Under the pieces are notes generated by a model. It did no database searches and was not told where the DNA came from. It saw only the letters and a list, made by a program, of their open reading frames with translations. From Ideonella sp. (GTDB lineage Bacteria; Pseudomonadota; Gammaproteobacteria; Burkholderiales; Burkholderiaceae_C): a stretch of 64,000 nt of DNA. Shown here piece by piece: positions 1-64,000 of the stretch. A program made the position numbers and the translations under genes. Position 1 is the stretch's first letter. Each line of letters starts with the position of its first letter. Where the stretch lies: the NCBI GenBank assembly GCA_015075165.1, contig JABTUY010000001.1, positions 682,001-746,000 of the forward strand. Reading direction: 5' to 3'.

Positions 1-73
1 CGTGGCCAACGTGCTGATCGGCGGCACGCTGATCGGCGGCGCCGCCGCTTTCGCCAGCTACATCGTGACTTGA
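1..73 (+). CDS. virB2: VirB2/TrbC-type pilin subunit, 3' end only
   Basis: Only the last 23 codons are present, read from base 2 and ending at TGA 71-73. The peptide is strongly hydrophobic and rich in Gly and Ala, with a segment reading LIGGTLIGGAAAFASYI, as in the C-terminal membrane helix of VirB2/TrbC conjugative pilins. The position 10 nt before virB3 is the standard place for virB2. The product would be the processed major pilin inserted in the inner membrane before assembly. The identification rests mostly on synteny because the N-terminus lies outside the window. Confidence 0.6.
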   Translation, partial: VANVLIGGTLIGGAAAFASYIVT

Positions 74-83
74 GGCAACCGCG

Positions 84-416
84 ATGCACGCCGAGCCGAT
101 CTACAAGGGCGCGACCCGTCCCGCCATGAAATTGGGCATCCCGCTGGTGCCGCTGGTGGTGCTCGTCGGCACCGCTGCGCTCGCCATCCTGTGGCTCGGC
201 ACGCTGGTCAGCGGCTGGCTGGCACTGGCCGTGGCGCTGGCCAGCGTACCGGCTTTGGCGTGGATGCGCTTCGTCACCGTGCGCGACGACCAGCGATTCC
301 ACCAGATGTTCGTTGTGCTGAGGCTGCGCTTGCACGACCGCAACCACCGACTCTGGCGCGCCCGCAGCTACGCGCCCACGCTGTACCGAGGAGCTCGAGA
401 TGCCTGGCACGCGTAA
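84..416 (+). CDS. virB3: VirB3 inner-membrane component of type IV secretion system
   Basis: A 110-residue protein, normal size for VirB3. After a short N-terminus with the motif YKGATRPA (typical of the family), residues about 17-60 form one or two hydrophobic helices rich in Leu, Val and Ala. The C-terminal third is basic, with VTVRDDQRFHQMF matching the usual VirB3 tail before its contact with VirB4. It overlaps the virB4 start by 17 nt, which suggests translational coupling. VirB3 is known to sit in the inner-membrane complex with VirB4 and VirB6. Short VirB3 proteins diverge quickly, but position, size and topology agree. Confidence 0.85.
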   Translation: MHAEPIYKGATRPAMKLGIPLVPLVVLVGTAALAILWLGTLVSGWLALAVALASVPALAWMRFVTVRDDQRFHQMFVVLRLRLHDRNHRLWRARSYAPTLYRGARDAWHA

Positions 417-2895
417 GGCCACCACCCGCCCGGTCGCCCGTCTGCCGCTGAACCGGCCGCGGCCGCGCTACTGGAGCCAGGTTCATGCCGAGAATCCGCT
501 GGCACGCTTCGTCCCGTTCTCGTCGCTGGTCAGTCCGCACGACGTGATCACCCGCGGAGGCGACTACCTGCGCGTCTGGCGGCTGGATGGCATCCCGTTC
601 GAGTGCGCCGACGAGCAACTGATCGCCGAGCGCCACGAAGCCCTGTGCAGCCTGCTGCGCAACCTGGCCGGCGGCCAGTGGGCGGTCTGGACCCACCGCA
701 TCCACCGCGCGATCACCGACGCGCTGCAGGATCCGCCCTCGGGTTTTGCACGGGAGCTGTCCCGCGCGTACCACGCCACTTTACGCGAGCGGCCGATGAT
801 GAGCCACGAGCTCTACCTGACGCTCGTTTACCGCCCCAACGCTTCGCGCGTCAGCCGCGCGCTGCAGTCGCGCCAGCGCTCGCGCGAAGCGATCGCGCAG
901 GCCCAGGCCGATGCATTGCGCGTGATGGAAGAGCGCTCGGCGCTGGTGCAGCGTGTGCTGCGCGGTTTTGGTCCGGAGCTGCTCGGGCTACGCGAAGCGC
1001 GCGCCCGTAGCTACTCGGAAGTGGCGGAGTTTCTCGGGTACCTGGTCAACGGCCGCTGGCGGCCGATCCCGGTGACCACCGGGCCGCTTTACCGCACGCT
1101 GCCGACCGCCAGGCTGTCGTTTGGTGGCGACAAGCTCGAACTGCGCCATGGCGACGAGCGCCGCTACGGCGCGCTGGTCGACATCAAGGAGTACGCCGAC
1201 GCGGTCGAACCCGGCATCCTGGACACACTGCTGTACGAGGCCAGCGAGTTCATCGAGACACAGAGTTTCTCGATCCTGCCGCGGCGCGACGCGGTGCGCG
1301 CGCTCGAGCTGCAGCGCGACCAGCTGATCGCCAGCGACGACGTCGTCGCCAGCCAGGTCGCCGAAATGGATGTCGCGCTCAACGAGCTCGGCGACGGCCA
1401 GTTCTGCATGGGCGAGTACCACTACAGCCTGGTCGTGTTCGGTGACGACGTGGCCGACGCCGGCCGCCTCGCCGCGCAGGCCATCGGCGCGGTTGGCGAA
1501 GCCTCGAGCCTGCAGCTGGCGCCCGTCGACCTGGTGGCCGACGCCGCTTGGTTCGCCCAGATGCCCGGCAATTGGCAGTGGCGCCCACGCGAGGCCAAGC
1601 TGTCGTCACGCGCCTTCGCCGCGCTGGCCAGCGCGCACAACTTCGCCCGCGGCAAGCGGGACAGCAACCCGTGGGGCGAGGCGTTGGCGCTGCTGCGCAC
1701 GCCGTCGGGCCAGCCGTTCTACCTGAATCTGCACGCCAGTCCCGACGATCAGGACTCCAGCGACCAGAAGCTGCCCGGCAACACGCTGATCATCGGCTCC
1801 ACCGGTGTGGGCAAGACGACGCTGGAGATGTTCCTGCTGACGCTGACGCGCAAGTGGAACCCCGCGCCGTGCCTCGTGCTGTTCGACCTCGACCGCGGCT
1901 GTGAGATCGCGATCCGCGCACTCGGCGGCTTCTACTTCACGCTCGAGGCCGGCAAGCCGACGAGGCTCAACCCGCTGCAACGCGACCCGACGCCGGCGCG
2001 CATCCAGTTCTGGGAGCTGCTGATCCGCACCTGCGTCGCGACACCGGCGTTGCCGCTGCTGCCGACCGACGAACGCGCAATCGCCGAAGCCATCAAGGCG
2101 GTGGCGATGATGCCGGCGCCGCTGCGGCGCTTTTCGACGGTCCGGCAGAACCTGCCCAAGAGCGGCGAGAACAGCCTGCACGAGCGGCTCGGGCGTTGGT
2201 GCAACGGCGGCGCGCTGGGGTGGGTATTCGACGGCAGCGGCCAGCACGCCGAGGACCGGCTGAGCGACCTCGGCCATGCGCCGGTGATCGGGTTTGATAC
2301 GACGGAGGTCCTCGATCTGCCTGAAGTGCGCACGCCGGTGATGCTCTACCTGCTGCAGGTGATGGAGGAGCTGGTCGACGGCAGCCGGCTGATCTACGCG
2401 ATCTCCGAGTTCTGGAAGGCGCTGGACCACCCGATCTTCAGCGACTTCGCCAAGCAGAAGCAGAAGACCATCCGCAAGCAGAACGGCCTGGGCATCTTCG
2501 ACACCCAGAGCCCGTCGGACGTGCTGCGCCACCCGATCGGCCGCACGATGGTCGAGCAGAGCGTGACCAAGATCTTCCTGGCCAACCCGCAGGCGGTGCG
2601 CGAGGAGTACGTCGAGGGTTTCGGGCTCAGCCAGGCCGAGTTCGAGATCGTGCGCAGCCTCGGAGCGCAAGGCGGCCGGCGCTTCCTCGTCAAGCAAGGG
2701 CACGCCAGTGCCGTCTGCGAGCTCGACCTGGCCGGACTGCAGGACTACATCACCGTGCTGTCGGCCACCACCGACAACGTCGCCCTGCTCGACCGCATCC
2801 GCGAACGACACGGTGACGAACCGTTTCAGTGGCTTCCCGTGCTCACCCGCGAGGTTCAGGATCGCAGGTCACGCAACGCAAGGAGCGCCGCATGA
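400..2895 (+). CDS. virB4: VirB4 type IV secretion ATPase
   Basis: The protein has 831 residues, in the normal VirB4 range. An N-terminal CagE/TrbE/VirB domain fills about residues 30-420, followed by a RecA-like ATPase with Walker A GSTGVGKTT at residues 466-474 (K472). The segment holding the Walker B region reads ISEFWK (668-673), so Ser occupies the place where many homologues have Asp in the DEAW/DEFW motif; the adjacent Glu is kept. Downstream, KQKTIRKQNGLGIF and TQSPSDVL are strongly VirB4-like. VirB4 energises pilus biogenesis and substrate transfer at the inner membrane. The ATG lies inside the virB3 end behind GAGGAG-like bases (GGAGCTCGAG). Confidence 0.95.
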   Translation: MPGTRKATTRPVARLPLNRPRPRYWSQVHAENPLARFVPFSSLVSPHDVITRGGDYLRVWRLDGIPFECADEQLIAERHEALCSLLRNLAGGQWAVWTHRIHRAITDALQDPPSGFARELSRAYHATLRERPMMSHELYLTLVYRPNASRVSRALQSRQRSREAIAQAQADALRVMEERSALVQRVLRGFGPELLGLREARARSYSEVAEFLGYLVNGRWRPIPVTTGPLYRTLPTARLSFGGDKLELRHGDERRYGALVDIKEYADAVEPGILDTLLYEASEFIETQSFSILPRRDAVRALELQRDQLIASDDVVASQVAEMDVALNELGDGQFCMGEYHYSLVVFGDDVADAGRLAAQAIGAVGEASSLQLAPVDLVADAAWFAQMPGNWQWRPREAKLSSRAFAALASAHNFARGKRDSNPWGEALALLRTPSGQPFYLNLHASPDDQDSSDQKLPGNTLIIGSTGVGKTTLEMFLLTLTRKWNPAPCLVLFDLDRGCEIAIRALGGFYFTLEAGKPTRLNPLQRDPTPARIQFWELLIRTCVATPALPLLPTDERAIAEAIKAVAMMPAPLRRFSTVRQNLPKSGENSLHERLGRWCNGGALGWVFDGSGQHAEDRLSDLGHAPVIGFDTTEVLDLPEVRTPVMLYLLQVMEELVDGSRLIYAISEFWKALDHPIFSDFAKQKQKTIRKQNGLGIFDTQSPSDVLRHPIGRTMVEQSVTKIFLANPQAVREEYVEGFGLSQAEFEIVRSLGAQGGRRFLVKQGHASAVCELDLAGLQDYITVLSATTDNVALLDRIRERHGDEPFQWLPVLTREVQDRRSRNARSAA

Positions 2896-3299
2896 AGGTC
2901 ACATTGCTTGTCGCGCTAGGTGTGGTCGCGCTCGTCCACATCCCGGAAACCCGGGCGCAGTTCGTCAAGGGCAACGAGGCCGTGTCGGTAGCCGCCGACG
3001 GCTCGCGCAAGGTCGAGACACCGCCGACCGCCGGCGCGCTGCTGGCCAAGCCGTGCCCAGCCGCCGATGCCGCCTGCACCGGTAGCGGCTGGAAGATGGT
3101 CGAGACCACCGACGGCCTGATGGAGTGCACCGAGGTCTACGCGCGCCCCACCACCTGCAGGAACTCCACTTACGGGAGTGAGAAGCGTGCGCGGGTGTGG
3201 GTCGTCAAGTCCGGTGCCGAGTGGAAGCACTGCTCGTATCCCGACATCGGCAAGGGATGCACCAGCATCAAGAGCCTGCCGTCTCCTGTCGTTCAGTAG
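2892..3299 (+). CDS. Cys-rich secreted protein of unknown function in the T4SS operon
   Basis: The gene starts at ATG 2892, overlapping the virB4 stop as ATGA, with AAGGAG about 8 nt upstream; an in-frame start further upstream would erase the signal peptide. The 135-residue product begins with a signal peptide (MKVTLLVALGVVALV... cleaved near ETRAQ). The mature part has six cysteines (contexts KPC, AAC, MEC, TTC, KHC, KGC), suggesting three disulfides and a periplasmic or surface location. I do not recognise a named family. Its place between virB4 and virB6 suggests a small accessory of the channel, or an entry-exclusion or VirB7-like factor; this is inference. It has no lipobox, so it is not a standard VirB7 lipoprotein. 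Confidence 0.75.
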   Translation: MKVTLLVALGVVALVHIPETRAQFVKGNEAVSVAADGSRKVETPPTAGALLAKPCPAADAACTGSGWKMVETTDGLMECTEVYARPTTCRNSTYGSEKRARVWVVKSGAEWKHCSYPDIGKGCTSIKSLPSPVVQ

Positions 3300-3304
3300 C
3301 TGCC

Positions 3305-4372
3305 ATGTTCAACTGGGTCGGTACTCAGCTCAACACGATCCTCGGCACGTACGTGCTCGGGGTCGTGACAGCCCTGAGCGCGGCCATCGCACCGGTGGCG
3401 TTGTCGGCGATGACGCTGTGGGTCGCGCTATACGGCTGGGCCGTCCTGCGCCACGAAGTGCCGGAGTCCGCACCGACCTTCTTGTGGAAGGTGTTCAAGA
3501 TCGGATTGGTGCTCGCCTTCGCGCTGCAGGCGGGGTTCTACGTCGGGAATGTCGCGGACACGGCCAACGCGCTGGCCACCGGCGTGGCCACAACCTTCCT
3601 GCCTGCGTCAGCGAATCCGGCGACCGTCACGTCACCCTATGCGCTGCTGGACGCTTTCAACGACCAGGCCAGCCTCCTCGTGACCGACCTGCTCCGGGAA
3701 GCCGGTATCACGCGCCTGGATCTGCTGCTCGCCGCGGTCATCTGCTCGATCGGCAACGTCCTGTTCCTCTGCATGGCCCTCTTCGTCATCTCGCTGGCCA
3801 AGCTGCTGATGACATTCGTGATCGCCATCGGGCCTTTGTTCATCTTGTGCCTCGCGTGGCGGCCCACGCAACGTTTCTTCGACAGCTGGCTTTCGATGCT
3901 CCTCAACACCGTGGTGCTGGGCTGGTTCGCGTTCTTCGCCCTCGGCCTGAGCATCTACATGGGCCAGTCGATGGTGCAGGTCGTGCAATCGCAAGGCGGG
4001 TTCCTGGCGTCGACCTTCAACGCCGTCGGCGAAGGCCTCAAGTACTGCGTCGTCATGATCCTGATGGCGATCCTGTGCTTCCAGGCGCCGAGCCTGGCCG
4101 CAGCCCTCACCGGCGGTGCCGTGGTCCAGCAAGGCGTCCAGATGGTGCAGAACGTGATGATGGTCGCCGGCCTACGCTCGGCCACGACCACTAATCGGTC
4201 TGCTCTAGCGGCCGCCGCCCAGGGCGGTGCCATTCGCCACGCCGTTCTCTCCGGCACGGCCGGACCCGTCACTGGTGCGGTCACCACGCGAGGCGCCGCC
4301 CTGGCGCGCCAGGGTGTTGGCCTCGCCCGCACCGCCGCCTATCGCCTGGCCGCCCTGCGCGGCAGAGCATGA
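3305..4372 (+). CDS. virB6: VirB6/TrbL polytopic membrane protein of T4SS
   Basis: The start at ATG 3305 (MFNWVG) lies 5 nt after the previous stop; the frame is open further upstream, but that part overlaps the preceding gene. The product has 355 residues with at least five hydrophobic stretches, at about residues 18-48, 60-83, 138-190 (long, probably two helices), 195-220 and 240-265. A central segment with LAKLLMTFVIAIGPLFI and a following Trp (CLAW) matches the conserved VirB6 core. The C-terminal 90 residues are Ala/Arg-rich and variable, as usual. VirB6 is a channel-forming part of the inner-membrane complex. Here it precedes virB5, the reverse of the Agrobacterium order. Confidence 0.9.
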   Translation: MFNWVGTQLNTILGTYVLGVVTALSAAIAPVALSAMTLWVALYGWAVLRHEVPESAPTFLWKVFKIGLVLAFALQAGFYVGNVADTANALATGVATTFLPASANPATVTSPYALLDAFNDQASLLVTDLLREAGITRLDLLLAAVICSIGNVLFLCMALFVISLAKLLMTFVIAIGPLFILCLAWRPTQRFFDSWLSMLLNTVVLGWFAFFALGLSIYMGQSMVQVVQSQGGFLASTFNAVGEGLKYCVVMILMAILCFQAPSLAAALTGGAVVQQGVQMVQNVMMVAGLRSATTTNRSALAAAAQGGAIRHAVLSGTAGPVTGAVTTRGAALARQGVGLARTAAYRLAALRGRA

Positions 4373-4397
4373 CCAACACCGATCAAGGAGAGCATCC

Positions 4398-5099
4398 ATG
4401 AGAAGTCGCCTCGCCTCCCGCCTTGCCGGCGTCTGCATCAGCCTGTGCGTTGCCACGAGTGCACGCGCGCAAGGCATCCCGGTAATCGACATCGCCAACC
4501 TGATCCAGACGATCCAGCAGGTGATCAACGACATCACCAAGATCGAGAACCAGGTGCAGCAGATCACCCAGTTGCAGAGCCAGCTGGCCAGCATCAACGG
4601 CATGCGCAATATGGGCAACGTCTTCAACAGCACGGCGTTGCACAACTACGTCCCGGCCGAGGCCTTCAACGCGATCAACGCGGTCGAGCAATCGGGCTAC
4701 GGTGGGCTCACGACCAGCGGCAGAACTTTGCGCGACGTCGGCATGGTCTACAACTGCCTGGACCTCGCGGGGCCTGCGCGCACCCGCTGCCAGGCCGCAC
4801 TCGGCCAGCCGTACCAGCAGAAGGGCCTGCTGCAGGACGCGATGACCGCCGCGGCCGGCCGCCTCTCGCAGATCCAGGCGCTGATGAGCCAGATCAATGC
4901 CACCGGCGACCAGAAGGCGATCCTCGAGCTGCAGGCGCGACTGAGCGCAGAGAACGCAATGCTCGCCCACGAGACTTCGCAGATCCAGTTGCTGCAGGGC
5001 ATGGCCGACAGCGAGGAGCGCATCTCGCGATCTCGAGACCGCGAACGCCAGTACGAGATGCTCCAGCGCACCGGCCGCATCTCCGACTTCCTGCCCTAG
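4398..5099 (+). CDS. virB5: VirB5-type pilus-associated periplasmic protein
   Basis: The start at ATG 4398 is chosen because AAGGAG lies 7 nt upstream and because it restores a signal peptide (MRSRLASRLAGVCISLCV... cleaved near SARAQG). The product has 233 residues. The mature N-terminus is rich in Ile and Gln with heptad-like spacing (IANLIQTIQQVINDI, IENQVQQITQLQSQ), and a second helical region spans about 155-215. This is typical of the helical bundle of VirB5/TrbJ minor pilins. A Cys pair (contexts YNC, TRC) sits in the middle. VirB5 is a minor pilus-tip component. It is followed 8 nt later by virB8. Confidence 0.85.
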   Translation: MRSRLASRLAGVCISLCVATSARAQGIPVIDIANLIQTIQQVINDITKIENQVQQITQLQSQLASINGMRNMGNVFNSTALHNYVPAEAFNAINAVEQSGYGGLTTSGRTLRDVGMVYNCLDLAGPARTRCQAALGQPYQQKGLLQDAMTAAAGRLSQIQALMSQINATGDQKAILELQARLSAENAMLAHETSQIQLLQGMADSEERISRSRDRERQYEMLQRTGRISDFLP

Positions 5100-5107
5100 A
5101 GGTCACC

Positions 5108-5878
5108 ATGAACGCCATCGCAACCCCCGCCACGAGGCGGGGCCAGGCCGCCGCATGGCCAGGTGCAGCAAACAACGGCGTCGACGACGCCCTGCAGCAC
5201 AACCGCGCCTGGGAGCAGGACTACACACTGATGCTGGAGCGCTCCGAGCGCCGCGCCTGGTGGAGTGCCCTCGCCGGCGTGGCCGTCGGCCTCATCGGCA
5301 TCGCGGCAGTGTTCGCGCAAGGCCCACTGCGCCGCGTGGTCGAGATCCCGATCGTGGTTGACCGCGTCACCGGCGAGACCACGATCCAGCAGCGCCTGTC
5401 GGTCGAGACCATCCCGCCGCAGGAAGCGCTCGACAAGCACAACCTCGCGACCTTCGTGCGCGCCCGCGAGGGCTACAGCTGGATGTTCCTGCAGCGCGAT
5501 TTCGACCAGGTCGCCCGCATGGCGGTGCCTGCCGTGTTCAACGAGTATGGCCGCCTGTTCGACGGCGACGCCGCGCTGCAGAAGAAGATCGGCGCCAGCG
5601 AGGACTGGCGCATCCAGATCGTCGGCGTGCGCCTCGCAGCCGCGGGCCGCAGCGGCAACCGCGGTGAGGCCACCGTCACCTACGACAAGGTGGTCCACCT
5701 CGCCGACCGCAACCTGCCCGACGTGACCACGCGCCACGTCGCCAGCGTCGTCTTCCAGTACCAGCCCAAGGTCCTCGCCAGAGAGAAAGACCGCCTCGAG
5801 AACCCGTTCGGCTTCGTCGTCACCGCCTACCGCTCCGACCCGGAGATCAACACCACAGCGCGCGCCGCAAAGCCATGA
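5108..5878 (+). CDS. virB8: VirB8 periplasmic bridge protein of T4SS
   Basis: The start at ATG 5108 lies 8 nt after virB5. The product has 256 residues with the standard VirB8 layout: a cytosolic tail of about 50 residues, one membrane helix (about 51-70, WWSALAGVAVGLIGIAAVFA), and an NTF2-like periplasmic domain. Conserved features visible there include ALDKHNLATFVRAREGYSW and the ending NPFGFVVTAYRSDPE, the known VirB8 signature near the C-terminus. VirB8 nucleates the inner-membrane complex and contacts VirB9 and VirB10. Its stop overlaps the virB9 start (ATGA), so the genes are translationally coupled. Confidence 0.93.
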   Translation: MNAIATPATRRGQAAAWPGAANNGVDDALQHNRAWEQDYTLMLERSERRAWWSALAGVAVGLIGIAAVFAQGPLRRVVEIPIVVDRVTGETTIQQRLSVETIPPQEALDKHNLATFVRAREGYSWMFLQRDFDQVARMAVPAVFNEYGRLFDGDAALQKKIGASEDWRIQIVGVRLAAAGRSGNRGEATVTYDKVVHLADRNLPDVTTRHVASVVFQYQPKVLAREKDRLENPFGFVVTAYRSDPEINTTARAAKP

Positions 5879-6795
5879 ACACGCGCTCAACGATCGCGAC
5901 CGGCCTGCTTGCACTCTGGTGCGCAACGGCTGCTGTGGCCAACGGCCCTGATCCGCGCCTGCGCCAAGTCGTCTACGACGCGCACGCGGTCGTCACGGTC
6001 CCGGTCAAGCGCGGCGTCGTCAGCCTGATCGCGCTCGACCCCGATGAGACCATCACCGACGTTGCCGCCGGCCTCGGTGGCGACTGCACCAAACCCGACG
6101 CGGCCTGGTGCATCGCCGCGCAACCCGGCGGCCGCAACCTGTTCGTCAAGGCCAAGACCAACGCCGACGCGGCAAACAACCTCGTCGTCGTCACCGACCG
6201 CCGCACGCACACCTTCCAGTTCGTCGTGCTGCCCGACGGCGACCCCCGTGCGCCGGTCTACCGACTGACAGTCAAGGCCCCCGCGCCACCACCGCCGCCG
6301 ATCCAGCCGACACCTCGCGCCGCCGCGCAATGGTCAGAGCAGCCTCCCGAACGTGTCAAGCAGCCACCGTTTCGGCCCGCCGCCGGAGACATCATTGCCG
6401 AGCGCCTGCAGGCGAGGCCCCAGGTCCTGAACACCGACTACTCGATCGCCGAAGGCGAGCACTCGCAGGACATCGTGCCATCGCTGGTGTTCGACGACGG
6501 CCGCTTCACCTACTTCCGCTTCCCCGGCAACCGCGAAGTGCCGGCGGTGTTTCATGGGCTGGGAGACGGCAGCGAGACCCTTGTCAACGCGCGCATGGAA
6601 GACGACCTGCTGGTGATCGACCGCGTCAGCCGGCGGCTGATGCTGCGCGCCGGATCGGCGGTGGTCGGGGTGTGGAACGAAGCCTTCGACATCGACGGCG
6701 TGCCGCCCGCCGGCGGCACCACGGTGTCCGGCGTGCAGCGCACGCTGAGGTTCGGGCCCGCGCCGATCACGAGCCGCGGAGAACTCCTGCGATGA
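5875..6795 (+). CDS. virB9: VirB9 outer-membrane core complex protein
   Basis: The 306-residue protein starts with a signal peptide (MNTRSTIATGLLALWCATAAVA). The N-terminal domain has the VirB9 pattern of DPRLRQVVYDAHAV, GVVSLIALDPDE and NLFVKAKTNADAANNLVVVTD. A Pro-rich linker around residues 135-150 leads to a C-terminal beta domain with FDDGRFTYFRFPGNREVPAVF and IDRVSRRLMLRAGSAVVGVWNEAF, which hold the residues VirB9 uses to contact VirB7 and VirB10. Two Cys are present (contexts GDC, AWC). It overlaps virB8 and virB10 by 4 nt each. Function as part of the outer-membrane ring is established for the family. Confidence 0.94.
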   Translation: MNTRSTIATGLLALWCATAAVANGPDPRLRQVVYDAHAVVTVPVKRGVVSLIALDPDETITDVAAGLGGDCTKPDAAWCIAAQPGGRNLFVKAKTNADAANNLVVVTDRRTHTFQFVVLPDGDPRAPVYRLTVKAPAPPPPPIQPTPRAAAQWSEQPPERVKQPPFRPAAGDIIAERLQARPQVLNTDYSIAEGEHSQDIVPSLVFDDGRFTYFRFPGNREVPAVFHGLGDGSETLVNARMEDDLLVIDRVSRRLMLRAGSAVVGVWNEAFDIDGVPPAGGTTVSGVQRTLRFGPAPITSRGELLR

Positions 6796-8282
6796 ACGAC
6801 CGCATCGAGCCCGGCGACCTCGACCGCCTCGAAGGCGAGCTTCCCGATGGCAACGGCCAGGCAGCGAACACCATCACGCCGTTGCCGGGCGAAGCCGGCA
6901 TCCCCAGCGTCGCGCAACCCCGCACGATCACCGTCTCGCGCAAGGGGCTGCTGGCAGCCGGCCTGCTGATCGCGTCGCTGGTCGCGGTGGCCGTGCTGTC
7001 GCTGCAGCGCTTCGCGACCAGCGGCAAGAAGGTCGACGACGGCGAACCCAAGCGCGTCAGCGACCGGCCGGCCGCAGCCGCGGCGGAGCCGCGCAAGCTC
7101 GACCTGCCGCCGATCCTTGTCGCAGCCACCGCTCGGCCAAGCGGCGCGTCTGCTCCGACCCCGCGCATCCCTGCCCTCGTGCCAACCACGCAGGAAGTCA
7201 AGGACGCGGAGGCCATCGCGGTGCGGCGCACAGGCGCGAACGCGTCCGGAGCCAAGCCACCGTCGCCGCAGGACGCGCCGGTCATGGTGGTATCGACGCG
7301 ACCCCCAGTCCTGGCGCCGGCGGGGCTTGCAGCGCGACACACGGAGCCCATCGCAGCACAGACCAATCACGGCGGCGACGCACAACCGCCGAACGACTCG
7401 AACGACCCGCTGAGCGCGACGGCACGCAACCTCGACGCCTACCAACGCCAGCTGCAGGGCCTGCTCGACACGCTGACGCGCACCGCCGCGCTCGCAACCA
7501 AGCAGGCCGTTGCTGAACCCGATGGGGTGCCACCAATCTCGCTACCCAGCAGATCTCTGATCACCGCGGTGACTGGCGCGCCCAGCACAGCTTCCACGGC
7601 TTCATCCCAAGGACTTTTCGGCGGCCAGCTGCAAGGCTCCGCTACGCCGCGCGTGCTGGCGTCGAACCTCGGCAACCGCAGCCTGACCCTGCCCAAAGGC
7701 GCCGCCTTCACCTGCGCGCTCAAGACCAAGGTGATCAGCGCCGCCTCCGGCCTGGTGGGCTGCCAGGTTCTGCGCAATGTCTATAGCGACGACGGTCGCG
7801 TGCTGCTGATCGAGCGCGGCTCGCACATGGACGGCGAGTACCGCACCGCGTCGGTCCGGCCCGGCACCGTGCGCATCCCGGTGCTGTGGACCCGTATCCG
7901 CACGCCGCACGGCGTCACCGTCGACATCGACTCGCCGGGCACCGGCCAACTCGGTGAATCGGGCATCGACGGCTACGTCGACAACCGCTGGGGCGAGCGC
8001 ATCGGCGCGGCACTCCTGCTGTCGCTGATCGACGACGCGGCCAAGCTGACGATCCAGGGCCAGGCCAACGACCGCCAGGCCGAAACCGTCGTCCTGCAGT
8101 CGACCGCCGACACCACCAACCACCTGGCCGAGAAGGTGCTCGACAGCACCATCAACATCCCGCCGCTGAGCTACCAGAACCAGGGCGGCATCGTCGGCAT
8201 CTACGTCGCCCGCGACGTCGACTTCTCGCCGGTCTACGAACTCCGACGCTCCGCGCTGCCCGCAAGCAGCGCCACGCGGTGA
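6792..8282 (+). CDS. virB10: VirB10/TrbI trans-envelope protein of T4SS
   Basis: The start at ATG 6792 overlaps the virB9 stop. The product has 496 residues with the VirB10 architecture: a cytosolic tail, one membrane helix at about residues 52-70, a long Pro/Ala-rich periplasmic linker, and a C-terminal TrbI/VirB10 beta-barrel domain from about residue 290. Conserved elements include LPKGAAFTCALKTKV, GLVGCQVLRNVYSDDGRVLL, ERGSHMDGEY and the amphipathic region near IGAALLLSLIDD that forms the outer-membrane pore in the family. VirB10 spans both membranes and transmits the energy state to the outer ring. It overlaps virB11 by 4 nt. Confidence 0.95.
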   Translation: MNDRIEPGDLDRLEGELPDGNGQAANTITPLPGEAGIPSVAQPRTITVSRKGLLAAGLLIASLVAVAVLSLQRFATSGKKVDDGEPKRVSDRPAAAAAEPRKLDLPPILVAATARPSGASAPTPRIPALVPTTQEVKDAEAIAVRRTGANASGAKPPSPQDAPVMVVSTRPPVLAPAGLAARHTEPIAAQTNHGGDAQPPNDSNDPLSATARNLDAYQRQLQGLLDTLTRTAALATKQAVAEPDGVPPISLPSRSLITAVTGAPSTASTASSQGLFGGQLQGSATPRVLASNLGNRSLTLPKGAAFTCALKTKVISAASGLVGCQVLRNVYSDDGRVLLIERGSHMDGEYRTASVRPGTVRIPVLWTRIRTPHGVTVDIDSPGTGQLGESGIDGYVDNRWGERIGAALLLSLIDDAAKLTIQGQANDRQAETVVLQSTADTTNHLAEKVLDSTINIPPLSYQNQGGIVGIYVARDVDFSPVYELRRSALPASSATR

Positions 8283-9376
8283 CCGCGATGGACAGCCCGA
8301 TGAACAGCGCAACGCCGGTCCCCGACACCGCCCCTGCCGACTGGTGCGGCGATGCCACCTCGGTCATCGAGTTCATCAAGCCGCTGCGCGAGCAGCTCGA
8401 CACCCCCGGTGTCCTCGAGGTCTGCGTCAACATGCCCGGCGAACTTCTGGTCGAGACCACGGCCGGCTGGAAGACCCTCTCCGCACCGGCGATGACGCAG
8501 GAGCGCTGCCTGTCGCTGGCCACAGCGGTGGCCACCTATTGCGATCAGCAGATCAGCCAGGAGCGCCCGCTGCTGTCGGCGACGCTGCCGAGCGGCGAGC
8601 GCATCCAGTTCGTGATCCCGCCCGCGGTCACGCGCGGCACCGTGTCGATCACCGTGCGCAAGCCATCGAGCGTCATCAAGCGCCTCGCGGACTTCGAGCG
8701 CGAAGGCCTGTTCGAACGCACCGCCGCGAGCGACCGCGGCACCGACATCGAGTCGCACGAGCGCGAACTGCTCGACCTCCGGACGCAACAACGGTACGCC
8801 GACTTTCTGCGCCTGGCGGTGCAGCGGCACCAGACCATCGTCGTCAGCGGCCGCACCGGCTCGGGGAAGACCACCTTCATGAAAGGCCTGATCGAAGAGG
8901 TCGCGGCCCACGAACGGCTGATCACGATCCAGGACACCGCCGAGCTGCCGCTGCCGAACCACCCCAACGTCGTCCACCTCTTCTACAGCAAGGACGGCCA
9001 GGGCAGCGCGCGCGTGACCGCCAAGTCGTTGCTCGAAGCCTGCCTGCGCATGAAGCCGGACCGCATCTTTCTGGCGGAGGTGCGTGGCGACGAGTGCTTC
9101 TCGTTCGTCCGCCTCGCGGCCTCCGGTCACCCCGGCAGCATCACCAGCGTGCACGCCGGCAGTTGCGCGCTGGCGCTGGAACAGATGGCGCTGATGATCC
9201 GCGAGAGCGGCGCCGGCGGCGGCCTGACGATGCCCGAGATCCAGCGTCTGCTGGCGATCGTGGTCGACGTGATCGTCCAGTTCGACCGCGACGAGCGCGG
9301 CCGCTTCGTCTCCGAGATCGCCTACACGCCCCGCAGCCGGCGGCTCGGCCACGGCGCAAGTGGAGCCACTGCATGA
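8279..9376 (+). CDS. virB11: VirB11 hexameric traffic ATPase
   Basis: The start is GTG 8279 (GTGA overlap with virB10); ATG 8288 is an equally possible alternative. The 365-residue protein has an N-terminal domain of about 150 residues and a RecA-like domain with Walker A GRTGSGKTT at 191-199 (K197), an Asp-box segment TIQDTAELPLPNHPNVVHL, a Walker B region around 260-268 (RIFLAEVRGDE) and the His-box GHPGSITSVHAGS. These are diagnostic of the VirB11/PilT secretion ATPases. VirB11 switches the machine between pilus assembly and substrate export and docks on VirB4 and VirD4. It is coupled to virD4 by an ATGA overlap. Confidence 0.95.
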   Translation: MTAMDSPMNSATPVPDTAPADWCGDATSVIEFIKPLREQLDTPGVLEVCVNMPGELLVETTAGWKTLSAPAMTQERCLSLATAVATYCDQQISQERPLLSATLPSGERIQFVIPPAVTRGTVSITVRKPSSVIKRLADFEREGLFERTAASDRGTDIESHERELLDLRTQQRYADFLRLAVQRHQTIVVSGRTGSGKTTFMKGLIEEVAAHERLITIQDTAELPLPNHPNVVHLFYSKDGQGSARVTAKSLLEACLRMKPDRIFLAEVRGDECFSFVRLAASGHPGSITSVHAGSCALALEQMALMIRESGAGGGLTMPEIQRLLAIVVDVIVQFDRDERGRFVSEIAYTPRSRRLGHGASGATA

Positions 9377-11355
9377 ACAGCGTCGCGCTCTCCTTCACCG
9401 CCTGGCCGATGCCGCGCAAGGTCGCCGCCGCGCTCTTCGCGACAGCCCTGACAGTGATCCTGGTCTGCGCAGCAGCCTACCTGGCCGGCGCGCTCTTTCT
9501 GGTGCTCAACAAGCTCGATCCGCGCCGCGCGGATCTCTGGAGCATCGCGCACTACTGGGACGCCTATGCTGACGATCCCGCGCAGCGCAAGAAGCTAGTC
9601 GCGGCGATCGCCGCCCCCGGCTCCGCCCTTCTCGTCGTGCTGCCGGTCGCCCTGGTCGCCGCGCTGCGGCCGCGCCGCGCGCTGCACGGCGATGCGCGGT
9701 TCGCCAGCGCGGCCGAGATCGCGAGCGCCGGCTTGCTGCTCGCCACGACGAAGAGCAACACGCCCAGCATCCTGGTCGGGCGCCACCGTGGCCGCTTCCT
9801 CGCGCTGCCCGGCCAGCTGTCGGTGATGCTGTCCGCTCCAACGCGAAGCGGCAAGGGCGTCGGCGTCGTGATCCCGAACCTGCTGCACTGGCCCGACTCG
9901 GTGGTCGTGCTCGACATCAAGGGCGAGAACCATGCAGTCACGGCGGGCTATCGCGCCGCGCACGGCCAAGCGGTCTACGCGTTCTCGCCGTTCGACGAGG
10001 AGGCACGCAGCCACCGCTGGAACCCGCTGAGCGCGGTGCGCACAGGCGCGCTGCACCGCGTCGGCGACCTGCTTACGATCGGACAGGTGTTTTTCCCGAG
10101 CGACGGCATCGGCTCGTCGTCGGAGGCGTTCTTCAACGACCAGGCGCGCAACCTGTTCCTCGGACTCGGCCTCCTGCTGCTGGAGTCGCCCGCGCTGCCG
10201 CGCACGATCGGCGAGCTGCTGCGCCAGTCCTCCGGCAAGGGCCAGCCGCTCAGGGACCACCTCGCCGGACTGATCGCCAAGCGACGCGACGAGGGCAAAC
10301 CCTTCAGCGACGAGTGCGTCGACGCGCTGCAGCGGCTGATGGCCAACTCGGAGAACACGCTGTCCAGCATCGTCGCGACCTTCAACGCGCCGCTCACGAT
10401 CTTTGCGGACGCGGTAGTCGACGCCGCGACCAGCGGTGACGACTTCCGGCTGCAGGACGTGCGGCGGCAGCGCATGTCGATCTACGTGCGCATCCCGCCA
10501 AACCGCCTGGCCGCCGCGCGGCCGCTGCTGAACCTGTTCTTCTCGCAGCTGGTGAGCCTGAACACGCAGCGCCTGCCCGAGCAGGACAAGACGCTCACCG
10601 TGCAGTGCCTGCTGGTCAACGACGAGTTCGCCGCAATGGGCCGCGTCGGCGTCATCACTCACGCCGCGGCGTTTCTCGCGGGCTACAACCTGCGCCTGCT
10701 GACCGTCGTGCAGGCGATGTCGCAGCTCGACGCCGTCTACGGCGACAAGGAAGCCCGCACCTTCGCCACCAACCACGGTTTGCAGATCCTGTACGCGCCG
10801 CGCGAGCAGCGCGACGCCGACGAGTACAGCGCCATGCTCGGCTACTTCACCGAGCGCGCCACGTCGCGGGGCAGGAGCAGGTCTTTCGGTCACCACGGCC
10901 ACCACTCGGTCAGCCGCAACGAGAGCGATCAGCGCCGCGCACTGCTGCTGCCGCAGGAGTTCAAGGAGCTCGGCAGCGAACGGCTGGTCGTGATCCTGGA
11001 GAACTGCAAGCCGATCTTCGGCGAGAAGATTCGCTACCACCGCGATCCGGTCTTCACCGATCGCCTGCGGCCGCCACCGGTCGTGTCGGCGATCGACATG
11101 GATCTGCACCTGGCGCGCGTGCAGCAGCGCTGGCGCTACGCCAACGACGAACTGGCACCGACCGCACGCCTGAACGTCGAGGCGCTGGCGCACGACTTCA
11201 AGCAGCTGCCCGACCGGTTCGACGGCACGCCGGAAGACACAGCCGACATCCTCGTCCGCTTCTTCGGCACCGACACGAAGACCGGCGGTGCCGTGGAGCC
11301 GACGCCCGACGACGACGGCGTGCTGATCGACGAACCGGTCACAGCCGAACCTTGA
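9373..11355 (+). CDS. virD4: VirD4/TraG-type coupling protein
   Basis: The start at ATG 9373 overlaps the virB11 stop. The product has 660 residues with two N-terminal membrane helices (about 17-46 and 73-98) followed by the coupling-protein ATPase domain. Walker A reads SAPTRSGKGVG (154-164, K161), followed by VVIPNLLHWPDSVVVLDIKGEN. Walker B is LLVNDEFAAMG (D417, E418). Both are textbook VirD4/TraG motifs. It recruits the relaxase-DNA complex to the T4SS channel. Its presence shows that the system is conjugative rather than an effector-only system. The gene ends 7 nt before the OmpA-like lipoprotein gene. Confidence 0.96.
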   Translation: MNSVALSFTAWPMPRKVAAALFATALTVILVCAAAYLAGALFLVLNKLDPRRADLWSIAHYWDAYADDPAQRKKLVAAIAAPGSALLVVLPVALVAALRPRRALHGDARFASAAEIASAGLLLATTKSNTPSILVGRHRGRFLALPGQLSVMLSAPTRSGKGVGVVIPNLLHWPDSVVVLDIKGENHAVTAGYRAAHGQAVYAFSPFDEEARSHRWNPLSAVRTGALHRVGDLLTIGQVFFPSDGIGSSSEAFFNDQARNLFLGLGLLLLESPALPRTIGELLRQSSGKGQPLRDHLAGLIAKRRDEGKPFSDECVDALQRLMANSENTLSSIVATFNAPLTIFADAVVDAATSGDDFRLQDVRRQRMSIYVRIPPNRLAAARPLLNLFFSQLVSLNTQRLPEQDKTLTVQCLLVNDEFAAMGRVGVITHAAAFLAGYNLRLLTVVQAMSQLDAVYGDKEARTFATNHGLQILYAPREQRDADEYSAMLGYFTERATSRGRSRSFGHHGHHSVSRNESDQRRALLLPQEFKELGSERLVVILENCKPIFGEKIRYHRDPVFTDRLRPPPVVSAIDMDLHLARVQQRWRYANDELAPTARLNVEALAHDFKQLPDRFDGTPEDTADILVRFFGTDTKTGGAVEPTPDDDGVLIDEPVTAEP

Positions 11356-11362
11356 GCCCGCC

Positions 11363-12028
11363 ATGCCACGTACCCTACTCACCCCGCTGCTCCCCTGGCT
11401 GCTTCTGCTCGGCTCGTGCGCGTCACCGCCGAAGCCGCCGACGGTGGACGAATCGAAGAAGCGGCCCGCCAACGCCGTGGCCGAGATCGAATTGCAGGGC
11501 TGCAAGAGCGACCTGCAAAACGCCCGCATCACGATCGCCGAACAGCGCCGCGGCACCGACGTGCTTGACGGCGCTATCGACAAGCTCACTCGTGATGTGC
11601 AGGGGCTGATGCGCCAGGCCAAGGCCGACCAGGACCGGCCAAAGCCATCCGACCCGCCACGCGCCAATGCCGTTTACACCGTCCGCTTCGACTTCAACAG
11701 CGCGCAACCCCGTCTGACGCCGGACATCAGCGCCGCGCTGCTCGACGAGGCGCGCCAGGCGCCACTGATCGTGTTGCGCGGTCGAACGGACGGCATGCAG
11801 GACACCCTCGGCGAGAACCGCATCGCCCGCGAACGCGCTTCTGCTGTGCGCGACTACCTCGTCGCCGGCGGCATCGATCCCAGCCACATCCGCGCGACGC
11901 ACCAACCGACTGGCGATCCAGCGGCCGACAACACCACGACCGAAGGCCGCGCGCTGAACCGGCGCGTCGAAATCGAGGTGTACCGCGCAGCACCGATCGC
12001 GATGAACCCATCACCGGTCCAACCCTAG
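11363..12028 (+). CDS. OmpA-like peptidoglycan-associated lipoprotein of the T4SS operon
   Basis: The 221-residue protein starts with a lipoprotein signal whose lipobox is LGSC (Cys19). After a short linker comes a coiled-coil segment (about 35-75, LQGCKSDLQNARITIAEQ...). A C-terminal OmpA-like domain covers about 105-212, with VRFDFNSAQPRLTPD, GRTDGMQDTLGENRIARERA and the ending EGRALNRRVEIEVY. The Asp and Arg expected to bind the diaminopimelate of peptidoglycan are in the NRRVE region. It would be an outer-membrane lipoprotein anchored to the cell wall. No separate virB7 gene was seen, so it may stabilise the outer-membrane complex in its place; this is inference. Confidence 0.85.
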   Translation: MPRTLLTPLLPWLLLLGSCASPPKPPTVDESKKRPANAVAEIELQGCKSDLQNARITIAEQRRGTDVLDGAIDKLTRDVQGLMRQAKADQDRPKPSDPPRANAVYTVRFDFNSAQPRLTPDISAALLDEARQAPLIVLRGRTDGMQDTLGENRIARERASAVRDYLVAGGIDPSHIRATHQPTGDPAADNTTTEGRALNRRVEIEVYRAAPIAMNPSPVQP

Positions 12029-12045
12029 ACGCGCAAGGAGGTTGC

Positions 12046-13143
12046 ATGGACGCACCGCTCGAACCCGTTCGCGGCAATGCACCCATCTCGACGAACACGG
12101 GCGGCACCGTCACGCCGGTGGACCGACTCGCGGCGGTCAAAGCGGCGCTGCCATCAACGATTTCAGCCCCGACGCAGGAGCGCTATGAGCTCCGCGACCC
12201 GTTTGCCGAAGTCACCTACCGCACGACCTCGCTCGCCGATGCGACGGCACGTGCCGAGCGGCTCGGCAGCCACCGGTTCGTCGCGATCAGCGCCGACGGC
12301 AAGCGCACGACGCTGACCAAGGTAGACGGTCAGTGGCAACGCGGACCGCAGCGACCTCCGCTGCGCAGACCCGACCTCACCGACGAACGCGACGACGAGT
12401 CCCCGAAACCCCTGCACATCGCAGTCGCGACGGCACGTGAAGACCCGCGCACCGATCCAGTCAGCGACGCCAAGGTCGAGCACGAAGCCCAGGCCGCGCG
12501 CATCGAGGCCACCCTGCTCGAGCGCTATCTGATCAAACGTGCACCGGTCGCAGTGGGTCAGCTGACGATTGGTCGAACCGAGTACCGCTTCCGCGGCGAT
12601 GCGACCCGGGTCGCCTTCACCGAGTCGACCTTCAGGCTGGCGACCGAGACCAACAGCCCAAGCGTGGCGCGATCGATGGTTGACGTCGCACAGGCCCGCC
12701 ACTGGCGTGGCCTGCGCATCAGCGGCCATGAGGATTTCCGGCGCATGGTCTGGCTCGAAGCTTCGGCGCGTGAGATGCGCACCACCGGCTACGAACCCAC
12801 CGCGGTGGACCTGGAACTGCTGAAGCGCGAGCGCGAGGCCAGGCAGATCAACCGCATCGAACGAGCCACGCCTACCGACGACCCATCCAGCCCCAAAGGG
12901 CGCGGCGGCGGCCGCAAGGCCGTGCTCGCTGCGATCGAGGCAGTCCTCGTCGCCAAGCACGTTCCGGAGCCCAGGCGCACAGCGGTGCTCGAGGCTGCAT
13001 CGAAGCAACTGGCACAGCGCGAGCGGCAGGGTCACGTGCACCGGGTCAAGGTCTACGACAGCAGTGCGCCGTCGCAGCGCCAGGCGCCGACACCAACGCC
13101 AGAGCCGCAGCGCAGCCGCGAACGGGCAGCACCCGTTCGATAA
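12046..13143 (+). CDS. LPD7-domain protein, conjugation-associated
   Basis: The 365-residue protein starts at ATG 12046, with AAGGAGG 8 nt upstream. Residues about 155-260 (ERYLIKRAPVAVGQL..., YRFRGDATRVAFTES, FRLATETNSPSVARSM, ARHWRGLRISGHEDFRRMVW) match the LPD7 domain, which is known mainly from relaxases and conjugative primases. No primase or relaxase catalytic motif is present. The C-terminus is basic and Pro-rich. As the domain alone sits downstream of virD4, it may act in processing or protecting transferred DNA, but its function is unproven. The domain call is made from remembered motif patterns, not a search. Confidence 0.7.
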   Translation: MDAPLEPVRGNAPISTNTGGTVTPVDRLAAVKAALPSTISAPTQERYELRDPFAEVTYRTTSLADATARAERLGSHRFVAISADGKRTTLTKVDGQWQRGPQRPPLRRPDLTDERDDESPKPLHIAVATAREDPRTDPVSDAKVEHEAQAARIEATLLERYLIKRAPVAVGQLTIGRTEYRFRGDATRVAFTESTFRLATETNSPSVARSMVDVAQARHWRGLRISGHEDFRRMVWLEASAREMRTTGYEPTAVDLELLKREREARQINRIERATPTDDPSSPKGRGGGRKAVLAAIEAVLVAKHVPEPRRTAVLEAASKQLAQRERQGHVHRVKVYDSSAPSQRQAPTPTPEPQRSRERAAPVR

Positions 13144-13159
13144 CAGGCCAGCGGCGACG

Positions 13160-14389
13160 ATGGAGCAGACGTCCTACCTGGTCGAAGGACGGGTGTTGTA
13201 TCCCGACGCGCCCGAGTTCGCCGACGCGATCGCGCACGCCCACTCGGAGCGACTGCGCCCAAAATGCATGTGCCAGACCGGTGGCATCGACATGTACGTG
13301 GCGCGCCTTGGTGAGACCTACATCGTCAAGCGCATGCCCGACAGCGGCAGCCGGCATGCTCCGCAGTGCCCGCACTACGCACCGCCGGCGGAGTTCTCCG
13401 GCGTGGCGCCCCTGCTCGGTACGGCGATCATCGAGAACGTAGCCACAGGCGACACGACGCTGCGCCTGGGCTTTGCAATGGCGCGCATGACCGGTCGCAG
13501 CTCGCAGCCAACCCCGGGCGACGGCGGCGACAGCGCAACCAGCGATGGCGCCCGGGTGTCTCTGCGCAGCCTGCTCCACTACCTGTGGGACCGCGCGGAG
13601 CTAACGCACTGGCGGCCCGGGTTTGCGGGCAAGCGCTCCTGGGCGACGGTGCGCAGGCACCTGCTCGACGCGGCCGAGCACCTGATCGTGCGCGGCGAGC
13701 GCATGCTGGGTCGGCTGTACATCCCCGAGCCGTTCTCGGCCGAGCACCGCAACGCGATCCGCGAGCGCCGCCTCGCGTGCTGGGCCCGGGCCGTTGCACG
13801 CAATCAAGGGGCGCAGTCATTGATGCTGCTGATCGGCGAAGTCAAAGAAATCGCCGCCGCGCGCTACGGACACCGCATGCTGGTCAAGCACGTGCCAGAC
13901 CAAGCGTTCGCGATCGACGAGCAACTGTACCGGCGGCTGCAGCATCGCTTCGAGAGTGAACTCGATCTCTGGGGGACATCGGACGATCTGCGGCTCGTGA
14001 CGGCCGCCACGTTTGCGTTGAGCGAGTCGGGGTTGCCCAGCATCGCTCAGATGTCGCTGCTAACAGTGAGTGCTCAATGGCTGCCAGTAGAAGATGCATT
14101 CGAGCTGAATCTGGTCGACCAAATGGTCCGCACAGAGCGCTGGTTCATCAAAGGTCTGCGCTATGGCCTGTCGCGGAGCGAGGTGTTGACCAATGCGACA
14201 CTGATCGACGCAGGTAGTCAACCGGTCGCTATGCGGATCTTGCGTGCTGTGAATGCCGACATCACTCCCGTCAAGGCGGATCCGTGGGATCAGAGTGCCC
14301 ATTGGCTCTGGCGCGTTGCTGACGGACCAATGCCGATACTGCCTTCGCCGGCGGTGCGCTCGTCTACAGGCAGCCGCCCGGCAAGGTAG
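13160..14389 (+). CDS. DUF1173-like protein with Cys-rich N-terminus
   Basis: The start at ATG 13160 (MEQTSYLVEGR) lies 16 nt after the previous gene; the frame is open further upstream but overlaps the preceding gene. The product has 409 residues. The N-terminal part has RLRPKCMCQTGG and, 35 residues on, RHAPQCPHYAPP, so three Cys and a His could bind a metal ion as a small zinc-ribbon-like unit. A central WDRAELTHWRPGFAGKRSW region follows. This layout resembles DUF1173 proteins found near conjugation genes, but the assignment is from memory. It is the last gene of the transfer operon, and its function is unknown. Confidence 0.7.
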   Translation: MEQTSYLVEGRVLYPDAPEFADAIAHAHSERLRPKCMCQTGGIDMYVARLGETYIVKRMPDSGSRHAPQCPHYAPPAEFSGVAPLLGTAIIENVATGDTTLRLGFAMARMTGRSSQPTPGDGGDSATSDGARVSLRSLLHYLWDRAELTHWRPGFAGKRSWATVRRHLLDAAEHLIVRGERMLGRLYIPEPFSAEHRNAIRERRLACWARAVARNQGAQSLMLLIGEVKEIAAARYGHRMLVKHVPDQAFAIDEQLYRRLQHRFESELDLWGTSDDLRLVTAATFALSESGLPSIAQMSLLTVSAQWLPVEDAFELNLVDQMVRTERWFIKGLRYGLSRSEVLTNATLIDAGSQPVAMRILRAVNADITPVKADPWDQSAHWLWRVADGPMPILPSPAVRSSTGSRPAR

Positions 14390-14411
14390 CCGGTTCCCAC
14401 AAGCGATCTGT

Positions 14412-14443
14412 CGCTGACGGTTCCGCAGCGGTTGCCGTCAGCG
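14412..14443. terminator. Inverted repeat between convergent genes, possible terminator
   Basis: CGCTGACGG at 14412-14420 is perfectly complementary to CCGTCAGCG at 14435-14443 around a 14-nt loop. It lies 23 nt after the stop of the transfer operon and about 100 nt past the end of the converging membrane-protein gene. There is no T-run on either side, so it is at best a factor-assisted or weak bidirectional terminator. Confidence 0.4.
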
Positions 14444-14542
14444 CGGACCCAGCCCTCGAACTTGCGGTCTCGGCAAGATGCCAGTCGTTGAGGGCGGAGG
14501 TACGACCGAGTCAGGAAGCTTCGGTTCGTACCTTTCGGCAGT

Positions 14543-14965
14543 TCAACCGAACAGCGCGACCCAGAACGCGCGCACCAAGCACACAAAACTTGCGGCCAAT
14601 GCGATCTGCTTGGTCCAAAAGAACCAAGTCTGAGCTTTGTAGCGAATCAGGTTGTAGTCGTACTCGTAGGTGTATTCGTCCGACCTGCCTTCAACTTTTC
14701 GCCTGTTGGCCCAGGTGTGCATGACCGTGAGGTAGCTAGCGAAGTACTGCAGGAAATCGAGCACCATTGAAGCAATGGCGGTTCCGCCAGCAGCGATGAG
14801 CAGGGACTTGTTCACCTCGTGCGGCAAAACAGGAGCACCGTCTTTGCCAGGCACTAAGAACAGCCAAACGACAGCCAGAAAACTGATGGCAAGGGTTCGC
14901 ACCTGTGTGCTGATCCGATCCGTGATCTCCTTCTGCCGCGCAAGTACTTCGGTTTCTGATGCCAC
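14543..14965 (-). CDS. Small three-helix membrane protein paired with SWIB protein
   Basis: The 140-residue product starts at GTG 14965, 6 nt after the SWIB gene stop, so the two genes form an operon. Hydrophobic helices are visible at about residues 26-40, 54-82 (long) and 118-138. The soluble N-terminus (ASETEVLARQKEITDRISTQVR) is helical. A middle loop is charged and aromatic (RSDEYTYEYDYNLIRYKAQTWFFW). I do not recognise a family. Pairing with a DNA-binding protein inside a cargo slot beside a restriction system raises the possibility of a defence or toxin role, which is unproven. The stretch 14390-14542 holds only the inverted repeat described separately. Confidence 0.7.
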   Translation of the reverse strand: MASETEVLARQKEITDRISTQVRTLAISFLAVVWLFLVPGKDGAPVLPHEVNKSLLIAAGGTAIASMVLDFLQYFASYLTVMHTWANRRKVEGRSDEYTYEYDYNLIRYKAQTWFFWTKQIALAASFVCLVRAFWVALFG

Positions 14966-14971
14966 AGTGAC

Positions 14972-15427
14972 CTACTTTAGATGGCTGTTGATGACCTTAG
15001 TGAGTTCAAACATGGAGATCGATGGCCCAGGGTTGTTACCCTTCCCCTTGTCTTTCCCTCCGCGGAGCAACGCTCTGAGTTTCGCGTCCGCGTTGATCAT
15101 GGTGCGCTGCACCTTGTCTTGAAGCCCGTTCTTCTTGATGTAGTCCCATACCTTCTTCGTCACCTCAGTACGAGGCATCGGCTTGTCACCTACCAAAGCA
15201 GCTAGCGCTGAGTCCGGCGTCATCGCCTTCATGAACGCTGCGTTCGGAGTCCGCTTCTTGGCCGGCGCCTTTTTTTTGGCGGCCTTCCTGGCTGGGGCCT
15301 TCTTCTTCGCTGGGGCTTTCTTCTTGGCAGGCGCCTTTTTCGCTGGCGCCTTCTTGGCAGCTGCCTTCCTCTTTGCCGGGGCCTTCTTCGCCGCTCGCTT
15401 CTTTGCTAGCGCTCTCTTTGCTGCCAT
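14972..15427 (-). CDS. SWIB/MDM2-domain protein with histone H1-like Lys/Ala tail
   Basis: The start at ATG 15427 is preferred over upstream in-frame starts because GGGGAATCGGG lies just before it and the upstream part looks noncoding. The 151-residue product has a low-complexity N-terminal tail (about residues 1-62) built of AKK, APA and KKAPAKK repeats, like histone H1 and bacterial H1-like proteins. A SWIB domain follows at about 63-145: TPDSALAALVG, MPRTEVTKKVWDYIKKNGLQD and ALLRGG...SMFELTKVINSHL are typical. Such proteins are known in Chlamydia, where SWIB is fused to topoisomerase, and in scattered soil bacteria. It probably binds DNA. Its presence in mobile cargo is unusual. Confidence 0.9.
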   Translation of the reverse strand: MAAKRALAKKRAAKKAPAKRKAAAKKAPAKKAPAKKKAPAKKKAPARKAAKKKAPAKKRTPNAAFMKAMTPDSALAALVGDKPMPRTEVTKKVWDYIKKNGLQDKVQRTMINADAKLRALLRGGKDKGKGNNPGPSISMFELTKVINSHLK

Positions 15428-15822
15428 TCCCGATTCCCCTCGTCGAACTGACGGCCGCTGAATTGGACACACAGAGTCTGCCGATTGCAAGTGTCCGCTG
15501 GGAGCATGGACCAGCGCGACTCGAAGATCATTGCGAGACGGACCAGTGGACTCGGATACGCTCACCCGCGGGCTGGCAAGGCAGCGCAGTCGTCCGTAGG
15601 CCTGTCACCCTCGAGAAGACCCTATCCTCAGGCTTGATGAGAAGTGGCGACGTATCCAGGGGACGCCCACGTGCATGTTCCGTCGACCCACCCTGCAATG
15701 AGCAGGGGCCCTGCAATCGACCGCGGCGCAGCGATTGCAGTCGATCGGTGCCCTCCGCGCCACCGTACAGCTCCAGCACAACGCCGTCATTCGGGCACGA
15801 CAACAGTCGTCGCAAGGGAGGC
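15428..15822. other. Intergenic stretch without a supported gene
   Basis: About 400 nt between the SWIB gene start and the remnant at 15823. Open frames here are short, on both strands, and Arg/Ser/Pro-rich without family-like motifs. It should contain the promoter for the SWIB gene, but I could not single out a convincing -35/-10 pair. A short inverted pair GGACAC/GTGTCC flanks 15470-15505. Confidence 0.5.
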
Positions 15823-15918
15823 GAATGGCAAAGGCGGAGGCTTCAGGAGGACCTGGTGTCGATGATCGAGCGAGGCGAGCTTCGCTTGCCGGAAATGCTC
15901 GGCACCGAGACGACGTAG
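15823..15918 (+). pseudogene. Possible N-terminal remnant of a DUF262 (GmrSD-like) gene
   Basis: A stretch of 31 codons reads LQEDLVSMIERGELRLPEM before a stop at 15916-15918. This resembles the opening of DUF262 (ParB-like NTPase domain of type IV restriction enzymes), where a helix is followed by an I-x-x-G-E-L-x-L-P-E pattern. The next expected residues (Q-R) are absent and the frame stops at once. No ATG is in a suitable position in this frame; one exists in the neighbouring frame at 15824. If real, it is a truncated leftover of another restriction gene in the same cargo slot. The match is short and could be chance. Confidence 0.25.
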
Positions 15919-15958
15919 AAGTGTAGAGGTATCCGGGATACGTCTTGACGGCGAAGTG

Positions 15959-18613
15959 CTATAGGCCGTACTTCTCGCGCCTGCGCGTGAAGGCCTCGCG
16001 ACCGCCTTCGAGGATGCTGGCGGCAAGCTCCTTCACCGCCGATGCATCGATGGAGCCGGAGGCGAGCAACTTTGAGCGACCGTCCTCTTCCTGAAGTACG
16101 CCAATCCACTCCGCGTCCCCGAAGACGGGGATGTTGGCGTTGTGCGTGGCAAAGATGTACTGCCGCTTGGTCTTGCTCGCGCGAAGTTCATTGACGATGT
16201 GCTCGGCGATGAACGCGTTGTCGAGATTGTCCTCAGGCTGATCGATGATCAGCGGGTCGGGATTGTCGAGAAGCAGCAGGTGGAGAATCGCCGTGCATTG
16301 CTGGCCGGTCGAAAGCCTGCCCACTTCGCGATAGTTCTCCGTTTCGCGAGATACATTGAGCAGCAGTTCCATCCGCTCCGGCAACTCGAGCTCTTCAAGT
16401 TGACGGACCGTGGCCGCGGGCAGGTCCGCCAACGCATCTGCCACCTGCTTCTGCATGCCGACCTTCTTGAATGTCGCGAGCAACGGCTCACCACCCTGGC
16501 GTATGAGGTTCACGAGTTCGGCAACGGAGACGCTATCCGCGTCCTCGATCCACGCAAGTCGCTTCTCCGCAATGCCGTCTAGCCCGCACCCAAGCAGAAA
16601 GTCCTTCAGCGGGGAGCGAACGCGTTCAGGCTCGAAGTCGATACGAAGCTGCCCCTCAAGCCTCTTGTTGAGGGCTTTCACAGCCTTGGTCAGGTCTGTC
16701 CATCGCCCGTTCCGTGCTTTCGCAAGCTTCTGAAGGAGGTTGGCGCGATCCTTGTTCAGGGTGAGGAGCTTCGCCTCATGCGCTGTCTTCTGCGCGCCGA
16801 GGGGCTGCAACTTGGCAAGTTCACCGGACACCTTCTTGTATTCATTCGCGAGTTGCGCGACTGACTTGCCCTTCAGTGCCGGAAGCTTGTTGACTGCAAC
16901 GTTGAAGGCCTGCTCGCCGTCGGACATCTGCTTGTCAAACGCAAGCTTCGCCTTGTCGTACTTGTCGCGAGCGTTCGTCAGAGCCGCTTGGGCGTCAGCA
17001 GCAGCCTTGATGGCGACGCTCCTTGCCTCCCAAATCACGGCGGTGAAGGCATCCAGGACGCCGGCAGGCGCCTCGTCGGGCAAAGCCGGTTCGTCATCGT
17101 CTTCGAGCGCAGCCTTGAACTCGTCCGCCGAGACCTCTATGGACTGCAATGCCTCGCTTATCGCGGCGACATAGGCTCGTTGCGCTTCGCGTGCTTTGAC
17201 CTGCTTCAGCTCGCCATCGAGACCGAGCTTCTGAAAGGACTTCTCCTTGTCATGCAGGGCAGGCACCTGCAGGAGTTTGTGAGAGATCTCGGCAACCTTT
17301 GCTTCAAGCGTGTCGATCTCCTCCCGGTTCTTGCGCAGAGATGCCTGAATGCCTGCCAGCTCCTGCTTCACGCTGGCGTCATCCGGAAGGAATCGGCCTA
17401 GCAAATTCGCCTTCGCCTGGTCGTTCTGGACGATGGCGAGCAGCTCGTTTTGTCCATAGACCTCAACACGCGGTAAGACATCCTTTGGCGACAACTGAAG
17501 CACCTTCCCCTGCTCGTCAAGTACCTTCGCGGGCTCGCCGTGATAGCGGGAGACAACGTATTGCTCGCAGTTTTGCTGAAAGGATGTGAGCGTGATCTCG
17601 ATGCCCGCCTTCTCTTTGGCGAAATTCGCATCGATGACCCCAGCATGGGCGCGCAGCGCGTCCTTGCTGCTTGGCGCGAGTTCCAGGGCGTACCTGATCG
17701 CCTCGATCAGCGTTGACTTGCCCGTCCCGCGCCCGCCGACGACAGCATTCAGATTCGGCGAGAGATCAAGCTCAAGGTCTTCAAGGTAGCCGCGCCGGAC
17801 CACGATGCGATCTATGCGCGAGTAGTAGGTAGGGTTGACTTCGTGACTCAGCCGCACGCGTGACTCCGGATCACGGCAGGCAAGACGCAAAGCGTCGAGC
17901 GTGGGCTCCGTCATCTTGACCCATGAGTACGATCGCGCATTGTCAAGGTCATCCGGCTTGCGTACATCCTTGCTGTTGATCAGCGCAATCTTGCGCTCAC
18001 GCTTGTACTGGGCGTTCTTGTTTCTCAGAATCTTCTGGGCTTCGGGCTCCGGGATGGCATCGACATCGGCTGGAATCTGCGCAGCCAGTACCTTGTCGCA
18101 GTCGCACCAAATGTGAGTGAGGCCTCCCCCGTCCTGCTGCAGTCGCAGAAGTCCGCTCGCGCCGGTTGCGTGGGCTGCGTACCAGAATCCTCCTTGCTTG
18201 GCGACCTTCTCCGCAATCGCAAGGCAGCCAAGTGTGGACGGGTCGGTCTTCTTCCCTCCAGCGGGCAGGCCGAGCGCGCCCAAGTGCTGATTCAAGGTAT
18301 TGATCGGGGTGCCCGCCGGGTACAGGCAAACCATGTGTACCTTCTCGGTACTGGCGATCTCGAAGCCGGGAAAGACAACGATGCCCTCGGCCTCAAGAGC
18401 CTGCCGCAGCTTCTCGACACCTTCGACGCAACCGTGGTCGGCGATGCCAACGACCTGAATCTCGCTCTTGATGCAGCCCGCAACCAGCGCGGTGTTGTAG
18501 GTGTCTTCTGGAAGGCCGTGGGCCGCGCCCTGCCCCTGGTACTGCTGCGCGTAAGTCCAGGGGTTCACCTGCAGCGCGCACTTCCAGAACTTGGCATATG
18601 GAGCACTCGTCAT
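15959..18613 (-). CDS. PHP-domain/SMC-like ATPase (TrlF-like) of the type I R-M locus
   Basis: The 884-residue protein starts at ATG 18613, overlapping the hsdR stop by 4 nt. The N-terminal 240 residues form a PHP-type phosphoesterase domain: GIADHG (D59, H60), FPGFEI (E85), H93 and AAHATG (H148) are visible. The usual first motif (DLHxHT) is replaced by QGQGAAHG, and the last (SDAH-like) reads NSKDV. An ABC/SMC-type ATPase follows: Walker A VVGGRGTGKSTL (about 291-302), a helical middle region of about 300 residues, signature LSTGQQ, Walker B LIIDQPEDNLD and switch FATHNANIPV. Such PHP-ATPase proteins are known beside type I restriction genes and are named TrlF-like in some databases. A defence accessory role is likely but untested here. 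Confidence 0.85.
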   Translation of the reverse strand: MTSAPYAKFWKCALQVNPWTYAQQYQGQGAAHGLPEDTYNTALVAGCIKSEIQVVGIADHGCVEGVEKLRQALEAEGIVVFPGFEIASTEKVHMVCLYPAGTPINTLNQHLGALGLPAGGKKTDPSTLGCLAIAEKVAKQGGFWYAAHATGASGLLRLQQDGGGLTHIWCDCDKVLAAQIPADVDAIPEPEAQKILRNKNAQYKRERKIALINSKDVRKPDDLDNARSYSWVKMTEPTLDALRLACRDPESRVRLSHEVNPTYYSRIDRIVVRRGYLEDLELDLSPNLNAVVGGRGTGKSTLIEAIRYALELAPSSKDALRAHAGVIDANFAKEKAGIEITLTSFQQNCEQYVVSRYHGEPAKVLDEQGKVLQLSPKDVLPRVEVYGQNELLAIVQNDQAKANLLGRFLPDDASVKQELAGIQASLRKNREEIDTLEAKVAEISHKLLQVPALHDKEKSFQKLGLDGELKQVKAREAQRAYVAAISEALQSIEVSADEFKAALEDDDEPALPDEAPAGVLDAFTAVIWEARSVAIKAAADAQAALTNARDKYDKAKLAFDKQMSDGEQAFNVAVNKLPALKGKSVAQLANEYKKVSGELAKLQPLGAQKTAHEAKLLTLNKDRANLLQKLAKARNGRWTDLTKAVKALNKRLEGQLRIDFEPERVRSPLKDFLLGCGLDGIAEKRLAWIEDADSVSVAELVNLIRQGGEPLLATFKKVGMQKQVADALADLPAATVRQLEELELPERMELLLNVSRETENYREVGRLSTGQQCTAILHLLLLDNPDPLIIDQPEDNLDNAFIAEHIVNELRASKTKRQYIFATHNANIPVFGDAEWIGVLQEEDGRSKLLASGSIDASAVKELAASILEGGREAFTRRREKYGL

Positions 18614-21558
18614 GATGCGTGCACCGCCAGGTGGGTCTGGATGACGGTCATCGCCATGATGTCGAAGATGCCGCCCGTGTCGGTGTATTTCGGATCGGCC
18701 AATTCTTCGTACCGCGCGAGCCCGTTGTACGAGACACGGATTTCGCCGTTGACCTGGCCGCGATACGCGCCATCAAGAAAGATGCGGTCGTCGCGGTGCG
18801 CCTGCACCGTGCTGGCTATGCCGGTGTCGGCGACCTTCTCATCCGTGACCTGTCGGATGTAGAGGGCCTCTTCGTCACTGATGCTGAACTTGGCGCGGAT
18901 GTCGGCGATCATCTCCTGCACCGTAGCCTTTGCCGGTGGCGGCCCTGAGCCCTTCTTGCCGCCGCCTCCTTTGGGCTTGACGACGCCGGGGACAGGCTGC
19001 ACCTCGCCCTGGTACTCAACGGCAGCCTTGACGACTTCGGTCTGCCGAATCTGCTGCATCAGCTCGGACACGCTGCCCTGCTTGATGAGCTGCGGGCCGA
19101 CGTACTCTGCGAAGGCCGAGAACTCCTTGATCTCAACCGGATAGGTGAAGAAGCAACTGAGGAAGTGAAACGCCTTGACGAGCCGCCCCAGGAGGTACAC
19201 GTAGGCCTTACGGTCGTCGATGGAAGCGTAGTGCGACAGGAAGCGTGTGCGCAAAGCATGGACGGCGGACTGAACCTGCGCGTCGATCCCCGTTGCGCAG
19301 AGGCCAACCAAGGCATGTGCGTCGGCCTGCGCGAAAAGGCCCTTGGCGATGATGTCGGCATGAAGCCTGACGCAGAGGTCGGGATCGGGATCATCCGGAA
19401 CGAAGGGCGTGCCTTGCCGGTACTTGGCGAATGCCTTGAGGATGGCCGTAGCGTTGTTGGTGAAGTCAACGACGACAACATCCTTCTTGCCCTCGTGGCT
19501 GCGGTTCAGTCGGGAAACCGTCTGAACGGCGTTGCGGTCAACCACAGGCTTGTCGAGGAACATCCCCGCGAGCAAGGGCTGATCGAATCCCGTCTGGAAC
19601 TTGTTGGCGACGACCATCAGGCGGAAGCTGTCGCCCTCGAAGCGATCCTCGATCAGCTCGCCGTCCGCAAGCTCGTTGACGGCGTGCTCGCTCACCGATT
19701 CGTTCGTCTCCGGATGAACGAAGTCAGAGAAGGCGTAGAGGACCTTGTAGTCCGCGCCGCGCTCCTTGAGCTTCTCTCTGATGATGTTGAAGTAGCGCAG
19801 GCCCGCGACGCGGGATGTGGCGACGATCATTGCCTTGGCCCGACCTCCGACGAGCGGCTTGATGTTCTCCTCGAAAATGCGGAGCATCACCTCGGCCTTG
19901 TACTGGATCAGGCCGTCGTCCTGGAAGGCGACGTTCTGGAGCGCCTTCGCAATGACTCCCTTTGGGTAAAGCTTCTCCTCGTCGGGCTTGGGCACGACGG
20001 GGCAATGCATGTTGTAGAGCGTCTTGTAGGAAATGATGCTGGCGGCCACATCGACGATGTAGCCCTCGGCGATGGCTTCGGCTTCGGTGTAGGTGTCGAA
20101 GGGCGCCCCGAACAGCGTGACGGTCGCGGGCGCAGGCGTGGCGGTGAACGCCACGAACAACTGATTGCGGTCGTGCTCACGGATGATCTTGGCGATCTTC
20201 TCCTCGTCGTCCTTGCCATCGTCCTGAGCGTCTTCCGCGTCGGGGTCGTCCCGCTTGCGGAACGGCACGCGGATGGCTGCACCCATCTGCCCTTCCTGCG
20301 AGCGATGCGCCTCGTCGATCAGGAACGCAACGCGTAGCGCCTTGAGGTCCGGACGTTTCTCGATCTCCTCCAGCACCCAGGCGAATTTCTGCTGGGTGGT
20401 CACGATGATCGGTTTGCGCTCTGTGAGGAAGCGCGGCAGGTCCTCGGCCTTGCGGGCGAGCCCGACTACGTTGCGTAGGTGGGTGAAGTTCTCGATGTCA
20501 TCGCGGATGTTGGTGTCGAGCGACTTGCGATCCGTGAGGATGAAGATCACGTCCACTAGCTTCGCGCTCGTACTCGTGTCCGCCCGATAGAGGCTGTGCA
20601 GGCGGTCGGCGAGCCAGCAGATGGAGAGCGTCTTTCCGCTGCCCGCCGAGTGGTTAATGAGGTACTTGCGCCCGATCTCGCCCGACGACGTGAAGTGCGC
20701 GAGCGCGTCGTCGGCAACCTTGCGCACCATCCGGCTCTGGTGATAGCGGGGGGCGATGGTATATGGGGGGCGTTCCGGCTTGTCCTCTTCCGCGTCGCGC
20801 CTGGGAACGCGCAAGAGAAAGAAGGACAGCATCTCCAGAAGCCGATCCCGGGAGAGGACCTCCCTGTACAGGAACTCGACCGGGTACTCCTTGCCGTTCT
20901 TCCTGATCGGCTCGTTGGTGAGGCCGGTGTTGTGCCAGCGGAAGTTCTCGACGCGGCGCGGGTCGGTCGCCGCCATCACGTCGCTGGTATCGGCGGCGAG
21001 GTACAAGAACGGGTGCTGGAAGGCACGATGGCTGTGGTCGCGTGCAGCGAACTGGGCCACCGCGTCATGCACGTTCTGATTCTTCTCATGCTTCAACTCA
21101 AGGGCGACGATCGGAAGCCCGTTCAAGAAAAGAACGAAGTCGATCTCCTTGTTGGCGTCGCCGAAGTAGAAGTGAGGCCTGAAGGTGATGCGGTTCTCGC
21201 CGTACTTCTTGGCGGCGGCGCTCTCTTGTGAGCGCGGCTTGGGGTAGTACAGGCGAAACTCCAGCCCGCGCACTTGCAGCCCGTGGCGGAAGATCAGCCA
21301 CAGCGGTGTGTGCTCAAGCTCCTTGCGCAGTGCGCGGAAGATTTCCTCCCGAGCGTCAGTGCCGTAGTCGGCGGCGAGCTTCTTGATCTGTTCCGCCTGC
21401 GTTGCGTTCAAGAACGCCCACAGATGATCTTCGACGATGCAATGATCGATGTCGGTGATGTCGGCCTGTTCGAGGACGCCGTAGCCATGCTCGCGGACCA
21501 GGAAGTCCGCGATGTGCTTCTGAAACACAAACTCCGGCGGCTTCGCGCTCTTAGCCAT
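18610..21558 (-). CDS. hsdR: Type I restriction enzyme HsdR subunit
   Basis: The 982-residue protein is full length for HsdR. The N-terminal PD-(D/E)xK nuclease is seen as EIDFVLFLNGLPIVALELK with D140, E154 and K156. The SF2 translocase has Walker A NHSAGSGKT (K309), DEAH at 415-418 (FLIDEAHRS), motif III VAFTATPAP and motif VI VSRLNRSHEGK. A linker GGGGKKGSGPPPAKA near residue 890 separates the C-terminal domain. HsdR cuts DNA after ATP-driven translocation when the HsdM2S complex finds an unmethylated site. It overlaps hsdS by 8 nt and the TrlF-like gene by 4 nt, so all are one operon. No inactivating change is seen. Confidence 0.96.
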   Translation of the reverse strand: MAKSAKPPEFVFQKHIADFLVREHGYGVLEQADITDIDHCIVEDHLWAFLNATQAEQIKKLAADYGTDAREEIFRALRKELEHTPLWLIFRHGLQVRGLEFRLYYPKPRSQESAAAKKYGENRITFRPHFYFGDANKEIDFVLFLNGLPIVALELKHEKNQNVHDAVAQFAARDHSHRAFQHPFLYLAADTSDVMAATDPRRVENFRWHNTGLTNEPIRKNGKEYPVEFLYREVLSRDRLLEMLSFFLLRVPRRDAEEDKPERPPYTIAPRYHQSRMVRKVADDALAHFTSSGEIGRKYLINHSAGSGKTLSICWLADRLHSLYRADTSTSAKLVDVIFILTDRKSLDTNIRDDIENFTHLRNVVGLARKAEDLPRFLTERKPIIVTTQQKFAWVLEEIEKRPDLKALRVAFLIDEAHRSQEGQMGAAIRVPFRKRDDPDAEDAQDDGKDDEEKIAKIIREHDRNQLFVAFTATPAPATVTLFGAPFDTYTEAEAIAEGYIVDVAASIISYKTLYNMHCPVVPKPDEEKLYPKGVIAKALQNVAFQDDGLIQYKAEVMLRIFEENIKPLVGGRAKAMIVATSRVAGLRYFNIIREKLKERGADYKVLYAFSDFVHPETNESVSEHAVNELADGELIEDRFEGDSFRLMVVANKFQTGFDQPLLAGMFLDKPVVDRNAVQTVSRLNRSHEGKKDVVVVDFTNNATAILKAFAKYRQGTPFVPDDPDPDLCVRLHADIIAKGLFAQADAHALVGLCATGIDAQVQSAVHALRTRFLSHYASIDDRKAYVYLLGRLVKAFHFLSCFFTYPVEIKEFSAFAEYVGPQLIKQGSVSELMQQIRQTEVVKAAVEYQGEVQPVPGVVKPKGGGGKKGSGPPPAKATVQEMIADIRAKFSISDEEALYIRQVTDEKVADTGIASTVQAHRDDRIFLDGAYRGQVNGEIRVSYNGLARYEELADPKYTDTGGIFDIMAMTVIQTHLAVHAS

Positions 21559-22876
21559 ACGCCACCGCCTTCTTGTCCTGCGCGACAGGGACGCGCCGCT
21601 GCCCGGTAACGTACTCGTGGATCAGCGACTTACGGTAGCCGGTCAGCGTCTCGATCTGCTGCCGCAGCACGTCGATGACTGACCGTACTTCGGCAGTCTT
21701 CTTGTCAAGGTACTGAGCAATCTCCCGCTGCTCGTCGCGAGGGGGGAACGGAGCGAAGTTCGTTCCGATGCGGACGTAGTTCAGATTGAGCTGCGTAGTA
21801 AGGACTGCTGAACGGAGCAAGACACTCTTCATCGCCCTCATGAGATAGAAGAGGAAATCGAGATCGGTGTTGTGGTCTGGGACGAGACCGACCATGCTGT
21901 CGGGAAAGCAAGCCTCAAAGTCGAGGATTGCAACGTCGCCGACGTTTGCAGCTATGGACATGACAAGAGTTCCCTTGGGGAACATCTTGCTGACGCTGAA
22001 CCCCAGTTCGTTCAGCGATTGTGAGTAGCTCAGAATGTACTTTTCAGCGGCGGTGATGTCGCCCGTTTGGACGAAGGGGTAGTCACCGTCATAGAGCGCG
22101 GGGTCGTTGCGGGGCCTGTGGCTGAACTTGCCCCGCATTAGCTCACAACGGCGCTTGATCTGCTGCACCTTCCAATGCGCGGGCACGCACTCAAGCCAGT
22201 CGAGACCGGACGACGTCGTCGGCACGTCGTCAGTGAGCCCGCGCGTGGTTGCCCGAACGATGGCCGATTCGAGCACCGCTTTGAGCGTCTCAATCTGCTG
22301 CCCCTTCGCGACGATTGCCCCGTCAATCGCCTTGCAGCTTCGGTCAAGGAACTCGACGATTTGACGTTGCTCGGAGAGCGGAGGGAGGTGCAGCCGCGTG
22401 TCCTTCAGGAAGCGCGACGACACTCGCTTCTGCCCGGCTGCGCCGGACATGTTCTCGGCGGCGTAGGCTCGGTAGATGGGATTGAAGGTGTAGTAGTAGA
22501 GGAACTTCCCGTCGACTTCGTGATTCGGCCTAAGGACGTGAAACTCTGTGCTGCCGAAAGCGTAGCGTGTCGGTAAGTTCGGAACGAGAGCACCCTTGCC
22601 GTTCTCCATGCATGGCGTGATCTTGGCGAAGATCACGTCGCCCTGCTCGAAAAGCGGTAGTCCCGCGCTGATGCTCGCAAAGTCCTGCACGGACGACACA
22701 TCAAGGTCGCCGAACTCCGAAACGAGCTCCATGGGCAGGACGACGCAACGTTCGTCGGGCTCTGGCGAACCTTGTGAGAAGCCCGGCGAAAGCTCCGTGA
22801 CGTTGCGAACACGGCTACGCCGCCACTCTTGCGGCGGGCGGTTCAGCCATGGTGCGTCAACCTGAAGTGCACTCAC
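21551..22876 (-). CDS. hsdS: Type I restriction specificity subunit HsdS
   Basis: The chosen start is GTG 22876, which overlaps the hsdM stop as GTGA; a longer frame exists but would extend deep into hsdM. The product has 441 residues with two target recognition domains. The conserved repeat ends appear as PPLSEQRQIVEFLDRSCKAIDGAI near the middle and PPRDEQREIAQYLDKKTAEVRSVI near the C-terminus, each followed by a long helix (QQIETLKAVLESAIV and QQIETLTGYRKSLIHEYVTG). The two halves would bind a bipartite target. The target sequence cannot be read from the protein. hsdR follows with an 8-nt overlap. Confidence 0.95.
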   Translation of the reverse strand: MSALQVDAPWLNRPPQEWRRSRVRNVTELSPGFSQGSPEPDERCVVLPMELVSEFGDLDVSSVQDFASISAGLPLFEQGDVIFAKITPCMENGKGALVPNLPTRYAFGSTEFHVLRPNHEVDGKFLYYYTFNPIYRAYAAENMSGAAGQKRVSSRFLKDTRLHLPPLSEQRQIVEFLDRSCKAIDGAIVAKGQQIETLKAVLESAIVRATTRGLTDDVPTTSSGLDWLECVPAHWKVQQIKRRCELMRGKFSHRPRNDPALYDGDYPFVQTGDITAAEKYILSYSQSLNELGFSVSKMFPKGTLVMSIAANVGDVAILDFEACFPDSMVGLVPDHNTDLDFLFYLMRAMKSVLLRSAVLTTQLNLNYVRIGTNFAPFPPRDEQREIAQYLDKKTAEVRSVIDVLRQQIETLTGYRKSLIHEYVTGQRRVPVAQDKKAVAYG

Positions 22877-24849
22877 GACGCCAACCCTTCTAGCAGGGTC
22901 TCGGCTTGCTTCTCCAGCGCCCAAAACTTGGCAAGAAGCTCCTTGGTTGGAGTCGGGGCGGTGTAGCGATAGAAGTACTTGTTCGGCAGGACTTCGTAGC
23001 CAAGCTGTGGGCTGTCTTCCCAGCGGACGATCGGCCTAGCGATCTCGCGCTTGAGGAACGCTTCGATGTCCTGGCCGTGGGGGATGTACTCGTCATCCTT
23101 GACGTAGTGGCGGTGCGTCCACTCGACCGCGACGACTTCAGCACCATCCGTTATCAGTTCCTTGAACTTCTTGGTCGCGCTGTCCTTGGGCGTGAGGGTC
23201 AGCGTCTTGACTTCCTCGGTCTTGCCTATGCGCATGCGGGCGCGGAAGATCAGGTCGCTCTCGTAGAAATCCTGCTCCTTCTTGAGATTGGCAGCGGTGA
23301 AGGCCTTGTCGTAGGCCTCGGTGATCGTGACGGGCTGGTCGTTCTCGTCGAACTGCCAGAACACGACGCTGACCTTGTGATACGCGAAATCCTCGCGCCG
23401 GAAAATCTTGACTGTCTCATCCGCGTAACCTGCCTTCCAGCCGTCGCGGTAGCGGTCCTCGATCCACTTGCGGTGCGCGTCAGTGATGCGGTTGCGCTTG
23501 TTGCCGAAGGCTCGTGGCTCCTTTTCGTACTGCTGCCGCGCGTCGACTAGCATGACGCGCCCTTTGTGGGCCGCAGACTTGTCATTCCGGAGCAGCCACA
23601 CATAGGTGAAGATGCCCGTGTTGTAGAAGAGCTGATCGGGAAGCATGACGATGGCATCGAGCCAGTCGTTCTCCAGAATCCAGCGGCGAATTTCGCTTTC
23701 GCCCCCGCCGCAGTCGCCATTCGACAACGGCGAGCCATTGAAGATGATGGCGATGCGGCTGGAGCCCTTGTCCGGGTCCTTCATCTTTCCGAGCATGGTC
23801 TGCAAGAACAGGAGCGCCCCATCGGTGACGCGCGGCATACCCGCGCGGTAGCGACTCTTCTCCAGCTTGCGGGCCTCGGTCTCGTAGCCGTCCTTGCCGC
23901 CCCAGGTCACGCCGAACGGCGGGTTGGAGAGCATGAAGTCAAAGCGGTACTTGGTTTCGGGGAGCTGATCACCGGGCTCCTTGCTGCGAGGATCGTGCGG
24001 GATCAGCGAGTTGCCGAGGTGAACCTTGGCTTGCGTGTCGTTCTTGATAAGCAGGTCCGCCTGGCATATGGCGTAGTTCGTCGGTGAAAGCTCCTGCCCG
24101 TGCACGGTCACGAACTTTTCGACGTTGGCCCGCTGCTGCTGCGTCTTGGCGCGGTCGAGCAGGTGCTCCTTAGCGACCGACAGCATGCCGCCTGTGCCGC
24201 AGGCCGGGTCGTAGATCGAAAGGTGCTTGTCCGGAATGGGAATGTCGAGCAACTCGACCATCAGCCGGACGACCTCGCGCGGCGTGAAGTGCTCCCCCGC
24301 TTCCTCGCCGCTTTGCTCCGAGAAGCGTCGGAGCAGCTCTTCGTAGACATAGCCCATCTCCAGGGGAGACAGCTTGTCGGGGCCTAGCGCCAGTTCCTTG
24401 TACTGGTTGAGGATAGGGGCAAGGCGGTTGTTCTTGACCATCTGGCCAATGGTGGCCCGATAGTTGAAGTGCTCGATGATGTCATCGACGTTCTTCGAGA
24501 ACCCATTGATGTAGGCCCGGAAGTTCTCTTCGAGGAGGGTGTGATCCTCTTCGTACACCTTGCGGAGTGTCCAGTCGGTGGTGTTGGAGAAGGGCGCTTC
24601 GCTCTTCTCCAGACCCTTGACCAGCTTCGCAAGCTCCTTGTCTGTGATGCTGGGCCGCTTCGCCTTCACCTCCGTCGCGCGGTCCTCGCGCCACTTGATG
24701 AGGACGCATTCGAGGCGGCGAATGACGATCATGGGGAGTACGACGCTCTGGTACTCGTAGGCCTTGAACTTCCCGCGCAGACGTTCCGCCGACTTCCAGA
24801 TTTCGTCGGCGAGGCTGTCGAGCTTGAGTTTGTTGAGGGACAGGGTCAT
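22873..24849 (-). CDS. hsdM: Type I DNA adenine methyltransferase HsdM
   Basis: The 658-residue protein starts at ATG 24849, 14 nt after the HigA-like gene. The N-terminal HsdM helical domain is followed by the N6-adenine methyltransferase domain: GEHFTPREVVRLMVELL (about 185-201), SAM motif I DPACGTGGML (214-223) and catalytic NPPF (309-312). The C-terminal 150 residues contain the HsdM tail that contacts HsdS. It both protects host DNA and forms the restriction core with HsdS and HsdR. The type I subfamily cannot be decided by eye. Third-position GC is lower here than in the flanking transfer genes, which suits acquired cargo. Confidence 0.96.
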   Translation of the reverse strand: MTLSLNKLKLDSLADEIWKSAERLRGKFKAYEYQSVVLPMIVIRRLECVLIKWREDRATEVKAKRPSITDKELAKLVKGLEKSEAPFSNTTDWTLRKVYEEDHTLLEENFRAYINGFSKNVDDIIEHFNYRATIGQMVKNNRLAPILNQYKELALGPDKLSPLEMGYVYEELLRRFSEQSGEEAGEHFTPREVVRLMVELLDIPIPDKHLSIYDPACGTGGMLSVAKEHLLDRAKTQQQRANVEKFVTVHGQELSPTNYAICQADLLIKNDTQAKVHLGNSLIPHDPRSKEPGDQLPETKYRFDFMLSNPPFGVTWGGKDGYETEARKLEKSRYRAGMPRVTDGALLFLQTMLGKMKDPDKGSSRIAIIFNGSPLSNGDCGGGESEIRRWILENDWLDAIVMLPDQLFYNTGIFTYVWLLRNDKSAAHKGRVMLVDARQQYEKEPRAFGNKRNRITDAHRKWIEDRYRDGWKAGYADETVKIFRREDFAYHKVSVVFWQFDENDQPVTITEAYDKAFTAANLKKEQDFYESDLIFRARMRIGKTEEVKTLTLTPKDSATKKFKELITDGAEVVAVEWTHRHYVKDDEYIPHGQDIEAFLKREIARPIVRWEDSPQLGYEVLPNKYFYRYTAPTPTKELLAKFWALEKQAETLLEGLAS

Positions 24850-24863
24850 TCGTTCTTCTCTTT

Positions 24864-25187
24864 CTAGGCAGCCTGAGTCTGCTTTGTTGTTCTGCGTAAG
24901 CGTTGACCGGTCCGCGTGGGCAGCACGCCGATTTCGCGGCCCGCCTCGGCCTTGGCGACCTGCAGGTCGAAGCGCGCCTGCAGCGTCATCCAGAACTCTG
25001 GTTCGTTCCCGAACCAGTGAGCAAGACGAAGCGCAGAGTCGCCGGTGATGCCGCGCTTGCCGTTCACGATCTGCGTGATCCGGTTCGCGGGCACGTGAAG
25101 CTGCCGGGCCAGCTCGGTCGGTGTGACGCCGATGGCCTCAAGCTTGTGCGCCAGGACTTCGCCTGGATGACGGGCGGCAACTGTCAT
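24864..25187 (-). CDS. higA: HigA/VapI-family HTH antitoxin-like regulator
   Basis: The 107-residue protein matches the HigA family: HPGEVLAHKLEAIGVTPTELARQLHVPANRITQIVNGKRGITGDSALRLAHWFGNEPEFWMTLQARFDLQVA is the classical pattern, with an XRE HTH at about residues 20-60. In toxin-antitoxin loci a HigB (RelE-like) toxin gene lies next to it, but none is visible upstream; the 370 nt before it lack a HigB-like frame. Here it is the first gene of the hsd operon, 14 nt before hsdM. It may therefore act as an autoregulator that limits restriction expression. That role is inference. A GGAG-rich stretch lies about 40 nt upstream of the start, further than normal. Confidence 0.9.
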   Translation of the reverse strand: MTVAARHPGEVLAHKLEAIGVTPTELARQLHVPANRITQIVNGKRGITGDSALRLAHWFGNEPEFWMTLQARFDLQVAKAEAGREIGVLPTRTGQRLRRTTKQTQAA

Positions 25188-25246
25188 CGAAGGTGCGCTC
25201 GCGGGAGCATTCCGATGGCAGTCGCTCCTCTCCTTATGGTGCGAGC

Positions 25247-25275
25247 AGGGTATTCGTCCTGACGATGTACGTCAA
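25247..25275 (-). promoter_or_regulatory. Sigma70-like promoter for the higA-hsdM-hsdS-hsdR-trlF operon
   Basis: On the - strand TTGACG (25270-25275) is followed after exactly 17 nt by TACCCT (25247-25252). This lies 60 nt upstream of the HigA-like start. An AAGGAGAGGAG run at 25225-25235 comes next. The -35 is 5/6 to consensus and the -10 is 4/6. The higA product, an HTH protein, could bind here for autoregulation, but no clear palindrome overlaps it. Confidence 0.55.
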
Positions 25276-25565
25276 CCGTAAATCGCCAGCGGATCGGTTT
25301 GCACCATGGGTCGCAGATTCTGATCAGACCCACGTCGCGGGGCATTGAGATCGATCGCGCGATCTGCCGATGGGGAGCCCCAAAGCTTGGCCGAACGATC
25401 GGTTTCGGGACAGCGGTCGCTTAAGGGGTCGTCGCTGACCGACCGCAACCAGTCTGAAACAGTGGTTCGGCGCCGCCAAGGGAGAGGGCGAGGTCGCCCA
25501 TGTCATTCTCATATGCTGCGATAGCGGTGCGCTAAGCTGTCGGCCCCTGCGCCTCCTTGCCCTCC
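25276..25565. other. Divergent intergenic region without a gene
   Basis: About 290 nt between the hsd operon promoter and the + strand HTH gene. The only frame of some length is on the - strand at 25324-25512 and has no family-like features. The region should hold the promoter of the HTH gene. It marks the change from the A/T-richer cargo back to GC-rich backbone. Confidence 0.45.
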
Positions 25566-26006
25566 ATGGCCAGTACCGCCTCGCTCCTCAAAACGGAAAT
25601 CGCCCGCCTCGCCCGTAAGGTCGTGCGCGCAGACACCGAGGCCCTAAAAAGGGCAGTCAGCAAGTACCGCTCGGAGATCGCCGCCCTCAAGCGTCGCGCC
25701 GACGCGCTCGAGCAGCAGCTACGTCACACCGGCAGGGTCAAGGCATCGCCAAACCCGCCGCGGTCAGAGGACCAGGCCTCCGGCTTCCGTTTCAGCCCCA
25801 AGGGACTGGCCTCGCATCGCAAGCGCCTTGGCCTTTCAGCAAATGACATGGGCAAGCTGCTCGGCGCTTCTGGTCAGTCTGTCTACAAGTGGGAATCCGG
25901 GGAAGCGCGTCCGCGCGCCGCGAACATGCCCGGCATTGCCGCCGTCCGATCGCTGGGCCGACGCGATGTCGCCAAGATCCTGGCCACGCTGAAGAACAAG
26001 AACTGA
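25566..26006 (+). CDS. Helix-turn-helix regulator with N-terminal coiled coil
   Basis: The start at ATG 25566 is preferred to the TTG 9 nt earlier. The 146-residue protein begins with a predicted helical/coiled-coil segment (about 5-58: LLKTEIARLARKVVRADTEA, KYRSEIAALKRRADALEQQL). It ends in an XRE-like HTH: GLASHRKRLGLSANDMGKLLG followed by ASGQSVYKWESGEARPR, the usual recognition-helix pattern. It may be the regulator of the adjoining mobilisation genes or of the restriction cargo, which lies divergently. The family name is not known to me beyond XRE-like. Confidence 0.8.
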   Translation: MASTASLLKTEIARLARKVVRADTEALKRAVSKYRSEIAALKRRADALEQQLRHTGRVKASPNPPRSEDQASGFRFSPKGLASHRKRLGLSANDMGKLLGASGQSVYKWESGEARPRAANMPGIAAVRSLGRRDVAKILATLKNKN

Positions 26007-26398
26007 CCCGCAGCCACGAGCCCGTCTCGATCGCCGGCCGCATTGTCCAGTGCTGATCACTCGCGCCTTAACGGTTGCGGCCATGCGTGGTCGACAAGCG
26101 CCTCGACGCGGTTCTGCGCGTCACGCGCCTGCCGAGGGTCTCTTCGGTTCAGATGGGCATCAAAGGATGTCCCCGGCGACAATGCGCACATGAGCAAGTC
26201 AGCGTCAACCAGAGTTTCCGAAGACGGTCTTCGATATTCCACCAAGACTTCCGGCTCCCCGTTTGCCGGAGTGACCAACACCCGTTCGTGCTTCCTCTGC
26301 GGAACACATCGGCAGAGTTCCTCCCTGAAGTCCAAGCGCGTGCTGGGTCGTACAGAGATGGTCTGCGCGCCGTCGTGCCACAGCCCAGGGTGACGGCG
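26007..26398. other. Gap downstream of the relaxase without a confident gene
   Basis: 392 nt lie between the convergent HTH and relaxase genes. A 92-codon - strand frame (26057-26335) would need a TTG start and shows no known motif. It reads more like protein than its neighbours (LVTPANGEPEVLVEYRRPSSE), so it may be a degraded gene. No terminator hairpin was identified. Confidence 0.4.
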
Positions 26399-27334
26399 CT
26401 AGCGACCTCGCGCGTCGCGATCCACGTCGGCGTGGTCTGCACGGGCGAGCGTTCGCTCAACTTGCGAGACGTGGCGATTGATCGCCGCCGCGAGGTCACG
26501 GTCGCCGGTCAGTGCAGACCCCGAGAGTACCGACGCGATGTGACGCCACGACTGTGCGGCCGACTGCCGCGAGCCGTGCGCTGCCGAACCCGCCTTGGAG
26601 GCAGGTCGTTCGATCACCGGCCGACCGTCTTGCCTGGCCTTCGTGCGCCAGATGGGATCGTAGTTGCGGGCCACACCTCGCGTGGCTTGCCGCGTCGCCT
26701 CGGCCTCGACACCGAGGGCGCGCAGTTTCTCGGCAAAGCACTCCCGCCAGCGGTGTAGGTCCGCCTTGCGCGGGTTGAGGCGCAGGCCCGACTTGGACTC
26801 GATGCGCACGCTCAGGTGCACATGCGGATTGGCCTGGTGGTCGTGCAGGACCATCACGTACTTGTGATCTCCGAACTCCGTCCGCGCGAACTCGCGCGCC
26901 GCGCGCTGCACCGCGAGCGGATCCGTCCCGCGCGGCATCGACAGCATGACGTTCAAGGCCTCTCGCCGTGGGCTCGTGTCTTCGATCAACGCGCCGCCCA
27001 GGCGCCATTCCTCCGCCAGCTCCTGCAGGCCACCCCTGCCTCGGGAGACTTCGCCCTGGTCATCCTCGATGTCCAGGCGCCCGGCCTTGCTGATGTAGCG
27101 GAAGTGCGCAGCGATCGCCTTCATCCCGCGCCCTCCCCCGGTCACCTTCACCATCACCTGCGGTGCCCGGCGCACGACGGTGGCATGGATGCGCTGGCGC
27201 AGTGCGCGGGCACGCTCCTCGGTGGATGGATTGCGCAGGCGCGGGGTGCGAGAGGCGACGACCCGATTGCCGGGATAGAACAGACGGTCTCCCCAGCGAA
27301 CCAGGGTGCCGTCGATCGAGCTAGGCTCAGACAC
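26399..27334 (-). CDS. MOBP (VirD2/TraI-like) relaxase
   Basis: The start at GTG 27334 is chosen because AGGAG lies 7 nt upstream and the frame overlaps the mobC-like stop by 8 nt; ATG 27415 would lie within that gene. The product has 311 residues. Motif I with the likely nicking Tyr is AAHFRYISKAGRL. The metal-binding motif III is VLHDHQANPHVHLSVR, with the three His in the usual positions. A conserved FAEKLRALGVEAEATRQATRG region follows. This fits a MOBP relaxase that nicks at oriT and pilots the strand through VirD4. The protein is short, without a C-terminal helicase or primase. The putative oriT lies just past the neighbouring mobC-like gene. Confidence 0.9.
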   Translation of the reverse strand: MSEPSSIDGTLVRWGDRLFYPGNRVVASRTPRLRNPSTEERARALRQRIHATVVRRAPQVMVKVTGGGRGMKAIAAHFRYISKAGRLDIEDDQGEVSRGRGGLQELAEEWRLGGALIEDTSPRREALNVMLSMPRGTDPLAVQRAAREFARTEFGDHKYVMVLHDHQANPHVHLSVRIESKSGLRLNPRKADLHRWRECFAEKLRALGVEAEATRQATRGVARNYDPIWRTKARQDGRPVIERPASKAGSAAHGSRQSAAQSWRHIASVLSGSALTGDRDLAAAINRHVSQVERTLARADHADVDRDARGR

Positions 27335-27890
27335 GCGGGTTCTCCTGTCGTGAATGCTGGTCCCGGTTCGCCAGGACTTTGGACGCCACGGCCAGGTGCG
27401 CCCGGACGTCGGCATCCAGCGTCTCCAACCTCTGGCGGTACTCCTGCGCGGCCCGGACGTCGCCTTGGCGCAGCAGCGCGGTCAGGTGGGCGATGTGGCG
27501 GCGCAGCGCCGCCAGTTCGGCGTTGGAGCGCGTGAGCGCGGCGACTGCGCGGGCTCGTTGTTCGGCAGGTTCGGGTTCCGCGCCGGTGCGCGCAAGGTCG
27601 ATGACATAGGCACCGAGGGGACGACCGGCATGGCGGGCTCTGTGCACTAGACCGCGCGCTTCGTCTTCGCGGAGCCTCAGCGAGATCCGTACTCGACGCG
27701 CAGTGCGAACGTCGGATTCGACGGCGCCAGCCTCGACGGCGCCCGCGCAGCGCGTCAACGCCTCGCGGACGAACACGGAGACCGGAACGCCCCTCGCCCT
27801 CGCCCGCGCTTGAAGTGCTGGCTTCATCCCGCGCAGATCGATCGTCAACCGATCTCGCGTGGTTGGGACCGAAGGTGAAGACGCAGCCAT
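27327..27890 (-). CDS. MobC/TraJ-like relaxosome accessory protein with RHH segments
   Basis: The 187-residue protein starts at ATG 27890, about 40 nt from the nick motif. Two ribbon-helix-helix-like segments are visible: TIDLRGMKPALQARARARGV plus VSVFVREAL near the N-terminus, and RVRISLRLREDEARGLVHRA plus LGAYVIDLAR in the middle. The C-terminal 80 residues are helical (SNAELAALRRHIAHLTALLR). This fits relaxosome proteins such as MobC or TraJ that bind the oriT inverted repeat and recruit the relaxase. Its position between the relaxase and oriT supports this. The exact family is not certain. Confidence 0.75.
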   Translation of the reverse strand: MAASSPSVPTTRDRLTIDLRGMKPALQARARARGVPVSVFVREALTRCAGAVEAGAVESDVRTARRVRISLRLREDEARGLVHRARHAGRPLGAYVIDLARTGAEPEPAEQRARAVAALTRSNAELAALRRHIAHLTALLRQGDVRAAQEYRQRLETLDADVRAHLAVASKVLANRDQHSRQENPRV

Positions 27891-27910
27891 CGCGAAGCGT
27901 GTCCGACATC

Positions 27911-28003
27911 GGCGCCACGGCGCCTATCCTGTACTCATCAACGCAACAAGCTTAGGCTCGGATCGTGGTGATCGGGCTGACGAATTCGGGCCGAGATTCG
28001 TCA
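27911..28003 (+). other. Putative origin of transfer (oriT) with IncP-type nick motif
   Basis: The + strand carries CCTATCCTGT, which contains TATCCTG (27925-27931). This is the nick core of IncP plasmids and Ti borders (consensus YATCCTG/Y), so the predicted nick is between G27931 and T27932. It is directly preceded by GGCGCC-AC-GGCGCC (27911-27924). A perfect 8-bp inverted repeat, TGACGAAT (27978-27985) and ATTCGTCA (27996-28003), lies 46 nt downstream. The 150-nt gap between the mobC-like and parB genes is noncoding. Relaxase type, accessory protein and motif agree. The polarity predicts entry of the + strand from 27932 upwards. Confidence 0.75.
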
Positions 28004-28043
28004 ACGCCGACGGGGCATCTGTAGCGAACCAGGCGGCCAGATA

Positions 28044-28071
28044 CCGCTTGTTTAGCGCGCTAAACAAGCGG
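28044..28071. promoter_or_regulatory. 28-nt perfect palindrome with KorB-operator-like core
   Basis: The 28 nt are perfectly self-complementary and the core reads TTTAGCGCGCTAAA. The KorB operator of IncP plasmids is TTTAGC-S-GCTAAA (13 bp); this core has one extra central base. It overlaps the stop codon of the parB gene, whose product is KorB-like, so it is a good candidate for its operator or for the parS-like centromere site. A transcription terminator is an alternative, but no T-run follows. Confidence 0.6.
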
Positions 28072-28927
28072 CGCGCAGGTCAGCCAGGCGTTCACTGAGG
28101 GTGGCCAGGCTCTCTGGCTCGCACTCGCGCATCTGTTCGACGACCGCCTTGAGGGCGTCACATTGAGCGCTGGCACGCGCGAGCAACTTCGTCTGCTTGC
28201 GCGCCACCGCAGGCGCGGCCTTCGACCTAGTGGTTCGAGGCTTGGGCATCTCGCCCGTTGGGTTGATCAGCACGGTGGATCCGCCCTCATTGCCCCGCCC
28301 ACAAGCTCGCGCGGCTTGAAGCACCTCACGCGTGATCGGCACTCCCTGCGCAGCCAGTTCCAGGGCTCGATCGGGCAGCCGCTCATACAGCCGCCGCAAC
28401 TCGTAGAGCTCGGTCACCCCCTTGCACTGTCCGTTGCGGTATGCCGCCAGGAGCCAAGGCGGCGGATCGATCATCGTGCTGATCATCGTGATCAACGTCG
28501 GGCTCTTGCCCAGCCGGCGCGCGATCTCCGCCTGGCTCTCGCCAGCGGCCATTCTTCGCTTCACGAACATCGCCATCTCGAGCGGCTTGAGCCCCTCGCG
28601 CTGCTCGTTCTCAATCACCTGGTCGTAGCTGTCCGCCGCCTCGTCCACGAAGGCCGGGATGTGCGCAAGTCCGGCCAGCCTGGCAGCGCGCAGCCGTCTT
28701 GCGCCGAAGTTCAGCATCCAGCGCCCGGGCTCCGTTGGATGTGGCCGCACCGACACCGGCTGCTTCACGCCACGCTCGGCGAGCGTGGCGGCGAGCTCGC
28801 GCAGCGAGGCGTCATCGAACTCGCTGCGTGGCTGCTCTGGATCCTCGTCGATGTCCTGCAGGGCAATGGATCGGGGCGCTCCGCTCTCGCCCAAGGGTGC
28901 ATCGATGGCGTCCAGATCAAACCGCAT
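28052..28927 (-). CDS. parB: ParB/KorB-family partition protein
   Basis: The 291-residue protein starts at ATG 28927, overlapping the parA stop by 11 nt. The ParB N-terminal domain shows DIDEDPEQPRSEFDDASLRELAATL, GVKQPVSVRPHP and the CTPase motif region NFGARRLRAARLAG, followed by ENEQREGLKPLEMA. The HTH is ESQAEIARRLGKSPTLITMIS. The context PVSVRPHPTEPGRWMLNFGARR and YDQVIENEQRE resembles KorB of IncP plasmids. It would load onto a parS/operator site, and a KorB-like palindrome sits at the gene's own 3' end. The C-terminal 80 residues form a basic linker and a helical dimerisation region. Confidence 0.93.
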   Translation of the reverse strand: MRFDLDAIDAPLGESGAPRSIALQDIDEDPEQPRSEFDDASLRELAATLAERGVKQPVSVRPHPTEPGRWMLNFGARRLRAARLAGLAHIPAFVDEAADSYDQVIENEQREGLKPLEMAMFVKRRMAAGESQAEIARRLGKSPTLITMISTMIDPPPWLLAAYRNGQCKGVTELYELRRLYERLPDRALELAAQGVPITREVLQAARACGRGNEGGSTVLINPTGEMPKPRTTRSKAAPAVARKQTKLLARASAQCDALKAVVEQMRECEPESLATLSERLADLRAACLAR

Positions 28928-29729
28928 GACGCGCCTCCTGCTGAGTCAGCAGGTTCGCCAGGTGGCGCAGCGACGGCTCGATCTCCGCCCAGGTCTCGCG
29001 CGCGGCGGTCTTCTTCATCTCCCACAGCACCAGGCCCTCGGCCAGTGCCTCTGTGATCGCGGAGCGCTTTGGGATGCGCGCATAGTCGCCTGCCTTGTCG
29101 CTCAACGGGATCATCAGGGAACGGTGGCGCTCGATCAGCGCAATGAAGTTGGAGCGCTGGAACGGCGTGGGCTCCACGAGCGTGGGCAGCAGCCCGAGCA
29201 GCGTCAGCTTCGGGTTGAGCACGGCTTTGATCTTGTGGTATCCCACCCGCTGGTGATGCAGCAGGGACCGCACGCCGTCGATCGCCTCCTGATTCAGCTG
29301 GATGGGCGACAGCAGGTAGTCGGCGCTGGCCAGCGCGGCGATCACGCGGATGTCGGGGTTGGGGTTGGTGTCGATCACGCAGACGTCGAACTGCTGCGCG
29401 CTCGACGCCAGAAAGTTCCGGAATGCCTGCGCGAACGGCGTGTGCTGTGCCGGCTGGCGCTCCAGGCCCATCAGCACGTCGCTGGAAGGTACGAGGACGA
29501 AGCGCTCGGCAGCGACCCGGGCCCCGGCCGTGGTCAATAAGCGGTCGGCAGTGATCGACGCGACCACCGGCCGCTTCGAAAGCGTCAGTGGCTGCGTGAA
29601 GTTGCCTTGGTGGTCGAGATCGATCGCCAGCACGCGCCGGCCCTTCTGCGCCAGGTGGTGCGCCAGCAGCGTGGCCACGGCCGATTTGCCGACGCCGCCT
29701 TTTTGATTGGCGAGCACGAGGGTCTTCAT
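28917..29729 (-). CDS. parA: ParA-family partition ATPase
   Basis: The start at ATG 29729 (MKTLVLANQKGGVGKS) is clear because the deviant Walker A motif must follow directly; the longer upstream frame is Arg-rich noise. The 270-residue protein has Walker A KGGVGKS (10-16), switch I AIDLDHQGN and a later FDVCVIDTNPN Walker B segment. It lacks an N-terminal HTH, so it is a small Ib-like or IncC2-like ParA. With ParB it segregates the extrachromosomal form, or acts in maintenance of an integrative element. Its stop lies within parB. A strong hairpin lies about 120 nt upstream. Confidence 0.94.
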   Translation of the reverse strand: MKTLVLANQKGGVGKSAVATLLAHHLAQKGRRVLAIDLDHQGNFTQPLTLSKRPVVASITADRLLTTAGARVAAERFVLVPSSDVLMGLERQPAQHTPFAQAFRNFLASSAQQFDVCVIDTNPNPDIRVIAALASADYLLSPIQLNQEAIDGVRSLLHHQRVGYHKIKAVLNPKLTLLGLLPTLVEPTPFQRSNFIALIERHRSLMIPLSDKAGDYARIPKRSAITEALAEGLVLWEMKKTAARETWAEIEPSLRHLANLLTQQEARHAV

Positions 29730-29850
29730 CGGTGGAAGGCTCCGACGCGACCGAATGGGTCGGCCGGTGCTGCTCGCGCGGGCGCGCGTCCGGTCGAGGG
29801 CGCGCCAAGCGCGCGCACCGCTGCGATGATCGAAGCGGCGCGGCTCATGG

Positions 29851-29884
29851 CGAGCGCCCGATTTGGCTCGAAATCGGGCGCTCG
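29851..29884. repeat. 14-bp inverted repeat hairpin upstream of parA
   Basis: CGAGCGCCCGATTT (29851-29864) is perfectly complementary to AAATCGGGCGCTCG (29871-29884) across a 6-nt loop. It lies 13 nt after the DUF932 stop and 122 nt before parA. It could terminate the DUF932/ssb transcript, although no T-run follows on the - strand. It could also be an operator for parA, or a single-strand folding element in the leading region. Confidence 0.7.
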
Positions 29885-29896
29885 GAGTTGCCCGGT

Positions 29897-30745
29897 TCAG
29901 TGCTTGAGCCGGCGCATCTCCTCGGCCAGCACCCACAGCGCGCGGTTCAGTCCCACGCCGCGATCGATGCTGGCGACCTCGCGCGTGCGCATGCGGCGGC
30001 CTTGCACCGTGCGGCCTGGCAAGCCGCCGCGCAGCGCGTTCTCGTGCACGCGCTGGAAGGTGCTCCACAGGCTGGGGCCGATGTCTTCGGCCCGCCTCGG
30101 CTCGTTGAGCTGGCTCGCGGTGACTGGCGCCGGCGGTTGCCCCTGGGCGTGGTCGCCGTAGCGCAACGCGAGTGCCGCGGTGGCGAAGGCCTCCTGCTCC
30201 TCGGGCTGCAACGGGAGGGCCTTCATCGCCTGCACCGAGTCGTCAACGCTGCGGAAGTCGTCGAGCACCCGGAACGCTGCGTCGATCACCTCATGCTGGA
30301 TGTTGCCCTTGTGCGGGATGCGGATGTCGTTGGCGATCTGGCCAACCACCAGGCCGTTGCAGCAGACGAAGCGGAACACCCCGGCCAGCATCTGATAGCT
30401 GCTGGCGCCGTCGTGGCTGTTGATGAGGATGATCTCGTTGGCCTCCGGCAGCACCGTGCCTTGGCGGCCGTGGCGCAGGCGGATCATGTGCTTGGTGTAC
30501 TCGGTCTTGCCTTCGATGCGGCTCAGGCCTTGCGCGACCATGAACGGCTCGAAGCCCTCGCGGGCCAGGCCGCGCAGCACGTCGATGGTGGGGATGTACG
30601 TGTAGCGCTCGGAGCGGCTCGCGTGCTTGGCGGCCGCGAAGATCGACGGCGCCGTGTGGCGCATCTGCTCTTCGCTCAGCGGTAGTTCGCTGCGCAGCAC
30701 GCGCGTGCTGTTCGCAAAGCGGGTGGCCAATGTGGGTGTGTGCAT
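29897..30745 (-). CDS. DUF932 (YfjQ/phage-plasmid) family protein
   Basis: The 282-residue protein matches DUF932: RYTYIPTIDVLRGLAREGFEPFMVAQG, HMIRLRHGRQGTVLPEANEIILINSHDGASSYQMLAGVFRFVCCNGLVVG and IQHEVIDAAFRVLDDF are characteristic. Proteins of this family are common on plasmids, ICEs and prophages, often beside ssb and anti-restriction genes; no biochemical activity is firmly known. Here it sits between ssb and parA in the predicted leading region, where early-expressed protection genes are usual. An anti-defence role is inference only. Confidence 0.9.
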   Translation of the reverse strand: MHTPTLATRFANSTRVLRSELPLSEEQMRHTAPSIFAAAKHASRSERYTYIPTIDVLRGLAREGFEPFMVAQGLSRIEGKTEYTKHMIRLRHGRQGTVLPEANEIILINSHDGASSYQMLAGVFRFVCCNGLVVGQIANDIRIPHKGNIQHEVIDAAFRVLDDFRSVDDSVQAMKALPLQPEEQEAFATAALALRYGDHAQGQPPAPVTASQLNEPRRAEDIGPSLWSTFQRVHENALRGGLPGRTVQGRRMRTREVASIDRGVGLNRALWVLAEEMRRLKH

Positions 30746-30811
30746 ATGAAACCTCGATGGTGTTGCGACCGGACGGAACGCCCGCTCCGCCCGCTTCGCT
30801 GGTTGCGTGGA

Positions 30812-31240
30812 TCAGGTACGGGCCTTTGCGCTCTGGGCGGCAACGCGTTCCGCGGCGTTCATCTCATCGACGAAGCCGTGGTGCGATCGCCTCTGCGCGG
30901 CCTGCGCCTTGGTGTCGAGGTAGTCGATCTCCTCGCACGTGAAGGCTAGGCCGTAGATGGTCTCGCCGTCTTTTTCGTAGGTGTGGTTGCGCACCCGGCC
31001 GACCACGTTGACGTGGCTGCCCTTGCCGAGAAACCTCGCGGCGTTCTCGGCCTGCGCGCCCCACAACGTCCACAGGATCGCGGTGGCCTCCTCTTCGCGC
31101 GCCTCACCGCTGCCCCAGCGCACGTTGCTGATCGCGGTGAGCTGGGCCTTGGCGATCGGGCCGTCGCGACCGTTGACCTGTTCGAGCCGAACGTCTCCTG
31201 CGAGATGAGCGTTGCGCTGGATGACCAATACATGGGCCAT
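30812..31240 (-). CDS. ssb: Single-stranded DNA-binding protein
   Basis: The start at ATG 31240 has GAGGAG 7 nt upstream. The 142-residue product has an OB fold with SSB features: VNGRDGPIAKAQLTAISN, LWGAQAENAARFLGKGSHVNVVGRVRNHTYEKDGETIYGLAFTCEEIDYLD. The final acidic tip (DDxPF) of chromosomal SSB is missing; the C-terminus is QSAKART, so it may not bind the host SSB interactome in the usual way. Plasmid-type SSBs like this are leading-region proteins that coat incoming DNA. A large hairpin lies 140-240 nt upstream. Confidence 0.9.
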   Translation of the reverse strand: MAHVLVIQRNAHLAGDVRLEQVNGRDGPIAKAQLTAISNVRWGSGEAREEEATAILWTLWGAQAENAARFLGKGSHVNVVGRVRNHTYEKDGETIYGLAFTCEEIDYLDTKAQAAQRRSHHGFVDEMNAAERVAAQSAKART

Positions 31241-31320
31241 GACATGACTCCTCACGAGCACGACCGGCCGGGCTCCATCGGACCCCTGAAAACCGATCCT
31301 CTCGCTCGGACTCCCTCGCT

Positions 31321-31338
31321 CCCGCCCTGGGGGGCGGG
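31321..31338. repeat. GC hairpin upstream of ssb
   Basis: CCCGCCC (31321-31327) pairs with GGGCGGG (31332-31338) over a 4-nt loop, about 80 nt before the ssb start. It is followed by a G-run that reads GGGGGG and could join with neighbouring G tracts. It probably belongs to the same structured region as the nested hairpin at 31383-31476. Confidence 0.55.
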
Positions 31339-31382
31339 CGGGGGGTAGGGGCGGCTGTTCAGGAGTTCAGCAGCGCAATCGG

Positions 31383-31476
31383 TGAGCCGATTGCCTGGCC
31401 CACCGATCGAAGATCCCCCCACAAGTCCCCCTCATCGAAGACGGGGGCGCGTGGGGGGAGCCGGTGGGCCCGCTCA
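31383..31476. repeat. Nested inverted repeat (multi-segment hairpin) upstream of ssb
   Basis: Three paired blocks are nested: GGCCCACCG (31397-31405) with CGGTGGGCC (31462-31470), TCCCCCCAC (31414-31422) with GTGGGGGGA (31451-31459), and CCCCC (31427-31431) with GGGGG (31443-31447). An outer TGAGC (31383-31387) pairs with GCTCA (31472-31476). The blocks are separated by small internal loops, and ATCGAAGA occurs twice in the left loop and the apex. The structure would be very stable in single-stranded DNA or RNA. It lies 140-240 nt upstream of ssb in the predicted leading region, so an Frpo-like single-strand promoter is a serious possibility (inference). Confidence 0.7.
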
Positions 31477-31933
31477 GGCTATGCGCGCGACGCCAGTGGT
31501 CCCGGAGCACGAGCGGCCGGTGTGACAGCGCAGCTGGTGCAACGGCTGCGGCGCAGGGAACGCCCACGTTCACGAGGACCGGCGGCACCGCGAGCGACGT
31601 GCCACCAAGAGAGCCGAAGGCGAGCGACTGGCGCGGCGTTCGAGCCGGGCTGAGCTGAATTCGGTGTTCGGTATTGGCGGCCCGGCGTCGGGCGTGGCGC
31701 GTGTTCGGGGGACGATCTGGACCGAGCGCAGCTGACGCAGCGCAGCGGTGTGCGCGAGCATCGGGCAAGTTCGTCAAGTGGGCGCGTCGTTCTCGCGCAG
31801 CGAGAAGGACATCAGCGACCGCGAACCCGGACACGGGACGGGCCGCCCCTGCATTTGCGTCGCCGTGCCCAGCAATGCACCGAGGGATAGGGGATCTCGA
31901 CATCGCGCGCTCGCATTCCGTCGGCCAAAGCGC
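31477..31933. other. Poorly coding GC-rich stretch
   Basis: No frame here shows protein-like composition. A 178-codon - strand frame covering 31367-31903 runs through the nested hairpin and is Arg/Ala/Ser/Pro-rich without motifs, so I treat it as spurious. The stretch may hold regulatory sequence for ssb or decayed element DNA. Confidence 0.45.
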
Positions 31934-32134
31934 TCAAGACAGCCCTGCGGGCAGTGACTCGGCGGGTTCAGCCTCCATCATCTCTGCAGGAGTCAGTTCT
32001 ACGAGCTTGACCGCTTCCTCTACTGGCGCGTAGCGCCACTGATCGACGTCGTCGAGCTCGACCGCCACTACGCTGCGTTTGTCTTGCTCATCCGGCCCGA
32101 GCTTCGAGTCGGGCTTGTGCATGCACCGCATCAA
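31934..32134 (-). CDS. Small acidic hypothetical protein
   Basis: A 66-codon frame, or 62 codons from the internal ATG at 32122 (MHKPDSKLGPDEQ). The composition is protein-like and acidic (VVAVELDDVDQWRYAPVEEAVKLVELTPAEMM), unlike the Arg-rich shadow frames around it. I do not recognise it. It is divergent from a possible short gene at 32185. It may be an accessory of the mobile element or a remnant. Confidence 0.35.
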   Translation of the reverse strand: MMRCMHKPDSKLGPDEQDKRSVVAVELDDVDQWRYAPVEEAVKLVELTPAEMMEAEPAESLPAGLS

Positions 32135-32184
32135 CGGAGCGCGTCGGCGTTCATGGTCAGCGTCGTGGCGGGCTCCGCCACCAC

Positions 32185-32499
32185 GTGGCCCGGGGCGCCT
32201 GGGACGTTATCGTGCGGTTTCTGAACAACGGGGACGTGACGGCGGATAGCCCGGGCTGGCGTGACAAGAGCGAGGCATGGCTGAGGGCCGCGGCGCCGAC
32301 CGTGCGGTTGGAGCTCATCCGGGCGCTGGCGCGATCGGACAAGTTGCCGGATACCTCCCCGAATGTCGAGCAGGTCATCAGCCGTTTCCTGCGCTACGAA
32401 AGCTGGGGGGCAGCGCACTTGTACCCGATTCGGTGGAGGGCACGAACGGCGGCTTCATCGCCGACTGCAGCGACGGGCGGCGCCTGCCGTGGGAGATGA
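32185..32499 (+). CDS. Short hypothetical protein or fragment
   Basis: A 104-codon frame starting at GTG. The first 75 residues look protein-like (WDVIVRFLNNGDVTADSPGW, APTVRLELIRALARSDKLPD, NVEQVISRFLRYESW) with amphipathic helices. The last 30 are low-complexity Arg/Ala/Thr, which suggests a frameshift or a fusion to noncoding sequence. I know no family. It may be a decayed gene at the junction of the mobile element. Confidence 0.3.
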   Translation: MARGAWDVIVRFLNNGDVTADSPGWRDKSEAWLRAAAPTVRLELIRALARSDKLPDTSPNVEQVISRFLRYESWGAAHLYPIRWRARTAASSPTAATGGACRGR

Positions 32500-32548
32500 C
32501 GCGGACGGAGACGCACGCCACCGCGCCATGCTCACGTAGAACTACGGG

Positions 32549-32740
32549 TCACGCATCGCCGTCGCCGCGCGCTCCCCTGCAAAGGACGGAGCCATTGTCC
32601 ACGTGCACGTCGCACACCCGCTTGCCGTCGCATTCGAAGCGGACGACCAGCTGCAGCCCAAGCGACGCGGCCGCCGCCTCCATGCGGCGCACCGACAACT
32701 CCACACGGGCGCGAAGCAGCTCCTGTGTGTTGTCGGGCAT
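32549..32740 (-). CDS. Small hypothetical protein at island junction
   Basis: From the internal ATG at 32740 this frame gives 63 residues (MPDNTQELLRARVELSVRRM, LGLQLVVRFECDGKRVCDVHV). The pattern suggests a helix followed by a small beta sheet, with two Cys. It starts 8 nt after the end of the truncated Bug receptor fragment. It may be a real small gene or part of a decayed one, and I do not recognise it. Confidence 0.35.
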   Translation of the reverse strand: MPDNTQELLRARVELSVRRMEAAAASLGLQLVVRFECDGKRVCDVHVDNGSVLCRGARGDGDA

Positions 32741-32748
32741 GGGCGCTG

Positions 32749-32916
32749 TCAGCCGATCTTGATGTTGGCCGGGCGGATGACCTCGGTCCACTTCCGCGCC
32801 TGCGAGCGGACGAGTGCGGCAACCTGCCTCGGAGAGTCGGGACAGACCGCAAGCCCGATCTGCAGGAGTGCATCCCTGATCGCGGGCCTGGCGAGCGCGT
32901 TCATCTGCGTCACGAT
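32749..32916 (-). pseudogene. C-terminal remnant of a Bug/TctC-type solute receptor
   Basis: The last 50 residues of a longer open frame read NALARPAIRDALLQIGLAVC, PDSPRQVAALVRSQARKWTE and VIRPANIKIG. This is the typical ending of Bug-family receptors (loss of a conserved P...F-A-x-x-x-R...W pattern is not seen). Upstream, in the same frame to 33345, the sequence no longer resembles the family, so the N-terminal 250 residues are missing or rearranged. Bug receptors are abundant in betaproteobacteria, which supports the host guess. It probably marks where chromosomal DNA was broken. Confidence 0.55.
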
Positions 32917-33350
32917 TCCTGCGGCACGCTCGCGCGTTCGAACACGCCTTGCCCGTCCAAGCCCGGCGCTAAGGCTTCTGGCGAGGACCGCGACGGCTCG
33001 GGCGGCGGCGGACTGGCTACCTGTGGCTTGGGCCGCTTCACGGCGAGCAGTGTCGTTCGCGACTTGGTGCCCGTCAGGACGCGCAGATCGGCCATGCCAA
33101 TCCTCTCCGGCAAGGTCGAAGTTCTTGTCTACAGCAGCGGTGGCACCGGATGCAGCCCTAAAGGCCGGTTCCCGTATCGCAGGGGCTTGATTGTCTGGAG
33201 CCACCAGCCGCACGCCGCCGTTCCGAGCGAATAGAGCTCTTCGGCGACCGATTCCATAGGCTCTCAACCGAATCGACGTGGAAGTCCGTGACTTCAAGCT
33301 GGCTTCCAAACTCGACAGATGCGCCGCGGTACGCCTGCGTGCCATGGCAC
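32917..33350. other. Junction stretch without a recognisable gene
   Basis: About 430 nt between the receptor fragment and the end of the fused oxidoreductase gene. The frames are Arg/Ser-rich and carry no motif. No tRNA, direct repeat or integrase footprint was identified that would define an attachment site. Confidence 0.45.
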
Positions 33351-36300
33351 TCAGGCCGCCTCCGCCTGTGCCTGCCGCACCTGCTCACGCAGCGCCGCCC
33401 GCTCGTCCGCGACCGTCTTCGCGTGCCGCTCGCGCACGCCGCCGTAGCCGCGCACCTTCTCCGGCCAACTGGCCAGCGCCGTTGCCGCGGTCGCGGCGCG
33501 CGCATGGTCGAGGATATGACCGACGTCGTCCTCGTACTGCCCGAGCAACTCGGCGGCCAACTTGCGCTCGGGCGAGTTGCGGAACGGGTCAAGCGCGGTG
33601 CCGCGCAAGTGCCGGCCGTGTTGCAGCACGCGCATCACCTTCAACACCCACGGGCCCAGCTCGCGCTTCCTTAGCTCCCCGGTGAGCGGGTCGCGCTTGG
33701 CGAGCGGCCACGCGCCGAGATGAAAGTGAAGCGTGTAGTCACCGGCGAACTGCGCCTCGATCTGATGCCGAAACTCGGGGGCGCTGAAGAGGCGTGCGAC
33801 CTCGTACTCGTCCTTATTCGCTAGCAGCTTGTAGTAGGAGCGAGCGACGGCGCGCGCCAAGCTGCCACCGGCGCCGAGCGCATCGTCCTTGACGCGCGCC
33901 TTCTCCACGAGCGCTCTGTAGCGCTCGGCGTAGCCGGTGTCCTGGTAGGCGGTGAGACGGCGCGCGCGGTCAGCGACGATGTCGTCGAGCTTGTGCAGCT
34001 TGCGCGGCGCGAACTCGACCACCGTCGCACCGCCTTCGTGCAGCCCGGCTGCGGCCTTCAGCACCTCATCGGGCTCCACCGCCATACGCCGGCCCCAGTC
34101 GAAGCTCGAGCGGTTGAACGCGACGTCCACCCCACTCTGCGCAATCGCCTTCTCGAGCGAGGTGAGTGTCACCGGCACGCGACCGTGCTGCCAGGCGAAG
34201 CCGAGCAGGAACATGTTGGTCGCGATCGAGTCTCCCATCAGCGCGGTCGCGATCCGCTCGGCATCCAGCGCTTGGAGCGCGCCACCGGTGCGCGCCTGCA
34301 GCCGCTCGATCAGGGTCGCCGCGTCGGGGTCCCAGTCGGGCTGGCGGGTGAAGTCACCGGTGGGAATGACCGCGGAGTTCACCACCGCGAAGGTGCGGCC
34401 GGGCGCCATCTTCGAAAGCGCCTCCTGGCCGGCGGCGACGATCAGGTCGCAGCCGATCACGGTGTCGGCCTCGCCCGATGCGAGCCGCGACGAAGGCAAC
34501 GTCGCGCCCGCCGGAAGGAAACGCAGGTGCGACATCACCGCGCCGTACTTTTGCGCCATGCCGGTGAGGTCGAGCACGCTCGCGTTGAGACCGTCGAGGT
34601 GCGCCGCCTGCGCGAGCATCGCGCCAACGGTGACGATGCCGGTGCCGCCGATGCCTGCGAGCACGACGTTCCAGCCCCGCTCCACCGAAGGCAGCGCCGG
34701 TACGGGCAGCGCCTTGGCACCCTCCACCGCCAGCCGCGCCTTGCGCCGCAGCCGCCCGCCGTGCACCGTGACGAAGCTCGGGCAGAAGCCCTGCACGCAG
34801 GAGAAGTCCTTGTTGCAGGTCGACTGGTTGATGCGGCGCTTGCGGCCGAGCTCGGTCTCGAGCGGCTCGACCGACATGCAGTTCGACTTCACGCCGCAGT
34901 CGCCGCACCCCTCGCACACCTCGGGATGTATCCACGTGCGCTTGGGAATGTCGAGCGCCGGGTTCCTCTTGCGCTGGCGGCGCATCTCTGTGGCGCATGC
35001 TTGGTCGTAGATCAGGACCGAGACGCCGTCAAACTCACGCAGCTCGCGCTGCACCTGGTCGAGCTCAGTGCGCGGCCGCACCGGGATACCGTCGGCCAGC
35101 GGCCAGTCGCGGTAGCGGCCCGGGTCGTCTGCGACGACGATGGTCCGGCCGACGCCCTCTGCGCGGGCGATGTCGACCACCTTTCGCACCGTAAGGTCGC
35201 CGTCATGCGGCTGGCCGCCGGTCATCGAGACGTAGCCGTTGAACAGCACCTTGTAGGTGATGCGAGTCTTCGCCGCGACCGCCTGGCGAAGCGCCAGGCT
35301 GCCCGAGTGGAAGAAGGTGCCGTCGCCAATGTTGACGAAGACGTGCTTCTCCGCGGTGAACAGCGACTGGCCGACCCAGAGCATGCCCTCGCCGCCCATG
35401 TGCGTGATCGTGCCGGTGCTGTCGGGCCGGATCCACATCGCCATGCCGTGGCAGCCGATGCCCGCCATCGCCCGGCTGCCCTCGGGCACGACGGTCGAGG
35501 TGTTGTGCGGGCAGCCGGAGCAGAAGTTCGGCATCCGCACCGGGCCGGCCGGCGCCGGCTGCATGGCGCTCGCTGCGGTAAGCGGCATGCCGATCAACGC
35601 CGCGATCGACTTCGCCACCACCTGCGGCGACATCTCGCCGGCGAGCGGAAGCCCGCCGTCGCCGGGCTTCACTGTCTTTCCGCTCACGTGCACCCGGCCC
35701 GCAACGGGTGAGTCGAACAGCAGCGCCTTCACCTGCTCCTCGAGGAACGGCATCTTCTCCTCCACGACGAGGATGCGCTCCAGGCCCTCGGCGAAGGTGG
35801 CGACGATCTCGCGATCGAGCGGCCAGGTCATGCCGATCTTGAGCAGGCGCACCCCGGCCGCGGCGGCCGCTTCGTCGTCGAGGTCGAGCATCGCGAGGGC
35901 GCCGCGCACGTCGCCCCAGCTCTTGCCCGCGCTGACGATCCCCACGCGCGGCTGCGGCGGGTCGAGCACGATCCGGTTGATGCCGTTGGCGCGCACGTAG
36001 GCAAGCACTGCCGGTAGCTTGTGGTCGAAGAGGCGCGCTTCCATCTCCTGCGGCGACTCGTTCCGCCGGATATGCAGGCCGCCCGGCGGCGCCTCGATCG
36101 GCGGCAGCACTGGCACGGGCAGCCCGCCCACGTTCACCTCACTGCTCGTCTCGACCACGTCGGTCGCGAGCTTGAGGGCGATCCAGCAGCCACTGAAGCG
36201 ACTCATCGCGATGCCGTGCAGCCCGTAGTCGAGGATCTCCTGCACGTTCGACGGATAGAGGATCGGGATGCCGCTCGACTTGAGCTGCAACTCCGACTGC

Positions 36301-36758
36301 CCGGTACGTGACGACGATTTGGCCGCATGGTCGTCGCCGGCCAGGGCGAGCACGCCGCCGGTCGGCGAGGTGCCGGCGGTGTTCGCGTGGTGAAGCGCGT
36401 CGGCGCTACGCTCGACGCCCGGGGTCTTGCCGTACCAGATGCCGAACACGCCATCGACGGTCGCGCCGGGATAGAGGTTGACGTACTGGGTGCCCCAGAC
36501 CGCGGTGGCAGCCAGGTCCTCGTTGACGCCAGGCTGGAACTTCACGTTTGCCGCCTCGAGACGGTCCTTGATGCGCCAGAGCTCGAGGTCGTAGGTACCG
36601 AGCGGCGAGCCTCGGTAGCCACAGATGAACGCGCCGGTGTTGAGGCCGGCACCTGCGTCGCGCTGCCGCTGCTCGAGCGGCAGGCGAGCCAGCGCCTCGG
36701 TGCCGGAAAGCATCACGGTGCCCCCGGCGGTGTCGTACTTCTCGTCGGGATATCTCAT
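33351..36758 (-). CDS. Fused indolepyruvate/2-oxoacid:ferredoxin oxidoreductase
   Basis: The 1135-residue protein has the alpha (pyrimidine-binding) part first. It is followed by the TPP core (GDGTFFHSGSLALRQAV from about 476), a ferredoxin-like cluster segment at about 613-661 (CEGCGDCGVKSNC, then CNKDFSC and GFCPSF), the gamma domain (AGIGGTGIVTVGAMLAQAAH) and a C-terminal DUF6537-like region. This is the single-chain form of indolepyruvate ferredoxin oxidoreductase. It decarboxylates an aryl- or branched 2-oxoacid to the acyl-CoA and reduces ferredoxin. Its ATG overlaps the acyl-CoA ligase stop by 4 nt, so it is the last gene of module A. The real substrate is unknown. Confidence 0.93.
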   Translation of the reverse strand: MRYPDEKYDTAGGTVMLSGTEALARLPLEQRQRDAGAGLNTGAFICGYRGSPLGTYDLELWRIKDRLEAANVKFQPGVNEDLAATAVWGTQYVNLYPGATVDGVFGIWYGKTPGVERSADALHHANTAGTSPTGGVLALAGDDHAAKSSSRTGQSELQLKSSGIPILYPSNVQEILDYGLHGIAMSRFSGCWIALKLATDVVETSSEVNVGGLPVPVLPPIEAPPGGLHIRRNESPQEMEARLFDHKLPAVLAYVRANGINRIVLDPPQPRVGIVSAGKSWGDVRGALAMLDLDDEAAAAAGVRLLKIGMTWPLDREIVATFAEGLERILVVEEKMPFLEEQVKALLFDSPVAGRVHVSGKTVKPGDGGLPLAGEMSPQVVAKSIAALIGMPLTAASAMQPAPAGPVRMPNFCSGCPHNTSTVVPEGSRAMAGIGCHGMAMWIRPDSTGTITHMGGEGMLWVGQSLFTAEKHVFVNIGDGTFFHSGSLALRQAVAAKTRITYKVLFNGYVSMTGGQPHDGDLTVRKVVDIARAEGVGRTIVVADDPGRYRDWPLADGIPVRPRTELDQVQRELREFDGVSVLIYDQACATEMRRQRKRNPALDIPKRTWIHPEVCEGCGDCGVKSNCMSVEPLETELGRKRRINQSTCNKDFSCVQGFCPSFVTVHGGRLRRKARLAVEGAKALPVPALPSVERGWNVVLAGIGGTGIVTVGAMLAQAAHLDGLNASVLDLTGMAQKYGAVMSHLRFLPAGATLPSSRLASGEADTVIGCDLIVAAGQEALSKMAPGRTFAVVNSAVIPTGDFTRQPDWDPDAATLIERLQARTGGALQALDAERIATALMGDSIATNMFLLGFAWQHGRVPVTLTSLEKAIAQSGVDVAFNRSSFDWGRRMAVEPDEVLKAAAGLHEGGATVVEFAPRKLHKLDDIVADRARRLTAYQDTGYAERYRALVEKARVKDDALGAGGSLARAVARSYYKLLANKDEYEVARLFSAPEFRHQIEAQFAGDYTLHFHLGAWPLAKRDPLTGELRKRELGPWVLKVMRVLQHGRHLRGTALDPFRNSPERKLAAELLGQYEDDVGHILDHARAATAATALASWPEKVRGYGGVRERHAKTVADERAALREQVRQAQAEAA

Positions 36759-38440
36759 GTCGATTCCTCGGATGCCGGCGAGGCGCCGCTCGCGCTGCCC
36801 ACGCGCCGCGCGAGATCGCGAAGTGCGACACCGGCAGCCTTGCGGTCCCAGCTCTCGCCCTGCGCGTCGCGCAGCTCGGCCTTCATCACCTTGTTGGTGG
36901 GCGTGCGCGGCAAGGCCGTGATCGCCTGGAGGTAGCGCGGCACCATGTAGTGCGGCAGCAGGCGCACCAAGTGCTCGAGCAGGTCTTCCGGCGCCCAGGC
37001 ATGGCCGGGCTGCAGCGCGACGAAGAGCTTGATGTCGTCGTCGGACTCATAGCCCGACGGCACGCCGATCGCAGCACATTCGCGTACCGCGGGATGAAGC
37101 GCCGCCGCCGACTCGATTTCGTACGACGAGATGTTCTCGGCTCGGCGCCGGATCCGGTCGCCCAGGCGGTCGACGAAGTGGTACCAGCCGTCAGCATCGA
37201 CATAGGCTGCGTCTCCAGTGTGGAACCAGAGGTTGCGCCACGCCCGGACCGTCTTCTCTGGCAAGCCGATGTAGCCCTGCATCATGGTCCACGGCCGCTT
37301 CGGCCGGACGACGAGCTCGCCCACCTGCCCGGCAGGCACCTCGAAATCGGTCTCGGGATCGACGACGCGTACATCGGCCCAGTCGGAGTTCAGCTTCCCG
37401 CAAGTGCCCGTGTGCAGCGGCTCGTCGAGCGGACACCAGAGGGGGTTGTTCACCTCGGTCATTCCCCACACCTCGACGCCGCGCACGCCGAAGCGGCGCT
37501 CGAAGTCGGCGGCGATACGGCGCGGAAACGGCGACGCCATCAGCCGCTCGAGCGGGTTTTCTGCGTCATCGGCCGCTGACGGCATCGCATGCACCATCTC
37601 AAGCATCGCGCCGTGCGCGAGCGTCGCAGTCGCGCCGCTCTCGCGGATGCGCGACAGCCACCGTTCGGCGCGAAACTGCCGGTCAAGCACGACCTGCGCA
37701 CCTGAGAGAAGCCCGGCGTAGAGCGAGATGAACTTGCCCGCGGTGTGGAACATCGGGTGAAAGCAGTACAGCGTGTCGCGCGACGCGAGGCGAAGCCCCT
37801 GCACTGTCTGCAAGGCGAGCGCATAAGCCTGCGCATGCGGGATCATCACGCCCTTCGCCGGACCGCTCGTGCCCGACGTGTAGATGACCGAGGCGAGCGA
37901 CGAGACGTCGGGCTCGGCCCTCGGCTCAGCGGGCGCCGACGACAGCGAGTCGAGCGGCACGAGCTCGATGCGCGAAAACCCCGCTGGCTCGCGCCCTGCG
38001 CCCTCGCCGTCTGGCAAGCGGAACCAGACGATCCGCTTCAGGTGCTCGAGGCGTGGCTCGGCCTCCCGCAGCACGCCGAGGAAGCGCACCTCAGCGATCA
38101 GCACCTTGGCTTGCACCAAGTTCAGCGCATGCTCGAGCGGATTGCCCCGGTAGCCGGTGTTGACCATCACATCGGCGGCGCCGAGCAGGTTCGCCCCCAT
38201 CCATGCGTGGATCGCGGTGCGGCAGTTCGGCGACATGACCGCGACGAGGTCGCCCGCGCCGACGCCCGCAGCGCGCAAGGTCCCCGTCATCGCCAGCGCC
38301 GCGCTACGGCATTCGGCGAAGGTCTCGGTGCCCTCGCCCTCGGTCGTGACGCACGGCCGGTCGGGCGTCTCGACGACACGCGCGTCGAGCGCCCGCGGCA
38401 GTGTCCAGCGGTGCGGCTCGAGCTCGGGCAACGTGGTCAC
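36755..38440 (-). CDS. Acyl-CoA ligase (AMP-binding, CaiC-like), module A
   Basis: The start at GTG 38440 overlaps the GH88-like stop as GTGA. The 561-residue protein has the AMP-binding motif VIYTSGTSGPAKGVMIPH, then VWGMTEVNNP, the adenylate-binding FHTGDAAYVDADGWYHFVDRLGDRIRRRAENIS and a C-terminal lysine region TPTNKVMKAELR. It activates a carboxylate to its CoA thioester at the expense of ATP. It is strikingly similar in layout to the ligase at 55567-57231 (for example HPMFHTAGKFISLYAGLLSG versus HPLFHMSPRFCAFYAAMLTG). Both are likely to act on related substrates. The substrate cannot be read from sequence. Confidence 0.92.
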   Translation of the reverse strand: MTTLPELEPHRWTLPRALDARVVETPDRPCVTTEGEGTETFAECRSAALAMTGTLRAAGVGAGDLVAVMSPNCRTAIHAWMGANLLGAADVMVNTGYRGNPLEHALNLVQAKVLIAEVRFLGVLREAEPRLEHLKRIVWFRLPDGEGAGREPAGFSRIELVPLDSLSSAPAEPRAEPDVSSLASVIYTSGTSGPAKGVMIPHAQAYALALQTVQGLRLASRDTLYCFHPMFHTAGKFISLYAGLLSGAQVVLDRQFRAERWLSRIRESGATATLAHGAMLEMVHAMPSAADDAENPLERLMASPFPRRIAADFERRFGVRGVEVWGMTEVNNPLWCPLDEPLHTGTCGKLNSDWADVRVVDPETDFEVPAGQVGELVVRPKRPWTMMQGYIGLPEKTVRAWRNLWFHTGDAAYVDADGWYHFVDRLGDRIRRRAENISSYEIESAAALHPAVRECAAIGVPSGYESDDDIKLFVALQPGHAWAPEDLLEHLVRLLPHYMVPRYLQAITALPRTPTNKVMKAELRDAQGESWDRKAAGVALRDLARRVGSASGASPASEEST

Positions 38441-39468
38441 GCGTTCAGCTGCTTCCTCAAGGCGTGCGTCGCGAGGAGGAAGAAGCCCTGGCCGAAGAGC
38501 GTGCTGCCGAACGGAACGCCAGGCCCGCCGGGCGGCACCGCGACACCGGGCACGGCGCCGTCGTCGGTCACGGAGAGCGCAACCGCACGCCAAGCCCGGG
38601 TCGCCGCCTCCAAGATCTTCTGATCGACGATGCCGCGTTCGGCGGCCTTGGCTGCGGCATAAGCGAACATCACCGTCGACGACGCCTCGAGCTTTGAGAA
38701 CGGATCGTCGAGGATGTGGCGCAGGAAGCCGCTCCGATCCTGCAGCGACTGCATCGCCTCGAGCGCGGCCTTGCAGGTGTCGGCGACGTACTTCGCGCGC
38801 GGGTGGTCGGGCGCGAGCTCGAGCAGATCGACCGCGGCGCACACGAGCCAGCCGTTGCCGCGCGCCCAGAGGGTCGACTGCGGAAAGTGGTTCGGTGTCT
38901 CGCACCAGGCGTGGCGGGTTAGGCCAGTGAACGGGTCGATCAGGTGCTGGCCGTGCACCTCGTATTGGGCGAAGGCCTCATCGAGGCAATGGGTCTCGCC
39001 GGTGATGCGCCCGTAGCGCGCCAGGAACGGGCCCATCAGGTAGATGAAGTCAATCCAGAGCTCCTTCGACTCCTGGCGGCAGGAGATGCCGCCGTCGCGG
39101 GTGCGCGGCGCGCGCAGGACCGCCTCCGCCTGCAGCTTCGCCGCCTCGAGGTAGCGCGCTTCCTTCTTCTGCTCGTACAGCTGGAGCATCGGCGCGCCGA
39201 TGCTGGCGGAGAGAGTGCCGGTCGGGGTAAAGGTGCGCACGTGGCCGTGCGGCAGGTCGATGCGCTCGCTGTAGCAGAGATAGCCGTCGCTGCCCTGGGT
39301 ATCGACCGCGCGGTCGATCCAGCGTTTGATACCCTTCACCGACTCGGCGTCGTTCCAGGCCAGCACACCAGACATCGCGGGCGCCTTCTCCCACGGGTCG
39401 CGTTCGTTTGGATTTGCGAGCGTCCAGCGAGTGACGCGGGCGACGAGTTCTTTCGGATCGAGAAACAT
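38437..39468 (-). CDS. Glycoside hydrolase family 88/105-like (unsaturated glucuronyl hydrolase)
   Basis: The 343-residue protein resembles GH88/GH105 (YesR/YteR) enzymes, six-hairpin proteins that hydrate 4,5-unsaturated uronides. Visible features are ELWIDFIYLMGPFLARYGR, YEVHGQHLIDPFTGLTRHAW, PQSTLWARGNGWLVCAAVDLLELAP and GSTLFGQGFFLLA, matching the D-x-x-F/Y-M and WARGNGW motifs of the family. It has no signal peptide, so it would act in the cytoplasm. Its place inside an acyl-CoA operon, overlapped by the ligase gene, is odd. It may act on a sugar conjugate of the substrate, or on a non-sugar ring. Confidence 0.8.
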   Translation of the reverse strand: MFLDPKELVARVTRWTLANPNERDPWEKAPAMSGVLAWNDAESVKGIKRWIDRAVDTQGSDGYLCYSERIDLPHGHVRTFTPTGTLSASIGAPMLQLYEQKKEARYLEAAKLQAEAVLRAPRTRDGGISCRQESKELWIDFIYLMGPFLARYGRITGETHCLDEAFAQYEVHGQHLIDPFTGLTRHAWCETPNHFPQSTLWARGNGWLVCAAVDLLELAPDHPRAKYVADTCKAALEAMQSLQDRSGFLRHILDDPFSKLEASSTVMFAYAAAKAAERGIVDQKILEAATRAWRAVALSVTDDGAVPGVAVPPGGPGVPFGSTLFGQGFFLLATHALRKQLNA

Positions 39469-39507
39469 GGATGGGACTCCTGCGTGGAAAACCCGCGGCC
39501 GACCGGC

Positions 39508-40284
39508 TCAGCGGTGCTTGTACTTCGGGGGGCGTTTCTCGATGAAGGCCTGGGCGCCTTCGCGCTGGTCGGCGAAGGCAAACACCGACTGGGCTAGGCG
39601 GCGCTCGACGCGAACGCCCTCGGAGAGCGTCGTCTCGTAGGCGCGGTTCACCGCCTCCTTGGTCATCATCACCATCGGCTGCGGATGGCCGGCAATGACC
39701 TCGGCGGTGCGGATCGCCTCGTCGAGGAGCTGGCTGTCGGGCACGATGCGGCTGACGAGGCCGCAGCGCTCGGCTTCCTCGGCGTCCATCATCCGGCCGC
39801 TGAGGCACATCTCCATCGCCTTCGACTTGCCGATGAAGCGCGCCAGCCGCTGCGTGCCACCGGCGCCGGGCATCACGCCGACCTTGATCTCGGGCTGGCC
39901 GAAGCGCGCCTTGTCGGAGGCGAGGATGAAGTCGCACATCATCGCCAGCTCGCAGCCGCCGCCGAGGGCGAGGCCGTTCACCGCGGCGATCACCGGCTTG
40001 CGGGTGCGGGTGACGCGCTCCCAGTTGCGGGTGAGGAAATCCTCGCCGAACGCCTCGGGATAGGTCTTGAACGCCATCTCCTTGATGTCGGCGCCGGCGG
40101 CGAAGGCGCGGCCACTGCCGGTAAGCACCATGCAACCGATCGCTTCGTCGGCCTCGAGCGCGTCGATGGCGTGCGTCAGCTCGTCCATCAGCCGGTTGTT
40201 CAGCGCGTTCAGCGCCTCGGTGCGGATCAACGTGACGATGCCGACGCGGCCGCGCCGCTCGACCTTCAACGTCTCGTAGTTCAT
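39508..40284 (-). CDS. Enoyl-CoA hydratase/isomerase (crotonase), module A
   Basis: The 258-residue protein is full length. The oxyanion-hole segment is AFAAGADIKEM and the second is NGLALGGGCELAMMCD followed by FGQPEIKVGVMPGAGGTQRL. Both catalytic Glu of the hydratase subclass (in CELA and QPEIKVG) are present. It would hydrate a 2-enoyl-CoA to the 3-hydroxyacyl-CoA. It overlaps the MaoC-like gene by 4 nt. It belongs to the same functional class as the gene at 59357, but the second half of the protein differs. Confidence 0.93.
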   Translation of the reverse strand: MNYETLKVERRGRVGIVTLIRTEALNALNNRLMDELTHAIDALEADEAIGCMVLTGSGRAFAAGADIKEMAFKTYPEAFGEDFLTRNWERVTRTRKPVIAAVNGLALGGGCELAMMCDFILASDKARFGQPEIKVGVMPGAGGTQRLARFIGKSKAMEMCLSGRMMDAEEAERCGLVSRIVPDSQLLDEAIRTAEVIAGHPQPMVMMTKEAVNRAYETTLSEGVRVERRLAQSVFAFADQREGAQAFIEKRPPKYKHR

Positions 40285-40745
40285 GCCGTGCCCTTGCCCG
40301 CGTCGTACGGCAGGAACTTGATCAGGTGGTCGCCGGCAAGCACCTGCTTACCGTCCTGGTTCGTCACCTTGAGCTCGGCATGGGTGCGCAACTTCTCCTT
40401 GTCGATCTTCGTGATCCGGTACTCGACGCGGATCGTGTCGCCGAAGAACACGGGCCCGAGGAAACGGATCTTGTCGTAGCCCGCGGCGACGCCGTCGATG
40501 CCGTACTTGACGCCGAACATCGCCGCTGCTGCCGAGGTGAAGCCGACGACAAGCGCGCCCTGCGCGATCCGCGTCTTGTAAACCGAGCCCTTCATGTAGC
40601 GCTCGTTCACATGGTTGGGCGAGAAGTCGCCGCAAATGCCAGCGAAGAGATAGACATCGGATTCGCTGATCGTCTTTTCGAGCACTACGGAATCGCCAAT
40701 CCGGATGTCGTCGATGCTGGCGTGCTTGTCGCTCGGTTGAAGCAT
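40281..40745 (-). CDS. MaoC-like (R)-enoyl-CoA hydratase, module A
   Basis: The 154-residue hot-dog-fold protein starts at ATG 40745. The hydratase-2 motif region is SDVYLFAGICGDFSPNHVNERYM, with the Asp and His of the dyad in G-D-x-x-x-x-H, followed by RIAQGALVVGF. A conserved YDKIRFLGPVFFGDTIRVEYRI follows. The paralogue at 48747 has nearly the same pattern (SDVYLFAGITGDLSDVHCNEEYM, YDKVRFVGPVYFGDTVTV). MaoC hydratases add water to the 2-enoyl-CoA with R stereochemistry, so module A carries two hydratase types. It is 11 nt downstream of the CoA-transferase gene. Confidence 0.92.
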   Translation of the reverse strand: MLQPSDKHASIDDIRIGDSVVLEKTISESDVYLFAGICGDFSPNHVNERYMKGSVYKTRIAQGALVVGFTSAAAAMFGVKYGIDGVAAGYDKIRFLGPVFFGDTIRVEYRITKIDKEKLRTHAELKVTNQDGKQVLAGDHLIKFLPYDAGKGTA

Positions 40746-40756
40746 GGGAGTGCCTT

Positions 40757-41974
40757 TCAGTTGATGACCGCCGCGGAGCGCAACGCGGCGATGCGCTCGG
40801 GCGCGACGCCGAGCTCTCGCAGCACCTCCTCGCTGTGCTGGCCGAGGGTCGGCGCCGGGTGGAGCGCGATCTTCTCGACACCGGAGAAATGAAGCGGATT
40901 CCCGGTGGTGCGCACCGTACCGTGCACCGGGTGCTCGAAGCTAACGAGGATCTCATTGACCGCGACCTGTGGCTGATTGAGCGCCTCGTCGAGCGTCATG
41001 ACGGGGGCGCAAAGGATGTCCGCAGCGTCCAGGCGCTCGACGCACTCCGCCGTGGTGTAGCGCGCGAACGCGGCGCCGAGCTCGCGCCAGAGCGCGGCGC
41101 GGTGCTTCATTTGCTCGGCGAGCGTCGCGTACTCGGGGCGAGTTGTGAGGTCCCCGATGTCGAGCGCCTCGCAAACAATCTGCAGCGGGTTCGGCCGAAA
41201 CACTCCGACGAGAGTCACCGCGCCGTCCCGGGTGCGGAAGATGTCGATCAGATTCTGGGTGATCCAGTTGACGGGTCTCTTGCGCAGCATCCACTGCGTC
41301 GCTTCCTGCTGCTGCATCGCAAGCAGCGTGTCGAGCAGACACACGTGGAGGCAGGCGCCCTGGCCGGTGCGCTCGCGCTGGTAAAGCGCCATGAGAACAC
41401 CCTGCGCGAGGATCATGCCGGCGGTGAAGTCGCCCAGTGCGGTGGGGAAGAGCTGCGGCGCTCCGTCGGCGCCTGCGTTGCGGTTCGCGAGACCCGACAT
41501 CGACTGAGCGAGCAGGTCCTGTCCGGCCTTGTGCACTAGGGGTCCCTCGGGACCGAAGCCCGAGCCGGATGCGTAGATCAGCCGCGGGTTGATCGCCTGC
41601 AGGCTTGCATAGTCGAGCTTCAGACGTTCGACGACGCCGGGACGGAAGTTGTGCACCAGCACGTCGGCCTGCCGAGCAAGGTCGAGCACGATCTCCCGAC
41701 CTTCGGGTTTGCTCATGTCGACCGCGAGGCTGCGCTTGTTGCGGTTGAGTGCCATGAAGTAGGCACTTTGCCCGCACGGCTCAGTGATGAACGGGTCGGT
41801 CGAGCGACTCAGGTCGCCCGCGCCGAGCCGCTCCACTTTCACGATCTCGGCGCCGAAGTCGCCGAGCGCCTGGGTCGCGCAGGGACCGAGCTGAACCTGC
41901 GTCAGGTCGACGATGCGGACTCCCGCAAGCGGGAGTCCGCCGGTGCGCGTATCAGAGGTTCTTGAACTTGCCAT
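40757..41974 (-). CDS. Family III CoA-transferase (CaiB/BaiF), module A
   Basis: The 405-residue protein shows the family III features: GVRIVDLTQVQLGPCATQALGDFGAEIVKVERLGAGDLSR, LAVDMSKPEGREIVLDLARQADVLVHNFRPG, and the catalytic Asp (D182) in FPTALGDFTAG. It moves CoA between carboxylates. Its ATG lies within the substrate-binding protein gene (overlap 23 nt). Together with the ligase it gives two ways to activate the substrate. The acceptor cannot be inferred. The module B homologue is at 61374-62600. Confidence 0.92.
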   Translation of the reverse strand: MASSRTSDTRTGGLPLAGVRIVDLTQVQLGPCATQALGDFGAEIVKVERLGAGDLSRSTDPFITEPCGQSAYFMALNRNKRSLAVDMSKPEGREIVLDLARQADVLVHNFRPGVVERLKLDYASLQAINPRLIYASGSGFGPEGPLVHKAGQDLLAQSMSGLANRNAGADGAPQLFPTALGDFTAGMILAQGVLMALYQRERTGQGACLHVCLLDTLLAMQQQEATQWMLRKRPVNWITQNLIDIFRTRDGAVTLVGVFRPNPLQIVCEALDIGDLTTRPEYATLAEQMKHRAALWRELGAAFARYTTAECVERLDAADILCAPVMTLDEALNQPQVAVNEILVSFEHPVHGTVRTTGNPLHFSGVEKIALHPAPTLGQHSEEVLRELGVAPERIAALRSAAVIN

Positions 41975-43091
41975 CGCGGACGGTCACGAAGAACAGCGTC
42001 TCCGGTCCCCAGCTATCGTGATCGGTCGCGGTGAACCTGATCGGCCCCGCGGCATAGCCCTTGATCGTGCCGATCTTCTCCATCGCGTCGCGCACCTGCG
42101 CGCCGGTGGTTGCGCCGCTCTTCAGCGCCTCGGCGACCGAGGCCGCAGCGTTGGCGCCGAGCACCGCACCAAAGCCGTCGACGCCCCCGTTCTCCTTCAT
42201 CAGCGCGAACAGCTCCTTCAGCGGACCGGGCTCGTCGGGGTTAACCAGCGCTGGCGCGATCAGCATGTCGGCGGCGCTGCCGCCACTGGTGATGATTTGC
42301 TTCTGAACGATGCCGGCCATGCCGTAGACCGGAACGTTGAGACCGACCTGCTGAAGCTTGCGCAGGAACGCGCCGCCGGAGCCGGTGGAGGCGGTCACCA
42401 GAAGCACCGCATCGGGCCGTGCGTTGCGGATCTTGGTCGCCTGCGTGGTGAGGTCGGTTGCAGTTTTAGGCGCGGAGATGTTCTCGACGACCTCGACGCC
42501 GCCGTGCTTCTTCGCCAGCTCGACCGCCATCGCCGAGCCCTGCTGGCCGTAGGCGTCTTCCTCCGAGAAGATGGCCATCCGCTTCTTGCCGTCTTTGACC
42601 ATGCGGTTGAACGACGCCGGCAGGTCGGTCGTAAGCGGCACCGACATACGGTAGACCCATCTCGAATACGGCTTCTCTGGGTCAGTGACAGAGGGCGTGC
42701 CGACCATCGGGAACACTGGCACCTGCGCGCGCATCGCCGCATCGGCGAAGGCGAGCGTTTCCGAGCCGGTGGTCGCGCCGATGATCGCGATCACCTTGTC
42801 GTCGGCGATCACTTGGTTGGCCAAGCGGGCCGCCTCGGTCGGGTTGGTCTTGGTGTCTCGCACCACGAGCTCGACCTTGCGGCCTTTGATGCCGCCCTGT
42901 GCATTGACCTGGGCGAACACCGCCTCGATGGCGCGGCGCTCCTCGGCGCCATACGCCGCGGCAGGGCCGGAGAGCGCGATCAGCACGCCAATCTTGATCG
43001 GCTCGTTGCCCTGAGCTTTCGCAAGCCCGAGAGCGCTCAGGGCACAAAGACCGGCGGCCGCAGAGAGGGCGGAGCGTCTTTTCATGCTCAT
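41952..43091 (-). CDS. Periplasmic ligand-binding protein of ABC transporter (Liv-type), module A
   Basis: The 379-residue protein has a signal peptide (MKRRSALSAAAGLCALSALGLAKAQG) and a Peripla_BP_6 fold: IKIGVLIALSGPAAAYGAEERR, QGGIKGRKVELVVRDTKTNP, VIAIIGATTGSETLAFA and IFSEEDAYGQQG. It binds a small ligand in the periplasm and delivers it to LivHM. It overlaps the CoA-transferase start by 23 nt, and LivF ends 19 nt upstream. It is close in layout to the module B receptor (54390-55538). The ligand is not known; amino acid, aromatic acid or alicyclic acid ligands occur in this family. Confidence 0.92.
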   Translation of the reverse strand: MSMKRRSALSAAAGLCALSALGLAKAQGNEPIKIGVLIALSGPAAAYGAEERRAIEAVFAQVNAQGGIKGRKVELVVRDTKTNPTEAARLANQVIADDKVIAIIGATTGSETLAFADAAMRAQVPVFPMVGTPSVTDPEKPYSRWVYRMSVPLTTDLPASFNRMVKDGKKRMAIFSEEDAYGQQGSAMAVELAKKHGGVEVVENISAPKTATDLTTQATKIRNARPDAVLLVTASTGSGGAFLRKLQQVGLNVPVYGMAGIVQKQIITSGGSAADMLIAPALVNPDEPGPLKELFALMKENGGVDGFGAVLGANAAASVAEALKSGATTGAQVRDAMEKIGTIKGYAAGPIRFTATDHDSWGPETLFFVTVRDGKFKNL

Positions 43092-43109
43092 GGATGTCTC
43101 CTTGTGGGG

Positions 43110-43853
43110 TCAGTGAACGGTGGGAGTGGCTCGGCGGCGCTCGAGGAAGAGCCGGCCGATGCGATCGCGATCGGCGAGCTCGGTCTTGCCGCCCGACATG
43201 ACGATGCGGCCGCCGACCATGACCGCGAAGCGGTCCGCGGTGCGCTCGACCAAGCCGTAGTTCTGCTCGACGAGCAGCACTGGCAGGCGCCGCGCCTTGA
43301 GCTCGCCAATCACCTTGACGATCTCGTCGAGGATGATCGGCGCAAGGCCCTGGGAAGGTTCGTCGAGGAGCAATGCGCGCGGGGCGCCGGCGAGGCACTT
43401 GGCGATCGCGAGCATCTGCTGCTGACCACCTGAAAGTGAGCCGGCGAGGGTGGTGCCGCGCTCGGCAAGGAAGGGGAAGTACGCCATCGCGCGATCGATG
43501 GCTTCGGAGCGTCGCTCGCGCGGGACGCACATCGCGCCGAGCCGGAGGTTCTCGGCGACGGTGAGCGGCGCGAACAGGCCACGGTTGTCGGGGACGGTCG
43601 CGAGGCCGAGCCTCGTCCGCGAATGGATCGGCCGGCCGTCCAGGCGGGTCGGACCGAGAGCGACCTCGCCCTTGGCGGCGACGGCGCCCGTAAGCGCGCC
43701 GATGAAGCTGGTCTTCCCGGCGCCGTTGGGACCGATCAGCGCGACTACCTCGCCTGGCTTCACGTCGAGCGTGATGTCGCGACAGACGACTAGGGAGCCG
43801 TAGCTCGCGCTCAGTGCCCGCGCCGAGAGGGCGCCTTCGTCATGCGGCGACAC
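43110..43853 (-). CDS. livF: LivF-type ABC transporter ATPase, module A
   Basis: The start at GTG 43853 (VSPHDEG) overlaps the livG stop by 14 nt; ATG 43934 would lie deep in livG. The 247-residue protein has Walker A GPNGAGKTS, the Liv-type segment GLATVPDNRGLFAPLTVAENLRLGA, signature SLSGGQQQMLAIAK, Walker B ALLLDEPSQGLAP and switch LLVEQNYGLV. It is one of two nucleotide-binding subunits that power uptake with LivHMG. Confidence 0.93.
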   Translation of the reverse strand: MSPHDEGALSARALSASYGSLVVCRDITLDVKPGEVVALIGPNGAGKTSFIGALTGAVAAKGEVALGPTRLDGRPIHSRTRLGLATVPDNRGLFAPLTVAENLRLGAMCVPRERRSEAIDRAMAYFPFLAERGTTLAGSLSGGQQQMLAIAKCLAGAPRALLLDEPSQGLAPIILDEIVKVIGELKARRLPVLLVEQNYGLVERTADRFAVMVGGRIVMSGGKTELADRDRIGRLFLERRRATPTVH

Positions 43854-44607
43854 GTTGCACTCCCAGGTAAGCAGCGACGACCTGCGGGTCGCCGACGACA
43901 TCGGCGGGTTTGCCCTCGGCGACGACCTCGCCACCGACGAGCGCGACCATGCGGTGGCTCATTTCGGCGACGAAGCCGACGTTGTGCTCGACTAGCAGCA
44001 CCCCGAGGCCGCGCGCCGCGGCGTTGCGGATTGCCTGTGCGAGCAGATCGCGGTCGACGTCGTCGATGCCGGCGGCGGGTTCGTCGAGCAGCAGGTAGCG
44101 CGGCTCGCTTGCGAGCGCGCGCGCCACCTCGAGCAGGCGCAGGTGGCCGAGCGAGAGCTCACCGGCTGGTGCATCGGGATCGGTGGCGAGGCGGAACTCG
44201 GCGATCAGCGCGCGGGCGCGCGCCGAGAGCTCGTCCTCAGTCCGGCGCGCACCCGAGAACGGCAGGCAGGCGCTCAGGATGCTTTGGCGCAGGCGCGGGT
44301 AGAAGCCGAGCATCACTGCGTCGGCGACACTGCCAGCGAGGTCGAGCCGGGGCGTTTGGAACGTGCGGCCGATACCGAGTCGCACCCGATGCTCGAGGCG
44401 CAGGTGTGAGATGTCCTGTCCTTCGAGCTGTACCTTGCCCTCCTGTGGCTGCGCAACTCCCGTGAGGCAGTTGAAGAGCGTTGTCTTGCCGGCCCCGTTC
44501 GGACCGACGAGGCCGACGATCTCGCCGGACGAGACCGAGACCGCGACCTTGTTCAGCGCGACCAGACCGCCGAAGCGAATGGAGACGCCCGAAGCGGAGA
44601 GGCTCAT
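43840..44607 (-). CDS. livG: LivG-type ABC transporter ATPase, module A
   Basis: The 255-residue protein has Walker A GPNGAGKTT, a Q-loop region GRTFQTPRLD and Walker B YLLLDEPAAGID with switch LLVEHNVGFV. The signature region reads LSLGHLRLLEVARALA where LivG proteins usually have LSYGQQRRLEIARAL, so the second and third key positions differ. The start at ATG 44607 overlaps livM by 4 nt. Despite the unusual signature, the P-loop, Glu and His are intact, so it should be active with LivF. Confidence 0.92.
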   Translation of the reverse strand: MSLSASGVSIRFGGLVALNKVAVSVSSGEIVGLVGPNGAGKTTLFNCLTGVAQPQEGKVQLEGQDISHLRLEHRVRLGIGRTFQTPRLDLAGSVADAVMLGFYPRLRQSILSACLPFSGARRTEDELSARARALIAEFRLATDPDAPAGELSLGHLRLLEVARALASEPRYLLLDEPAAGIDDVDRDLLAQAIRNAAARGLGVLLVEHNVGFVAEMSHRMVALVGGEVVAEGKPADVVGDPQVVAAYLGVQRVAA

Positions 44608-45605
44608 TGCACCGCCTCTTTCGCGTCGGCGATCGCGGCGGACGGAGACGCCAGCTTCGCGTGCGGACGGCCGAACAACCGCTGCAGCACGCGCATCGCC
44701 TGCGGCGAGAGAATGCCGTCCGGCGAGAGCAGGAGGATCAGGATCAGGATAGTCCCGAAGAAGAGACCGTGGGTCTCCGCGCCGGGCAGGAAGTCGTTGG
44801 CAAAGGTGAAGAAGGCCGCGCCGAGGATCGGGCCGAGCACTGCCCTGCGCCCACCGAGTACGACCATGAACAGGATGTGCGCCGAGGTTTCGACGCTGAG
44901 AGAATCGGGCGCGATGTAGCCGATGGAGTGGACGTAGAACCAGCCGGCAAGCCCGGCGATTCCCGCGGCGACGGCGAACAGCGTCGCCAAGTCGAGCGGC
45001 ACGTTGATGCCCATCGCCTCGGCGAGCAGGCGGTCGACCCGGATCGCGTTCAGCGCCCGGCCGCGCGCGCTCTGCACGAAGTGGCTGTACATGACCACGA
45101 CGACCAGCACCACGGCCCAGAGCGCAATCGCGACCAGAACGGGGTCCTTGCCGACGATCGGCAGAGGCGGCGCGCCCGAGAGACCGACATAGCTGCCGGT
45201 GAAGTCACCACCGCGCTGCAGGCCGACCGCGATCACCGTGCCCAGCGAGAGAGTCACAAGGGCGAGCGAGAGCTCGGGCAGGCGCAGGATCGGTCGTGCG
45301 ATCACGAACGCGAGCACGGCCGGCAACAGCACCGCGGGAATCACCGAGAGCGCAGGAGGGATTCCGTAACGGGTTGTCAGAATCGCCGAGGTGTACGCGC
45401 CCAACGCGGCGAACGAGCCCTGCGCCAACGAGATCGTACCGCCCTGCCCGTAGATCAAGCCGAGAGGGAGCGCGATCAGCGCGTAGAGGCCGATCGTGAA
45501 CATTGTCGTGTGCAGCGACGGTCGCACCAGGCCGAGCAGCATGACGACGACGAAGGCGACGACGACGACGGCCGGCGCTGCCCAGAGCCTGGTGTCGCGG
45601 CTCAT
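44604..45605 (-). CDS. livM: LivM-type ABC transporter permease, module A
   Basis: The start at ATG 45605 (MSRDTRLW) overlaps the livH stop by 4 nt; the frame is open further upstream, but that part overlaps livH. The 333-residue protein has about eight membrane helices and the LivM core GLIYGQGGTISLAQGSFAALGAYTSAILTTRYG and GGRRAVLGPILGAAFFTFANDFLP. It forms the translocation path with LivH. Confidence 0.92.
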   Translation of the reverse strand: MSRDTRLWAAPAVVVVAFVVVMLLGLVRPSLHTTMFTIGLYALIALPLGLIYGQGGTISLAQGSFAALGAYTSAILTTRYGIPPALSVIPAVLLPAVLAFVIARPILRLPELSLALVTLSLGTVIAVGLQRGGDFTGSYVGLSGAPPLPIVGKDPVLVAIALWAVVLVVVVMYSHFVQSARGRALNAIRVDRLLAEAMGINVPLDLATLFAVAAGIAGLAGWFYVHSIGYIAPDSLSVETSAHILFMVVLGGRRAVLGPILGAAFFTFANDFLPGAETHGLFFGTILILILLLSPDGILSPQAMRVLQRLFGRPHAKLASPSAAIADAKEAVQ

Positions 45606-46462
45606 GGGCGGGCACCGGTGAACGCGGCCGCCGGCATCCGGCCGCTCGCGAGCACGAGAATGATGAGCAGCGACGGTACGCCCGCGGCCCAACCGTTTGG
45701 CAGGTAGGCGTCGCTCACCGCGGTGACGACACCAAGCAGCATCGCGCCCCAGAAAGCGGGCAGCGGACCGGCACGGCCAAGCAGCACGGTGCCGCTGAAC
45801 GCGACCGTGGTGAATATGAAGGTGCTCGCGTAGGTCATACCGATCGCGAGCACCGCGAGCACGCCGGCAATGCCGGCGATCCCAGCACAAAAGACGAAGG
45901 TCAGGAACTGGGTGCGACGGACAGCGACGCCGACCAGCATCGCTGCACGGTCGGAGATCGCGCTGGCTCGCATCTGCAGGCCGAGCGGCGAAAGCTTGAG
46001 CAGCGCCGCCAGGCCGAGCATGACGAGAATGCTGACGCCGAGGTTGAACAGAGACTGGTACGTGACCACGGCGCCCGAGACGGTGAGCGCGCCCGGCAGC
46101 GGCTCAAGGAAGCGGTTGTCGGTACCGAGCGTCGAAAGCACGCCCGACTCGATCGCTAGCATCAAAGCGAAGGTAGCGAGCACGATCAGCATCGCATCAC
46201 GCTGCTTGCGCAGCTTGTGGAAGCCGAGAAAGATGCCGCCGGCGAGCGCACCCAGCGCGAGTGCGGCGAGCACGCCGACGATCGGGCCGAACGGCATGCC
46301 GATCACTGCCGCGGTCATGCCGGCGACGACGGCGTAGCCACCGGTGGAGACATCGATCACGTCGGTCGTTACCCAGACGACGCTCATCGGCACGGCCAGC
46401 AAGGCGTAGACGGCACCCAGAGCAATGCCGTTGGCGAGGAACTCGAGCAGTTGAACTGTCAT
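45602..46462 (-). CDS. livH: LivH-type ABC transporter permease, module A
   Basis: The 286-residue protein has about eight hydrophobic segments. Typical LivH features are FLANGIALGAVYALLAVPMSVVWVTTDVIDVSTG near the start and RAGPLPAFWGAMLLGVVTAVSDAYLP near the end. It is the first gene of module A and is transcribed divergently from the TetR gene, with 178 nt between them. An operator-like palindrome lies upstream of it. Confidence 0.92.
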   Translation of the reverse strand: MTVQLLEFLANGIALGAVYALLAVPMSVVWVTTDVIDVSTGGYAVVAGMTAAVIGMPFGPIVGVLAALALGALAGGIFLGFHKLRKQRDAMLIVLATFALMLAIESGVLSTLGTDNRFLEPLPGALTVSGAVVTYQSLFNLGVSILVMLGLAALLKLSPLGLQMRASAISDRAAMLVGVAVRRTQFLTFVFCAGIAGIAGVLAVLAIGMTYASTFIFTTVAFSGTVLLGRAGPLPAFWGAMLLGVVTAVSDAYLPNGWAAGVPSLLIILVLASGRMPAAAFTGARP

Positions 46463-46528
46463 GAGCCTTGGCTCAGCAAGCGTCTTGCATGTCCGCTCCG
46501 TTGTCTCCCGGAGCGTCGACTTTGTTAG

Positions 46529-46546
46529 ATACCTACTGGTCGGTAT
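46529..46546. promoter_or_regulatory. TetR-type operator between livH (module A) and tetR
   Basis: ATACCTACTGGTCGGTAT is an imperfect 18-bp palindrome with 7 of 9 complementary pairs, close to the ACCNACCGGTCGGT-like sites that TetR regulators of acyl-CoA genes bind. It lies 67 nt before the livH ATG and 95 nt before the TetR ATG, so it can control both genes. A TTACAA/TATCTA pair with a 16-nt spacer on the - strand overlaps it. Confidence 0.55.
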
Positions 46547-46640
46547 GTTGTAAGATTAAGTATAGGCGCGATCCTCGGATTTCCGCAAGGAGTAACCCTT
46601 AGACCATGATCTGCGCGCCGCTGGCAGCCTCTGTTCCGCC

Positions 46641-47345
46641 ATGAAGCGATCAACCATCGCGACTTCGCAGGCGCCTTCCGGGCAGCGCAAGACCCCTGCG
46701 CGCACGCAGAAGGCGAACGCGCGCGCCGCACGCGTCGGCCTCATGCTGGCCGAGTCGAACTTGCCAACGACAGACAAAATCCTCGAGGCGGCGGCGGAGT
46801 TCTTCGCCAGCCACGGCTACGTCAACAGCACGCTCGACGACGTCGCCGCCCTTGCCGGCTTCACGAAGGGCGCCGTCTATTACTACTTCAAGAACAAGGA
46901 AAGTCTGCTCGTGGAGGTACTGAAGGGGATCGAGATCCGCTCGATCGACACGACCACAGCGAAGATCAACGAGCGTGGCGGCTCGTCCACCGATCGGCTC
47001 GAGCGGTTCGTTCGCTACCAGACGCGCTGGGCTGCGGAGCATCCGCGCGATCTCGCCATTCTGATGCTCGTCTCAGCCGAAACCGCGCATACCTCGCAGC
47101 GGGTGCGCGCCCAAGTTCTGAAAATCTACCGCAAGCTCGCCGCAGTACTCGAAGAGATCATTGAGAGCGGGAAGAAGAGTGGCGAGTTCGGCCGGAGCCA
47201 GAAGACGCGCGACACGGTGCTCTACCTGCAGGCCGTGCACGACGGCAACATGATGATCTGGTATCGCAGCGGCACCGACCCTGAGATCGGACGTCGCCTT
47301 GCAAGCGTTACGCTGGTGGGCTTTCTACGGGCAGTGAAGGACTGA
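46641..47345 (+). CDS. TetR-family transcriptional regulator, module A
   Basis: The 234-residue protein has an N-terminal tail of about 40 residues (a shorter start is possible at the internal Met at residue 35) followed by the TetR HTH: ILEAAAEFFASHGYVNSTLDDVAALAGFTKGAVYYYFKNKESLL. The ligand domain follows. It is divergent from module A, and the palindrome between them suggests that it represses the transporter operon and itself, probably with an acyl-CoA as inducer (inference). Confidence 0.9.
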   Translation: MKRSTIATSQAPSGQRKTPARTQKANARAARVGLMLAESNLPTTDKILEAAAEFFASHGYVNSTLDDVAALAGFTKGAVYYYFKNKESLLVEVLKGIEIRSIDTTTAKINERGGSSTDRLERFVRYQTRWAAEHPRDLAILMLVSAETAHTSQRVRAQVLKIYRKLAAVLEEIIESGKKSGEFGRSQKTRDTVLYLQAVHDGNMMIWYRSGTDPEIGRRLASVTLVGFLRAVKD

Positions 47346-47461
47346 CCGGAACGCGGGGCCCCTACCTCGAAGTGCGACTGACGATTGAGGCGGCAAGACT
47401 CTCACTCCCCATTGACCGGCTGCCGCGCGGCCTACGGCTACGACCAACGCGTGGAGGTGTG

Positions 47462-47725
47462 GGCTCGCTCGGCATGCTTCAGTGCGGCAACCGTCGTCCG
47501 GTCGACGTGGTGCAGTCGGACTCCCGCGGCACGCATGCCGACAACCCCGAGGCCTTCTTCCTGCAGCGCTACCGCGACCCCTATCGCCTCGAGATCACGC
47601 ACTTCTTCGAGGTGCTGCGCAGCGGCGGCGCGTTCGGCACGTCGATCTCTGACGGCGTCGAAGCGCGGCGCCTGGCCGACGCCGCGGCGCTGTCGAACGA
47701 GACGGGGCCGCCGGTCACGATGTAG
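47462..47725 (+). pseudogene. C-terminal fragment of a Gfo/Idh/MocA (inositol dehydrogenase-like) gene
   Basis: The frame from GSLGMLQCGNRRPVDVVQ to the stop at 47725 matches the end of myo-inositol 2-dehydrogenase-type proteins (NPEAFFLQRYRDPYRLEITHFFEVL, ISDGVEARRLADAAALS). The Rossmann N-terminal domain is absent; upstream sequence in this frame is Arg-rich noise. It is a truncated remnant with no visible start. It suggests that deletion or rearrangement took place between module A and module B. Confidence 0.75.
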
Positions 47726-47779
47726 GCCGTGCAGCCGGCGGCGGTTTAGTCGCGCGGCACCGCTGCGCCGCGGCCGCGA

Positions 47780-48667
47780 TCACTGCTGCCAGGCGGCGAT
47801 TGCCGCGTCAGCGCCGTTACGGGCGGCGAGCAGGAAGTCGACAGCGCGCACGATCTGCGAATCGAGCATCTCGCGGCCACGAATCGTCACGCAGCCGCTG
47901 TCTTCGGCGATCGCGATCAGCCTGGTGCGGTCGGGATCCATCACCGCGTCCATCACCACCACCAGTGGCGGGATGCGACGGTCGGCGATCGGCGCGGTCG
48001 CGGGGTCGAGCATGCCGACCGGGCTGGCGTTGATCAGCAGCGCGATGTCGTCGAGTCGCGAGGCGCCGACGCTCAATGCGAGCTGCGGAAACGAGGCCGC
48101 CAGCGACGTCGCGAGCGCATCGGCCTTCGCGGTCTGCGGGTCGACCAGACGCAGCGCGCGCACGCCGCGGCGCGCAAGCTCAAACGCGATCGCGGCGCCG
48201 GCGCCGCCGGCGCCGATCAGTTGCACCGCCAGACCGGCGACGCGCACGCCGCGGCGCTCGATCGCACCGACGCAGCCGATGCCATCGTACATCTCGCCGA
48301 TCCATCCGCCGGGGCGCGCACGCGCCAGCACCGACGCCGCGCCGCACAGCCGCGCCGCCGGGCCCACTTGGTCCAGGTGGCGCAGCACCCGCGGCTTGTG
48401 CGGCACCGTGACCACCAAGCCGTCGAGGTTGCCCACCTTCAGCAGCTGAGCGAACACCGCGTCGAAGTCATCGGGCGCGATCTCGATCGGCACCAGCAGC
48501 GCGTCGGCGCCGCGCTGCCGCAGCTCGTGCGTGACGGTCTGCGGCGAGCGCGCCTGTGCGATCGGGTGACCGACGATGCCGAACAGCCGCGTGCGTCCGC
48601 TGACGAAGTCCACCTCGCCGGCGCGCTCGCGCGGTGGCGTGATCTCGAAGCTCGGGTGAGGATACAT
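47780..48667 (-). CDS. Shikimate/quinate dehydrogenase-like protein
   Basis: The 295-residue protein shows AroE features: RLFGIVGHPIAQARSPQTVTHELRQRG (substrate-binding Ser region), LVVTVPHK (catalytic Lys), GEMYDGIGCVGAI (catalytic Asp) and the NADP loop LIGAGGAGAAIAFELARRG. It would reduce a 3-dehydro hydroaromatic acid or oxidise the alcohol. Standing beside CoA genes rather than aro genes, it is more likely to be catabolic (quinate, shikimate or a related alicyclic acid) than biosynthetic; this is inference. It is divergent from the module B operon, with 79 nt between the start codons. Confidence 0.85.
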   Translation of the reverse strand: MYPHPSFEITPPRERAGEVDFVSGRTRLFGIVGHPIAQARSPQTVTHELRQRGADALLVPIEIAPDDFDAVFAQLLKVGNLDGLVVTVPHKPRVLRHLDQVGPAARLCGAASVLARARPGGWIGEMYDGIGCVGAIERRGVRVAGLAVQLIGAGGAGAAIAFELARRGVRALRLVDPQTAKADALATSLAASFPQLALSVGASRLDDIALLINASPVGMLDPATAPIADRRIPPLVVVMDAVMDPDRTRLIAIAEDSGCVTIRGREMLDSQIVRAVDFLLAARNGADAAIAAWQQ

Positions 48668-48684
48668 ACTGGTGGGTACGCGTA

Positions 48685-48713
48685 TTGACTTACCTGTAAG
48701 TCAGGATTAGAGT
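48685..48713 (+). promoter_or_regulatory. Promoter and palindromic operator of module B
   Basis: TTGACT (48685-48690) and TAGAGT (48708-48713) are spaced by 17 nt. The palindrome TGACTTACCTGTAAGTCA (48686-48703, 8-bp arms with a 2-nt centre) lies across the -35 and the spacer, so a bound protein would block RNA polymerase. The same ACTTRC-N2-GYAAGT pattern occurs at 50846, and a degenerate copy occurs at 59261. The likely binder is the TetR protein encoded at 57236 (inference). Confidence 0.6.
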
Positions 48714-48746
48714 CGCATCTCGTCCTTGAGTCAACCCAGAACGGCC

Positions 48747-49211
48747 ATGCAATCGCTCGATTTCCGCGTCAAGGTGGGCGACTCCGTCCGCTTCTCGAAG
48801 ACCGTCAGCGAGAGCGACGTGTACCTGTTCGCCGGCATCACCGGCGACCTCTCCGACGTGCACTGCAACGAGGAGTACATGAGCCAGGGTGCGTTCGGCC
48901 ACCGCATCGCGCACGGAGTGCTCGGGCTCGGGTTCATGTCGACCGCATCGACCCTGATGTACACGCCGCACCTGCCGCACTACGTGGGCTTCACCGGCGT
49001 ATCCCAAGGCTACGACAAGGTGCGCTTCGTCGGCCCGGTGTACTTCGGCGACACCGTGACCGTGACCTACACGGTGAAGTCGCTCGAGCAGGACCGGCTG
49101 CGCGCCCTGGCGGACGTGACGCTGACCAACCAGCGGGGCGAGACGGTCGCGACCGCGGTGCACATCATGCGCTGGGTGAAGGTCGAGCACCGCAAGGCGG
49201 TCGCGGCATGA
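48747..49211 (+). CDS. MaoC-like (R)-enoyl-CoA hydratase, module B
   Basis: The start at ATG 48747 (MQSLDFRVKVGDSVRF) is chosen; an upstream in-frame TTG lies 21 nt earlier. The 154-residue product has the hydratase dyad in GDLSDVHCNEEYM and RIAHGVLGLGFM and the segment YDKVRFVGPVYFGDTVTV. It has the same length and pattern as the module A gene at 40281, pointing to duplication. It overlaps the following SDR gene by 4 nt. It is the first gene of the module B operon. Confidence 0.93.
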   Translation: MQSLDFRVKVGDSVRFSKTVSESDVYLFAGITGDLSDVHCNEEYMSQGAFGHRIAHGVLGLGFMSTASTLMYTPHLPHYVGFTGVSQGYDKVRFVGPVYFGDTVTVTYTVKSLEQDRLRALADVTLTNQRGETVATAVHIMRWVKVEHRKAVAA

Positions 49212-50008
49212 GCGATCGGAAGGACGACGGCAATCGTCGCCGCATCGCACTCGTCACAGGCGGGCGCCGGGGCATCGGCCGCGCGATCGCCTATGCGCTG
49301 GCCGACGAGCAATTCGACCTCGTGATCAACGACCTCGCGCACGACGCGGCGGTCGACGAGACGCTGTCCGGGCTCGAGGCCCGCGGCGCGAAGGCGCGAT
49401 TCGTCGCCGGCGACATCTCTGCGCTCGACGGTCACGAGGCGCTGGTCGAATCCGCCTGGTCGGCCCTCGGCGCGCTGGACTGCCTAGTCAACAACGCCGG
49501 CGTGCAGACCAAGTATCGCGGCGACATGCTCGAGATTCCCCCCGAGAGCTTCGACCGCCTGCTGGACATCAACCTGCGCGGCTCGTTCTTCCTGACGCAG
49601 CGCGTCGCGAAGCGGATGCTCAGCGAGCCCGCCGGCGACGTCACGCGTCCGCGGCGCTCGATCGTCTTTGTCTCGTCGGGCAACGCGGTGATCGCCACCG
49701 CGGCGCAGGCCGACTACTGCATCTCGAAGTCGGGCATCGCGATGATGTCGACCCTGTACGCGCTGCGCCTGGCCGAGCACGGCATCGCGGTCAACGAGGT
49801 GCGCCCGGGCATCATCCGTACAGATATGACGGCCGACGTGTTCGACAAGTACGACGGCTGGGTGAAGAACCGCGGCTTTCCGCTTGCGCGCTGGGGCGAG
49901 CCCGAGGACATCGGCCGCGCGGTGGCGGTGATCGCCAGCGGCAGCCTGCCGTACACCACCGGGCACGCCTTCCACGTCGACGGCGGCATCCACATCCGCC
50001 GCACCTGA
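49208..50008 (+). CDS. SDR-family dehydrogenase/3-ketoacyl reductase-like
   Basis: The 266-residue protein has the SDR cofactor motif TGGRRGIGRA, NNAG (residues about 96-99), SS before the catalytic YCISK and the C-terminal GHAFHVDGGIHI. It is a classical SDR oxidoreductase acting on an alcohol or ketone. As the second gene of the module it may oxidise the 3-hydroxyacyl-CoA produced by the MaoC hydratase. The annotation as fabG-like describes the family only. Confidence 0.92.
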   Translation: MSDRKDDGNRRRIALVTGGRRGIGRAIAYALADEQFDLVINDLAHDAAVDETLSGLEARGAKARFVAGDISALDGHEALVESAWSALGALDCLVNNAGVQTKYRGDMLEIPPESFDRLLDINLRGSFFLTQRVAKRMLSEPAGDVTRPRRSIVFVSSGNAVIATAAQADYCISKSGIAMMSTLYALRLAEHGIAVNEVRPGIIRTDMTADVFDKYDGWVKNRGFPLARWGEPEDIGRAVAVIASGSLPYTTGHAFHVDGGIHIRRT

Positions 50009-50029
50009 ACCGGCGAGCAAGACAAGCAA

Positions 50030-50803
50030 ATGAGCAAGACAATGAAAGACACTGCGGTGGTCACCGGCGCCGCGAGCGGCATCGGCCGTGCGATCGCGAA
50101 GCGGCTGGCCGCCGAGGGCTACGCGCTCGCGCTGTGGGACATCGACGGCGACGGCCTGCGCGCAGTGGCCGCCGAGTGCCGTGAGCGCGGCGTGGCGGTC
50201 GATGCGCAGCGCGTCGACGTCGGCAACCTCGCCGCGGTGCGCAACGCGACGCGCAGCCTCGGCCAGGCCTTCGATGCGGCACCGCTGGTGCTCGTCAACT
50301 GCGCCGGCATCGGCGAGGTGGCATCGATCCTCGACGGCTCGCCCGAAGAGTTCGACGAGACGATGCGCGTCAACGTGCGCGGCACCTACAACTGCTGCCG
50401 CGAGCTGCTTCCGGCGATGACCGAGCAAGGTCGCGGCAACGTCGTCAACATCGCGTCGTGGTTCGGCAAGAGCGGCCGACCGATGTCGCTGGCCTACTGT
50501 GCGTCGAAGTTCGCGTTGATCGGCATGACGCAGTCCATGGCGCTCGATCTGGCCCGCCACGGGATCCGCGTCAACGCGGTCTGTCCGGGCACGATCACCG
50601 ATACGCGGATGCGCGAAGAGGCCGATCGGCAGGCGATCGCCAAGGGTCTGCTGCCGGCGGCCGAGCGCGTGCACCTGATTCCGCTCGGCCGGCTCGGCAC
50701 GCCGGAGGACGTGGCCAACACGGTCGCCTACCTGATCTCGGACCAGGCCTCGTACATGACCGGCCAGTCGATCAACGTGACCGGCGGGCTATGGATGAAC
50801 TGA
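50030..50803 (+). CDS. SDR-family dehydrogenase, second copy
   Basis: The 257-residue protein starts at ATG 50030 (AAGACAAGCAA precedes it; no strong ribosome binding site). It has TGAASGIGRA, NCAG in place of the usual NNAG, and YCASK with ALDLARHGIRVNAVCPGTI. It differs clearly from the neighbouring SDR, so the pair probably oxidises two different intermediates. Both are likely NAD(P)-dependent. A hairpin 17 nt after the stop separates it from the transporter genes. Confidence 0.92.
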   Translation: MSKTMKDTAVVTGAASGIGRAIAKRLAAEGYALALWDIDGDGLRAVAAECRERGVAVDAQRVDVGNLAAVRNATRSLGQAFDAAPLVLVNCAGIGEVASILDGSPEEFDETMRVNVRGTYNCCRELLPAMTEQGRGNVVNIASWFGKSGRPMSLAYCASKFALIGMTQSMALDLARHGIRVNAVCPGTITDTRMREEADRQAIAKGLLPAAERVHLIPLGRLGTPEDVANTVAYLISDQASYMTGQSINVTGGLWMN

Positions 50804-50820
50804 GGCGGGGCCCCATCGCG

Positions 50821-50839
50821 TCGCCCGTTGCTCGGGCGA
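50821..50839. terminator. Hairpin after the SDR genes, possible terminator
   Basis: TCGCCCG (50821-50827) pairs with CGGGCGA (50833-50839) over a 5-nt loop. It lies 17 nt after the second SDR gene and just before the second palindromic operator. There is no T-run, so termination would be weak. It suggests a separate transcription unit for the transporter genes. Confidence 0.45.
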
Positions 50840-50845
50840 GGCCAG

Positions 50846-50859
50846 ACTTGCAAGCAAGT
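50846..50859. promoter_or_regulatory. Second ACTTRC-N2-GYAAGT operator, upstream of livH (module B)
   Basis: ACTTGC-AA-GCAAGT is a perfect palindrome with a 2-nt centre, matching the arms of the site at 48686 (ACTTAC-CT-GTAAGT). It overlaps a weak -35 (TTGCAA, 50848-50853) that is spaced by 17 nt from TCCAAT (50871-50876). It lies 48 nt before the livH start. Confidence 0.55.
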
Positions 50860-50906
50860 ATACAGGTGGATCCAATTCCACCGCTGACATTGAAGGAAGA
50901 CTGAGC

Positions 50907-51761
50907 GTGGCCGAATTGCTGGAGTTCCTGATACGCGGGGCTTTGCTCGGCGTCATGTACGGCCTGCTGGCCTTTCCCGTCAGCCTGCTGTTCGTCACCA
51001 CCGGCTCGGTGGACGTCGCGCTGGGCGCCTATGCGATCCTCGCCGCGGCGGTGATGTACGTCAGCGGCGGCACCCTCGGTGTGGCCTATGCGATCGGCGC
51101 TGCCGTGCTCGCCTCCGCGGTCGTCGGGCTGATCTCGATGCGGCTGAACCGACCAGGATCGGTAGACCACGTGACAGCGGTGCTGGGCACCTTCGGACTC
51201 TCGACCTTCCTGGAGTCGATGGTGCTCACGTTGTTCGGCACCAGCCCGATGGTGCGCCATCCGTTCGACACCTTCTGGAACGTGGCCGGTGTGCGCATCA
51301 GCCCGCAGATGGGCATCAACATCACGGTCAGCGCGATCATCCTGACGGTGCTGTTCTTCGTGCTGCAGCGCACGCCGTTCGGCCGCGCGATGCGCGCCAG
51401 CGCGGTCAATCCGACCGGTGCCGCGCTGAACGGCATTCCGGTGCGCTCCATCTGGTTCTGCACCTACCTGCTGGGCGGGTTGCTCGCCGGCGTCACCGGC
51501 GTGCTCGTGCTCTACACCACCGGCACCGACTACAGCGCAGCCTTCACGTTGACGATCTGGGGCTTCGGTTCGGCGATCATCTTCGGCATGGGCAGCCCGC
51601 TGCGCGGCTTCGCCGGCGGCCTCGTGATCGGCATCGTGCAGGCGCTGTCCGCCGGCTATCTGCCGGGCGCGCTGGCCACCGCGGCGCCGCTGTTCTTCAT
51701 CTTCGTGATCCTGTCGCTGGGGCGGATGAACCGCATCGCGGCCACCGGAGGGCGCGTGTGA
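50907..51761 (+). CDS. livH: LivH-type ABC transporter permease, module B
   Basis: The 284-residue product starts at GTG 50907 (VAELLEFLIRGALLGVMYGLLAFP), with GGAAG about 8 nt upstream. About eight membrane helices are present, with PFGRAMRASAVNPTGAALNG and GMGSPLRGFAGGLVIGIVQALSAGYLP typical of LivH. It shares the plan of the module A permease. The next gene starts within its stop. Confidence 0.92.
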   Translation: MAELLEFLIRGALLGVMYGLLAFPVSLLFVTTGSVDVALGAYAILAAAVMYVSGGTLGVAYAIGAAVLASAVVGLISMRLNRPGSVDHVTAVLGTFGLSTFLESMVLTLFGTSPMVRHPFDTFWNVAGVRISPQMGINITVSAIILTVLFFVLQRTPFGRAMRASAVNPTGAALNGIPVRSIWFCTYLLGGLLAGVTGVLVLYTTGTDYSAAFTLTIWGFGSAIIFGMGSPLRGFAGGLVIGIVQALSAGYLPGALATAAPLFFIFVILSLGRMNRIAATGGRV

Positions 51762-52756
51762 TGGCGGCCTTGTTTCGCCACCGTTTCGCGCCGGCGCTGA
51801 TGGTGCTGGCCATCGCGGCCATCGCGTCGCCGTTCGTGGTGCCGAACGCGTTCCTGGTCGACAACGCGATCATCATCGCGATCTTCTCGCTGCTCGCGCT
51901 CTCGGCTGGCATGGCCTACGGGCAGGCCGGCATCCTGTCGATCGCGCCGGCGGCTTTCGCATCGGTGGGTGCGTTCGCCACCGGCATCGCGACCACGCGC
52001 TACGGGCTGCATCCACTGGCCGGCCTGGCGATCGCGCTGCTGCTGCCGATGGTGGCTGCATACCCGATGGCGCGCGTGATCACGCGGCTGTCGCCGATGC
52101 CGCTGTCGATCGCGACGTTGCTGCTGAGCATGCTGCTCGAGCTGGCGATCCGAGAAGGCGGCAGCTTCACCGGCGGCTACACCGGCCTTTCGGGCGTGCC
52201 GCCGATCGACTTCGCGCCCGGCGCGGCCGGGATGTACGCGCTGGCCTGGGGTGCGGTCATCGTCGTCGTGCTGCTCTACGCGAACCTCACCGATTCGGCG
52301 ATCGGCCGCGCGGTGAAGACTGCGCACCACGATCCGCTTCGCGCCACCGCCGACGGTGTCGACGTCTCGGCGCTGCTGGCGGCGTACTTCGCGCTCTCGG
52401 CCTCGGTGGCGGGTCTCGCAGGTTGGCTGTACGCGCACTACATGAGTTACATCGGCCCCGATTCGCTGACCCTGCACGTTTCGGTCAACGTGCTGCTGAT
52501 GGCGGTGATTGGCGGCGCGTCGACGATGCTCGGGCCGATCCTCGGCGCCGCCTTCCTGACCTCGATCACGCAGTTCCTGCCGGCGCGCGGCACGCAGGGC
52601 ATGTTCTTCGGCAGCGCGCTGATCCTCGTGCTGCTGGTGGCGCCCAACGGCGCCCTCGGCACCGACTGGAAGAAGCTTTTCTCGAAAGGCCGCGGCCGCG
52701 CCGCGCCGAAGCGCACGCCTTCATCAGTGGCGCAGCGAGAGGAGGGCGCGGTATGA
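51761..52756 (+). CDS. livM: LivM-type ABC transporter permease, module B
   Basis: ATG 51761 overlaps the livH stop by 1 nt (TGATG); GTG 51758 is an alternative that adds one residue. The 331-residue product has LivM elements MAYGQAGILSIAPAAFASVGAFATGIATTRYG and GGASTMLGPILGAAFLTSITQFLP. The C-terminus is cytosolic and basic. It overlaps livG by 4 nt. Confidence 0.92.
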   Translation: MAALFRHRFAPALMVLAIAAIASPFVVPNAFLVDNAIIIAIFSLLALSAGMAYGQAGILSIAPAAFASVGAFATGIATTRYGLHPLAGLAIALLLPMVAAYPMARVITRLSPMPLSIATLLLSMLLELAIREGGSFTGGYTGLSGVPPIDFAPGAAGMYALAWGAVIVVVLLYANLTDSAIGRAVKTAHHDPLRATADGVDVSALLAAYFALSASVAGLAGWLYAHYMSYIGPDSLTLHVSVNVLLMAVIGGASTMLGPILGAAFLTSITQFLPARGTQGMFFGSALILVLLVAPNGALGTDWKKLFSKGRGRAAPKRTPSSVAQREEGAV

Positions 52757-53514
52757 CGATCGAAGTGAGCGGCGTCACGGTGCGCTTCGGTGGCGTCGTG
52801 GCGCTGAAGGATGTTTCCATCACGCTCGAGCGCGGCCGCATCCAGGGCGTGATCGGGCCCAACGGGTCGGGCAAGAGCACGTTGTTCAACGCCATCACCG
52901 GCATGGTCAAGCCGACCGCCGGGACCGTGACGGTCGACCAGGTCCCGCTGGACGCGATGCCGCCGCACCGGCGCATCGGGCAAGGTCTGGCGCGTACCTT
53001 CCAGACACCGCGTTTCGATCCCCACATCACCGTACACGAAGCGGTGATGTGCGGCTTCTATCCGGTGCATCGCGCGAACATGCTGACTTCGATGTTCCGC
53101 TTTCCGAAGGCGGCCAACGAGGAAACCGCGTTCCGCGCGCGCTGCGACGAGATCCTGCACGAGATGCGCCTGCACGAGTACCGCGGGTTGCGGATGAGCG
53201 AGCTGCCGATGGGCCGCGTGCGCCTGGTCGAGGTGGCGCGCGCTCTGGCCAACGATCCGAAATACCTGCTGCTCGACGAGCCGGCCGCCGGCCTCGCGCA
53301 GGACGAGCAGCAGATGCTGACCAGCGAAGTGAGGCGACTGGCGCGCAAGGGCGTCGGCGTGCTGCTGGTGGAGCACAACTTCAAGCTCGTGCGCGAGCTC
53401 GTCGAGCGGGTGCTGGTGTTGAAGGAAGGCGCGCGGCTGATCGAAGGCACGCCCGACGTCGTGTCCCGCGATCCTGCGTTCATCGAAGCCTATCTCGGGA
53501 GTGCCGGGAAATGA
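52753..53514 (+). CDS. livG: LivG-type ABC transporter ATPase, module B
   Basis: The start at ATG 52753 overlaps livM. The 253-residue protein has Walker A GPNGSGKST, GLARTFQTPRFD, Walker B YLLLDEPAAGLA and switch LLVEHNFKLV. The signature region is ELPMGRVRLVEVARAL, not LSYGQQRRLE; the module A LivG is also unusual here (ELSLGHLRLLEVARAL). The shared, non-standard signature supports common ancestry of the two transporters. Confidence 0.92.
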   Translation: MTIEVSGVTVRFGGVVALKDVSITLERGRIQGVIGPNGSGKSTLFNAITGMVKPTAGTVTVDQVPLDAMPPHRRIGQGLARTFQTPRFDPHITVHEAVMCGFYPVHRANMLTSMFRFPKAANEETAFRARCDEILHEMRLHEYRGLRMSELPMGRVRLVEVARALANDPKYLLLDEPAAGLAQDEQQMLTSEVRRLARKGVGVLLVEHNFKLVRELVERVLVLKEGARLIEGTPDVVSRDPAFIEAYLGSAGK

Positions 53515-53629
53515 AGCCCCCACGCTCTCACCCGCTCCCTGGCCCCCGCGGAGGCTTCGGCCGCGCGCCGGCACAGCCGGATCCGCGCCGACCCTCGGAC
53601 TGCAACCGCCCCAATCCGGAGACTTCGCG

Positions 53630-54331
53630 ATGATCGCCCAAGGCCGATCGATCGGCGCCCGCTACAGCCGCATCTCGGTGGTCGAAGGCGTGCACCTCGA
53701 CGTGCGCGGCGGCGAGATGCTCGCGGTGCTGGGCGCCAACGGCGCCGGCAAGAGCAGCCTGTTCGGCGCCATCGCCGGCATCGTCAGCGGCACCGGCACG
53801 ATCAACGTCGACGGTGTCGAACTCGGCGGCATGCTCGCCCACAACCGCGCGTCGCACGGCTTGGCCTTCGTGCCGGAAAGGCGCGGCAACGTCTTCTCGA
53901 CGCTTTCGGTGCGAGAGAACGTCGACATCGGACTGCGACTGCTGCCACCCGCCGAGCGCGAGGCCCAGCGCGCAGTGGTGATGGAGCTGTTCCCGATCCT
54001 GAAGACCCGCCAGGACTCGGCGGCCGGCGTGCTGAGCGGGGGCGAGCAGCAGATGCTGGCGATCGCGATGGCGCTCGGCCGCAAGCCCAAGCTGCTGCTG
54101 CTCGACGAGCCGACGCAAGGCCTCGCGCCGATGGTGTTCGACATCCTCGAGCATGCCTTCAACGTCCTGAAGGGCCTCGGCCTTGCACTGCTGCTGGCCG
54201 AGCAGAACCTGCCGTTCGCCGCGCGCGTCGCGGACCGCTACATGGTGCTCTCGCACGGCCAGGTCGTGCGGCAGGGCGACAAGGCCGATCTCGCCCGTCC
54301 CGAAGAACTGGCCGACGCTCTGCTCGGCTGA
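53630..54331 (+). CDS. livF: LivF-type ABC transporter ATPase, module B
   Basis: The start at ATG 53630 has CGGAGA 8-9 nt upstream; the longer frame upstream is Pro/Arg-rich noise. The 233-residue protein has Walker A GANGAGKSS, FVPERRGNVFSTLSVRENVD, signature VLSGGEQQMLAIAMAL, Walker B LLLLDEPTQGLAP and LLLAEQNLPFA. The 115-nt gap before it shows no feature. Confidence 0.93.
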   Translation: MIAQGRSIGARYSRISVVEGVHLDVRGGEMLAVLGANGAGKSSLFGAIAGIVSGTGTINVDGVELGGMLAHNRASHGLAFVPERRGNVFSTLSVRENVDIGLRLLPPAEREAQRAVVMELFPILKTRQDSAAGVLSGGEQQMLAIAMALGRKPKLLLLDEPTQGLAPMVFDILEHAFNVLKGLGLALLLAEQNLPFAARVADRYMVLSHGQVVRQGDKADLARPEELADALLG

Positions 54332-54389
54332 CGCTGATTCGCTTTCCCACTCACCCCTCACTCACCATCATCTGCAAGGAGCAGGAGAC

Positions 54390-55538
54390 ATGAGAACCCC
54401 GAAGTACGCGATACTCGCCGCGGCCCTGGCCGTCGGCCTGGTGTCGGGCAGCGCGTTCGCGCAGGCCAAGATCAAGATCGGCGCGATCTACAGCCTCAGC
54501 GGTCCGGCGGCGCCGTTCGGCGTGCCCGAGCGCGATACCGCCGAGATCCTGGCCGCCAAGTTCAACAAGGAAGGCGGCATCAAGGGCCAGCAGATCGAGC
54601 TCGTGGTCTGCGACGACATGACCAACCCCACCGAGGCCGCGCGCTGCGCGACCAAACTGATCCGCCAGGACGGCGTCGTGGCAATCGTCGGCTCCACCAC
54701 CGGCAGCGGTACGCTGGCACTGGCGCCGATCGCGATGTCCAACAAGGTGCCGGTCGTGGCACCGGTGGGGACCATCCCGGTCACGTCGAAGGAGAACGCG
54801 TTCTGGCCCTGGGTGTTCCGCAGCGCGCCCACCGACACCATCATCATCGGCGCAATCATGGAGCGCGGCGTCTTCAAGCCCAAGCGCCAGACGATCGCGA
54901 TCCTCTACCAGGAAGATGCCTACGGCGAAGCCGGCATGAAGCAGGCGGCTGCGCTGTCGAAGGACAAGAACGTGCAGATCGTCGCTTCGGTGGCAGCGCC
55001 GCTGAACGCCATCGACCTTACCGCCGCGGCCACCAACATCCGCAACGCCAACCCCGACGTCGTGCTGCTGCAGACCTCGGCACCGGCGCTCGGCGCGACC
55101 TTCGTGCGCGCGGCGCGCCAGGTCGGCATCAAGGCACCGATCATCGGTTCGGGCAGCCTGAACCAGCGCCCGTTCATTGATGCCGCCGGCCCCGCCGGCG
55201 ACGGCATCCTGGTGGTCTCGATGGGCAACTGGGACGATCCGTCCGAGAAGCAGAAGGAGCTCGGCAAGATCATCGTCGCGGCCGGCAAGACGCCGAAGGG
55301 CTATGCCGAGCTAATCGGCTCGACCGGCGTGCTCGGTGTCTTCGAAGCGATCCGCCGCACCGACGGTCCGATCACCGGCCAGAAGATCCGCGACCAACTG
55401 GAGACAATCTGCAACTTCGAGAAGACCTATATGGACGGCAAGCTCTGCTACTCGAAGGACCAGCACGAAGGGGTGTTCGAGGACACCTTGATCACGGTCG
55501 AGATCAAGAACGGCAAGTTCCGCACGGTCCGCGACTGA
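54390..55538 (+). CDS. Periplasmic ligand-binding protein of ABC transporter (Liv-type), module B
   Basis: The start at ATG 54390 has AAGGAG and GGAG just upstream. The 382-residue protein has a signal peptide (MRTPKYAILAAALAVGLVSG, cleaved near SAFAQA) and the Peripla_BP_6 pattern IKIGAIYSLSGPAAPFGVPER, GGIKGQQIELVVCDDMTNP, GSTTGSGTLALAP and LYQEDAYGEAG. It has the same plan as the module A receptor. The ligand is unknown. Four Cys in the mature protein may form disulfides. Confidence 0.92.
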   Translation: MRTPKYAILAAALAVGLVSGSAFAQAKIKIGAIYSLSGPAAPFGVPERDTAEILAAKFNKEGGIKGQQIELVVCDDMTNPTEAARCATKLIRQDGVVAIVGSTTGSGTLALAPIAMSNKVPVVAPVGTIPVTSKENAFWPWVFRSAPTDTIIIGAIMERGVFKPKRQTIAILYQEDAYGEAGMKQAAALSKDKNVQIVASVAAPLNAIDLTAAATNIRNANPDVVLLQTSAPALGATFVRAARQVGIKAPIIGSGSLNQRPFIDAAGPAGDGILVVSMGNWDDPSEKQKELGKIIVAAGKTPKGYAELIGSTGVLGVFEAIRRTDGPITGQKIRDQLETICNFEKTYMDGKLCYSKDQHEGVFEDTLITVEIKNGKFRTVRD

Positions 55539-55566
55539 AGCCGAAGTTCAGCCTGCTGATCCCGTG

Positions 55567-57231
55567 ATGCGTGACGATGCGGCGGCGACGCCCTGGCCGG
55601 GCGTGCCGCGCATCGCCAGCGCCGACCAGCGGCTCGACCGCATGCTCGCGCGGCGCGTCGGGCTGACCCCCGACGCGCCGTTCATCCGCTTCGAGCGCGG
55701 CGAGCGCATCAGTTATCGCGACTTCACTGAGCGCGCGTTCGACCTCGCGTTCGCACTCGAGCGACACGGCGTCTGCGCCGGCGAACGCGTGGTCACTCTG
55801 GGCGCCAATTCGATCGACGCAGTGCTGTTGTGGTTCGCGATCGAACTGCTCGGCGCGATCGACTGCCCGGTCAACCCGGCCTTCACCGGCGAACCGCTGC
55901 GTCATGCGGTCGACCTCGTGCAGGCGCGGTGGCTGGTCGCGGCGCCGCAACTGCTGGCACAGCTCGATGCTCTCGACGCGAAGCGCGACGACGACGCACG
56001 CGCGCTGGCCTGGCCGCCCGCGCCGGGCCTGCCTTCGAAGGTGCGCGGCTTGCCGCTGGCGCCGCTGATCGCCATCGCCGGCGAACGCCCGGCCGACTGG
56101 CAGCCGTGCGGTGCCTGCGCATCGGACCTCTGCGCGATCCTGTTCACGTCCGGCACCACCGGGCCGGCGAAGGGCGCGATGGTGACGCACGCCATGGCCT
56201 GCACGACGGCAATGCAGACTGCCGAAGGCCTGCGCATCGGGCCCGGCGACACCGTCTACTGTGCGCATCCGCTGTTCCACATGTCGCCGCGGTTCTGCGC
56301 TTTCTACGCCGCAATGCTGACTGGCGCGCAAGTAACTTTTGATGCACGTTTCGAGGCCGCGCGCTGGCTCGATCGCATTCGCGAGAGCAGCGCCACGCTG
56401 ACCATCGGCCACGGCCCGCTGCTAGAGATGATCTTCGCGCAGCCCCCGCGCGACGACGATGCCGACACGAAGCTGACGCGGATCGGCACCTCGCCGTTCC
56501 CCAAGCACATCGCGGCCGATTTCGAGCGCCGCTTCGGCGTCAAGGGCATCGAGACCTGGGGCATGACCGAGGTCAACATCCCGTGCTGGCACCCGTGGGA
56601 CGAGCCGCTGCGCGCCGGCTCCTGCGGGCGCATCCGCAGCGACGACTACGAGTTCGCGGTGGTCGACCCCGAGAGCGACGAGCCGCTGCCCGCCAGCTCG
56701 GTCGGCGAGTTCGTCGTGCGGCCGCGGCGGCCGTGGATCGTCAGCCCCGGCTACTGGGGCGATGCCGAGGCCACCGCGAAGGCCTGGCGCAACCTCTGGT
56801 TCCACACCGGCGACAGCGGCTACATCGACGCCGACGGCTGGGTCTGGTTCGTCGACCGCCTGGGCGACCGCATCCGGCGGCGCGCCGAGAACATCTCGTC
56901 GTTCGACATCGAGACCGCGGCGCGAGCCGAGCCGCGGGTGCTGGAGGCGGCCGCCGTCGGCGTGCCGTCGGGCTATGCGTCGGACGACGACATCAAGCTC
57001 TGCGTGGTGCCGCGGCCGGACGCCACGCTGGCGCCAGCGGAGCTGCTGGCCTTCCTGGCGCAGCGGCTGCCGCACCACATGGTGCCGCGCTACATCGAGG
57101 TCATGCCGACACTGCCGCGCACGCCGACGCAGAAGGTGCGCAAGGCGCAGCTGCGGGCAGACGGCGTCGGGCCGTCGACCTGGGACCGCAAGGCGGAAGG
57201 GATCTCGTTGCGGGAGCTGGCGGGGTCGTAG
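55567..57231 (+). CDS. Acyl-CoA ligase (AMP-binding), module B
   Basis: ATG 55567 is chosen; GTG 55564 is just upstream. The 554-residue protein has the AMP motif ILFTSGTTGPAKGAMVTH, TWGMTEVNIP, WFHTGDSGYIDADGWVWFVDRLGDRIRRRAENIS and the C-terminal PTQKVRKAQLR. It is a paralogue of the ligase at 36755. It activates the imported carboxylate to the CoA thioester. It is the last + strand gene before a convergent TetR gene 4 nt away. Confidence 0.93.
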   Translation: MRDDAAATPWPGVPRIASADQRLDRMLARRVGLTPDAPFIRFERGERISYRDFTERAFDLAFALERHGVCAGERVVTLGANSIDAVLLWFAIELLGAIDCPVNPAFTGEPLRHAVDLVQARWLVAAPQLLAQLDALDAKRDDDARALAWPPAPGLPSKVRGLPLAPLIAIAGERPADWQPCGACASDLCAILFTSGTTGPAKGAMVTHAMACTTAMQTAEGLRIGPGDTVYCAHPLFHMSPRFCAFYAAMLTGAQVTFDARFEAARWLDRIRESSATLTIGHGPLLEMIFAQPPRDDDADTKLTRIGTSPFPKHIAADFERRFGVKGIETWGMTEVNIPCWHPWDEPLRAGSCGRIRSDDYEFAVVDPESDEPLPASSVGEFVVRPRRPWIVSPGYWGDAEATAKAWRNLWFHTGDSGYIDADGWVWFVDRLGDRIRRRAENISSFDIETAARAEPRVLEAAAVGVPSGYASDDDIKLCVVPRPDATLAPAELLAFLAQRLPHHMVPRYIEVMPTLPRTPTQKVRKAQLRADGVGPSTWDRKAEGISLRELAGS

Positions 57232-57235
57232 AAGC

Positions 57236-57886
57236 TCAGCGCTTTTTCGCCGGCTTTGCCTTCGTGGCGTCGCTGCCCCACGAGCCTTCGATCGCGTCGA
57301 GCGTCGATTCCCAAAGGCCGACCAGGCGCGTGAACTTTCCGGTGTCCCGCGTCACCAGCCCCTGGTAGTGCAGCACGGTGGCGATCAGGATCGTGACGCG
57401 CTCCTGCGGTGTGTCGGCACGCAGCTCGCCGGACTGCACCGCGGCCTTCACCGCGATGCGCGTCAGCAGTTCGAACTCCATCGTCACCGCCTGCAGCCGG
57501 TTGCGCATGGCATCGTTCAGCGCGTCGCTGTCCGACCGCAGCCGCGTCATCAGGCTCCACGGGTGGCCGGCATCGGCGCCCGGGTTGTAGCGCTTATAGC
57601 GCGCGCGGGCCATCTCGATGATCGCGCGCGACTTTTCGCGCAGCGACATCGTGGCATCGGTCAGTACGTCGCGGTAGGCATCCATCGTACGCGTGGCGTA
57701 CTCGTCCAGCACTTCCTCGACCAGGCCTTCCTTGCTGCCGAAGTGGTAGTGCAGGTTGGCGCGCGTGGTGCTCAGCACTTCGGCAATCTGCCGGAAGTTC
57801 AGACCGCGATAACCGTGCTTGACGATGATCTCCTCCGCGATCTGCTTGATCTGCTCCCTCATGGAATTGTCTGTGCGGTGGTCCAT
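57236..57886 (-). CDS. TetR-family transcriptional regulator, module B
   Basis: The start at ATG 57886 (MDHRTDNSMREQIK) is chosen; ATG 57940 and ATG 57862 are alternatives. The 216-residue protein has the HTH AEEIIVKHGYRGLNFRQIAEVLSTTRANLHYHFGSKEGLVEE. It lies in the middle of module B and is the best candidate for binding the ACTTRC-N2-GYAAGT palindromes, although this is inference. It converges with the ligase gene and may be read from the same - strand unit as the DapA-like gene. Confidence 0.9.
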   Translation of the reverse strand: MDHRTDNSMREQIKQIAEEIIVKHGYRGLNFRQIAEVLSTTRANLHYHFGSKEGLVEEVLDEYATRTMDAYRDVLTDATMSLREKSRAIIEMARARYKRYNPGADAGHPWSLMTRLRSDSDALNDAMRNRLQAVTMEFELLTRIAVKAAVQSGELRADTPQERVTILIATVLHYQGLVTRDTGKFTRLVGLWESTLDAIEGSWGSDATKAKPAKKR

Positions 57887-57971
57887 CGGCGCCGTGTCGG
57901 TTGAGCGTGGCGGCAATGCTAGTACACCGCGCCGGTCCACCGCGCTCGTTCTCCCGGTGGCGGTGCCGGCG

Positions 57972-58895
57972 TCAGGCCGTCAGCCCGGCAGCTTCGAGGT
58001 GGCGGCGGATGCGGCCGATCTCGGCCTCGGAGAGCTTCTGCAGCGGGGGCCGCACGGCGGCCGAGGGCAGGCGGCCGAGGATGACCTGCGCTTCCTTCAT
58101 GCGGTTGTGCATGTCCACCGCCGGCGCGCCGTAGAAGGCCTGCGTGGTGTGATAGATGCGCGCGGCCATCGCCTTCGCGGCCTTGAAGTCGTCGTTGCGC
58201 ACGGCCTCGAACAAGGACACCTGCAGCTCGGCGATCGTGCTGCCGGCGCCCGACAGCAGGCCATTGCAGCCGCTGGTCAGAGACTGCAGCAGCCATGCGC
58301 TGTGCGTGCTCAGCACCGCGAAGCGGTCGGACTGCAGCTCGCGCACGGTGGCCTCGGCGCGCACCGGGTCGCCGCAGCCGTCCTTCATCGCGCGGATGGT
58401 CGGAATCTCGGCGATCAGCTTGCCCAGCAGGTCGTGGCTGTACGACAGCGGCAGGCCCACCGGGTACTGGAAGACGATCAGCGGCAGGTCGGTGGCGGCA
58501 GCGATGCGGCGGTAGTGGTCCAGCACCATCTCCGGCCGCTGGCCGAGCACGTAGACGTTGGACGGAAACACCAGCAGCGCGGAAGCACCGCGTGCTTCGG
58601 CCATCTTCGCCAGCCGCACCGCCTCGATCGCGCCTTCGGCGTAGATACCGTTGACCAGCGGCAGCCGGTCGCCCACCTCCTCGAGCGCGACGTCGAGCAG
58701 CCGCTGCTGCTCGTCGAACGTACACGACGAGACCTCTGAGGCATGGCCGTTGACGGTCAGCGCCGCGACGCCGCGCACCGCGGCGACGTCGCGCAGGTGC
58801 TTGCGATAGCTCGGTTCGTCGATGTTCAGGTCGCCCTTCATTGGCAGCAGGCAGGCCGGGATGACGCCGGTGCAGTCGTACTTGATGCGGGGCAT
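57972..58895 (-). CDS. Dihydrodipicolinate synthase-family (DapA-like) aldolase/lyase
   Basis: The 307-residue protein is a TIM-barrel class I aldolase. The Tyr motif is VFQYPVGLPLSY and the Schiff-base Lys is in IRAMKDGCGD; the start has GVIPACLLPMKGDLNIDE. It is normal in length. Outside lysine synthesis, family members cleave or add pyruvate or 2-oxoacids (N-acetylneuraminate lyase, KDG aldolase, hydratase-aldolases). Standing next to acyl-CoA genes, it may release pyruvate from a ring-cleaved intermediate. The substrate is not known. Confidence 0.9.
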   Translation of the reverse strand: MPRIKYDCTGVIPACLLPMKGDLNIDEPSYRKHLRDVAAVRGVAALTVNGHASEVSSCTFDEQQRLLDVALEEVGDRLPLVNGIYAEGAIEAVRLAKMAEARGASALLVFPSNVYVLGQRPEMVLDHYRRIAAATDLPLIVFQYPVGLPLSYSHDLLGKLIAEIPTIRAMKDGCGDPVRAEATVRELQSDRFAVLSTHSAWLLQSLTSGCNGLLSGAGSTIAELQVSLFEAVRNDDFKAAKAMAARIYHTTQAFYGAPAVDMHNRMKEAQVILGRLPSAAVRPPLQKLSEAEIGRIRRHLEAAGLTA

Positions 58896-58923
58896 GGAGG
58901 GTTCCTTGAAGAGGTGCGCGAGG

Positions 58924-59211
58924 TCAGATGCCTTGCACGGTGGTGATCACGGCTTCGGCAGCGCCGGCGCGCGCCTCGCGGGCGACGCGGTACTCGGGCG
59001 AATCGTAGAACTTGCGCACGGTTTCGACCGAATCGAACTCGACGACCACATAGCGCGTCGCGTCGAGCGCGCCTTCCAGCATCAGCGCCTCGGCGCCGCG
59101 CACCAGATAGTGGCCGCCGTACTTCTCGATCGCCGCCTTCGCCAGCGGCTTGTAGGTCTCGTACTTTGCGGGGTCGGTGACTTTGATGCGGGCGATCACG
59201 AGCGCGGCCAT
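58924..59211 (-). CDS. DUF1330-family small protein
   Basis: The 95-residue protein starts at ATG 59211. It matches DUF1330: IARIKVTDPAKYETYKPLAKAAIEKYGGHYLVRGAEALMLEG and VVVEFDSVETVRKFYDSPEYRVAREAR. The family has a ferredoxin-like fold with no defined activity, and members often sit in catabolic gene groups. It is 28 nt upstream of the DapA-like gene, so they may be co-transcribed. The divergent promoter region (59212-59356) contains the third operator-like site. Confidence 0.9.
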   Translation of the reverse strand: MAALVIARIKVTDPAKYETYKPLAKAAIEKYGGHYLVRGAEALMLEGALDATRYVVVEFDSVETVRKFYDSPEYRVAREARAGAAEAVITTVQGI

Positions 59212-59263
59212 GCAGCAGGTTCCTGAGGGTGGTGGATTGCTGCCGATCGTCTCAGAAAACTTA

Positions 59264-59292
59264 TTGACGTGCAAGTCAGTTTTTGGCAAGAT
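59264..59292 (+). promoter_or_regulatory. Promoter with degenerate palindromic operator, module B (ech-acad-cat)
   Basis: TTGACG (59264-59269) and CAAGAT (59287-59292) are spaced by 17 nt. GCAAGTCA (59271-59278) equals one arm of the operator seen at 48686 and 50846; the other arm (TTATTGAC) matches only 5 of 8 positions. The layout is the same as at 48685. It lies 65 nt upstream of the enoyl-CoA hydratase start. Confidence 0.4.
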
Positions 59293-59356
59293 GGATAGGT
59301 GACATCGAGCCCGCCCCGTGCCTCGGCGCGCACGCCGCCCACCCGACCAAGGCCTT

Positions 59357-60181
59357 ATGAGCGACCCTTCCCCAGACCCCCCTCCGTTGATCGTCGAGAT
59401 CCGCGACCGCGTCGCGACGCTGTACCTGAACAACCCGCCGTTGAATCCGGTCACGTTGCGGATGACGCGCGAGCTCGGCGCCGCGCTGACGCGACTGGCG
59501 GACGACCCCGAGGTCGGCGCGATCGTGCTCACCGGCGCCGGGGACCGCGCGTTCTGCTGCGGCTCCGACATCAAGGAGTTCCCCGGCTTGGTGGCCGACC
59601 GCGGCATCGTGTCGACCAAGCTCGGCACCGAGAACGAGGTCTACGGCCAGGTGGCGCACTTCCCGAAACCGACCGTCGCGGCGATCGAAAGGCTGGCGCT
59701 CGGCGGCGGCCTCGAGCTGGCCAGCGGCTGCGACCTTATCGTCGCGTCGGCCGATGCGAAGCTCGGGTTGCCCGAGGTCAAGCTCGGCGGCTTTCCGGGT
59801 AGCGGCGGCACCGTGCGCGTGACGCGGCGCATCGGCATCGGCCGCGCCAGCGAGCTGATGCTGCTCGGCGATCCGATCGGCGCCGAGCAGGCGCTGGCGT
59901 GGGGCCTGATCAACCGCATCGCGCCGGCCGGGCAGGCCCTTGCAGTCGCGCGGCAGCTCGCGAAGCGTCTCGCCGCCGGCCCCGCGCAAGCCAGCTACGC
60001 CTGCAAGCGTGCGCTGCGCAATGCCTTCGATCTGCCGGAAGACCAGGCGATCGCCCGCTCGCTGGACTTGAGCGAGGCGCTGTCGCAGACCAAGGACTTC
60101 GGCGAAGGCGTCGTCGCCTTCATCGGCAAGCGGCCGGCCACTTTCAGCGATCGCCTCGACACCACTGTCTTCGACCGCTGA
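59357..60181 (+). CDS. Enoyl-CoA hydratase/isomerase (crotonase), module B
   Basis: The start at ATG 59357 (MSDPSPDPPP) is chosen; the longer frame begins in the promoter area. The 274-residue protein has NPPLNPVTLRM, oxyanion-hole segments FCCGSDIKEF and ALGGGLELASGCD, and GLPEVKLGGFPGSGGTVRV. Both hydratase Glu positions (in LELA and LPEVK) are kept. It would hydrate or isomerise a 2-enoyl-CoA. It precedes the acyl-CoA dehydrogenase by 32 nt. Confidence 0.92.
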   Translation: MSDPSPDPPPLIVEIRDRVATLYLNNPPLNPVTLRMTRELGAALTRLADDPEVGAIVLTGAGDRAFCCGSDIKEFPGLVADRGIVSTKLGTENEVYGQVAHFPKPTVAAIERLALGGGLELASGCDLIVASADAKLGLPEVKLGGFPGSGGTVRVTRRIGIGRASELMLLGDPIGAEQALAWGLINRIAPAGQALAVARQLAKRLAAGPAQASYACKRALRNAFDLPEDQAIARSLDLSEALSQTKDFGEGVVAFIGKRPATFSDRLDTTVFDR

Positions 60182-60213
60182 ACACCCCGAATCCCTTCAG
60201 GAGCACCTTTCCC

Positions 60214-61377
60214 GTGATCGACTTTTCCATCGAGCCCGAGACCCAGATGATTCTCGACTCCCTGCGGCGCTTCATCCAGAACGAGCTGAAGCCGCACGAA
60301 GCCGAAGTCGAGGAGATCCAGGTCGTGCGCCCCGAACTCGCACGCGAGCTGCGCGACAAGGCAAAGGCGATCGGCCTCTTTGCGCTGGGCATGCCGGCCG
60401 AAGTGGGCGGCGGCGGCCTCAGCACGGTGGACATGTGCCTGTGCGAGGAGGAGTTCGGATTCACGAAGGACGCGCTGGTGCGCCGCGCGTTCGGCGCAAT
60501 CCCGATGTCGCTGCTGAACTGCCAGGGCGAGCAGGTGGAGCGTTACCTGCTGCCCACCGTGCGCGGCGACATCAACGTGGCCCTCGGCATGACCGAACCG
60601 AACGCCGGCTCGGATGCCGCAGGCATCAAGACCCGCGCGCGCAAGGTCGGCGACGACTGGGTACTCGACGGCTCGAAACACTTCATCAGCGATTCCGACG
60701 TCGCCGACTCGTTCATCATCACCGCGGTCACCGACCCGACCAAGGGCGCCAAGGGCATCAGTGCCTTCCTCCTCGACAAGGACACGCCTGGCTTCAAGAT
60801 CGGCCGCCTGCAGTACATGATGGGTCTGCGCGGCACCAACCACTTCGAACTCGTGTTCGAAGGCGTCAGGCTGCCGCAGGCGCAGATGCTCGGCCCCGAG
60901 GGCTCGGGCCTGTACCAGGCGCTGTCGACGATCAGCCGCGTGCGCCTGGGCCAGGTGGGCGGGCGCTCGGTGGGCATGGCGCGCAAGCTGATGCACATGT
61001 GCATCGACTATGCGAACGAGCGCAAGCAGTTTGGCCAGAAGATCGGCGACTTCCAGATGGTGCAGGCGATGCTCGCCGACATGGCCACCGAGATCTACGC
61101 CGCGCGGCTGATGGTGCTGAACGCGGCCTGGGAAGTCGACCAGGGATTCGAGGCGCGCGAGAAGGTCTCGATGGTCAAGTACTACAGCTCCGAGATGCTC
61201 GGCCGCGTGGCCGACAAGGCGGTGCAGATCTTCGGCGGCATGGGCTACTGCCGCGAGATGCCGATCGAGCAGATGTATCGCGATGCGCGCGTCTACCGCA
61301 TCTTCGACGGTGCTTCGGACATCCACCGCAGCGTAATCGCGCGCGGGATGCTGAAGAACGGACGGCAGGTCCTGTGA
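60214..61377 (+). CDS. Acyl-CoA dehydrogenase
   Basis: The start at GTG 60214 (VIDFSIEPETQM) has AGGAG 11 nt upstream; the much longer open frame overlaps the previous gene. The 387-residue protein has MTEPNAGSDAAG, FISDSDVADSFIITAVTD, MGLRGTNHFELVFEGVRLP and QIFGGMGYCREMPIEQMYRDARVYRIFDGASDIHR. The position of the catalytic Glu of medium-chain enzymes (YEG) is held by Asp here (FDG). FAD-binding elements look intact. It oxidises an acyl-CoA to the 2-enoyl-CoA for the hydratases. It overlaps the CoA-transferase start as GTGA. Confidence 0.93.
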   Translation: MIDFSIEPETQMILDSLRRFIQNELKPHEAEVEEIQVVRPELARELRDKAKAIGLFALGMPAEVGGGGLSTVDMCLCEEEFGFTKDALVRRAFGAIPMSLLNCQGEQVERYLLPTVRGDINVALGMTEPNAGSDAAGIKTRARKVGDDWVLDGSKHFISDSDVADSFIITAVTDPTKGAKGISAFLLDKDTPGFKIGRLQYMMGLRGTNHFELVFEGVRLPQAQMLGPEGSGLYQALSTISRVRLGQVGGRSVGMARKLMHMCIDYANERKQFGQKIGDFQMVQAMLADMATEIYAARLMVLNAAWEVDQGFEAREKVSMVKYYSSEMLGRVADKAVQIFGGMGYCREMPIEQMYRDARVYRIFDGASDIHRSVIARGMLKNGRQVL

Positions 61378-62600
61378 CCGCGGGTCCGGGTCTACTGGAG
61401 GGCATGCGCGTCCTCAGCTTCACGCATTTCGTGCAGGGCCCGGCCGCCGGGCAGTACCTCGCGGACATGGGTGCCGACGTGATCAAGATAGAGCCGCTGC
61501 AGGGTGCGTTCGAGCGCGGCTACGGGGCCGACTCGGTATTCGTCGACGGCCTGAGCGCGAGCTTCTTTTCGGTCAACCGTAACGCGCGCTCGATCTCGAT
61601 CGACCTCAAGTCGCCGCGCGCGCCGGAGATCGTGCAGGCGCTGCTGCGCGACGCGGACGTACTGCTCGAGAACTATCGCGGCGGCGTGCTCGACCGCCTC
61701 GGCCTCGGCTACGACGCCGTGAAGGCGATCAAGCCCGACATCATCTACGCGTCGGCCTCGGGCTGGGGCTCGTCGGGGCCGATGGCCAACGCACCCGGGC
61801 AGGACTTGCTGGTCCAGGCGCGCTGCGGGCTGATCTCGATCACCGGCGACCTGCAGACCGCGCCCACCGTGCCCGGCGTGCCGATCGTCGACCAGCACGG
61901 CGCCGCGCTGATGGCGATGGCGATCTCGGCCGCGTACATCAGGAAGCTGAAGACCGGGCTGGGCACGCGCATTGAGTCGAACCTGCTCAACGCCGGGCTC
62001 GACCTGCAATGCGAATCGATGGCCGCCTACTACTCCGGCAACCGCGGGCAGGACCGCATCCGCCGCGACCCGCGGCTGGCCTCTTGGTTCCTGCCAGCGC
62101 CCTACGGCGCGTTCAAGCTTGCCGACTGCCACGCCGTGATCAGCCTCGGCGGGGACATCGAACGCTTTGCCGAAGCCATCGGCTCGCAGCCGCTGCTTGC
62201 GCTAGCGGGCGACCGCATGGCCAACCGCGACGCTTTCATGCAGGTTCTGGGCGACTTGCTGAAGGGCTGGACCTACGAGCGCCTGGACCGCGCGCTGGCG
62301 CCGCACGCGCTGTGGTACGCGAAGGTTCAGAACTACGACGACATCCGCGAAGACCCGCAGGTGCAGCATAACGGTTGCCTGCAGGAGTTCCGCCTCGGCG
62401 ATGCGAGCGCCACCGTGCTCGCGCATCCGGTGCGCTACGACGGCCAGACGCCTCCGCTGCGCCGGATGCCGCAGGTGCTGGGCGCGGCGTCGCGCGAGGT
62501 GCTGCGAGAGGCCGGCTTCAGCGATGCCGCGATCGACGATCTGGCAGCTGCGAAGGCGGTGCATCTGGGCGATGACACGCGGGACCCCGCCAGCGGTTGA
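61374..62600 (+). CDS. Family III CoA-transferase (CaiB/BaiF), module B
   Basis: The start at GTG 61374 overlaps the acyl-CoA dehydrogenase stop. The 408-residue protein has LEGMRVLSFTHFVQGPAAGQYLADMGADVIKIEP, VNRNARSISIDLKSPRAPE, YASASGWGSSGPMANAPGQDLL and the catalytic Asp173 in VPIVDQHGAALM. It would swap CoA between the substrate and a product acid. It is the last gene of module B before a stretch of remnants. Confidence 0.92.
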   Translation: MTAGPGLLEGMRVLSFTHFVQGPAAGQYLADMGADVIKIEPLQGAFERGYGADSVFVDGLSASFFSVNRNARSISIDLKSPRAPEIVQALLRDADVLLENYRGGVLDRLGLGYDAVKAIKPDIIYASASGWGSSGPMANAPGQDLLVQARCGLISITGDLQTAPTVPGVPIVDQHGAALMAMAISAAYIRKLKTGLGTRIESNLLNAGLDLQCESMAAYYSGNRGQDRIRRDPRLASWFLPAPYGAFKLADCHAVISLGGDIERFAEAIGSQPLLALAGDRMANRDAFMQVLGDLLKGWTYERLDRALAPHALWYAKVQNYDDIREDPQVQHNGCLQEFRLGDASATVLAHPVRYDGQTPPLRRMPQVLGAASREVLREAGFSDAAIDDLAAAKAVHLGDDTRDPASG

Positions 62601-62651
62601 ACGCACCTCTGCGCACGCGGTCGTGGCGTGCGCGCAGGCGACAATACCGGC

Positions 62652-62771
62652 GTGCATCGCACTTCTGCCGTACTTGCCGCCGTCGCGCCCACGCTGACCC
62701 TGACCGCGCTTCCCGCGGCGGCGCAGGACGCGATGGTGCAGCGCATGCTGGCCGGCACCGCGTGCCTATGA
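62652..62771 (+). pseudogene. Truncated secreted-protein gene start
   Basis: Starting at GTG 62652, 39 codons encode a clear signal peptide (MHRTSAVLAAVAPTLTLTAL, then PAAAQDAMVQRML) followed directly by TGA. A secretion signal with almost no mature part suggests that the rest of the gene was lost by deletion or insertion. The break coincides with the beginning of a repeat-rich, transposon-like stretch. Confidence 0.5.
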
Positions 62772-63105
62772 CCTAGTTTGCCAGTCGCAGCGTTTTGGTT
62801 TTTTTGGTGGCAAGTGAGTCGGGCACTCTCATACCTCCTGTCGCTCACCTAAGGGGAAACAGCGACCGAGACATTGTCGGCTGACATAGGCGGCTGGCAA
62901 ACATGTTTGCTGACACGGCTGGCCTCCACCACGATGGTGGCGCCCGCGCCGACCGGGTCCCCCGAGCGTCACCACGCGGTGGCCGGTCTCGTAGGCGCGT
63001 GATCCCGCCGCTGCAGGAGCCCACCGCGTCAGACGAATCGCCCGCGACTAGGCATAGCAGCTCGAGTTGCCCGCCCACGCGCTATGCAACGTAGCCAAAA
63101 CGTAG
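62772..63105. mobile_element. Possible insertion-sequence remnant with palindrome and direct repeats
   Basis: The stretch has no protein-like frame. It contains a perfect 14-bp palindrome GCAAACATGTTTGC (62897-62910) and two copies of a GTYKGCTGACA sequence about 28 nt apart (near 62876 and 62904), as at the ends of some IS21-like elements. A T-run (GGTTTTTTTGG) is nearby. The class cannot be proven by eye. It follows a truncated gene and precedes another. Confidence 0.35.
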
Positions 63106-63540
63106 CTAGCCGCCGGCTCTCACGGGTTCCCCGACCTACCCTGGCGCAACCGCGCGCGGCGAGGCAGCGCGCGTCCAGCGGGTCAACTACGGCCTTGTTG
63201 TGCCGGTGAGCAGTTCGCGCAAGCCTGGGGGCTCACGCGCCAAGCCTTGGCGCCGGCCGCAGACCGGGGTGAAGTCTTCGCAGTGAAGGTCGGCAACCGG
63301 CTGTACTACCCGCAGGCGTTCCTGGGCATGGACCGCGAGACAGTGGCAACCATCTGCCGCGCGCTCGGTGACCTCGGCGCCAGGGAGAAGCTGATGTTCT
63401 GGCTGCGCGACCACGGCACGCTGGCAGGCAAGAGCGTTGCCGTTGCCCTGGAGTCGGGCGTTCCCGTATCCAAGCTCCAACGGCTGGCTGCCGCCTGGGC
63501 GCGTGAGCGAGGAGCCGCGCTCGTCGCTGCGGCTGCCTGA
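63106..63540 (+). pseudogene. Truncated gene, antitoxin-like DNA-binding protein
   Basis: An open frame starts after the stop at 63103-63105 and has no ATG. From about 63214 it is protein-like: EQFAQAWGLTRQALAPAADRG, FAVKVGNRLYYPQAFLGMDR, TVATICRALGDLGAREKLMFWLRDHG and KSVAVALESGVPVSKLQRLAAAW. A small HTH-type N-terminus and a helical C-terminus are suggested. Proteins like this are often partners of RES-type toxins in Burkholderiales, in my recollection. A start codon such as TTG 63247 would remove the first helix, so I take the gene as 5'-truncated. Confidence 0.45.
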
Positions 63541-63807
63541 GCCCGGTTCCTTCGAGGACTTGCTTCACCCGATCCGGATCGAGGTGGCGTCGCTCGTCCG
63601 GTTGAGCCGACACCCTGCTCTTGCTGGCGGGCCAACCAAAGCACCGCGCGCGGCTCGAGGCGGCCGTGATGGCAATTCGCAAGAGCTGGTACCTCGTGTC
63701 GCCGTCACTCCCGTCGACTTGCCGCGACCTGGGGCCTTGACAAGCGGCCAAGCCCGCGGTCGATCGCGTCCATGACGGGTGGTCCGATCGCGGGGCAATC
63801 TGCTCGT
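63541..63807. other. Gap with a possible second gene fragment
   Basis: A + strand frame overlapping the previous gene's end continues with RLPEPGSFEDLLHPIRIEVA and SLVRLSRHPAL, which resembles the start of a toxin-partner gene. It then turns into Arg/Gly-rich noise. No complete gene or regulatory site was found. Confidence 0.3.
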
Positions 63808-64000
63808 TCAGACATCAAACCGGACGCCCTGTGCTAGGGGCAGGTCGCGCGAGTGATTGATCGTGTTGGTGGCACGGCGCATATAACTCTTCCACGAGTC
63901 CGACCCCGATTCGCGCCCGCCCCCCGTCTCCTTCTCGCCGCCGAAGGCGCCGCCGATCTCCGCGCCGGACGTGCCGATGTTCACGTTCGCGATGCCGCAG
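63808..64000 (-). CDS. C-terminal part of an ALDH7-type aldehyde dehydrogenase
   Basis: Reading the - strand from the window edge gives [40 protein letters not shown] and [20 protein letters not shown], ending FDV and a TGA at 63808-63810. This is the highly conserved tail of ALDH7 proteins (alpha-aminoadipic semialdehyde or piperideine-6-carboxylate dehydrogenase, AmaB), involved in lysine catabolism. The N-terminus and active-site Cys lie outside the window. It is probably intact chromosomal DNA. Confidence 0.9.

Follow-up and report, generated by a model that had tools for sequence, protein, structure and literature searches.

The hairpin upstream of ssb is real and belongs to a conserved element of about 200 nt, at positions 31290-31490 of the window (the whole stretch of 64,000 nucleotides that was analysed). 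The element folds, keeps its pairing while its sequence changes, leans towards the + strand and is positioned before protection genes that have the + strand as template. What might such an element do? By analogy with the Frpo promoters of the F plasmid, we consider it fairly probable that it acts in cis as a single-strand promoter or priming signal of a conjugative leading region.

The genomic setting

Part of an integrated conjugative element lies in the window, with type IV secretion genes, a relaxase and leading genes (Table 1). Between the secretion genes and the relaxase lies a type I restriction-modification cassette with an AAA ATPase (15959-24849), whose G+C content is about 60% vs roughly 65-70% in the surroundings. 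A pyruvate-ferredoxin-oxidoreductase-type gene at 33351-36758 looks chromosomal. The parB stop is overlapped by a perfect palindrome, GCTTGTTTAGCGCGCTAAACAAGC (28046-28069), which we take to resemble a KorB-type operator; no match to the 13-base KorB pattern itself was obtained.

Table 1. Positions of the main features in the window
Feature	Position	Strand	Basis
Type IV secretion genes (VirB4-, VirB8-, VirB9-, VirB10-, VirB11-, VirD4-like)	400..11355	+	Pfam
MobA/VirD2-like relaxase, true start uncertain	26399..27415	-	PF03432, 8.2e-10
NikA/MobC-like relaxosome accessory protein	27327..27890	-	PF21983, 2.4e-07
Putative oriT core	27911..27932	+	GGCGC-CACG-GCGCC inverted repeat, then TATCCTG|T; pNRS527-2, six loci
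parB with KorB domain	28052..28927	-	PF02195, PF08535
parA	28917..29729	-	PF13614
DUF932 protein	29897..30745	-	PF06067, 1.9e-47
ssb, first gene behind the hairpin element	30812..31240	-	PF00436, 7.3e-08; phrog_44
Block A: GATCCTCTCGCTCGGACT (31295-31312) and G+C-rich hairpin	31290..31350	+	homologues, fold
Wider imperfect hairpin	31371..31490	+	by-eye reading of homologues, fold
Main hairpin	31397..31470	+	fold, homologues, pairing test

The hairpin and its fold

The main hairpin consists of an outer stem, an asymmetric unpaired ATCGAAGA (31406-31413), a C6/G6 stem, a CAAGT side, a C5/G5 stem and an apex loop. The earlier note had described nested blocks of 9, 9 and 5 bp and an outer block of 5 bp, and all are present: GGCCCACCG/CGGTGGGCC at 31397-31405 / 31462-31470, TCCCCCCAC/GTGGGGGGA at 31414-31422 / 31451-31459, CCCCC/GGGGG at 31427-31431 / 31443-31447 and the outer TGAGC/GCTCA at 31383-31387 / 31472-31476. 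They had been placed 140-240 nt before ssb, and the measured distance to its start codon at 31240 is 143-236 nt.

Folded as DNA, the + strand of 31370-31485 gives z -4.53 and that of 31365-31488 gives z -5.37, with 0/200 shuffles as good in either case. Over the longer segment first proposed for folding, 31250-31500, the fold reaches only z -1.99 (7/200 shuffles as good), a signal diluted relative to the shorter segments. The - strand of 31365-31488 folds well too (z -4.46). In single-sequence folds a local hairpin at 31375-31394 competes with the outer 5-bp block. The same local hairpin partly replaces, in the window copy, the wider hairpin that many relatives form by pairing GCAGC..GTGAGCCGGT with ACTGGCGCAC..GCTGC, as read by eye. 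The apex stem ends with a conserved GAT, which is part of GATAAA in most Nitrosomonadales copies shown and of GATCTT in many Burkholderiales copies. In the core the letters hardly vary, which is in part a consequence of the search pattern, since it required them.

Block A folds only weakly beyond chance (z -1.49). Its positions 31329-31351 carry four G runs on the + strand, a G-quadruplex motif seen in many but not all copies; as a conserved feature the G-quadruplex was dropped by eye, the four G runs being missing from some copies.

The second hairpin that had been reported upstream of parA (29851-29884) exists and sits directly behind the DUF932 stop. The gap between DUF932 and parA (29730-29896) contains several stems (z -3.16), and 8/9 relatives shown have a near-perfect stem with other sequence at this place, the exception being L108. 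This gap is possibly a second structured site.

A family of copies

The intergenic sequence 31240-31540 matches 20/199 genomes, its own genome counted, the weakest matches being short pieces. The genome itself has a second copy, likewise preceding ssb, and no third exact core. Alignment of 17 loci gave two conserved blocks, 31290-31350 and 31397-31470 (the L014 locus stops short of the second). Short searches located both blocks in Diaphorobacter and Eleftheria plasmids and related hairpins in two Nitrosospira plasmids. Block A adjoins the hairpin in most places from these searches; at their stringency it was not found in L015, L018 and L030. The Eleftheria plasmid (L152, NZ_CP106950.1) has three copies, at 633, 22136 and 47075, near-identical over the stretch shown, which precede an N6-methylase gene, a DUF932 gene and a hypothetical gene.

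A scan of genome contigs with the core pattern gave at least 117 stretches; 101 of the 117 listed have betaproteobacterial record titles. Elsewhere the exact pattern is rare: 2/300 genomes of the order and 2/398 of the phylum have it, the own genome within each. From all loci 137 places were taken, six at locus ends being skipped; 123 were kept and 14 dropped as chance matches (L037, L045, L051, L056, L066, L068, L079, L082, L089, L099, L105, L118, L131 and L146). The dropped loci all have non-proteobacterial titles and low arm scores, the highest being 32.5 vs 33.0 for the lowest kept. An exception is L046, which the script misread; it was kept at an arm score of 27.6 and excluded from the strand test. 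Two kept loci are metagenome-assembled genomes titled Myxococcota and Acetobacteraceae (L076 and L130). Because some genomes are present in more than one collection, twice in all (L004 and L110 are an example), distinct cores were recounted; all copy counts are samples and not totals.

Pairing is kept while the arms change

Is the pairing itself conserved, or only the letters? By sequence, the outer arms of 63 copies form 11 clusters. Between clusters these arms cannot be aligned, and RNAalifold on a MAFFT alignment of 59 of 66 representatives therefore recovers core pairs only (9 in all, 3 of them with double changes); for that reason self-pairing was compared with cross-pairing. The mean arm pairing score is 12.2 with a copy's own partner, 7.0 with the partners of dissimilar copies (similarity under 0.55; laxer limits raise this score to 8.4) and 6.8 with shuffled partners. 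Own pairing exceeds the 95th percentile of shuffles in 57/63 copies and every dissimilar partner in 34/63. The 63 copies are those of the 66 representatives in which the script found the second G run, three being left out. Two single-member clusters of the 11, L095 and L127:3567, pair with themselves hardly better than the cross score. Thus, the conservation of pairing in related elements that had been proposed as a check is borne out: the outer arms differ yet still pair.

Which strand is folded?

Wobble pairs and folding energy lean towards the + strand. Among 98 distinct copies, scored symmetrically for the two strands, in-stem mismatches read on the + strand are G.T in 66 cases v A.C in 29, and 33 v 9 where two pairs flank the mismatch. 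The + strand has the more stable fold in 47/66 copies and the - strand in 18/66, and 264 control segments show the reverse lean (118 + v 143 -). Within CCACC, the arm type to which the window copy belongs, the wobble bias is weak: the 65 copies give 27 v 25 with one flanking pair and 14 v 5 with two. The 33 copies outside this type, from Nitrosomonadales and some Burkholderiales and with the own genome's second copy among them, give 39 v 4.

Recounted by alignment columns, the CCACC type has 39 v 19 cells but 11 v 11 column pairs, and the mixed rest has 1 v 16 cells, with the sign reversed. The figure for the rest is distrusted, since unrelated arms had been aligned separately and counting this set copy by copy gives 39 v 4. 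In the control for mutational bias, the CCACC type has 30 C>T cells v 17 G>A and 9 A>G v 2 T>C (column pairs 11 v 11); the mixed set, in the alignment that is distrusted, again has the sign reversed, at 0 v 7 for the first comparison and 1 v 9 for the second. Mutation bias on exposed single strands possibly contributes to the lean. The lean cannot separate single-stranded DNA from + strand RNA.

The genes that the copies face

Because the searches that gave the loci used the hairpin or non-coding DNA, and not these genes, the gene association is not built in. Of 101 places with distinct cores, 7 have under 450 nt of flank and 94 were counted. Behind 81/94 there is a recognised first gene with the + strand as template: SSB in 61, ArdC in 11, ArdB in 4, a recurrent small ORF in 3 and DUF932 in 2. 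The other 13/94 have another or no recognised first gene; with identical copies counted in, the figure is 99/115 with a recognised one. Pfam confirms representatives of each named family (PF03230 for ArdB). The median gene start relative to the core, identical copies included, is -207 for SSB, -188 for ArdC, -142.5 for ArdB, -186.5 for the small ORF and -205 for DUF932. Near the copies no match to these families has the opposite orientation, and the sole match on the wrong side is the small ORF in L141. Exceptions with annotated genes in the expected orientation are the Diaphorobacter, Eleftheria and second pNRS527-2 copies, and the copy L030:6161 has a wrongly oriented gene adjoining it.

The recurrent ORF, of about 100 aa, lies directly behind the element (L111:5142-5474, L127:3851-4153). 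It has no Pfam match in L111, where the next protein has a weak ParB-like match, and is a candidate for an uncharacterised leading-region gene.

Transfer polarity

The earlier note had taken the + strand to be the incoming one, with ssb, DUF932, parA and parB all templated by it. All four genes are indeed on the - strand, and the polarity is supported as likely by an oriT-like site, the NikA-like and relaxase context and the gene order of pNRS527-2. At 27925 the + strand has the motif TATCCTGT, which is preceded by an inverted repeat and adjoins the NikA-like gene; TATCCTG|T would be the nic site. The window contains 4 matches to YATCCTGY with 5.6 expected, neither rarer nor commoner than chance, and the weight of the oriT call therefore comes from context. 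The same layout is present in L059, L067, L110, L114, L116 and L137. In the 54 loci that extend 3 kb or more to the left, repeat-plus-nic sites number 9 on the + strand (about 1.1 expected from shuffles) and 2 on the - strand, most of these loci having none. Six are of the form GCCTATCCTGC, all on the + strand and 3.6-4.7 kb left of the element; the - strand sites are one left of the L075 copy and one in L130.

In the complete plasmid pNRS527-2 the oriT side reads relaxase, mobC, an inverted repeat with TATCCTGC (+ strand, 16507) and an IS3 transposase, followed by repA, a TrfB-related gene, parB, parA, ssb, an LPD29 gene, an ArdC-like gene and the element. A second copy in this plasmid (L150 14418-14650; 14567) is on the last-transferred side of oriT, where it precedes DUF4160 and DUF2442 genes and, further on, a gene for an SOS-response-associated peptidase. 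In the Diaphorobacter plasmid no oriT or nic site was found, and about 30 kb separate its element copies from the relaxase region; neither for this plasmid nor for that of Eleftheria was an orientation by oriT obtained. Given an oriT-like site next to genes for a NikA-like protein and a relaxase, an arrangement shared with pNRS527-2, the + strand is very likely the transferred (T) strand. On the same gene order, the leading genes very likely lie between oriT and the element, as in F.

How might the element work?

From the putative oriT, the T-strand would extend rightwards, beginning at about 27932. On the incoming + strand, 31290-31490 would fold as a long imperfect hairpin with an accessory hairpin. 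RNA synthesis would begin at the folded strand and proceed leftwards with the T-strand as template, and the product would be an immediate mRNA for ssb, DUF932, parA and parB; the same RNA might also supply a primer for second-strand synthesis. Conversion to duplex would erase the structure and end the burst of expression. The use of RNA polymerase, the timing and the shut-off are inferred by analogy with the Frpo of F.

The chief rival is second-strand priming, alone or together with transcription. As an initiation site only, the folded T-strand would load primase, primosome or RNA polymerase, and its position relative to genes would be secondary. The + strand lean fits this, as do the several hairpins in a row in the folds made for comparison with F and the pNRS527-2 copy on the last-transferred side. 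There is no need, however, for a pure primer site to face genes, and the distance to the first gene is similar across families (medians of -207, -188 and -205 for SSB, ArdC and DUF932); priming alone is unlikely, if still to be reckoned with. Somewhat less credible again is a site that acts in double-stranded DNA, an operator or cruciform that governs an ordinary promoter of the leading operon. The upstream position would suit it, the near-invariant core letters resemble those of a protein site (partly demanded by the search pattern) and a minority of arm types supplies most of the wobble signal, but a duplex site predicts neither outer arms that vary yet pair nor a favoured + strand.

Could the hairpin instead function as RNA? 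As part of the 5' untranslated ssb mRNA, i.e. on the - strand, it might be an attenuator or an autoregulatory site; the position fits a leader and the - strand of the window copy folds well. The lean of wobble pairs and energy towards the + strand argues against such a leader, the Rfam comparison gave no family and the same element stands ahead of different gene families, so that this role seems very improbable. A small RNA transcribed rightwards from the + strand would fit the lean too, but it would leave the spacing to the leftward genes unexplained and likewise has no Rfam family; within 29700-32200 there is no sigma-70-like site, and the sole terminator-like site is inside ssb. We give it the least credence of all, close to none.

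Comparison with known systems

Frpo, like ssiD, ssi2 and ssi3, belongs to the single-strand promoters of F and ColIb-P9 (PMC9849209, PMC11541004 and PMC7736820); in F, PMC9849209 reports, deletion of Frpo1 or Frpo2 abolished the early rise of a reporter in recipients. The paired -35/-10 boxes facing ssb that the earlier note had expected are not borne out. Across 93 copies there is no excess of sigma-70 boxes (mean best score 6.95 vs 7.36 in mononucleotide shuffles), and the best match, which falls in the same 10-nt bin at the apex in 39/93, is weak and has its first hexamer in the loop region. Four copies compared with F 50000-67500 gave no similarity to the F leading region (best E-value 0.17). 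With neither sequence similarity nor a -35/-10 pair above chance, we say that the element probably works like Frpo and do not place it in the Frpo sequence family. The Frpo-like arrangement suggested at the outset nevertheless stands in its polarity, template, place before ssb, + strand pairing, anti-restriction neighbours and F-like apex distance, and fails in the boxes and the similarity to F.

Other structured elements offer partial parallels. The STAXI motif (RF01728) is described in PMC2864571 as repeated pseudoknots of Enterobacteriales, near ssb, integrase, topoisomerase and antirestriction genes, and its authors discuss a possible action as single-stranded DNA; like it our element is a structured motif, but one with no Rfam match. 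Rfam covariance models gave nothing at gathering score in the window and, in nine loci, four matches (E up to 1), each falling far short of the gathering score; three are to miRNA families, on the hairpins, and one is to PtaRNA1, elsewhere. The sso of ICEBs1, described as a replication origin in Bacillus subtilis (PMC4595007), is likewise a single-strand signal of an ICE.

Has the element been described before? None of the open-licence papers found on Frpo, leading regions, single-stranded DNA promoters, structured motifs and single-strand initiation appears to describe it, and the sole match to the core letters among such papers is of 13 letters, in a lamin paper. Two Frpo surveys (PMC11541004 and PMC12826799) were seeded with five known Frpo/ssi sequences and with -35/-10-consensus candidates in four islands, followed by BLAST; built on similarity and consensus boxes, they would probably miss this element. 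Our wider proposal is tentative: betaproteobacterial ICEs and plasmids may have evolved single-strand promoters independently, read by shape and a G/C core and not by boxes, which switch on SSB, ArdC, ArdB and DUF932 genes when the T-strand arrives. If true, early expression from the incoming strand would be a wider strategy with more than one origin, and in Burkholderiales and Nitrosomonadales the core pattern would offer a handle on leading regions and on candidate anti-defence genes.

Unlike Frpo, the element has a G+C-rich, near-invariant core, is mainly betaproteobacterial and has one copy on the last-transferred side, in addition to having no -35/-10 boxes found and no similarity to the F leading region. 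In other respects it resembles the Frpo of F and ColIb-P9. The copies are in the leading region, with the T-strand as template and ssb or an anti-defence gene next, except for the second pNRS527-2 copy, L030:6161 and the 13/94 mentioned above. The F region likewise folds as a long imperfect hairpin, and the distance from the apex to ssb is 197 nt in the window and 201 nt in F. As in F, for which PMC9849209 describes Frpo1 and Frpo2, more than one similar copy can occur on a plasmid.
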